From the NCBI GenBank assembly GCA_022925895.1, contig JAKSYS010000618.1:1-37417 (forward strand): a DNA stretch of 37,417 nucleotides, written 5' to 3'. Both the position numbers and the translations under genes were made by a program. This DNA comes from Fragilaria crotonensis (lineage: Eukaryota; Bacillariophyta; Fragilariophyceae; Fragilariales; Fragilariaceae). This document shows positions 1-37,417 of the stretch, piece after piece. Under the pieces are notes generated by a model. It made no database searches. It was not told the origin of the DNA and saw only the letters and a program-made list of their open reading frames with translations. How positions within the stretch are numbered: position 1 is the first letter of the stretch; each line of letters begins with the position of its first letter.

Positions 1-1347
1 GATGAAAGTGAAGAGATAATGGTCATGGTAAGCGGATGCTCATGGTGAGTTTTGGTTATCAATAGTATATGGGGTACCATTGTCTCCATGAAACAAAGGC
101 AAGGTGGCTGGCACTCAAAGGCTCAAAATGGGTACTGTAGTACTCTATATTAAATAAATGCAAATTAATGGGGTGATATTGTAATGTTGTGTCAACAATA
201 CGGGTGATATATTATGTCAAATTTTTATTTGGGTGAAATTCTAGACATGGACATTCCAATATTGTTAATCACTGGTCATTATCGTTGAATGGGCAAGAAA
301 CATTTAGGTGATATTGTCATTTTGTTGGCATTCATCTGTTGCTTGTGTACAGTAATGATGATAATGTCAGGTATTTAGTTTCCCATTATTAGTATGCATA
401 CCATGCATTTTTCTTTTTTATCGCCAGTCTATCCGCCACTTGATTTTACGTGAAATCTGTAGGAGAAATTGTTGGTGAAGCTCGTTTTCAGCGGTCAAGA
501 AAAGGGACAATGACAACAGAGGGAGCCTCTGTGCCCCCTCATTCTGTTCCAATTAATGTCGATTCCATCCAAATACTGTGGCAACAGTCCTGCACCAACA
601 ACAAGTGAGTGCATGTAGCTAATTAGTAGCATATAGATTTTTGGTGTTTAACCTATTGTTGCCGGCCTTGCCTTATTTCTACCACGGATGGTGCGGTACA
701 CGATACAGTACAGAACAGATGTGGTCTTCTTCTCTATCTTTGTCAATCCTTTGACTTCGCAGCCATCAAATATGAACTTCATTCTGTCTGTGTTGTACAG
801 TTGTTTGCCTGCGGTATGCATACTTCTCCGTGTTTGGTTTGTTTGATAAACTATTTGGATAGCGGATTGCAGTCCAATACCTAAACTACGGCGGATACCA
901 AGACCTCAATTCCAGACAAGTGCTGATACATTAAAGGCAGTGCCAATAATGCAAGCTACAAGTCACCTTATTGTGGGGTTGGATGCGTAAACAGGATTGT
1001 CAACAGGACCTTGCACTGGTACAGGACTTGTTTTGATATCAATATCAGTAATCCAGATGTAGCTTTGTTGTCATGAGTCATGAGCCCCGCCGCAGAGGAT
1101 GCTATATTTGTAGCATGATTAGAATGCGCTCCATTGTTGAACTTCAGTCAATACCTGAGCAACATGTTTGAGTACGTGCCAATGTATTTGTGGCCGCCCG
1201 AAAACGGACTGCCCTCGGTCCACCATGCAATGCAGAGCTCTTGTCCCTCATTGGTGATGGGTTGACGATGCTCTCTGAGGATGGCTAACGGTTGTCCCGC
1301 CCGGGTGCAGGTGGAGCGCAGTGAACTTGTTATGCCTTTGCAATATA
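1..1347. other. No gene recognised
   Basis: I see no convincing coding frame, RNA gene or repeat structure here. Short open stretches exist on both strands but none shows a known motif. The sequence is moderately AT-rich and looks like decayed intergenic or old transposon DNA. Confidence 0.5.
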
Positions 1348-1348
1348 T

Positions 1349-2669
1349 TCATTCGATCGACGCGTATCTTGCCGCCCCGGCATCCTGTGTGGTGGTGGAG
1401 GATGCCCCGTCGGAGTACGAACTCACGGTACCAGTCATGGATGAGCCGCTCGTTGCCGTGATGCGTGACCCTTGATGGTTGGGAGGACTCAGTGCAGGGT
1501 CCAGCAGGTATTTGGGGATTAGGACCCCCCCCCCCGCCCATTTTGTGGAGTGATCAGATGTACCTCTCTTGAGGTCCTGAAGCATACTGGCTAATTTGGT
1601 GGGGAAGGCAACTCCAACAAAACCTTCCACCAAATTGGTGGCCACATGCTGTATGTGGTTGTATGGGCTCAACTGCATGGCCCAGATGATGTGTGCATAA
1701 TACATGGGGCCAATGCCGGGCCGTCTAGCTAGCCACACTTCGGTGCTATTTGTCCAAAATGATTTAGGACACCTGATGCCTGTGGCATGCAAGGGTCCAT
1801 GTTGCATCAAGAAATGGGTGGGCCTCCTGTTCATTGGAATAGGACTTGGCAGCATGCTACCGGTAGTACAGGGTGATTTTGAAGATATCTTTTGCTGTGG
1901 TGATTTGCTTCAAGTTCACATTTTTATCTCCGTGCGCCAGCAACTGGTTACTCTCACTTGCAGTTGCAAGTGCAAAGCACTACTACCTGGTTAGTACTTC
2001 CCAAGTAGGACACCTGGCTGGAATGGCTAGCATCAATCAGCCAAGTTGTCAGCCCCATGACCAGTATACAAGAAGCTGACAATCATCAGTATAATTCCAG
2101 AGGTGATGATGATGGGTACATATAGTACCATCAAGAGCCCTCTTTCCATTTGCACCTTCTGCATCATCTCTTGCGTCAATGCCATGTGCTGCGCTCACCT
2201 ATGAGGCAATTGGCTAATCGAGCCCGTACAGGCGCATCGGTCTCCACCTCTCGATGACATTGCAATATCAGGCAGGGAAGTGTGTGGTACGTTTTTCTGT
2301 ACTCGTCCTCAGCAGTCGTCTTTGGTGAGGTCGAGGTTTGGCTGGTTCACTGTCTCCCGCATCCCATGTGGCTGTGCGCACGAAGTACCATGCAAATGGC
2401 GCCCACAATGCCTTAAGAGGTCCCCTTTTACCTTTGTTGTCGTAAAGCCGCATGCTTCCAGTGGTAGGCGTTAGGGGGTCAGTGCTTGCATGGATCTCAT
2501 ACCATGCATGCGGCATACTACTACATGAGCATGTCCTCCTGGTAGTCCTAAAAGGGCATCCTCCGCCAAAATAAGTTGCTTGACTTGTTGGACCCCGGAT
2601 GTGTGGGTGAGCAGTGCTGGGAGGCTTCCCGGGATCAGTTGCTTGTGCAGATGACGAAGTAGCTATCAC
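1349..2669 (-). other. Unrecognised broken open stretches
   Basis: The minus strand holds an open stretch of about 168 codons (1349-1855) and another of 133 codons (2268-2669), with stops between them. The second contains a tract that reads like real protein (SMRLYDNKGKRGPLKALW). A short hydrophobic tract encoded at about 2,050-2,170 could be a chance membrane-like segment. I do not recognise any family. It may be a decayed transposon protein or chance; no start, promoter or neighbour supports a working gene. Confidence 0.15.
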
Positions 2670-4462
2670 GTTGGTCTCTGGACCCTGCGCACATTGCTGC
2701 CCAAAGGATGGTGGACACTCAAACTGCTGTGCCTACAATTTGGAAGGCAGTCCCTGATACCTCTACTTCCAGGTCCTGGAGAAGGAGTATATCCCTAGGG
2801 AGTCCCAGAACTCTGAAGCTGCACTTTCATTGTTCATTCTATTGTATGGCTATTCTTTGGATGCTCTTCAGAATCCCACGAGTAGATTGTTATGTTGGAC
2901 AATATTGAATCACAGATGATATGTATTGAAAATTGAACTAAAAAGAATACAAAATGTAGATTTGATAATGCACCGGTTTGTGTTCTCTCCTTTCAAGTGT
3001 TGCTGACAATTGCGCTCCTCATTTGTCTGCATATCATTCAACAGTGTCCAAAGAACAATGAGGCAAAACAATTATGAGAATGCTATCATGAAGCAAACCA
3101 AAGCAGGACTCCATCCTGCAAAGAGAACCACCAAAGTAGGACTCACACAACTTTGGATGACAAATGGATTGAAGGAGAGCAAGAACAAGATATGATCATG
3201 GCAGTAGAAGAAAGCAGCCACTTTAGCTTTTCCTCAAGTCAAACAATTCTCCACCGCGGAGACTTCACCTGCCCCATCTATGACTGGGGTCATGCAAAGG
3301 AAGCCAATTGGGTTGTTCTGTTTTTCTTGAGTGACAGCTTTAGGGTATAATGTATCCAGTGTTGACGCACCTCCACCAGCAGCATGGGTTGTGAACCCAT
3401 AACCATTCCGGTATCTGCTGATTCAATCTGGTGACGGACTGATGCGGTTGTCACTAAGTACTCTCAAAATTTGACAACGGATGCTGGCTGGTGGTGGGTG
3501 TGTATTCTCCAGCTGCATTTGGGAGGACTGGTCCCTTGGGGGCAATGAGTTACTAGGCCATGGCGCGAATTTTCCGATCTTTGTACATGCCAAAGTTTGT
3601 TCTTAAATCTCTGCTAGCCGTCCTGATAGCTCCAGTCTCACAGTCAGGGTATCATGTGTCATAAAAACGTGCTCCTTGGCTCATGTAATGACGTGTCTTG
3701 CTGTCATTCTGCAGCACTTTGACCTGGATGGATCAACAATAAGCGGTACTATGTCCGAGGCTAATCATTGCTAATGAGTGCACACTCGCCTAAAGACCCC
3801 GATAGGTGTTTGCGCATCTAACAACGGATCTCCCTTTTCTCAAACACTGCCGCTTATCAATGTTGCAGTACACACTTTGGTGGATGAGTTTTGTCCTTAT
3901 TGACAAGCCATGGTTTGGACAGATTCACTCTAGAATGAGATACTGGCTGAAAGGAAGAATTGTGCTTTAAAGTGATGATTCTGTTTCTTAAGTCCTATTG
4001 ACCATTTCAAAGCAAAGGGTTTCCATTGAATGCATTACAGCAGAGGGTTCCATTAAGTGCATTGGAGTATCTCAAGTAAACTCCTTAAGATCCAACATCA
4101 AGATTGGATTGTCATACCAATCACTTTTCCTGTATATTTTCCAAAGGCTCTTTCTGACTTCATACCAATATATGCACAGGAAATTGGGACTCACGGAAAA
4201 CTACTGTAGTTCACTGTGATAACCATACAATGCATTCGGGACTAATGAGTTTCCAGCCTTTTGGTACTAAGTTACTTCCTTTGCAAATTACCTAATTTAA
4301 ATGTTGCATGCCACACTACGACTGTTGTTGTTTATTGTATATTGCTGTACATGATTCTTAGTGCTCTTCTTGGGTACCTCAAGTCAGTTTACCAGACCAG
4401 CAAGGCTCCATGATGCTGAGCGGTGGGCAGCAAAAACTCGGTAGGTAAGCTCTCTCATCTCT
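2670..4462. other. No gene recognised
   Basis: Only short open stretches are present and none has recognisable motifs. No RNA gene, tandem repeat or inverted terminal repeat was seen. It may include the lost 5' part (LTR and leader) of the old Gag-Pol relic that begins to be readable after about 4.46 kb, but I could not identify an LTR. Confidence 0.45.
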
Positions 4463-5862
4463 TTGCTGGCTGGAAAGACATCATGTGCTGACAATGAGGC
4501 AATGATTAGGCTCACTATTTCCTCACACTTGCGATTTGCTCTCCCTTGTCTTTCCTCCCTTTTCATCGAGATACCCATGACACCCTGCCTGCTGCCGCTC
4601 GTACCGTCTTCACTGCTGCCCTTGCTGGACGCACTGGAATTAGGCAATTACGCTGCAACGAGAGTTGCAATTACGGACAACGGGTTGCCATCGCTAGGGA
4701 TGAGGACTGAGACAAGTTGCCTATGCACCATGAGGTTTGGCGCAGAGCGAATGCAAGTCCCAACGCGCAAGTCATCATTCGTCCATTGGTATCTTTGCCG
4801 AAGCTTGAGGCCATGCATTACTACTGGGTGCCAGCTCAAAGGTGTATTGGTATTGTGGCAGCTTGTTCTGCCACTGATTGCACCAAACGCAGTTTTGCAG
4901 GAAGTACTGGAGCTAACGGAGGACACAGACATCACTAAACCAGCAAAGCTTGCTGACCTGGTTAAGCTGATCAAGTTTTGGGAGATGTTTACGACCCTTC
5001 TAGGTTGTATAAACGGTGCAGCGCTTTTTCCTTTGACGTATCTTACATTATACTAGCAAGTTGTCACGCATGAATTGCATGATGCCGACTACCCTACAAT
5101 GCAGGAACGATTACTAGCCACGATGGCAGTCAGCATATCACATGATTTTGACCTAGACAATTGTACTTTGTAAGATGTATTGATGAGCTAGCAGATTGGA
5201 GCTTTGTTAAGCGTTTCGATTGGATGAAGGACAGAGAAGCAAGCAGAAGGAATGGCTGAGACTACGCCCTCGCAAAGGGCTAAGTATTGCTTGATTCCAA
5301 GTTCTGCCTGCTTTGGACCAGGCAAGGGTTTCACCTTTGCAAACAATGTCACCCCTCACCAAGCTGCGCGCGCACTACAAACTGCTCTTTGACTTGAAGG
5401 TCGCTGCTTTCGAGTCGTCAAAGAATATAACCGATTTTCTGAGGGCATACGTGACCCGAAGAACGCCAGCAATATCTCAGCACGGTTGTTCAAGGAAACA
5501 TGGCCGCGCAGAGTAAGTCAGAGCAACAATAAGTTCCATCTGTTTCAACGGATGGCAGCGGTAAGGGGAGCTCACATGTCAACAAGATCAGCAGAGGTGG
5601 TGGTTCTGATACGGACAAGCCATTCGGAACATTGTCTGATCAAGACATGAAGAAGAGTGTCCAGAAGTTTCACAGACAGACGGAGACGAAGAGAATGAAG
5701 GAGGATAAACAAAGGTGAGCGTAAGCTCACCAAGGTTTAGTCCAATCGTGATGTGGCCTATGGTGACAAGGATGATTCAATGGAACTGACGGCTTCCAAT
5801 TCAACAGCAACTAATTTGAGTGCACCAGGCTCCCACTTTGGTTCAAACGGAGCTACGGCTGG
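4463..5862 (+). pseudogene. Decayed Gag-like protein of a copia-type retroelement
   Basis: Reading across frameshifts, the plus strand gives ordered fragments like the Gag of multi-copy diatom retroelements: KFWEMFTTLLGCINGAALFPLTY near 4,970-5,040 (an LxxYLGxIxGAxxxPLxY-like tract), DADYPTMQERLLATMAV near 5,090-5,130, FVKRFDWMKDRE near 5,205-5,240, GKGFTFANNVTPHQAA near 5,325-5,370, a KNITDFLRAYV stretch near 5,425-5,455, and a basic, serine-rich tail to about 5,860. At least four frameshifts and several stops break it. The longest uninterrupted piece is 197 codons (4463-5056), but only its last third looks genuine. Gag would form the particle that packages the element RNA. The tail runs directly into the target-site duplication of the inserted non-LTR element at 5863, and the reading continues beyond it at 9008. 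I am fairly sure it is coding relic and less sure of the family. Confidence 0.5.
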
Positions 5863-5878
5863 CAAACATGGTAAAGCA
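5863..5878. repeat. Target-site duplication, left copy
   Basis: CAAACATGGTAAAGCA here matches CAAACATGGCAAAGCA at 8992-9007 in 15 of 16 positions. The two copies flank exactly the minus-strand RT/RNase H element. A duplication of this length is what target-primed reverse transcription leaves. Confidence 0.8.
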
Positions 5879-6190
5879 AAAACAAAACCAAACCTAATTT
5901 TCGGGTTGTCACCGTTTTGAGACCCACAGGGCTCAAATGTGTACCCCCTCCGGCGGATGAACCGCGAGAGAATTTATTAACTATTCAAAATGTGATCACG
6001 TGTTGTCTGTCCTTCGAAAAAACGCAGTCATGAGTGTCTGCCTGGTGCCTTGATGGGTGTATTGTTCCCGGGATACTTTTACTCTGTGCAACCATCGTCA
6101 TTGTGTAGATGCCGAAGCTTTCAGTAGCTTTTCGAGTGGCATGGAACATAAGTGTCGATCTTCGAAAAGCATTTTATCCGGATGGCGGTA

Positions 6191-7846
6191 CTAGTAGTCT
6201 GTAATACTAGCAATGGTGTCGGATCGTATGTTTCGCATATCGTCATTTGAGTTGTCGTGAAGTATTTCATTTCTTGCTTTCCATAATGCAGTGGTGTATC
6301 CGTGGATTGCTTGAATCGTGTGTTTCATGCGAGAGTTCCCTATCGTGTGATCAATTGTTGTATCAGTATATGATTGTGTAGAAAGGTCGTACCATTTCTT
6401 ACTGAGGAAACCTCGAAAAGCGTTGTCCCACCCGATCGTGTTTTGTTGTTTCAAGGCGAGATCAACTGTTTCTTTCATATGTGGCGGGTATGCTGTCAAA
6501 TCCGGACAGAAGTCTGAATGCCCAGTGGCAATCCAATGTCGAAGGCCTCCGACTAAACGTTTCCGAAGAGGATGCGCTTGTGGATAACTTTTTTCTTTCA
6601 GAAGAGAGACAAGACCTGGTTGTTGTATCGGATTATGTGTGCATCGGAAAAAATGGGTACTGTCTTCATCGGTTGACTTGCAGCATGGACATAGTTTCAG
6701 AGATGGAGATGGGACGGACGATCGTTTGTATCGTGTAGTTCCCAAAGGCAGTTGATCATGTACCGCCTTCATTTGGTGTATCTGTTGTGCCGCTGTGAGT
6801 CGTCGGAAGTGGGTTCCAAAAAGCTCAAAGTCAATATCGTTCCAGGTTATGTCAGACCATTGTTTCTTTTCCTGCATGTATCTCCGCAAATGGTAGCCAT
6901 TCACGTGGTATCGAATACAGTCATTGTATTGGCTTGTTACTCGCACTCCGTTGATACTGAAGGAGATGCGTTGCTCCGGTTGATGATCAATCTTTTGTGA
7001 TGGACAAAGTTTACCTCGTTTTCGGTAACGCGTGGCCAGAAAGTCGGCGTCGATATTCATTTGAACCGAACGTGGTAATTTGGAATAGGACTGGAGATTA
7101 TCCTGATGTCCCTTGATCCAATTAAAGGTTATTTTGCGTCGAATTTCTTTGAGCAAGCTCTGAATCAATGTGAGAAGATCAGCCTCGTAAGGCTGCCGTC
7201 CCGCAATGGCACCATGTCTTGTGATACGTTTGATTTTTGAGATAGCTGATTTGCTGTCCGTGAACCAACGAAAAGTACATGTATGACGCAGGCCCCATGT
7301 TCGAGAAAAAGTTGCGATGAGTAGAAGCGAAGACGCAAAGCCGCATAATTTGCACCGTGTCGAGTTGGTTGTATCCGAGGGGCCATCGACCGGCCCGCCG
7401 CATTGGAATAAAACTTGCTTATTTGTCGAAAGGATCCATCCGAAAGTCCCGTGTTGGCCAAATAATCCTCCGTCAGAAGCAATATACAGGCGTTCCTTGG
7501 ATCGAAACGCTCTCCAAACTTGCAAGTCGGTAGCGATTTGTTTTATGTCATCGAGAAGTCGGCGTTGCGTGCGCGGAAGTTTGTTGATGTTTTCCGAGAG
7601 AGATGCATTAGTATAAGAAACATCGCTACTGTGGCTGATGGATCGTGGCCGTTCGAGATAAGTTGGTTGACGTACTTCATCGCTGCTCAACGGGATTTCC
7701 TTCCAGTATGGGATGTATCTTAAGAACGATGATGAGATATATCGCTTCCAGAGTCGCCGCTGTGATGATGTTGGTGCCATTTGATGTGGCCAACGAAGAT
7801 TGGAGATGGCTGTCATCACGCCTGCCATCAAGAAAAGCAAGAGCAA
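6191..7846 (-). pseudogene. RNase H and C-terminal zinc-finger half of a non-LTR Pol
   Basis: This is an open frame of 551 codons whose first ~40 residues overlap the RT half in another frame. The RNase H domain spans residues ~118-275: D125 (YIASDGG), D197 (WFTDSKS), H247 in KGHQDN and D268 (NIDADFLA) fit the RNase HI pattern. The catalytic glutamate expected in the STRC-x-LCG helix is lysine (K166, codon AAA), a single G-to-A change from GAA. Further on, CPCC...H...C (C386, C389, H398, C402) forms a CX2CX8HX3C finger like those at the C-terminus of plant and protist non-LTR Pols. RNase H would remove the RNA template during cDNA synthesis. The break from the RT half at about 7,735 and the missing glutamate both argue that it is dead. 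Confidence 0.8.
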
Positions 7847-8991
7847 TGGTATTTGGTCTCGTGACGTCTTGCATTTCCGCCAGAGTATTGACTTGCAGGT
7901 AAAGTCTTACCAGGTTGATGTCCCGCTGTTGCGCAGTACTGTATTGCGCGAGATGATGTGGTTGCATGATGAATTGGTCACGCCGTCCAGATAGTTGCAG
8001 AGATGGTTGTTCTGTGATTGTAACAGAGATGTTGTGATTTGCCATGTAATTGCGAACCGATGTCAGCCATGTTGATGTGAGATATGGAAGGGGAATAGTT
8101 GGGTATTCCAATAGACATTCGCCAATTCCTGCCTCCATCTGAAGGTATTGGAGATTCATTAAAATGAGATCCCCAGCTGATGATTTAGAGAATATCGCAT
8201 TGCGTAAAAATTTCAAATTCTCGATCCCCATCTCTGTTCTCATGTCGAAAATCCCGAGACCACCCAGAGCCAAAGGTACGTGTCGTATAGACGTTGGGAG
8301 ATTTCCCGCGACGTGCATTTTTCGGAGCATTGCAGGTATTATTTTTGATTGAACAGTGGCTAATTCTTCCTCAGGTACCAAGAGAGCGGGAAGGCAATAT
8401 CGCATTGTTGGCGCGTAAATAGTTTTGTGAAATATTTGGATGTCGGACGCCGTGAGACGTGGGGAGTACAGTCGTGCTGCATGTGTATCGGCCTTTTGTT
8501 TACACACGCGAATCTGCTCCGAGAAGTTGCCGGTTGGTGTCAGATGGACTCCGAGGATCTTTGTGGCCGTATCGAGGGACTTCCGATGTATTGTATGCCG
8601 GTCATGAGTAGCATATGGTACAATATTGATATGAGGGTCTCCTTGGTGGTGCAATCGCATTCGGGGTCGTCCTTTATGCCATTCCCAGTAAATAATATAC
8701 CAGTTACATTTCTTCAGATTTAGTGTTCCGCCCGACAAGGACAATAAATGTTCCCATGTTTGAGCCGCTGTTTGGAGGTGCTGTATCATTTCCTCGTATT
8801 CCATTGGCGTGTCCCAGTCATTTATACCCAGAGTTGTGTCGTCAACAAAGGCGTCGGTAAGCCTACTGTGAGTTAATGCACCTTCAGGTGACGAAAATTT
8901 TGTCCAATGAGGAATTAAAGAATCCAGAGTGTGCAGAAGTAAAACCACCATTGACAGCCATACTGCTGGAGATGCTCTGCTCCCCTGACCT
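7677..8991 (-). pseudogene. Reverse transcriptase half of a non-LTR Pol, N-terminus missing
   Basis: The frame is open from a stop at 8991-8993 and runs to 7677. The first ATG is at 8951, but this is not the original start. It reads QGSRASPAVWLSM (palm motif with the conserved QG), then the catalytic FVDD (in DAFVDDTTLG, about 35 residues after the ATG), then a thumb-like LGVHLTPTGN region, consistent with the C-terminal half of an RT. Palm motif A and the fingers are absent because the element is truncated at 8991. The C-terminus goes out of frame near 7,735, after which homology continues in the RNase H frame. RT would copy element RNA into DNA at the nicked target. Recognition of RT is firm; the exact clade is open. 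Confidence 0.8.
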
Positions 8992-9007
8992 CAAACATGG
9001 CAAAGCA
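8992..9007. repeat. Target-site duplication, right copy
   Basis: CAAACATGGCAAAGCA, one base different from the left copy at 5863-5878. It marks the 5' (truncated) boundary of the non-LTR element. Immediately right of it the old Gag-Pol relic resumes. Confidence 0.8.
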
Positions 9008-11560
9008 TTGACTAGGGCAAAATGGCTCAGCCCAATTTCAGCGGAGGCCGGCTCTCAAGCTTGCTTTTGGAGTCTCAAGCGATGTGTCATATGGACACTA
9101 AATACATTGCATAGGTTCTGCTACGGTCTGACATGTTGCCAGGTTTTACCATCAGTGCTCTTGACTTGAACGCTGACACCTCCTATGCGGGTTCCAATAT
9201 GGCAGTGTTGAAATAAACTGGTGAGAAAGTTGCGCTATACCCTTTCTTGGAGAATCTGTATAGTGCTGTACAGGAAGTCCCAGCCAATTACCACAGAGTC
9301 AACAGTATCGGAAAGTCTATCTTCTAGGGTTGAGCTGTGGCTATTGGTCCTCTACGAAGCTCTGAACTGTGGCGAGCGCCTAAATGAGTTGCTCCTCTCT
9401 CCAAACCAGCCAAGTAAGGGCGGCTGGAAACAACTTGGTACACGATGAGGACGCACCCATTTGTTTCAACTTTACCTCATCACGCTTGATCACCATACCT
9501 GGAGAGTTCAAAGTACTCCTCAAAATGCATGGAGTCATGTCTAACGTTTTGACTTGCAAGCCAGTGGTTGAAGAGATTGACCAGTGCCAGCAGTCGGGCG
9601 CATTCCAATCATATGAATAAACAGAGATGATCCTGTGGGAACCGTACTCCTCTAAGTCATTGGCCGAACCGGAGGACACAGCTTGTTCTGCAAAAACTGT
9701 TCCAGAGGTCCAAGTGACACACAATACTCACTTTTGCGGCAACCATGTTGACAAATGTGAGTCGGAGACGAGCTGTACTTGAAAGACGTGGTGGCATGCT
9801 CCAATCCTCACCAAATGGTGAACTGCGGTTGCAGCTTGACTAAGCCTCCAGAACCCCATTGAGCTCTCAGATGAAATGATGTTGCATCTCAATTGATTAC
9901 ATCAGTCAACGTCAAATGGTTTGCAGTGAACGGGGATGTTTTAGTTTTTTTAGAAAAGAGGGCGGAAGGTTCAGTCTGTTAGATATTGGTGGAAGAGTGG
10001 CAAATCTTTGCGGTGTCTCTGCGCAACTGAGATCCGGTGATTACAAAGGAAATATTAGCCAACCGCTGGGGTAGTATTGGATTGTACACCGCATGCAAGA
10101 CACTGTTGAGGATGGCACATAATGGAGTAGGGAGAGTTATTCATCCAGAAGAGCCCAAATATTGCAATTCTTGGCAGTCCTATTTGCATTTGCCTACAAT
10201 AAGTTCTTAGCATATGGAAACAATGTTTTCAACCACCCCATAACCTCCACATCGCATGTGTGCACAGGTGTCTACAAAGGGCTTACTAGGGTCGTACAAT
10301 CTTTTCTACCCACTCAAAAGAGAAGCCAACGCTACCAATGCTTTGAATGTAGTGGCAGGGATGGATGTAGAGCAAAAAGCACTCAGATCTGATGGAGCCA
10401 ATGCTGAAGTCCGAGAAAGATCTGCTGTGCTTGCGAAATGAATATCACATAAAGCAGCAAGGGCAGAGCCATACAGTGCTGGTTGGCAAAGAAACAGAAC
10501 ACATAAAAGAGAAAATCAAGAGACGGTATTGAGCAGACGACGTTGCGTGCACGTGGCTGCGACGTCCCAGTGTTACACGGAGGGCGTGTGTCAATGGAGC
10601 AAAGCAATAGGAGAGGGCAACAGTACGGAGGACACGCCTAATTCGATTCGTACGAGGGTGTCTGGCATAACGACCCTGCTGTCCAGTTTCGTGAAGACTT
10701 GTTGAGAATGCTGAGTTGATTGATTGGAGTTGCCAATGATGTCAAATGTCAGTTGACATTTTTGGTACTGCCTTAATGATCCTGCAAGATATAGGCCAGG
10801 TCAACGGTTGTTCCTGTGGCCAAAGACAAAGTGTTGGATCCCGATGTTTGAGCAAGAATTGTTGAGCTTCTTGATTTGTCAATGAAAGAGAAGATTGGTG
10901 ATACACTGATTGACGATGAGATTGACGAAGCGCTCGTTGACGCATTCATGCACCAGATTATGTGTTTATACCCGACTTGCCAGATGAGCCTGGCGTACGA
11001 TGATAAGTCCTTGATGGCAGAAGTGCTGCTATCACCAAAAATGGGATGGTCACTAAGGCAAGAAGAGTAATGGGAAGGAGACGTGATGCGGATGAAGTCC
11101 AGATGGAAAACGGCATCCGATACTGGATACGAGGCAATATGAGGTTGGATTTCAAGATGCTGGTGGTGGAACAGATATCTTCGGCAAAAAGTATCATTGC
11201 CAAGAACCACTCGTCCCAGGTCAATGACACAACAATTCTTGAGCAAGTCTGTCCTCAAGAAGCAACACGATAATGCGATTGCTAATCACCGAGCTCATGA
11301 AGTAGATCATCCGGGATGCCTCTGAGAACGGAGAAACTCAGATTGCCGACTTGTTGACAACTCCGATTGAAGGAACAACTTGCTCATTGGTTGTGTGTCA
11401 TCATGGTAAGGGATTTCAAAAGCCAGTGCCACCCCTCATAACGAAAAGAGAACTATTGGTTGGACAACCAAGTGTCACTGACGGTGCCATCTGAATGACG
11501 ACGGCGGCTTTTCATGCAATTCCGGCGGTTCAGTGTGCATGATAAACGAGTTGGGACGAG
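9008..11560 (+). pseudogene. Decayed Pol (protease, integrase, linker) of the copia-type relic
   Basis: Fragments appear in Pol order. Near 9,150-9,300 a protease-like tract reads LDLNADTSYAGSN, then TGEKVALYPF and YSAVQEVP, resembling the HADT...AGSN protease of diatom elements. Near 10,260-10,500 integrase-like pieces follow: NLFYPLKREA, LRSDGANAE and RAEPYSAGWQ, recalling the FYPLKxKxEA, SDGAKE and EPYSPWQN motifs around the second catalytic D and the E. Near 10,875-11,270 come KIGDTLIDDEIDEALVDAF, AEVLL, a GRRRDAD tract and PILDTRQYEV, which fit the linker between integrase and RT. Stops and frame changes are frequent and no RT motif is readable after 11.3 kb, so the RT is deleted or too decayed. 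Matches are from memory of the family style; a translated search would settle them. Confidence 0.5.
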
Positions 11561-12439
11561 TGGCCATTGCATGGGGACCAATTCAAGACATCAATAATAA
11601 TGTACCCCAACTGCTGCTGGGCAGATTGGAGGATAAACCAAGGCAGCACCAGCAGGTGATGCTGGCAAGTTGACTCCATCAGAGATAGATGGCATAGAAA
11701 AAGTATGCTGGATCCATAAAATCTATGTATGAAATACTGTAGACAACACAAGGAAAACTCTGACACCCTCGTATGTTAGGACCGCCGCCCACCGGCACGT
11801 ATTATGGTGTATCATAGTATCATTCATCATACCAGATCGTTATATAATCTTATGTGTTGACTGTGTCACGTTTGTGATGACGATACTATGAATTTCAACC
11901 TACACTGCACTGTGACAAGATTCCATCTGTCTACTGTGCTACTCTGAGGTCATCTACAGAAATGAGAAATAAGATTTTAAATATCTGCCTGATCCCTATC
12001 TAGTTCTGCTTGAAATGCCCAAATGATTTTGACACATTGTTTGACAACTTGCTTTGTCTTTGATGCAATTAATGTTACTAGAATGACCGGTATTGTCGTG
12101 GCTTAAAATAGTGAGACGACTATAGCTAGTCTGTCTCAAGAATACAGGAGGGGGCATTGACTAAGGAGGATTGCCAGGTGATAAACTGTTGTGCTCCCAG
12201 AAAGGTGGAGTGAATCCAGGAATCCAAGTGGTGCTGTAACCATGCTACTCTGGTTAGTTGATGGTTTTATTAACGTTTAGGGCAAGTCAAGGATGAAGTT
12301 GACATGACAACAGCAAAAGTGGACACTCCTGCAAGTATGGGCAGTGGGTGGAGACATGATGGAACTTCAAAGTTCATCAAACTGTACCAATCTTGCTAAT
12401 GACGTTGGGGAACGCGCGCAGTTAGAAGCAGTGGACGGT
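11561..12439. other. No gene recognised, left flank of the young copia element
   Basis: AT-rich sequence with short open stretches only. It could hold the decayed 3' part of the older relic and, from about 12,170, the left part of the relic that continues right of the young copia insertion. I found no LTR or RNA gene. Confidence 0.4.
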
Positions 12440-12445
12440 GAGGTA
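12440..12445. repeat. Target-site duplication of the copia element, left
   Basis: GAGGTA directly precedes the TG of the 5' LTR and is repeated at 23061-23066 directly after the CA of the 3' LTR. Copia duplications are usually 5 bp. Because an A precedes TG at both LTRs, a 5-bp GAGGT reading is also possible. Confidence 0.85.
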
Positions 12446-12818
12446 TGTCAAGATCTACTGTACTACTGCTCACGATGTGTCCAGTAATACTGTGTCATGT
12501 GAACAGTACTCGGACAACAACGATAGTCCAGTATCTAGTATCTGTTCCGGTGATCGCGACAGTACTGATGGTTGGACTGTTGTCCAAGCCAAGATCAGAA
12601 CAAAGAAGGCTAAAGAGTCCAGGAGGACTAAAGAGTCTATTGTTGCTGCTAATGGGATTCACAAGTATGTTGTGAATGGGAATGCAAGTGCAATTGCTGG
12701 GAATGGAACCCAGCATTATTAGAGTAACACTATAAGCACACAATACTGATAAACGAAATTCACTACGGTAGTAACGTCGTACTGAATAATATTATACGGT
12801 ATCAAGGAATATTTAACA
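12446..12818 (+). repeat. 5' LTR of the copia element
   Basis: The 373-bp repeat starts TGTCAAGATC and ends ATTTAACA. Against the 3' LTR I see one substitution (A at 12523 versus G at 22762) and one 3-bp tandem indel (AGTACT versus AGTAGTACT near 12,560). Its first three quarters contain an open frame, which in the 3' copy is the tail of Pol. Confidence 0.93.
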
Positions 12819-12830
12819 CGTTTATAAACG
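12819..12830. repeat. 12-bp palindrome where the primer site should be
   Basis: CGTTTATAAACG, a perfect palindrome, directly follows the 5' LTR. The usual TGG start of a tRNA-3'-end primer binding site is absent, so the primer may be an internal tRNA fragment, as in Drosophila copia. Confidence 0.55.
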
Positions 12831-12854
12831 ATCAGTTTATATTCAGATAAAGCA

Positions 12855-13350
12855 ATGGTTGAAGAACAGACAGAGTCCGGGTTTGGAACTACTGTTCGGG
12901 CTTTCGCCTTTGACGGCGACGAAACCAAGTACCGGTCATGGGAAGGTAAGACTCTTGCCCTCGCCGGTTCGAAGGGATTCCTACTTGCATTAACCAAGGA
13001 GAGTACTGGTACAGCTCTCACGGTGGAAGAGTTCGAGTACGGAGTGGTCGAGGTACCAGGCGTTGCGGTCACTGGTGGTGCTGTGGGCGCTCCTACGACG
13101 CGCCCTACGACAATGTCAGAGAACCGAAAGTACCTTGCGAAGGCTGCAGCTTGGACATATCTCGTCGCGAGCTGTACCGATAAAGCGTACGCACTTATCG
13201 AAAGGTGTGACGGCGATCCGTTTAAGGCCTGGGCCATACTACAGGAGAAGTACTGTGCCACCGACGCGGAAGAAAATTATCCCGAACTTGATCAAGCATT
13301 CAACGATTGCAAATTGGATGGGACTAAGAAGGATCCAGAACTTTGGTTTA
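12855..13350 (+). pseudogene. Gag N-terminal part of the copia element, cut by the Harbinger insertion
   Basis: The frame starts at ATG 12855, 36 bp after the LTR. It reads through about 165 Gag codons (FDGDETKYRSWEGKTLA, then KAWAILQEKYCATDAEENYPELDQ and DPELWF), the fold typical of copia Gag (UBN2-like). At 13350 the Harbinger terminal repeat begins. The frame stays open for 21 more codons of transposon sequence and stops at 13415. The rest of Gag resumes at 18153, where WF is followed by NDMDHLNMRLARI once the TTA duplication is discounted. Gag would assemble the virus-like particle in the cytoplasm. The interruption makes this copy unable to produce full-length Gag-Pol. Confidence 0.9.
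13348..13350. repeat. TTA target-site duplication of the Harbinger element, left
   Basis: TTA lies immediately before the GGGGCG terminus and is repeated at 18150-18152. TTA fits the 3-bp TWA preference of PIF/Harbinger transposases. Confidence 0.9.
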
Positions 13351-13366
13351 GGGGCGTTGTTAACTC
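13351..13366 (+). repeat. Harbinger terminal inverted repeat, left
   Basis: GGGGCGTTGTTAACTC, the exact reverse complement of 18134-18149. The match continues more weakly from 13432 once the interposed ~58 bp is skipped. Confidence 0.92.
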
Positions 13367-14917
13367 CCATGCGTATCACCCAAATTTGTATCAGGCAGTT
13401 GTGAACTTAACGTAAAATATTTTTTTAACTCACCCGAAATTCCGTGATACAAACATTCGTTCCTAACTCAATTGATGGTATCAGGATGAAATCTGACGCA
13501 TCCACAATCATTATAACGGTCCACATAACGTCGCACACATTAATTCGTTCGTTCAGAGCAATGTGACTCTTGTTGTCGTAAACATGCAGTGCTTGGTTCA
13601 GTCCAGCACAAACGACGAACAGATTCTTGACTCGCAAACACAACGCAAGAGTTGGTGATTCAACGAGACCCGCCATTTGGCAAGCGAGCTCTTACTATTC
13701 CGACTATGATTGGAAACCCTTTTCGGTTTCCATTACTTGGAGTGGCATCTTGAATATGATAGGCGAGTAAAACCCTGCTTGAAGACATGCATACCGAATC
13801 GTCAAAGGATGTGTCTGCTCGCCAGCATGTGTTGGCAAGAGATAGATTGTGATCGTTAATTTGAGCAACCTTGGGAAAGAAATGTTTCTGATTCCTTGCC
13901 TGCTGCTGGGGCTCTTGCTTCTTGGATTTGAAGTCACAGCAAACGAATCGGATGGCAAAGCAACATGACTAGCTATTGCAGCAAGTGATCCCAATGCAAC
14001 GGCAGATACGACAAGTGGTGCAAACGCAGTTTTGCTTTGCAGCAGTTAGATCGCGGGTTGCTGGTCGATTCGAAGGAGTAGCAATAAGGTGGTTCAACAT
14101 CGTTAGGAGTTGTTCTTACGTTGAGTGAAGGAGGACTCAAATCCAACGGCAACGGTGCCAGGATGGAACTACGTCAGTCTGGCCAATTGCACTTGATGAT
14201 TCCGAAGGAGAGGGGATTCCTGATGGAACGCACATGTGTGGCATCGGCATCGTTGGGTTTCACGAAGGAATTTCAGTTGGGCCTCCAGATGTTACAGACA
14301 ACACAGGAGGAGCCCCTGCTGTACGCACTCCCATTGTTGGAGGCAAGGTTGACGGCATCATGATGGTCAGGAACAACGGGATCCTGGTTGCTGGTGGGTT
14401 GGAAGCGAAGGTAGCTGCAGTAAGAATGCTTTCTTATCGGCGGAGATCCGTTGAGCTGCCAAGATCTCCTCGCACCAGTCTCTAGTTGTACTTTCAAATT
14501 GAACAACAGCAAGTCACATCTGAATGTATCAAACAACAAGCAACGTCACCTTAAATTAGTCGAGAGTGTACAATTATGCTGTGCACAAAGATGAAATGCA
14601 TGTTCGGGCGCTTGGCATTGTCGTCTCAACTCAACAATAAGCCACCATAAGATTTGTTCTCAGGCTTGTTGTGTGGTACTGACAAGAGCACTTCGACTTC
14701 GGTCCTCTGTTTGGTGGGCGAACTGACCAGGTATGAGACCTGAGGCAGCCATTCACGACTTGCTGTCACCCAGAAGGAAGAGTCACCACGATCAGTTTCT
14801 AATAGGAGTTTGTACCGGTGGGAGTCGTCGTCATTTGAACCACCATGGCTGGAGTCTTCTTCATTATTTCAACCAGCACGGTGAGTTCATAAAAATTGAA
14901 TCTATCTTTGTGTAACA
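13367..14917. other. Left arm of the Harbinger element, no intact gene
   Basis: Two antisense open stretches (13994-13704 and 13676-13425) and a plus-strand one (14234-14485) look protein-like but are broken. The plus-strand piece reads GIGIVGFHEGISVGPPDVT and onward, and its homologous-looking reading enters from another frame just upstream (WNYVSLANCT near 14,165). The antisense piece starts with an alanine-rich hydrophobic tract (APLVVSAVALGSLAAIA). I do not recognise either. They could be captured host gene fragments or decayed transposon DNA. The promoter of the accessory gene presumably lies at its right end. Confidence 0.35.
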
Positions 14918-16312
14918 ATGGCTTCGCAAGAATTGTTGGAAACAGAGACTCGATGGTTGCTATCCGCGAGTCTTGACAATGTGGTGCGTGATCATACTGA
15001 GTTTAAGTCTATCGTATCAATCAACAATGTGGGTATTGCACAATTACCTGTTAGATTGCTACGTCGCTTCTGTGCAAAGCTGAAGGTCAGTGGCTACAAA
15101 AATCTTAATCGAGATAGCACTATCAAACTTATTGCTCAGCGGATTTTGAGTCATGAGATCGAGGAAAGGTTGTACCCCAAGGCACCTGATGATATTCCGA
15201 CTGAAGAAGAAGGCGAAGGACATTTACCAAGTTCACATCTGTTGCAGGATACCACCAGCAGCATTCTCTATTCGGCATCAAATACGAGCAGTGAGGAGGA
15301 TGCTTCACCCGCCACTAATACTTTGCTCCTTTCCGTTGCGGAGGAGCCTCCGGGTGCAGTGCATGTTTCGAAGTCCAGAAGTGATGCCCCTGGAAGGAGC
15401 AGCGGCAGCAAAGCAAAGAAGAAGAACACCAGCTCACCGCCCACATCGGTCACTCAGATGGGGACCTACATCCGTGCAATCAATGTCTTCTTCGATCAAA
15501 AACACCGAAACGATGTCTTCAGTCTTGGGGCAACCCCGTCCATGCAAGAACTGGATGCAAGATCTGATATTCGAGTGAAGGCAGTTTACAACAGAATGCT
15601 CGTGACTTACCTTGATCAGTCGATCCCACATATTGGTGCTGTTGCATTTGCCGATGACCCATACCTGCCATCAATGGGCGTGTATGATAATGCTGCATTG
15701 GAGTTTGATGTGCTCACCTCGGAAGAGCTAAAGGACACCCTTGCTTTTGTTAACCGCTTTTACAAGATTGCACACCGAAATAACCAAAAGTCTGGAAGTC
15801 ACGATGACTTCCATAACTTTACTCGTGACAAGGCTTATGTCTTTTATTACCACCTTTGGTTGCAACACCTTCCAAACCTGTTGTGTATTGCTGTGCCATC
15901 GCTTCCACCTGGCATTGCAACCGACAGCACATTGCATCCATCCAATAGCGCAACGGCTCGTAGAAGAAAAGATGCAGGCTCCAAGAGGAAGGGAAATGCC
16001 TCCGCTGATGCATTAGCGGCTGCAATTCTGGAGGTGGGTCGCTCTTCATCGAAAAAGTTGTTGGTATTGGAAGAAATGAATGCATTGAAGAAAGTGAATG
16101 CAATTGTTGACCGCGAACGAGCCCTTCTTGCTCTGATGGGCGAGTATGACGTGAGTCTGAAGAGGAAGATTGATGATCTTGATGGATACACCTCGGACAT
16201 GGAGGAAGAGAAACAAGTTGCAAGGACTGTCATCGAAATGATTAAAAAGAAAAGGAACGAGGTGATTAAATCACTTGAGACATCGCACCACCAGCCTCCA
16301 ACAGCAGGCTAG
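14918..16312 (+). CDS. Harbinger accessory protein (putative DNA-binding, SAP-like N-terminus)
   Basis: An uninterrupted 464-codon frame starting at ATG 14918. Residues ~40-80 (LPVRLLRRFCAKLKVSGY, then a TIKLIAQRIL helix) resemble the helix-turn-helix of a SAP/HeH domain, which would bind AT-rich DNA. Residues ~80-185 are acidic and then serine/lysine-rich, a likely disordered linker with a basic KAKKKN cluster. Residues ~185-340 form a globular region that I cannot name. Residues ~355-460 are charged and helical (KKLLVLEEMNALKKVNAI, EEEKQVARTVIEMIKKKR), a probable coiled coil. Its place beside a Harbinger transposase suggests the role of the second Harbinger protein, normally Myb/SANT-like, which brings transposase to the nucleus and the ends. 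No clear SANT tryptophans are visible. The stop is 112 bp from the convergent transposase stop. Confidence 0.7.
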   Translation: MASQELLETETRWLLSASLDNVVRDHTEFKSIVSINNVGIAQLPVRLLRRFCAKLKVSGYKNLNRDSTIKLIAQRILSHEIEERLYPKAPDDIPTEEEGEGHLPSSHLLQDTTSSILYSASNTSSEEDASPATNTLLLSVAEEPPGAVHVSKSRSDAPGRSSGSKAKKKNTSSPPTSVTQMGTYIRAINVFFDQKHRNDVFSLGATPSMQELDARSDIRVKAVYNRMLVTYLDQSIPHIGAVAFADDPYLPSMGVYDNAALEFDVLTSEELKDTLAFVNRFYKIAHRNNQKSGSHDDFHNFTRDKAYVFYYHLWLQHLPNLLCIAVPSLPPGIATDSTLHPSNSATARRRKDAGSKRKGNASADALAAAILEVGRSSSKKLLVLEEMNALKKVNAIVDRERALLALMGEYDVSLKRKIDDLDGYTSDMEEEKQVARTVIEMIKKKRNEVIKSLETSHHQPPTAG

Positions 16313-16424
16313 CTTTCAGCGGACACATAGGGGACTTGGGGGACTCGATAAGAAAACAACGGTAAATTCTACAACTTCCTAGCTACTACATTAGATCAAT
16401 CAAAATGGTGCTGACGGCATGCAT

Positions 16425-17714
16425 CTACATAAGATCAATATCGTGAAGCTCGTATCTATGCCGTTCCAGATTTTCAGCAGGTCGTCGAATGGCAAGATTG
16501 GCAACACGTCTCACAATGATGTCCCGCATTTGCGATGTACCTGGTATGTGAACAAGTGGCTCTACGGTTGGTAAGTATCCCCAGCCGAGATCAGCACCAG
16601 GCATTGGCAAAATCTCTCTCAAAGCTACAGCATCGTCCACAAACTGGTCACCGTCCTGGTTAATGCAGAAGTTGTGCAGCTTACTGCAACATTCAAGAGT
16701 AATCGCAGACATCTTTAAGGAAGTCTGAAGGGGAGTGCGTAGCACTCTCCACTTGTTGGACATCAAGCCAAACGCCATCTCAATCCGAATCCTCAACTGA
16801 CTCAAACAGAAGTTGTAGGCGTCGTTGTTGGCATTGCTTCTCTGGGAACCCGTGAAGGGTACGAGCATCTTTTCACTTACAGAATATGCAGCATCTCCAA
16901 CCAAGTATTTCCCAATGGGTAAGGCTTCCATCAATGCCGGTAATGATGTCCTCTCAAAAGCAAGTTGATCGGCACACTTCCCTGGAGCAGCAACTGCAAA
17001 AAAATTGAACCGTGATCGATAGTCACACACAGCTTGTACGTTCAAGCCATACACGCCATAGTGCCCAGATCTAAAGGCACCGGGATTATGTCCTGAGTCT
17101 GCCATAGACGGTTTTACAGTAACAGCCAAATAGCCATCGATGCAACCGACACATCCCCGCATGAGCTGATTCAAACTTCTTGACTCAAATTGCGAGCTTA
17201 CCAGATCAAGTTCTTCAGCACTCTGTGGAAATGCGATGGCCAATTCAGGTGCTGCATTGACGGCATCAAAGAAGATATCACGACACCGATAGACAGAAGA
17301 AAGGCTCATACCCATAGATATGTGAAGATCAAGACTTGGGCACCCTGATAGCCATCGGAGTCCAGTAGCCATCACAATCTCAGGTGGAATGGGCATCACA
17401 CCGGGCGAATGGTAAGCAATGAGCACAATACGTCTCCCTAGTATCCGTTGCAATGCCACAAAGGCATTGTTCGACATTCGATACATCCGTTCAAAGAGTT
17501 GTTCGTGGCGAAGTTGAACAACATGCTGGTCCCAACAGATCCGGGTGTGTTGCCACTTGGCAGCCCTCGTTTGCTTGTCCTCTAGCAGATATGACGCCGC
17601 AGCAAGCATCAGAAGTAGTGTGTCTTCATTGTCATCGTCAAACTCATCGTCAGAATCATCATCAAGTGCTGGAATCAAGCTCATGATTGATGCACTAGGA
17701 TTTGACACAGACAT
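16425..17714 (-). CDS. PIF/Harbinger DDE transposase
   Basis: An intact 429-residue frame from ATG 17714. The catalytic domain is DDE_Tnp_4 type: D193 (GCIDGYLAV), D274 (YLVGDAAY) and E312 (RIRIEMAFG, followed by LMSNKWRVL), with typical spacing and the GHYGVYGLNVQAVCD strand between the first two. The C-terminal LHNFCI motif is also characteristic. The N-terminus has an acidic run (~18-32) and a helical region (~110-150) consistent with the family's helix-turn-helix (WLSGCPSLDLHISMGMS). The enzyme cuts at the terminal repeats and joins them to TWA targets in the nucleus. Length is normal and I see no missing catalytic residue, so this copy may be active. The TTA duplication at the element's own ends agrees. 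Confidence 0.95.
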   Translation of the reverse strand: MSVSNPSASIMSLIPALDDDSDDEFDDDNEDTLLLMLAAASYLLEDKQTRAAKWQHTRICWDQHVVQLRHEQLFERMYRMSNNAFVALQRILGRRIVLIAYHSPGVMPIPPEIVMATGLRWLSGCPSLDLHISMGMSLSSVYRCRDIFFDAVNAAPELAIAFPQSAEELDLVSSQFESRSLNQLMRGCVGCIDGYLAVTVKPSMADSGHNPGAFRSGHYGVYGLNVQAVCDYRSRFNFFAVAAPGKCADQLAFERTSLPALMEALPIGKYLVGDAAYSVSEKMLVPFTGSQRSNANNDAYNFCLSQLRIRIEMAFGLMSNKWRVLRTPLQTSLKMSAITLECCSKLHNFCINQDGDQFVDDAVALREILPMPGADLGWGYLPTVEPLVHIPGTSQMRDIIVRRVANLAIRRPAENLERHRYELHDIDLM

Positions 17715-17992
17715 TGTAAATTGTTACTCAATCCTCGGGTGAATACTCATATGAAGATACCAAACTGTTGGTTGTCAATGGCTGTATCTCCTGGGACATG
17801 ACCATTAAGCAATAGACAATAAATCAGATCGAACATCAAAGTAAAAGAAAACAGAGCAGTTGATCAGGTCTTCATTCTATATCCTCTTCTGCCGTCGATG
17901 TAAATACTTTCTTCTGGTGGCAACTACGATGTGCGTTCATGACTATTTGATATTGGAGAAGTTATTTTGACGTTGGCCTTACACATGTTCTG
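17715..17992. other. Upstream region of the Harbinger transposase
   Basis: Noncoding sequence between the transposase start and the right subterminal hairpin. It should hold the transposase promoter, read leftward, but I see no distinctive motif. Confidence 0.4.
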
Positions 17993-18054
17993 GTATCCGT
18001 GATCCTGATCCTGATATTTTCCTTTCAAGAAATGGGTATCAGGATCACGGATAC
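17993..18054. repeat. Subterminal hairpin of the Harbinger element
   Basis: GTATCCGTGATCCTGAT (17993-18009) is the reverse complement of ATCAGGATCACGGATAC (18038-18054), with a 28-bp spacer. GATCCTGATC words are repeated around it (for example GGGATCAGGAT just to the right). Such subterminal repeats are candidate binding sites for the transposase or the accessory protein. Confidence 0.8.
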
Positions 18055-18133
18055 GGGATCAGGATAACGGCGAAAAATAACCGCATGATACAAAAATACC
18101 CGGAGTTGATACCAGTTTTCGTGTATTTTGGGT

Positions 18134-18149
18134 GAGTTAACAACGCCCC
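18134..18149 (-). repeat. Harbinger terminal inverted repeat, right
   Basis: GAGTTAACAACGCCCC, the exact reverse complement of 13351-13366, followed by the TTA duplication at 18150-18152. Confidence 0.92.
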
Positions 18150-18152
18150 TTA
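18150..18152. repeat. TTA target-site duplication of the Harbinger element, right
   Basis: TTA directly after the right terminal repeat, matching 13348-13350. Copia gag continues at 18153. Confidence 0.9.
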
Positions 18153-20168
18153 ATGACATGGATCACTTAAACATGCGGCTCGCTCGCATCAACTTGAAGT
18201 ATCAGAAGGATGACCTACAGTTGAAGAGTCATATGATGTCAGCTATGTCCAACGACTATGAGAGCGTCATCATTAAGTTCAGGGGAGACCTGCAGGAGAC
18301 TTCGCTTGCTAAGTTACGTAAGGAAATAGTACTCCAGTACAAGACTCTTGTCAAGACCGTTGGAAAATCCGGTTCGGAATCAGTCTTAAATGCAAATGTC
18401 TCAAAGCAGCCGTGGAGAAAGTTCAAAGGGACTTGCAGGAACTGTGGTAAGATTGGTCATAAAGCAAACGAGTGCAGATCAAGTAAAGTTGAATCTACGG
18501 AAGTTACTACTAAAGGCTCTGGTACTCCTGCTGGAGACAAGTCACATGTAACTTGCTATAACTGCCAACAGAAAGGTCACTTCATGAACAAGTGTACGCT
18601 CCCAAAGAAGTTGAAGTCCGACGCTACTGCCGATATGGCTATGTTTGTAGGAGCTTCATTTTTGGATGACCCAGTTGACGTTAATCCTACTGTTGCTGAT
18701 ACTATTGCGGACAGCTTTTTCGACTTTTTCGACAATTCGATAACATTTAACGACGAAGACTTGACTTGTGACCTAGTCCCGTTTTGGGGCAATGAACGAG
18801 AAAACATTATGGTAACAACACTCGAAGACGATGACGTCTCGATCGATACGGCAGTTCTCTCGAATGACTATGTCTGTGCCGCATCCCCCGTTGGACTTAC
18901 GGAGGAATGGCTACTGGACTCTGGTGCTACGTGCGGGGTCACATACGATAACAAGCTTATGACAAATTTGACACCCTCGAATCGGGAGATTACCATTGGT
19001 AACGGCGACAAGGTTGCCACGCTGGGACAAGGAACGGTTTCGCTCACGGACAGTCATGGTCAGACGATCAAGCTAACTGATGTCTATTATGCTCCGGCAT
19101 TTACAAAGCACATTGTTAGCATGCGGAAACTAATTGACGATGATTGGTCCTTTAGTGTCGCCGATAAGACGGCGTTTATCTTCACGGATCCGGTTACGAA
19201 GGGTTCCGTGAAATTTGGTCGGAACGAACGTGATATGCTGTACTATTTGATTGGTACACGCACAGTTAAGGCCGATAACAATCTACTCGTGAACAGTCTT
19301 ACAACTGCCCCAGTCATTTTGGATATTAACATTGCGCACGGCCTTCTTGGACATCCTGATACAAGGACGGTTACGGCTATGGCTACGAAGCACGGTTGGA
19401 CACTTACTGGGACGGTTAAGCCCTGCGGATCCTGTGCACTCGCTAAGGCTCGTGCTAAAGCGATACCAAAAAGTACTATGACCAAGGCCAAGACTCCAAG
19501 GGAGCGACTTTTCTTGGACATCTCTGGCCCCTACTCCGATTCCCTAAATCAAAATAAGTACTGGCTTCGCATTGTGGACGACTATAGCCGGTACAGTTGG
19601 GACTGCTTCCTGCCACGTAAGAGCGGCATTCACGTACCGCTATTGAAATTGGTGGTTATGAACAAAGCTGCTGGCAAGCCTTGCCGATACCTCCGTTGCG
19701 ACAATGCGGGAGAAAACGAATCCTATGTGCAGCAAGTGTGCGCGGAAAACGACATACAGTTGGAAATGACCGCCCCGAATACTCCCCAGATGAATGGTGT
19801 TGTGGAACGGAGCTTTGCCACATGTAAGGATCGTGCTTTTGCTACAATGTACTGCGCTCGATTTTCATTGGCTACACAAGGATTACTATGGCCAGAGGCA
19901 GTGAATACTATCACGAAAATTGGAAACCACTTGCCTCGCCAGGGGCTGACACAGGACCCACATACGGCTTGGTTCGGATCAGATGTCGTACCCCCTCGAA
20001 TTCTGGGTCATCTTCAACCGTTTGGGAGGATTGCTTACGTCACCGACAGAACGAAGCTCAAGGCGAAACTTGACCCACGATCAACGAAATGCGTCTTTAT
20101 CGGATATGCATCCGACCACTCTGGCGATACGTATAAGTTTTATAACCCATTGACAAAAAGTACTATCA
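18153..20168 (+). pseudogene. Copia Gag C-terminus, protease and integrase
   Basis: One open frame continues Gag after the Harbinger insertion (open from 18128). Numbering from 18128, two CCHC zinc knuckles lie at residues 103-116 (CRNCGKIGHKANEC) and 143-156 (CYNCQQKGHFMNKC). They bind element RNA. The aspartic protease active site is DSGA (264-267), which would cut the polyprotein. The integrase has its HHCC finger (H404, H409, C433, C436) and catalytic D464 (LDISGP), D525 (CDNAGEN) and E560 (NGVVERSFA), all present, followed by the GKLDPR-like tract KLKAKLDPRSTKCVFIGY. The frame runs into the MITE at 20169 and stops at 20221. All catalytic residues are intact, so only the insertions and the later frameshift disable it. 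Confidence 0.93.
20166..20168. repeat. TCA target-site duplication of the MITE, left
   Basis: TCA before GGGCGTGTCC and again at 20607-20609 after the other end. Removing one copy plus the MITE restores a continuous Pol frame across the site (KSTI then MSRDVHQW). Confidence 0.8.
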
Positions 20169-20606
20169 GGGCGTGTCCATTCGGGTTTTTTTCACATCCA
20201 AGTTTCCAAGTTTCCAAGTGATCGAATTAGTCGAATTTGGGTTCGATTTATGCTTGGTCGATGTAGTGTCCATTCGGACAAAAGGAGAATCGAAGTTCCG
20301 AACTCCCAAGTTTTACTTCCTCCGAGTAGAGTTGAATGCTTGGGGAGTAGAGTCATTTCAAAATTTTCTGGCATTGCGAACATGAGTGTCGTATCCACTG
20401 GATTAGCTGGTACAGAGAACAGGTTATGAAACTTGGATTTCTGAACTTGGCTAAAAAAATCTCGTTAACTTGGATGTCCAAGTTAACGAAAGACGAGTCC
20501 CACGAAACACAAAATCCAAGTTGAATCACGAGTCGACTAGTTCGATCACTTGGAAACTTGGAAACTTGGATGTGAAAAAAACCCGAATGGACACATGGAC
20601 ACGCCC
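20169..20606. mobile_element. 438-bp MITE in copia pol, probably Harbinger-like
   Basis: The element is non-coding, with terminal inverted repeats of roughly 60 bp. Both ends start GGGCGTGTCCAT and share a stretch of CATTCGGG, a T-run, CACATCC, CAAGTTTCCAAG repeats and GTGATCGAA. The right repeat has an extra 8 bp (a duplicated ATGTGTCC-like word). A third copy of GTGTCCATTCGG lies inside at about 20,266. Three-base duplication (TCA) and a GGGCG terminus resemble the PIF/Harbinger group, although TCA is not the strict TWA. It needs a transposase from elsewhere; the nested Harbinger element has only loosely similar ends. Confidence 0.85.
20463..20488. repeat. Perfect 12-bp inverted repeat inside the MITE
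   Basis: CGTTAACTTGGA and its reverse complement are separated by 2 bp (TG). Transcripts of this region could fold into a tight hairpin. GTTAAC also occurs in the Harbinger terminal repeat. Confidence 0.85.
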
Positions 20607-20609
20607 TCA
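20607..20609. repeat. TCA target-site duplication of the MITE, right
   Basis: TCA after the right end of the MITE, matching 20166-20168. The next bases complete an ATG codon that is internal to Pol, not a real start. Confidence 0.8.
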
Positions 20610-22200
20610 TGTCCAGAGACGTGCACCAGTGGATGGAATGGCATGGTCGCATAACGGCAACGGACAATCTTGACTTATTTACGGAACTTGAACTGCTTAA
20701 GTCGGAATCCATCATATTGCCTGCAACACCGGTTATCCCCATATTGACGGACGCAGACTTTCCTGACGATGATGTCATCGAGGATATGCCGCCGCCAGTC
20801 TCAAGCCCTACGGAGGAAATTCCTGCTCCCATTTTCACCGATACTACGGATGTCGCCCCTCCTGCGCGGAGGAATTTGACATCATCCTTTGGCGAAGGGG
20901 CAGTAACTCGCTCACGCACACGCCAAGTGACAATGGCTGATGTTGGTCACAGGAGTGACGACAACCTTGACTTGAACTTGGAGGGTATCACGGAATTACT
21001 AATGGCTATGAATGCCTCGCTACAGTCTGATCCACAGCTTGGAGTGCCTAAGAATTTCAAAGAGCTTTTGAAGCTCAAAGATAAAGACTGGCTTAAGTCT
21101 ATGCATAACGAACTGGAGAACTTCTTATCAAGAGATGCTTGGGAGTTCCTCAAGAGGACATCGTTACCTCCGAATCGTAAGACACTACGTAGCAGATGGA
21201 TCTTCAAGCAGAAGCTCGACGGTACCAAGAAATCCCGCTCAGTCATACGAGGATACGAACAGGAACCGGGAGTGGACTTCAACGAATCGTACTCCCCTTT
21301 GGCCACCAACACTACGATCAGGGTTGCTCTGGCTATGGCGTTGTACTACTACAAAAAGTTCAAGGATTGGGTCACGCTCATGTTGGACGTTGAAGCTGCC
21401 TTCCTAAATGCAAAAGTCGACTCGGATATATACATCGAAATGCCTGAGGGCTTATATGAGTACATGCTTTCAAAAGGCATTGATTTGAGCGACATGATAA
21501 TCAAGCTACGAAGTGCTCAGTATGGATTGGTGCAAAGCCCCAGACTATGGATGGAGACATTTTCCAAGATTCTGAAATCTCTTGGGCTCATCCAATGTAA
21601 ATCTGACCCGTGCCTATTCTGTCTATTCGACAAAGACAAGTCTCTACTGGCACTAGTGGTCGTGTACTGCGATGACTGCATTATAACCGGACGCTTGAAG
21701 TGGGTTAACGAATTAAAGATGGGAATATCTAAACAAGTAAAAATCTCTGATCTCGGAAAATTGAGGCGCCATCTGGGAGTTGACTACGAATTCGGACACG
21801 ACGAACATGGCCAATATATCCAATCTACAATGAAGGATTATCACGAAGCCATGGTGCGAGATTTCGAGAAGGAACAGTACTGTTCGATCAAGACGTTTTC
21901 TACTCCCGGCGCAGCTGTCTCTCCGCCATTGCGTTCCTCACCCGACGACGAAATTATTATGATTGAGGAATTCCGTTCGTTTGTGGGACGGATTATGTTT
22001 GCATGCGGCAAGACCGAGCCTACGCTATCTAACGCCTGCAGAGAATTAACGGTGCATTTGACGGCACCAAACAAGGAACATTGGACAGCTCTGACGCATC
22101 TCATGGGATATATCAAGACAGTAAGTAATCAAGGTATAAAGATGAGAGCCCCGAAGGATACCAGAGTGGTGGCGTTCGTTGACTCTGACTACGCGTCAGA
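20610..22200 (+). pseudogene. Copia reverse transcriptase and start of RNase H
   Basis: The Pol frame resumes after the MITE and is open to 22258. Residues are counted from the ATG at 20609. A variable acidic linker (~20-110) precedes the RVT_2-type RT: WIFKQKLDGTKK (~197-208), GVDFNESYSP (221-230), catalytic D260 in LMLDVEAAFLNA, YGLVQSPRLW (305-314) and the metal-binding YCDD (353-356), where most copia RTs have YVDD. The thumb tract KISDLGKLRRHLGVDYEF follows. RNase H begins with VAFVDSDYASD, supplying its first catalytic aspartate, and then goes out of frame near 22,200. After that the homology continues in the next frame. RT copies the RNA inside particles. The short reading after 22,200 in this frame is not genuine. 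Confidence 0.92.
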
Positions 22201-22964
22201 CAGGTGTCTCCGGGTACTTGGTGACCGTTGGAGGTTGCCTGGTGTCATGGCAGTCTAAGAAACAGACTGGTGTGACATTGTCATCCACCGAAGCGGAATT
22301 CGTCGCAATGAGCATGGCCGCTACAGAGGTAAAATTTATCGTATCGCTCCTTACCGAAATGGGCAATGGCCCCTTGGACAGCAATGGCCCCTCGGGCAGT
22401 GGCTCTCCGCCTTTGCCAAGTATTTTACGGGAAGACAATACCGGTGCGATCTTTATGGCAAATAATACAGCAATCGGTCAACGGACTAAACATGTGGACA
22501 TTCGGTACCGCTTCGTGAACGACATGATTCTATGCAACGATTTATTGGTGGAACACATCAGCAGTGGCGAAAACCCCAGTGACACTATGACAAAGAATCT
22601 TCCATTGAACCTATTCGCAAAACATGCCACCCTCATTTCGGAAGGGCTATTGGGCAATTTCTACGATCCCCAGAACACGGAGGATGTCAAGATCTACTGT
22701 ACTACTGCTCACGATGTGTCCAGTAATACTGTGTCATGTGAACAGTACTCGGACAACAACGGTAGTCCAGTATCTAGTATCTGTTCCGGTGATCGCGACA
22801 GTAGTACTGATGGTTGGACTGTTGTCCAAGCCAAGATCAGAACAAAGAAGGCTAAAGAGTCCAGGAGGACTAAAGAGTCTATTGTTGCTGCTAATGGGAT
22901 TCACAAGTATGTTGTGAATGGGAATGCAAGTGCAATTGCTGGGAATGGAACCCAGCATTATTAG
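22201..22964 (+). pseudogene. Copia RNase H remainder plus a Pol tail encoded in the 3' LTR
   Basis: The frame is shifted relative to the RT frame (open from 22179). It reads GVSGYLVTVGGCLVSWQSKKQ, then STEAEFVAMSMAATEV (RNase H glutamate), REDNTGAIFMANN (second aspartate), TKHVDIRYRFVNDMI and SGENPSDTMTKNLP (last aspartate). These are the standard end of a copia Pol, normally closing soon after. Here the frame continues past 22685 into the 3' LTR for about 92 codons (serine-rich, then a basic KIRTKKAKESRRTKES tract) and stops at 22964. That tail matches no domain I know. The single frameshift near 22,200 separates it from RT and may have arisen after insertion. Confidence 0.88.
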
Positions 22965-23060
22965 AGTAACACTATAAGCACACAATACTGATAAACGAAA
23001 TTCACTACGGTAGTAACGTCGTACTGAATAATATTATACGGTATCAAGGAATATTTAACA
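22685..23060 (+). repeat. 3' LTR of the copia element
   Basis: The 376-bp repeat runs TG...CA and is preceded by a short purine tract (GGAGGA, a weak polypurine-tract candidate). About 280 bp of it is the in-frame end of Pol. The 96 bp after the stop are AT-rich (TAATATTATACGG could serve as a TATA-like or processing element, but this is uncertain). Confidence 0.93.
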
Positions 23061-23066
23061 GAGGTA
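23061..23066. repeat. Target-site duplication of the copia element, right
   Basis: GAGGTA after the 3' LTR, identical to 12440-12445. Confidence 0.85.
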
Positions 23067-23700
23067 ATGGCCGGCTTTTTGCTGCAGGGTTCTAGGCAGG
23101 AATGGATGATGGCAACACACAATGTGAACAGGAGCATCATAGTTACAACAATGCATTGGAAAGCAAAGAAACACATCCCAATGAGGCAGCATGGCGGGAA
23201 ACCCTCATCATATGCTGGGACTTGGGTGCAAGCATTTCAATCACACCTGGCCCCTTCTCTCTGACTTCCATGGCCTGGTCACCTCACCTGCTGGAAAAAC
23301 ACTCCGGTCAAGGCATTGCCATAGGCCAATGCAAAGTCACTTGGGCTTTTCATCATCAGCTTGGCAATTAGAGACTTCATAAGGCCGTTGCGTAGTATCA
23401 AGTTCAAAAAATTGATGTTTGACTGTTGTCGATGACAAGTTTGCTCCAAGCGTCTTAGCTACCTCAACAAACAATAACTATCAAACTCAAACATTGCACA
23501 CTTAGTGGCGTCGCTTACAAGAACACCAATTAAGACCCTGTCACAACATGGGTGACCCCGAAAAGGAAGCAACCTTCCAACGTCCGAAGACCATTGATTG
23601 TTGGAACATGCTAATTTCAAAAGGTTCAGTTCCTTTGGCATCCAGGTGTTGTTAGCACACGAGAGAAGCAAGTAGTATCCAATTGCAAACCGCATGACCA
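23067..23700 (+). pseudogene. Relic of a retroelement aspartic protease
   Basis: Reading the plus strand from about 23,100 gives ETLIICWDLGASISITPGPF, then HSGQGIAIGQCKVTWAF and, across a frameshift, a DVxLLS tract near 23,410. This resembles the protease of diatom-type retroelements (FDTGASxSITP..., GxGxVxW, YVPxAxVRLLSPQ). The catalytic DTG appears as DLG, so it would be inactive. The tract begins just right of the young copia element, and sequence just left of it (to 12,439) may be the rest of the same relic. No further Pol domains are readable. It is short and decayed, hence moderate confidence. Confidence 0.45.
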
Positions 23701-24120
23701 CTTACCTCATTCCCGGAATGCGCCGCATACAGTACTGCAAACCGCACAGATGCCCATTTCCGGAAGTTTTCCTTTGTCTGTTATTAGAGACAGAGCTCCC
23801 TCTGTTAATACAAACTATTGTTTCTCTTTCCGTTGACCTGGAATGCACTCTTGTGATGCATTTGATGTTCAAATTTATTCGTGACAGCATTGTACACAAA
23901 AACTCCTAATACAGTGCCAAACAATGGTGATACTATTATCTTGCTCCAAGCGACACAAGTGTCTGTCATTGGCAAGACACCCCCCGCCTTCGACGCACAG
24001 GTTCTCCGACTACGCGAGGTATGTAGTGTCCTAAACATGTGGCGGTGCGGCGCCCTTACTATGCTGCCGCACTCGCCTACCGTTCTTGGATAGTGGCCAC
24101 CGTTACTCGTGTTCTGGTGG
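23701..24120. other. No gene recognised
   Basis: Short open stretches on both strands, none recognisable. GC content appears to rise towards the recombinase relic that starts at about 24.1 kb. Confidence 0.4.
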
Positions 24121-24887
24121 TCACTTTTCCTCGGCCATTGTGCTCAGAGGAGCTGGGCAGGGTGGGCCACAATGTTCGGTGGTGGAAAGGGGTGGGGAGT
24201 TAAGGCGGAAGTTGCCGCCGCACAGCATGGTGGTGGCAACGCCGGCCATAACTGGCTGGGCCTGGACATGTAGTAGGTAGCAGTTCATTTTGTCAGCCCG
24301 CCAGCGCCCGATGAGGCAAATGCGATCCAAGTAAATACCGCCACACAACATGGCCATGGCACCGGCGGGCTGAGATGTCAGTTGCATTAAAGTCGGTGAG
24401 ATGGGGGGAGAAGACCGACGGTCTGGCGGAGGATGATGGTTATGTCGGACAGCAGGACGTATGATTGCCAAGGAGCGTGGTGGTGTGGCCAGTACGCGTT
24501 GAGGGCCGTCGGAGGGGATGCGCCCACTTGATGGAGGTGAAGAAGGCGTTGTGTAAGCGCCTGAACGGGGCAGAGGGAAGGATGGCCACTGCAGCCGTGG
24601 CCCAGGGTCTCTCCGCGAATGCCGTTCTTTTGCTACGTGAACGTCAAAGTGACAAATGGCAGCAAGGAGTTCTGCGGGCGTGCAGAGCAGGGGAATGAGG
24701 GGTCGTTGGCCAATCCAGACGCCAACGTCCTGGAGACGGAACAAGTCGTCGGCAGTGGTACGGGGGATACCACAGTACTTGCCTGGCCGGAGCAAGAAGG
24801 AAAGGCGAGCAGCATGCAATCCCCAGCAGCGGAGACGAGGGAGGCAGGAGTCAGGGCGAGAGTCACGTTCAGTGCCTGTCGCACCAC
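24121..24887 (-). pseudogene. Tyrosine recombinase catalytic domain, decayed
   Basis: In alternating frames: VRQALNVTLALTPASLVSAAG, ARLSFLLRPGKYCG (box I arginine), FRLQDVGVWIGQRPL, TPAELLAA, FVTLTFT, an off-frame GHPSLCPVQALT tract, then AGAMAMLCGGIYLDRICLIGRW, where GRW carries the conserved His/Trp, and CYLLHVQAQPVMAG with the candidate nucleophile tyrosine. The HxxR-type box expected as SLRAGGA reads SQPAGA, so its arginine is gone. The enzyme would integrate circular cDNA by strand exchange through a 3'-phosphotyrosine. At least two frameshifts and the lost arginine show inactivity. Family recognition is by remembered motif style. Confidence 0.6.
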
Positions 24888-24899
24888 GGAGAGGGGCTT

Positions 24900-25390
24900 T
24901 TATCTAACCCGCGTCGGGGGTGGATTGGCGCGCTTCCAGGCTTGGAGGAGTGCGAAGATGCAAAAATCGAGGTCGCCGAAGGAGTTCAGGCAAGGGTCCG
25001 CGGCCCCCTTCCAGGCGAACGCCTGCGCCAAGTGACGGAGGGTGTCCTCCACCGTGCGAGAGCGGACGGGTCGGTGATGAGGGTCTATGACAGGGTCCCC
25101 CAGAATGTCAGGGAGGTCGGAGCGGACGCCCGTCGAGACACAGAAACGCTCCCAACGGCCCCAGGTGGAGGCTGCAGAGTTGCACTGATGTGCAAACTGG
25201 TGGTGTGCGTAGAGCGCTGTCGTTACAGCACTCCAGTCAGCGCGGAGAGTATCTCGGGCGGTGCGAGGGTCAGAGAAGTCCAAGTTGTGACCTGCTGGGG
25301 GTACAAAGAGTTGATGTGTGTGAGAGGAGTTCCGTGTCCAACAAATCCCAGCGCCGGCTGGCGTCGTTGGCCATAACGTTGGCTGGGCCC
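24900..25390 (-). pseudogene. Tyrosine recombinase N-terminal (core-binding) domain
   Basis: The open frame covers FVPPAGHNLDFSDP, then NSAASTWGRWERFC (the TxxxYxxxWxxFC-like helix of recombinase N-terminal domains), DPHHRPVRSRTVEDTLRHLAQAF, a DPCLNSFGDLDF tract and LLQAWKRANPPPTRV, after which it stops at 24900. This block is very like the core-binding domain of multi-copy diatom recombinases. It would clamp the DNA half-site. The frame continues upstream to 25526, but the N-terminal part there is out of frame with the RNase H that should precede it. Confidence 0.55.
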
Positions 25391-25800
25391 GTGATATCAT
25401 CGAATTGCGGGACATAGCAAAAGAAGTGCTGATGCAAGGAACTGTGGCGTAGTAGGAGATATGCGCGGGTGGTGCTAGCGGTGAAAGACCCTTCAGAGGC
25501 CCAAGCAAGGGATGCTCGGTTGTCACCTGCCAGCCAGCAGACTGGGCGCTCAGTAGTGTCCGTGACTTGGGTGAGCGCGTAGGTGTGGGCTAGCGTCGCG
25601 GAGAGTTCCAGATCACCAGAAATGGAAATGGCACCCGCCTTCTTGTTGTCGCCGGTCACCACGTTACGTTGGATAACGGGTTGGAAGGCGGCTTGCCAGA
25701 CAAGAGAAGGGCGCCCCGGTAGAAACCATAAGCCCCCCCCCATGAATCGGCGACATGCGTCGCATGCCCCATAAGCGTTGGGGTCGCCCAGATGGACCAG
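25300..25800 (-). pseudogene. RNase H-like domain of the YR retroelement
   Basis: Within an open frame spanning 25270-26013, the genuine part reads GACDACRRFMGGGLWFLPG (first aspartate), LVWQAAFQPVIQ, SISGDLELSATLAHTYALTQV (glutamate helix), CWLAGDNRASLAWAS (second aspartate), STTRAYLLLRHSSLHQ and PANVMANDASRRWDL (last acidic residue). The order and spacing fit the RNase H domain that follows RT in DIRS-type elements. The first 70-80 codons of the frame (to its right) are shadow sequence, because the RT homology lies in another frame there. Confidence 0.6.
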
Positions 25801-26290
25801 CTCGCGGAAGCGCTTGGGCCGGTGGCAGAGTCGGCAATGGCGCAGAAGTCTTGGAGGCTGCCCAATGTGCGCCGAGTGAGGTGCACGCGAGATCGTTCGC
25901 TTAGGTGCAGCGCGTTTTGCAATGTCGAGAACAGGCCCCGTGATGTTCGGAGGGCGGCGGCCATAGAATGCAGTTTGCCAAGAAGCTGATGCCACTCGGT
26001 TAGGGGCACGCATTGGAGCGTATGTGGGTAGACGTCAAGAAGCATGTAGAGCCTATCGAGGCAATCATGGGAAGGGAGCCGGAGCGTTTCCGTTGTCGTG
26101 TCGAGTTCCCAGCCCAGTACGGCCTTTTGCGTGGACCAGCACGCGTCGCCTTGAAGCAGTTTCTTCACCGAGACGTGCTCCTTTCGGCTGGGTCGGTCGG
26201 CGGATGCAACCGGACGGAGCACCGAGTCGATGGCATGCCACGTGCAGTGTTGGTGACGTAGGTACCCTGAAGCGACGTCGTCCCGCTAGT
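25800..26290 (-). pseudogene. C-terminal RT region (thumb and connection) of the YR retroelement
   Basis: The minus strand reads HAIDSVLRPVASADRPSRKE, then SVKKLLQGDACWSTQKAVLGW, ELDTTTETLRLPSHDCLDRL, WHQLLGKLHSMAAALRTSRGLFSTLQNAL and LGSLQDFCAIAD. The LGWxLDTxxxTLxLPxHxxxRL and LLGxLxSMAxALPxxRGLFSxLQ tracts are typical of the segment between the RT palm and RNase H in this class. The palm with its catalytic YxDD is not readable to the right; the frame is broken above 26,290. It switches frame to RNase H at about 25,800-25,850. Confidence 0.6.
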
Positions 26291-26299
26291 GGTGCGGCA

Positions 26300-27760
26300 T
26301 TTCGCCGTAGTTGCCGTGAGTCCCGATGCAGTAGAGGCCGTCGATGCGCATGTCGAGCGCGTGGAGACGGAGGCTGCGCCTATCGGAGTTGGCCCTCCTG
26401 TCAGGGACAGCTCCACGGTCACCGAAATTGGAAGTGGTACTCGCCACGAGACCGATGTATGGAAGGAACCTCTTTGTAGGTCTCGGAGCCTCCAGCTCGC
26501 GGAAGTCCGGCACTTCCGGTGTCACTACGGCGCCGACGCCTCCGCCCCACTGCATTGCCTTTGCTTAGGTACTCATACACTGTGACCTGCATGTGCCTAG
26601 GGTACACCTCTGCCCACGGTGTTCCCACGAGGGCTTGGTGTTGCCCGCCCAGATAATGGGGAAGCCGTTCATGGAAGGCACTGGCTTGGAGCCACAGGCA
26701 TCAAACAAAGGGATTGGGTGCGCCCGGACCTTAAAACAATGTGCGCGCCAGCACTGCAAACCGTTGCAATTGATGCAAGTCCCAAGGCATCCACAACTTC
26801 TCCGTCTCCTGGATGTTGCAGATATCTGACAAGGATGCATGGCTGCCCCCTGATCCAGCTGGTTAGCCACCATGGCATGGTCCAGTGCACAGTAGTGGTC
26901 ATTCGCTCCTGTATAAGCCACTGCAAATTCTTGGCAGCCAGTTGTGAGGATGATGATGGGTCCATTACTGGCAAAGTTCAGGCGTAAGATTGTTTGCTTA
27001 AGCCCAGTGGTAAGCACCGGACAGAAAAGATCTGGTGTGAGGCCCCGCCTGACACAAACCTTAGTAAGCTCTTGCTGTATGATGGATTGCTGTTCACCTT
27101 TAGCTCCGTTGGCAAGTCGTACCTAGAGGGGTGCAACTTCTTCCACTGTTGCAACCTGGCAATAGCAAAGGAGGAGCACGGGATATGTCTTGCGGTAAGA
27201 CTCCGCCACGCCTCGTCCTTTGCGGGTGCCTTCTTGCCCGGAACCACCAACATTATCCACTAGTAGCATTTGCGTTAAGGCCGCCATTTGGTCCGCATTC
27301 GACTGCGTGGCTCTCCCTCCCTGACGACCCGGGAGATCCGCTGCCACCTTGGCTGCAACCTGCAACATCGTCGCTCACTGCTTCGGGCAACACAATCAGT
27401 GGGAAACGCTGCGCCACTGCTGATAGGGCTGGCTGCCAATTCACCTGTTCCCCCTTGGGCAGTGCACGTAACTCTCAGCCACGCCGGCACGGTCTCGAGA
27501 GCGCCAGCATCGGCCTCCAGTACGACGCCTTAGACTTCCTCGTACGCTTCCATGGGGACCACACCGTCGCGGTGCACTATCATAGACTCGCCGCGTATTG
27601 GACGGGAATCACTTGCGTGATTCGAGGGCGTACGAGCTCCGTCCCCGGGGGGCATCTACTGCATACGGGCCGAGCGTTGTGCCCGGCGGTGCTCCTGCCA
27701 CTTGATCTGGCATTGTGGCTACCGTTGGCACCCGCACGCCTGCAGCTCCGATGAGCGAGA
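26300..27760 (-). other. Possible RT N-terminus and Gag-like region of the YR relic
   Basis: Several overlapping minus-strand open stretches occur (27017-26565, 26974-26669, 27444-27253, 27368-27123). One reads ADQMAALTQMLLVDN, helix-rich and compatible with a Gag coiled region. Another has a cysteine-rich CGCLGTCINCNGLQCWRAHC tract that may be an off-frame reading. Nothing is diagnostic. A 207-codon plus-strand open stretch (27131-27754) over the same GC-rich DNA lacks motifs and I regard it as a shadow. Confidence 0.25.
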
Positions 27761-28750
27761 AGTGTCCGTTGTCGATCTCAACCACCGGGATTTGCGCCGC
27801 TCGGACATCACCCAGGAGTCCCGTGCTGACGTCCGCTGCCCCTCCTCTTCTCTGGGGAGTTCAAAGTATTGCATCCTCATTCGATGCAATATGCACACTT
27901 CCACACGAGTATCCTTACTACTTGCGAGGCAAAGGATCCCATGGGCCGCCGGTCACAAGCGCCAATGTCTGTTCCTTAAGGCTCGCATGTGTCGCCGGTT
28001 GTTCGCCACCCCCTGCTACCTCAATGAACCGGTAGCTTGCCACCACTCAACCCAACTCCTTGGGGTCCCCAGCCTCGTAGACAATGGGATCAAAGGAATG
28101 ACAATAGTTCGCTGCAATTCAAGGCGTCGATGGAGCGGAGTGAATGTCCGTCCGTCCATTCGTCGCTTCGTCTTCACACCCGTCTACAGTGTTTTTCAAA
28201 AACAGGGCTAACATGTGGGCATGATGTAAACTGTTAACTGTAAACCCTAAAACCTTCCTCAACTACTGGAGCACTCGAGTACTCTACCGGATACTGCCAC
28301 AGTTACACGGCATATGACACGTACTAGAACAACCCAACAGCGCATGACTGCCTTTTTCCCAGGACCGCCCGACAACCACAAAACACAACTCCCTGGAAAT
28401 CCTCCGCGCATCTGAAATTAGGATAGTGCTGAGGTTGGGTACCTCGTGTAATCTTGCCGAAAGTTTGTGCTGTAGACGTAAACCTATATGATTTGTTTTG
28501 TTCTCTCACTGTGCAGCAAGCTGTACCTGGTCTACCTGGTACAAGTACTGGAGAACTGGAGTACGGAGTACTACATGTACCCACGTACGAACTACTTTCG
28601 GTACCGTACAACCTACCGTATTCGACTTACATTACTTCGTACTTCGTACTCGTAGGACAGATTTCTACGCCTATTATAGAATCCGTCTGACTCATCATCG
28701 AGATAAATATGAACATAAAATGTTTCGAAGTGAGGGATTCCACAAGAATG
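27761..28750. other. No gene recognised
   Basis: Intergenic-looking sequence. Between 28,540 and 28,660 there are many short GTAC/TACGTA-like words (for example CTTCGTACTTCGTACTCG), a local simple-sequence bias. No RNA gene or terminal repeat seen. Confidence 0.4.
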
Positions 28751-28758
28751 CAGTGAAA

Positions 28759-28778
28759 TGACGTCAATTATGACGTCA
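28759..28778. promoter_or_regulatory. Pair of TGACGTCA (CRE-type) palindromes
   Basis: TGACGTCA at 28759-28766 and again at 28771-28778, 12 bp start to start, slightly over one helical turn. This is the full palindrome bound by bZIP factors. In diatoms the half-sites TGACGT/ACGTCA act in CO2- and cAMP-responsive promoters. No intact gene follows closely; the next reading frame begins about 800 bp to the right, so function is uncertain. Confidence 0.4.
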
Positions 28779-29245
28779 CTGTACTGAGGCCTGCTTGTAC
28801 TTCCTACGGTGATACAGTACTCCAGTACGACAGTAACATGCGATTAGAATGCAAGGAAATGACCTCAAGCCGTACTACCAATCAGGGATCCGATTAACTG
28901 TCACCTATTTTTCGTCATCGTGACATCATAGGAATCTTGCTCATCCGTCGAAAACAAAAATCAAAAAATTTGTATGTGTAACATTCAAACCGGCATTGCG
29001 CGCCAGCCAAATCGGCATTGTTCCCCATCCAACTCAATACATGTATCACGATGTGTATATCTGTATATCGATACATCTATTTCGTGAGATTTTGCATTGC
29101 TGATCTGACATTCATTTCATTTCATTTTTGCCTGAAACACTACGATACCTCATTGTTATTGCTTCTGCTGTTGATCATCCTTTGTCGTGACCCACCAAAC
29201 AAGCACCCTCCTCGTCGTTTCTGTACAAGCAATTGAAGGATCTGC
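28779..29245. other. No gene recognised, upstream of the broken oxygenase-like gene
   Basis: AT-rich sequence with an ATTTCATTTCATTTC-like run near 29,110-29,125. It could be the old promoter of the pseudogene to the right. Confidence 0.35.
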
Positions 29246-29556
29246 CGCCTGTAGCACCCTTGGACGTGACAGCTTGCTTTCCCGATCGATCACGCTCTGC
29301 CATAACTGTGGAGTGGGTCGTCAAGGATTGCTTGTTTTTTCGTACGAACCGGCGGCACCCTTGGACGTGACAGCTTGCTTTCCCGATTGATCACGCTCTG
29401 CCATAACTGTGGAGTGGGTCGTCAGGGATTGCTTGTTTTTTCGTACGAACCGGCAGCACCCTTGGACGTGACAGCTTGCTTTCCCGATCGATCACGCTCT
29501 GCCACAACTGCGGAGTGGGTTGCCAGGGATTGTTCGTTTTTCCGCCCGAACTGGTA
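29246..29556. repeat. Minisatellite, three 101-bp units
   Basis: Units start near GCACCCTTGGACGTGACAGC at 29254, 29355 and 29456, giving a period of 101 bp. The first two are almost identical (for example CGATCGATCACG versus CGATTGATCACG) and the third is more diverged near its right end. The period is not a multiple of three and the array lies just upstream of a candidate start codon at 29585, so it is probably promoter or 5' untranslated sequence. Confidence 0.9.
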
Positions 29557-29584
29557 GCAGCCTCGTGCAGCCTCATCTTTTGTG

Positions 29585-31543
29585 ATGACGGATAGCGCTG
29601 TCGATGATCATGTTGTAAGTGGTGTTGTTGCGGGATTGTTCCCGAGGAATGCCGCAAACGACGTGTTGGCCACGAGGGTGCTGACGAATCCATGTCGCTC
29701 CTCCATTCTTAATCTCGGGTGCACGCCTACTAGGGTTGTGGCTTCCGGGCAGGCAGCAAATGTTGGCGTTCCTGTCCCTGCTGTTAACCCTGTGCAATCG
29801 CATCATCATGCCGGAAAACATCGGAGAGGTCGGAAGGGTAGGAAACCGAAAATTCGGTCCGTTCGGAAACGCGCCCCTCACAGTTACAAGTGCTGGATGT
29901 CCTTCTGAAGTGTTTGCCGGGGACTTGAGGGGGGGTTTCGATGAGTTCTTCTCGACATGCGTTAAAAACGAAGCCGAAAGTGCGAAACATGTCGAGCCCA
30001 CGATTTGCTACACTCCCATTCGGTGGATTGCGGATGGGCTGCAAGAGGTGTTGGGATTATCGGGTGGTGGCTATCCGCGTTTCCAAATACAGCAATTGGA
30101 ATCCCTTCGTGAGGACGATGTCTTCCGTCCATCCGGCTCTGTAAGCTCGTTTCAGCAAGAATTCATTCTGATGGATGTCGTCTTGAATCGAGCATTGACG
30201 CCCGTCGATCTTGCTTCCGCCGTTAGGGGTGGAGCCGTGGTCCCCGTTCGAGCCGCGATGTGCATCGTCTCGACACCAAGGCGGATGGGGAGTTTCGAAC
30301 TGTGATTGCCGTCATCCCGTCTGTGGGGCATTTTTATTGTGCTAGGGGAGGCGCCAAGACATAACTGCCGGACAGGAGCGGAAATCACTTAATCCCCACG
30401 ACATGAGTTGGTTACGATTGATGAGGGATGGCAAATTTGGGGATGGAGGGTATGTGAGGTGCTTGCATGATGCCAGTGGCGGGAACATTTCGGCATGGAG
30501 GGTGTCCCTTAACATGGGTGTCGGCCCCTGCCCACGAGGCTGATCCGTTCCGGGAGACAGCTGAGTGATGCTGATGGTCCAGCAATGCCTCCCGACGTGT
30601 TTGATGGCCACCATTCCGATTGGTCGCCTGCTGATCGGGCGTATATTTTCAACGTACGCCTCGCGGAATCCAACGCCGCACGCGATGGGGTGGGCATTAT
30701 GCTAGGGATGTCACCACTTTCGTATTCCGGCAACATGCTGTGTTGTGGACCCAACCGTCACCCCGGTTGTGGACTTCATTGTTGAGCTTGCATACTCGTG
30801 CCGCCTGAAAAGCCGGAAGACGTTGATTCTGATCAGGAACGTCCTGTCATCCCCTGATTGTGCAACCAAGGCCGCGCTGAGTGGGGCATTGGACAAGATT
30901 AACTTGCACAACACCATGGTGGCGAATAAACGTCCGGATGGAAAGGCAAGGAATTCGAGGGGGACTTCGTGCGATGCATCCAATTGGGACTCGCATTCAC
31001 CGTGATGGGGTGGGAATGAGTGCGTACACAACCAATTTGTTGGTCCCCGAGCCAGTTCTGCGAGAGTTCGTTCAGAGTCTTTCGATTGTGGGGAGGCATT
31101 GTTTCCCTGACGTTCTCACGATGATCCAAGAGCTGGAGGCCGATTCAGGCATCCCCCCAGTTCCACCCATGGATGGCGATGGCCACTTTCTTCGTGTGGG
31201 CTTCTCCATTGACATGAGTGTCAACCTCATGAACGCTTCCCATTTTGATGTTTGGGATGCCTCACCTGGGTTCAGCGTTTGGACCGAAACGATTCCGGGT
31301 GCAGCTAAAAATTGGTATTTTGTAATGCCCAATGTGGTTGGGGTTGACGAGGCCGGGAATAACTTTCATGGACTCGCTGTGAAGCTTACCCATGGCGTGG
31401 CAATAAGTTGGGACGGGAGGGTGCTTAGGCACTGTACGTCGCTCTGTGAGCCGAGTGCAAGCAATGTTGAGGAGCAAAACTTATTGTTCGGCTCCTTTAC
31501 TGCAGCAAAGTTCAGGGTACTTCAGGCTGGAGTCCTGCAATAA
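29585..31543 (+). pseudogene. Broken gene with a 2-oxoglutarate-oxygenase-like C-terminus
   Basis: Protein-like reading runs along the plus strand in at least five frame changes: ATG 29585 to ~29,900, ~29,880-30,300 (YTPIRWIADGLQEVLGL, FQQEFILMDVVLNRAL), ~30,300-30,530, ~30,545-30,740, ~30,745-30,990 (KINLHNTMVANKRPDGK), then ~30,980-31,543. The last 220-codon stretch is the clearest: SVNLMNASHFDVWDASPGFSVW holds an HxD pair (H121, D123, numbered from 30881), then NWYFVMPNV, KLTHGVAISWDGR (H171, R180) and RHCTS (H184). HxD followed by a distal H and R is the Fe(II)/2OG dioxygenase signature. I recall similar multi-copy proteins in diatom genomes but know no function. Introns could explain some breaks, but in-frame stops favour a pseudogene. 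It is the only region here that is not obviously a transposon gene. Confidence 0.45.
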
Positions 31544-31551
31544 TTGAAGGG

Positions 31552-31931
31552 GAATTCTCAGAAACACGTGTTATCTTTCCATTTTTCAATAACACCAGAG
31601 AACATGTGTTATCTTTCCATTTTTCAATAACACCTATGTCCTTACAAGCTGCAAACGGTGTTATTGTAATAATGCGAAATCTTAAAAGGTGTTATTGTAA
31701 TTAGTGTAAAACTTAGACGGTGTTATTGTAATAATGCGAAATCTTAAAAGGTGTTATTGTAATTAGTGTAAAACTTAGACGGTGTTATTGTAATAATGAA
31801 ATCTTAAAAGGTGTTATTGTAATTAGTGTAAAACTTAGACGGTGTTATTGATAAGTGAAATAGTAAAACAGGTTTCGGTGGATTGTAATTCTCAAAAACA
31901 CCTGTTATCTTTCCATTTTTCAATAACACCG
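31552..31931. repeat. Array of GGTGTTATTG motifs in both orientations
   Basis: Seven GGTGTTATTG copies on plus start at 31657, 31688, 31719, 31750, 31781, 31810 and 31841, almost exactly 31 bp apart, and form three 60-62 bp double units. They are bracketed by three inverted copies (CAATAACACC at 31587, 31625 and 31921), each ending a GTTATCTTTCCATTTTT tract. The array lies just left of the C48 peptidase gene and is probably the left subterminal or terminal region of the Mutator-like element, where it could bind transposase. Confidence 0.85.
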
Positions 31932-32336
31932 TAGGATAACGTACAATAACCAGGATTTTCAAAACAGTGTATCACTAAAATACGTGTTTGGTTTGCGCGG
32001 AAATACCAATGCTACGCCCGGATGCACTACATTGTTTCGTCGCATGACACAACACAACAAAGCTAAGGTAACCTTCAGGGTAACTCCGACTCGGACTCAT
32101 GTGCCTCAAGCAAAACAATGGTGAGGAAGAAGCCAAAAAGAACCAGCAGACACACTTTCCTGGTGATCCGCGGTATGGCGTGCAGGAGCGTGTAATAAGA
32201 CAAGATGTGGGTGCGCTCATACATGGAAGAATGTTGAATACCCGACTCTAAACTGCCTCATCCAGCGCGCTGCACCACCACCGGCAGCAAAGTCTTCTGA
32301 TAAAGTTCTTCTTGGTCTCTCGCTGTGCGCTCATAC
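31932..32336. other. Upstream region of the C48 peptidase gene
   Basis: No convincing frame. A 15-bp word (TGCGCTCATACATGG) occurs twice, near 32,211 and 32,327. The second copy contains the first ATG of the peptidase frame, which suggests a local duplication. It may contain the decayed N-terminal part of the peptidase protein. Confidence 0.4.
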
Positions 32337-33230
32337 ATGGCTGCAAACAATGCCTTGTTTGAAGATACGACTGGTGGAACATCTACGTACAAGGAAAAGA
32401 AAATTGCAAAGATTCGTTCTCGTCTCGAACACGTTTTTGACTTGCACAATGACTGTGTGAACAGGCTCATCGTCCCCGTTGTTGAGGACGTGCATTTCTT
32501 TGTCTTTGTTGTCGATTTCAACCAGGCCTGCCCTGACTTCTTCATCAATGTTCACTTCTACGATTCTTTGCGACGCTCCACAAGAGCGTCCGCAAATCTT
32601 CCTTCAGACTCATCAGAAATTGTGGCAGAAGTGAATGACTTCTTGTGTAATTTCGTGTTGCATAGACCCGAACACAATCATTTGCAACGCGCGCATTATG
32701 AAGTACTTGAGAAGCTCAAATACCAGGAGTGTCCACAGCAACTCAATGGAATTGATTGCGGATTATTTTGTGTTGGGGTCGTATTGCACATACTTGACGG
32801 AAAGACTATTGACAGGGACGCATTCAGTAAGGAACATGTCACGGAACTGAGGTTCAAGTTGGGCAACCATTTCATGGGTTCTCAACACAACCGTAGTAAC
32901 GAACCAAACCATGAACCCACCAGCAAAGTTGTTCGAGATTGTTTTCCGAGTCTGCGAGGAACGACTATTGTGAGCGAGTATGGTGTTGAGGATGTCACCC
33001 GTTGCACATCCCTGCCGATGTGGATACAACTGCCACGCGTGCATCGATTCCGAAATATAACGACGGTGATGACAATGACAACAACAGTTGTAAATTTATT
33101 GATGTTGATTCCATTCATACGGATGCCAGCACTGATGTCCAAAATCGACATCTGTGGCATCTCTTCCGGCAACAGTTACAAAGACGAAGATTGTGGATTC
33201 CACGTCCTCCACTTCAACCGGTGTGTGTGA
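32337..33230 (+). pseudogene. Ulp1-type (C48) cysteine peptidase of the MULE
   Basis: An open frame with first ATG at 32337; the frame is open from 32325, and residues are numbered from there. The C48 catalytic set is complete: H57 (VEDVHFFVFVVDF), D80 (NVHFYDSL), the oxyanion Q139 and C145 (CPQQLNGIDCGLFCVGV). Such enzymes cut SUMO-like proteins; in MULEs their role is unknown. After about residue 220 (near 32,990) the translation stops looking genuine. Protein-like reading passes to a second frame (DGDDNDNNSCKFIDVD tract), then a third (FQEILNERKIDSFVALEDVD) and finally to the zinc-knuckle frame, so the original protein was probably longer and joined to the next feature. The peptidase core itself is intact. 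Confidence 0.75.
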
Positions 33231-33269
33231 CACACTTTTTCAGGAAATCTTGAACGAGCGAAAGATTGA

Positions 33270-33863
33270 TTCCTTTGTTGCCCTGGAAGATGTGGACCCT
33301 TCATTGAAGAATACGAAGAAAAGTCAAATCAGCTGTCAATTAAGCGCGGCGAGCGCACCTTTCGCTTGTACGTTTGCAAAGAACACATTGATTGTACGTT
33401 TCAGATTTTTGTTGGCAGGCGACGAGGCGATGGCATGTATTTGGTAAAAAGAGTCATATCTGAGCACAGTTCTGTTCGACGGCAGCCACGTGCTCTTGAT
33501 GGGCGTCGTCACAAGAAACGTCGAGCTAACAAACTTGACGAGATGATTGTCAAGGTCAGGAATATGAAGAAGGAACGTCCCACCCCGGCAGATGTCATTA
33601 AAACTGCAGCTACGCAATCGGGTGAGGTCGTTCCGTACATTGCTGCATGGCGGGCTCTGCAGCGCGAAAGTGGCGCTCAATCGCAGGTAGAGCGCAAGAA
33701 AATTGTCTGTGGACGACAGGCTGGGCGTCCAAAAGAGAATAGAATTCGTCACCGAAGCGAGTGCATTAGACCAGAAGATTCCAAAATCAAATGTGGACAA
33801 TGTGGTCAGAAGGGCCACAACAAAAGAACGTGCAAGAACGAGGAAGTGAATTTGTATTTGTGA
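33270..33863 (+). pseudogene. MULE-type DNA-binding region with CCHC zinc knuckle
   Basis: The frame is open from 33270 to the stop at 33863. It reads FIEEYEEKSNQLSIKRGERT, then FRLYVCKEHIDCTFQIFVGRR and DGMYLVKRVISEHSS, a Cys/His pattern like the FLYWCH/WRKY-GCM1-class finger at the start of MULE transposases. ERPTPADVIKTA...VVPYIAAWRAL then matches the linker between that finger and the DDE domain in MULE transposases. The end is a CCHC knuckle, CGQCGQKGHNKRTC. There is no DDE domain. It is in the same frame as the C48 ORF but separated by a stop and two frame changes; I infer one ancestral protein: peptidase, DNA-binding finger, zinc knuckle. It would target the peptidase to element DNA. 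No ATG start of its own is apparent. Confidence 0.6.
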
Positions 33864-33969
33864 AAGGAAGAAGGATTAGTTCAGTTAAGAGTATTGAAAG
33901 GAGAAGCGATAAGTTAGTTCATGTTAGTATGGTGGTTACTAGGTATGCATTCTGATGCTGTTTGTGTCG

Positions 33970-36900
33970 TCACCAACATGCTGATACGTTGGCAATAATG
34001 TAATTGGAAGTTGTATTAGACGCCACCAATGTCAGTACCATGAATGAAGAATGATGCACTGATCCGATTATAATACTATTCCCTTTCGCATCCTTCAGCT
34101 TCTTTGCTGGTGGCTTTTTGTTCGTCAACGTTACCCAAATGACATGTGCTTTGTCCCATGAGTTTTCAGCTTTTGTTGGAGCGAACACTGAAGAGACCAT
34201 GCTGCCATTGGCAGACCCACGCTGTGCCATTATTTCGTGCTTTTTCTTCGTAATGCAATTTGATAACATTGCCTCGTACTGCTGCAGCTCCTCCACTGTG
34301 CAGTTTCCTCAAGAATCGATGCCAGCTCTTTTGCAAGGGGAACAAGAACACTGTATGGAACACTTTCCTTCCTAACAACTGTTGGAACGAGTTCTGGGAA
34401 CACAAGCGCAGCATCTTCGTCTTCATTTGTTGAGTACAAAGTTGTTTCTTGCTGTGTGTTGCAAGGATTGCCAATGAAGTCATCGTTGTCTTCATTTGAT
34501 GTCAAAGTTGGTTCTTCACACCCAAAAAGTCCGTTCGGTTCAACATCGGAGAAATTAGAGCGCCTCAATGCCAAGTTTATAGTTGACACATCGTAGTTAA
34601 GGCATGTTTCTTTGGTGGGTTTCACTGCAAGCGACGTATCAGCAAGGGTTGGCTGAATAGGTGGAAGTTCAATTCCGTTTGGTATCGAAGGCCCTCTTAT
34701 GTCATTGAAAAGCAATCGTTTGTACAAGGATGATACGTTGTGGCACTTGGGGTCATTACTGAACCCATACGCAAGGAACTCCTGCCACCAAGTAACGCAT
34801 ACATCATGGTGGGTTATGCCCAAATAGTCATTAGAAAGGAGCTCAGGATGTGCATCTGATGGCGACAGGGGATACCAATACGTTCGAAGTGCATGCAAGA
34901 ACAGACAAGAATCCTGTCATCCGAAATGGAAACTTTTCGTACACGTGCAAAACGTGGAACAAGTCCGATGTAACTCTGTTTTCGTCACGTTTAGCACTCA
35001 CCAACCAGTGTTCCTCCGCAACCCTTTGAGAAATGTAATTGTTGCGTAGATTCCACTGTTGTGTTACAAGACCCTCGCCTTTGTGAGTTAATCTCTGTGA
35101 CGTTGGTAGAGACGACCAGAGCGACTTGCTCGATACCGCATTCGCGGATAGTATCGAGCTTGATGTGGCCTTTATCTGTGCGTTATGATTAAGTATGGAT
35201 GCAGATCGATCAAGGGAATGCTGCGGCATGACAGGGGCAGCTCCAGCTTTCAATCCATTGTTGGTTCCCTCATGTGGAGAGTTGGTATATGTGTCGTAGT
35301 GGCGAATGTTGCGACGGCGATAAAAGCAGAGGAAAGTCGAGAGGCTCCACATTGTCACGGATGAACAATCGGATGCGCTCTGCCACAGGCTCTGTAGCAG
35401 TGGAAACGAAAGAAGGTGAACGCAGATATGCAGCAAGAAGGGCGTTTGAAATCCGGTACTCTTCCTCCGACTCACAGGTCGAGTGCATCCAGCTGTAAAG
35501 CCACGCCTTGATTTGAATGATGCTTGTTTTAAATGCAGCTTGGTTTTCTCGAAACTGATCTGACGCCAGGACAACAGCGAATCCAACCACGGTCCACAAC
35601 ATGCCAGCCACATCGTACGCGACAAACATTTTGAAAGTGTAGTGCAATTGCAATATCAAGCTGTGATGTTTCTTGTGAATCGCCGTCTGTCACAATGACC
35701 TTTACTCTTCCAATGAATTCCTTCCAAGCAAAGAAGGCATTACTGTCTGAAATAACCAGCGAAAAACCCAGGCACGTTCATTCGGAAGAAAAGCGCGGAT
35801 AACAGTGAACATCTTTCCATTCGAGTCCCGCCCAGTTATTGTGAGGAACGGTCTGTCCTCGTAATTTGTATCGGCAGTACAATCGATGTGGAGCACCTCA
35901 CCGAACATTTTGAATAGGCGCTGAGGTGTTGTCCAAGCACAACCAATCATGAGGTCTTGCTTGTCATCCACCAACAGTGAGTGTCGATGTGTTCTCGCAA
36001 ATAACTGCATGTCCAAATCCTCACTATCAGGAAGCACAACTTTTATGGATGTTGGTGGAGAAGGCTGAACATTGTGATCACCGTCATCACCAAATGACTC
36101 ATTCACCATTATTCCTATTGTTGGATTCGCATTATCTTGATCCATGGATGAAGGAATTTCCTCACCCATCGTGACATCCCCGTTTTGATGCGGAAGATGA
36201 TGGTAAAGCACGCAATGATCAAAACCTTCGGTTCGAAAGGAAGTAAGAAGCTTGTCAATTGGACTCTGATCAGGACTGTCTCGGAGTGCAGAATTACCAT
36301 CATTGTTGCAGGCCCCACCCCGAAACCCATTGATGTATCTAACCTGACTTCTAGGAATCACGTATCCGCATCGAGAGAAATGAATACTTCTCCCCACACC
36401 ATCATTAGCCTTTGCGCTACCAACGCTAACTAGGATGTCCTTTTCAACTCCACCAATAAGTCGCGTTGGGACAGCATACTCAACTTTCAATACCTTCGGG
36501 TGATATGCATGATGAGAATTTCCGGTTCCGCCAGCAAGATAGTATCCAAAGAATCCAGTCCAATATTCATTCGAAATGGACAGACAGAACCTTTTCTATT
36601 GCACGAGTAGTGCGAGTCTTCGGGGAAGAAGTTTCCCAACATTTCCACGTGAATTGTTGCGATCAGAGTGCAAAGTTTCATTCCTGTATTGCGGCTTCTG
36701 GCTGGGACTCAGCTGCTGCCTCTTAGTACCTTGATACAAGCGGCTTCCTCGGCACACAACAATATGTTTGTCCTTGTAACTACCATTTCCAATTAGGTAG
36801 AATCCACCTTGCATTCCTGCAATTGCAAGGTCCTTCAGAAGCTCCTTCCAGCCACCGCCACTAGAAATGGATGCAGAGTACTTGTCACTGAAGTATATCT

Positions 36901-37141
36901 TGTAACCTTTGTACATAGGTTGCAAATACTCAAGAATGTCCTCGCACTCATGACTATCTGAAGGAACATTTAGTAAAGAGCCTGGTGCATGGGATGCCCT
37001 GATAAGGAAAGGAATAACCGCTCTCCAGTATTTCAGATCCTTGGATGCGCCGTCCAAAGCCACCTGTAATGACTTTGTCACCGCGGCTTGGCTTGCCGCG
37101 GCTTGGCTTGTTTGCAAGAACGTTGTGGTGTCGGTAGACAT
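33970..37141 (-). pseudogene. MULE transposase, multiply frameshifted
   Basis: The coding sequence starts at ATG 37141 and passes through at least six frames. N-terminus (37141-36596): GGFYLIGNGSYKDKHIVVCRG and RNETLHSDRNNSRG, a WRKY/FLYWCH-like DNA-binding block, preceded by a 15-bp tandem duplication coding SQAA repeats. Then CPFRMNIGLDS and, in the 36490-35702 frame, TTPQRLFKMFGEVLHIDCTAD with the first catalytic D (near 35,883) and RAFLPNERAWVFRWLFQTV. VTDGDSQETSQLDIAIAL follows near 35,690 (second D) and CGWHVVDRGW. The glutamate is in NSPHEGTNNGLKAG (codon 35269-35271). A SWIM finger, CSCMHFERIGIPCRH, lies near 34,855-34,900. An acidic tail and a final piece end at 33970. All three acidic residues and the SWIM cysteines survive, so the decay is mainly by indels. 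Some breaks could be introns, but no consistent splice sites were seen. Confidence 0.75.
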
Positions 37142-37417
37142 CTCAATACAATAGGAGTGGGAACAATGAATGGAATGGTGCTGCAGTACGGTGAAAAAAT
37201 GGAGAGTTATTCTTATTTTAAATCAGATTTATGTACGTGAATATGTGCATGAATTCAAATTCAAATTCAGAGCAGGGAGGGCAGGCGTGGTGAATTGATT
37301 GAGAAAATATGTCGAGGAAAGGAAACAAAATTCCCATCTTGAACAGCTTCCACTTGTAGCTAAATTTTCTACAAGGTCCTTAAGTAACGTGTCGTACGAT
37401 GACGAAAATAGGTGACA
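37142..37417. other. Upstream of the MULE transposase, no gene
   Basis: AT-rich sequence with a short ATTCAAATTCAAATTCA run near 37,253-37,268. It should contain the transposase promoter (read leftward). No copy of the GGTGTTATTG motif is present, so the right end of the element is not within the window or has diverged. Confidence 0.45.

What the first reader, a model, noticed from the sequence alone, without database searches (positions are those of the whole stretch)
12440..23066. Three-layer nest of recent insertions with all duplications readable
A copia element with LTRs differing by one base and one 3-bp indel has received a full Harbinger transposon in gag (TTA) and a MITE in pol (TCA). 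Removing each insertion plus one duplication restores a continuous Gag-Pol frame (WF-NDMDH and KSTI-MSRDV). The near-identical LTRs limit the age of all three events, so the Harbinger family and the MITE were mobile very recently in this lineage.
Basis: seen in the sequence. Interest (0 to 1): 0.7.

Follow-up and report, generated by a model that had tools for sequence, protein, structure and literature searches.

The report
Nested jumping genes in a diatom
A young diatom retrotransposon was hit by two different cut-and-paste transposons after it landed, which is ordinary genome traffic; the less ordinary part is that the large inserted transposon carries a decayed piece that resembles one of the host's own genes.

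Summary
The three-layer nest is real. A copia-type LTR element (12446-23060, 6-bp target duplication GAGGTA) carries a 4,799-bp PIF/Harbinger transposon (13351-18149, TTA) and a 438-bp MITE (20169-20606, TCA). Three other near-identical copies in the same genome (two independent insertions) have both points empty with a single TTA and TCA. The LTRs differ by one substitution and one 3-bp indel, each private to one LTR; nothing suggests gene conversion.

Corrections: Gag-Pol is not continuous without the inserts, because a private deletion of about 14 bp breaks the RNase H region near 22.2 kb. The Harbinger 'burst' is one insertion; its closest relative is 15-23% divergent. Only the MITE has a near-identical second copy. 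Many small indels in this assembly look like errors, so the date rests on one substitution.

Added: the host is a diatom, in size and contig count like the Fragilaria crotonensis SAG 28.96 draft. The Harbinger has two open ORFs with dN/dS 0.2-0.3 and carries an antisense segment 67% identical to a host locus; its relative carries a different host-like fragment in the same slot. A full-length relative of the MITE and a Gag-bearing non-autonomous copia family were found. Ordinary overall; the exchanged fragments deserve follow-up.

The parts
12440..12445 (.). Outer target-site duplication GAGGTA, left copy
   Evidence: 6-bp TSD also in 9 other independent insertions of this family and its 79% relative
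12446..12818 (+). 5' LTR of the copia element, 373 bp
12819..12836 (+). Conserved post-LTR motif (candidate primer-binding or leader site) holding a 12-nt palindrome
   Evidence: 36 exact places in the genome; in none of the 63 tRNA genes listed (a capped list)
12855..13350 (+). gag, first part (ORF opens at 12855)
13348..13350 (.). TTA target duplication of the Harbinger, left copy
13351..18149 (-). PIF/Harbinger transposon, 4,799 bp (strand that of its transposase)
13351..13366 (.). Left 16-bp terminal inverted repeat of the Harbinger
13351..13556 (.). Left end module, 206 bp, shared with short non-autonomous copies; carries GTATCA repeats
13629..14507 (-). Segment inside the Harbinger that matches, antisense, a host locus on C165/C28 (67% over 13629-14424, 79% over 14438-14507) with long open frames and a transmembrane-like stretch
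14918..16312 (+). Harbinger ORF1, 464 aa, no Pfam match over cut-off and no PDB sequence match
16425..17714 (-). Harbinger transposase, 429 aa, DDE_Tnp_4
17957..18149 (.). Right end module, 193 bp, with GTATCA repeats; TIR 18134-18149
18150..18152 (.). TTA target duplication of the Harbinger, right copy
18150..20168 (+). gag end (two zinc knuckles), protease region and integrase of the copia element
   Evidence: protease region placed by position, no Pfam match
20166..20168 (.). TCA target duplication of the MITE, left copy
20169..20606 (.). MITE, 438 bp, long TIRs; an 8-bp tandem duplication in its right TIR is absent from the C786, C383 and C53 copies
20607..20609 (.). TCA target duplication of the MITE, right copy
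20607..22684 (+). Reverse transcriptase and RNase H region of pol; frame broken near 22.2 kb by a private deletion (14 bp against C75/C740, 13 against C298)
   Evidence: RNase H named by position and recalled motifs, no Pfam match
22685..23060 (+). 3' LTR, 376 bp; the pol reading frame runs on inside it to 22964
23061..23066 (.). Outer target-site duplication GAGGTA, right copy

Best explanation
A copia-type LTR retrotransposon integrated here (6-bp staggered cut, shown by the duplication). Later a PIF/Harbinger element of one lineage pasted itself into gag at TTA, and a MITE of a second Harbinger lineage pasted itself into pol at TCA, probably moved in trans by a relative such as the one at C629 (inferred). 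That the copia came first is shown by empty sites in sister copies; the order of the two DNA transposons relative to each other is not shown. The copia copy is disabled by two inserts and a short deletion in RNase H. The Harbinger that landed is a two-gene element: a DDE transposase and a tail-to-tail ORF1 protein, probably the DNA-binding partner that recognises the GTATCA repeats in its two ends of about 200 bp (inferred). Between its left end and ORF1 it carries an old, decayed, antisense piece related to a host gene, acquired long before this jump (capture and its direction are inferred).
For: TSDs and ends; 3 of 3 sister copies (2 independent insertions) empty at both points with one TSD; private changes in each LTR; DDE_Tnp_4 with motifs CIDG, VGDAAY and RIEMAFG at or near 191, 272 and 310 (their reading as the catalytic triad is recalled); ORF1 tail to tail with a transposase at 18 of 22 ORF1 loci; dN/dS window versus C208 0.20 for the transposase and 0.29 for ORF1; GTATCA 7 times in 399 bp of ends versus 2 in 4,400 bp of middle; Harbinger-family TSDs at 6 of 7 distinct sites read: TTA at the window, C208, C832; TCA at C482, C150; TAA at C361; MITE-type TSDs TCA (window), TGA (C383, C53), TAA (C629); C629:16704-20329 with the MITE's TIR and a transposase carrying one stop; host-locus match 320 bits.
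Against: One Harbinger-family site (C125/C13/C149, shared flanks) shows no clean 3-bp duplication, nor does the near-identical MITE copy at C786. The assembly is noisy, so the RNase H deletion or the LTR differences could be errors, and the relatives disagree by one base on the size of the deletion. ORF1's role is unproven: no Pfam match over cut-off, no PDB match, poor model (mean pLDDT 45.9). The full-length MITE relative at C629 has a stop in its transposase frame, so the true mobiliser is not identified.
Confidence: 0.92

Rival explanations
1. The inserts predate the present copia insertion: a copy already carrying them was transcribed and reverse transcribed in trans, so LTR age says nothing about when they jumped.
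For: Possible in principle; non-autonomous relatives of this copia lack most of pol and yet spread (8 independent insertions with 6-bp TSDs), so movement in trans seems to occur.
Against: The other copies read carry neither insert at these sites (3 of 3 empty, 2 independent); the Harbinger occurs once at high identity in the genome search.
Confidence: 0.05
2. The LTRs look young because gene conversion homogenised them; the copia and its inserts are old.
For: Conversion between LTRs is a known process (recalled).
Against: The substitution is private to the 5' LTR and the 3-bp insertion private to the 3' LTR among six LTRs aligned. The copies are young throughout: internal pieces differ from the C75 copy by 14 substitutions in about 4,629 bases.
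Confidence: 0.03
3. The match between the Harbinger's inner segment and C165/C28 arose the other way round: the host locus holds a decayed or exapted piece of an older Harbinger.
For: One pair does not prove direction; the host locus frames have no Pfam domain and a DNA search found no other relatives.
Against: The locus holds open frames of 336 and 606 codons (stop to stop) and no Harbinger ends were listed there, while in the Harbinger the segment is split among frames; the C208 element holds a different segment, related to a tandem array on C218 and with CarboxypepD_reg and SdrD_B domains.
Confidence: 0.15
4. The nest, or part of it, is an assembly artefact of noisy contigs.
For: Same-locus contigs differ by many indels; the published assembly that this genome resembles is R9.4.1 Nanopore, Canu, Pilon (PMC9476933).
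Against: Three exact target duplications and complete element ends at the junctions; misjoins do not produce these.
Confidence: 0.01

Closest known systems
Ty1/copia LTR retrotransposons of diatoms (CoDi groups, PMC2806351, passages read)
   Same: LTRs, copia-type RVT_2, integrase-type domains upstream of RT, zinc knuckles in Gag
   Different: No tree was built, so the CoDi group is not assigned; 6-bp TSD in 10 of 10 insertions of this family and its relative, while a legend in PMC2806351 gives TTCC for Blackbeard; the pol frame runs about 90 codons into the 3' LTR
PIF/Harbinger DNA transposons
   Same: DDE_Tnp_4 transposase, TIRs, 3-bp TSD, two ORFs
   Different: TSDs TTA, TCA and TAA, i.e. 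TNA rather than TWA (the TWA rule is recalled); ORF1 shows no Myb/SANT match; host-like fragment inside
Pack-TYPE transposons (Pack-PIF of maize and rice, PMC8903248, abstract start and passages read)
   Same: host-gene fragment between Harbinger-type ends
   Different: Pack-TYPE are defined as non-autonomous; here the elements retain open transposase and ORF1
Gag-only non-autonomous LTR elements (TR-GAG, search listing only)
   Same: the 2.66-kb relatives keep LTRs, a Gag frame and zinc knuckles but only remnants of pol
   Different: their LTRs are about 21% diverged from those of the copia in this window

Membership tests
Ty1/copia superfamily | Copia-type reverse transcriptase | tested here: met
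   RVT_2 1.2e-37, over cut-off
Ty1/copia superfamily | Integrase encoded before reverse transcriptase | tested here: met
   Pol_BBD and SH3_retrovirus over cut-off, rve below its cut-off (21.8 of 32.6 bits), all in 18128-20221; RVT_2 in 20609-22258
Ty1/copia superfamily | LTRs beginning TG and ending CA, short TSD | tested here: met
   TGTC...AACA, GAGGTA; 6 bp in 10 of 10
Ty1/copia superfamily | tRNA-type primer-binding site | tested here: inconclusive
   the post-LTR motif is in none of the 63 tRNA genes listed, but only 63 of 2,258 candidates were scored
PIF/Harbinger | DDE_Tnp_4-type transposase | tested here: met
   2.4e-20, over cut-off
PIF/Harbinger | TIRs and 3-bp TSD | tested here: met
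   16-bp TIRs, TTA; clean TSD at 6 of 7 distinct sites read
PIF/Harbinger | Second, Myb/SANT-like ORF | tested here: inconclusive
   second ORF present and paired at 18 of 22 loci, but no Myb/SANT match in any of 4 members; fold model too poor to judge
MITE | Short, no coding capacity, TIRs, TSD, several copies | tested here: met
   438 bp, TCA, copies at C786, C383, C53 and a truncated one at C764; no ORF of 100 aa lies wholly inside it
MITE | Autonomous partner with the same ends | tested here: inconclusive
   C629:16704-20329 has the ends and a transposase, but its frame has one TAG
Pack-TYPE transposon | Host-gene fragment between the ends | tested here: met
   direction of transfer inferred
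Pack-TYPE transposon | Non-autonomous (no transposase) | tested here: not met
   open transposase and ORF1 in the window and C208 copies; so not filed as Pack-TYPE

The most novel reading that the evidence does not exclude
This diatom hosts a Harbinger lineage built of two conserved end modules of about 200 bp and an exchangeable interior: elements that still carry open transposase and ORF1 genes hold different host-gene fragments in one fixed slot next to the left end, so self-mobile elements, and not only defective Pack-type ones, shuffle host coding DNA.
Probability: 0.35. Interest if true: 0.5.

Novelty: new member of a known kind. Interest (0 to 1): 0.27.

Why it matters
A nest with each duplication readable gives a firm order of transposition events in a diatom, a group whose transposon activity is thought to be stress linked: in Fragilaria crotonensis 48 of 48 differentially expressed mobilome genes rose at pH 9.2 (PMC9732472, passages read). 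If the exchangeable-cargo reading holds, it would extend gene shuffling by DNA transposons from defective plant elements to transposase-bearing ones in a stramenopile.

Tried and rejected
Tried without result: an allelic empty site for the copia itself (flanks 11646-12445 and 23067-24066 have no second full-length match; the best others are 70% over about 305 bp and 78% over 102 bp). Self-priming by a short LTR segment was considered by eye and dropped because the pairing is not kept in the 79% relative; no fold was run. ORF1: no Pfam match over cut-off (window protein with E up to 10, best SOAR 0.055; 4 members with E up to 1, best E 0.055), no PDB sequence, poor fold, so no fold search was made. 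Transposase: no PDB sequence match. The tail of pol inside the LTR: dN/dS 0.86 over 87 codons, so purifying selection on it is not shown, although the frame is open in both families. C150:27549-33955 has the same ends and a 6.4-kb interior; the genome-wide transposase and ORF1 searches list nothing on C150, and three frames from the parts read (27549-31243 and 32251-33955) have no Pfam domain over cut-off; 31244-32250 was not read.

Rejected: gene conversion, assembly artefact, inserts older than the copia (see rivals).
Full report
Source and quality. The window is a whole contig (C579) of a 62,107,879-base genome in 881 contigs. It is a diatom (inference from the silicon-transporter family PF03842: 18 of 19 matches over the cut-off, best 646 bits, one open frame of 1,456 codons with three repeats). 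Two contigs (C880, C881) are dense in tRNA genes among the 63 listed and look like organelles; the remaining 879 agree in number with the 879 contigs, and roughly in size with the 61.85 Mb, of the Fragilaria crotonensis SAG 28.96 draft (PMC9476933, text read without the end of its reference list). Naming the species is an inference. That draft is Nanopore R9.4.1, Canu, Pilon. Pairs of contigs carrying the same insertion with the same flanks differ as follows (loci of the last three pairs overlap, so some differences are counted twice): C75 versus C740, 18 substitutions and 49 gap openings; C213 versus C574, 28 and 54; C219 versus C200, 1 and 23; C581 versus C725, 87 and 62. In three of four pairs indels dominate; the fourth may be true alleles. 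The measured diatom ratio is about 0.03 indels per substitution (4.77e-10 and 1.58e-11, PMC6604790, abstract and passages). Many small indels in this assembly are therefore probably errors.

Observation. LTRs are 12446-12818 and 22685-23060 with one A/G difference and one 3-bp indel; the outer duplication is GAGGTA. The Harbinger is 13351-18149, TIR 16 of 16, TTA; the MITE is 20169-20606, TCA. Three other copies with LTRs 98-100% identical exist: C75, C740 and C298. C75 and C740 share flanks, so they are taken as one insertion on two contigs; C298 ends at its contig end. In 3 of 3 the pieces either side of each insert overlap by exactly three bases: unoccupied sites with one TTA and one TCA.

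Broken frame. Each piece of the copia reads open apart from one place: ORFs 20609-22258 and 22179-22964 are in different frames. Against C75 and C740 this copy lacks 14 bp there, against C298 13 bp. The relatives also carry many small indels in these pieces, so whether any copy is intact is not judged here.

Age. The A is private to the 5' LTR and the 3-bp insertion to the 3' LTR among six LTRs aligned (the C740 pair was left out as a duplicate of C75). Gene conversion is thus not indicated. One substitution in 373 bp at the P. tricornutum rate gives about 2.8 million generations, with a Poisson 95% range of 0.07 to 15.7 million; at 100 to 365 divisions a year (assumed) that is about 8,000 to 28,000 years, range roughly 200 to 160,000. 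The rate is from another species and the count is one, so this is an order of magnitude. It bounds the inserts only if they came after reverse transcription, which their absence from the other copies supports.

Harbinger. The transposase (429 aa) has DDE_Tnp_4 and motifs read as the three catalytic residues (assignment recalled). Only one close copy was found; the next, C208:49493-54298, is 85% identical over the transposase, 77% over the ORF1 part and 83% at the ends, has TTA duplications and open ORFs of 465 and 434 aa. dN/dS between them is 0.20 (dS 0.51) for the transposase and 0.29 (dS 0.59) for ORF1, as expected of a lineage kept functional between jumps. Wider relatives of the transposase are many: 103 matches, with 98 of 216 candidates scored. 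ORF1 has no Pfam match over cut-off and no PDB sequence match. Its 32 matches merge into 22 loci, of which 18 lie tail to tail with a transposase within 3 kb; the script was given 27 of the 103 transposase rows. The four without are C514, C56, C599 and C777; one search lists no transposase on C514, C56 or C777, and on C599 only about 18 kb away. ORF1 is therefore a regular second protein of these elements. GTATCA occurs 7 times in the 399 bp of the two ends and twice in the 4,400 bp between, and 2 to 4 times in each of 6 ends of relatives checked.

Cargo. Window 13629-14424 and 14438-14507 match, antisense, a locus on C165 and C28 (99.5% identical to each other over 3,868 bp, taken as one locus on two contigs) at 67% and 79%. 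That locus has stop-to-stop frames of 336 and 606 codons with a Ser/Thr/Pro-rich part and a transmembrane-like stretch (read by eye; no Pfam match), and no Harbinger end is listed there. In C208 the same slot (49697-50889) instead holds a fragment with CarboxypepD_reg and SdrD_B domains over cut-off, 73-76% identical over about 310 bp to a tandem array on C218. The short relatives read keep the first 206 bp and the last 158-193 bp of the element. The picture is of conserved ends with exchangeable interiors. Two full-length elements with two cargoes are few, and the direction of capture is inferred.

MITE. Its copies are C786 (2 substitutions over 425 bp), C383 (6), C53 (7) and a truncated C764 (2), with gaps besides; TSDs are TGA at C383 and C53 and not clear at C786. 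C629:16704-20329 has the same TIRs, a TAA duplication and a transposase 36% identical to the window's, with one TAG: a full-length relative of the MITE, from a Harbinger lineage distinct from the other insert.

Copia relatives. Eleven LTR pairs 78-79% identical to this LTR lie 2.15 to 2.29 kb apart; by shared flanks they are 8 independent insertions. Five further partial matches (C16, C206 twice, C504, C1) were not read. The one copy read for frames (C41) keeps a Gag frame with two zinc knuckles and remnants of pol, and the others compared (C219, C460, C581) match the same kinds of pieces, so they probably depend on proteins in trans. Their LTR pairs differ by 0 to 4 substitutions, in three pairs also by gaps. 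Of both kinds together, 10 of 10 independent insertions with both flanks readable have 6-bp duplications (C298 lacks its right flank). In both families the pol frame runs on inside the LTR (to 22964 here), but selection on that tail is not shown (dN/dS 0.86).

Literature. The rows listed by searches for diatom copia elements (15 of 50), Pack-type and Harbinger capture (12 of 22, 12 of 48), diatom Harbinger (1 of 1, 15 of 33) and F. crotonensis with transposable elements (5 of 5) show no title or abstract start about this nest or about host fragments in diatom Harbingers; the library holds open-licence papers only. Pack-PIF elements of maize and rice are known and defined as non-autonomous (PMC8903248, passages). 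In F. crotonensis all 48 differentially expressed mobilome genes rose at pH 9.2 (PMC9732472, passages).

Verdict. Nested insertions are ordinary; the host-like fragments in transposase-bearing Harbingers lift it a little above that. On recheck the odds of two rivals were raised slightly (inserts carried along; reverse direction of the cargo) and those of the best explanation lowered by 0.01, because the evidence rests on few copies.

Noticed in passing
window 12819-12836: The motif right after the 5' LTR holds a perfect 12-nt palindrome; 36 exact places in the genome and 13 with the two middle bases swapped, which keeps the palindrome. None lies in the 63 tRNA genes listed; its role (primer site, dimer signal) is unexplained.
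   Followed up: partly
L023, L024 and the other 2.66-kb copies (8 independent insertions): A non-autonomous, Gag-bearing relative of the copia has more insertions listed (8) than the full-length copia (3) and LTR pairs with 0-4 substitutions.
   Followed up: partly
C150:27549-33955 (L045, L090, L042): A 6.4-kb stretch between Harbinger-type ends with TCA duplication and no Harbinger ORF listed on that contig; it holds a stop-to-stop frame of 465 codons on the minus strand.
   Followed up: partly
window 32325-33230 and 35702-36490: An Ulp1-type protease frame (Peptidase_C48) and a MULE transposase fragment lie near each other, perhaps parts of one Mutator-like element.
   Followed up: no
window 6191-8951 (minus): Two overlapping open frames, one with an RNase H match below cut-off, look like a decayed retroelement.
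   Followed up: no
window 24000-28000: A stretch of about 58-61% G+C in a background of about 46%, with no Pfam match in the three frames tested.
   Followed up: no
G000 C97:29749-33762: Three silicon-transporter repeats in one open frame of 1,456 codons.
   Followed up: no
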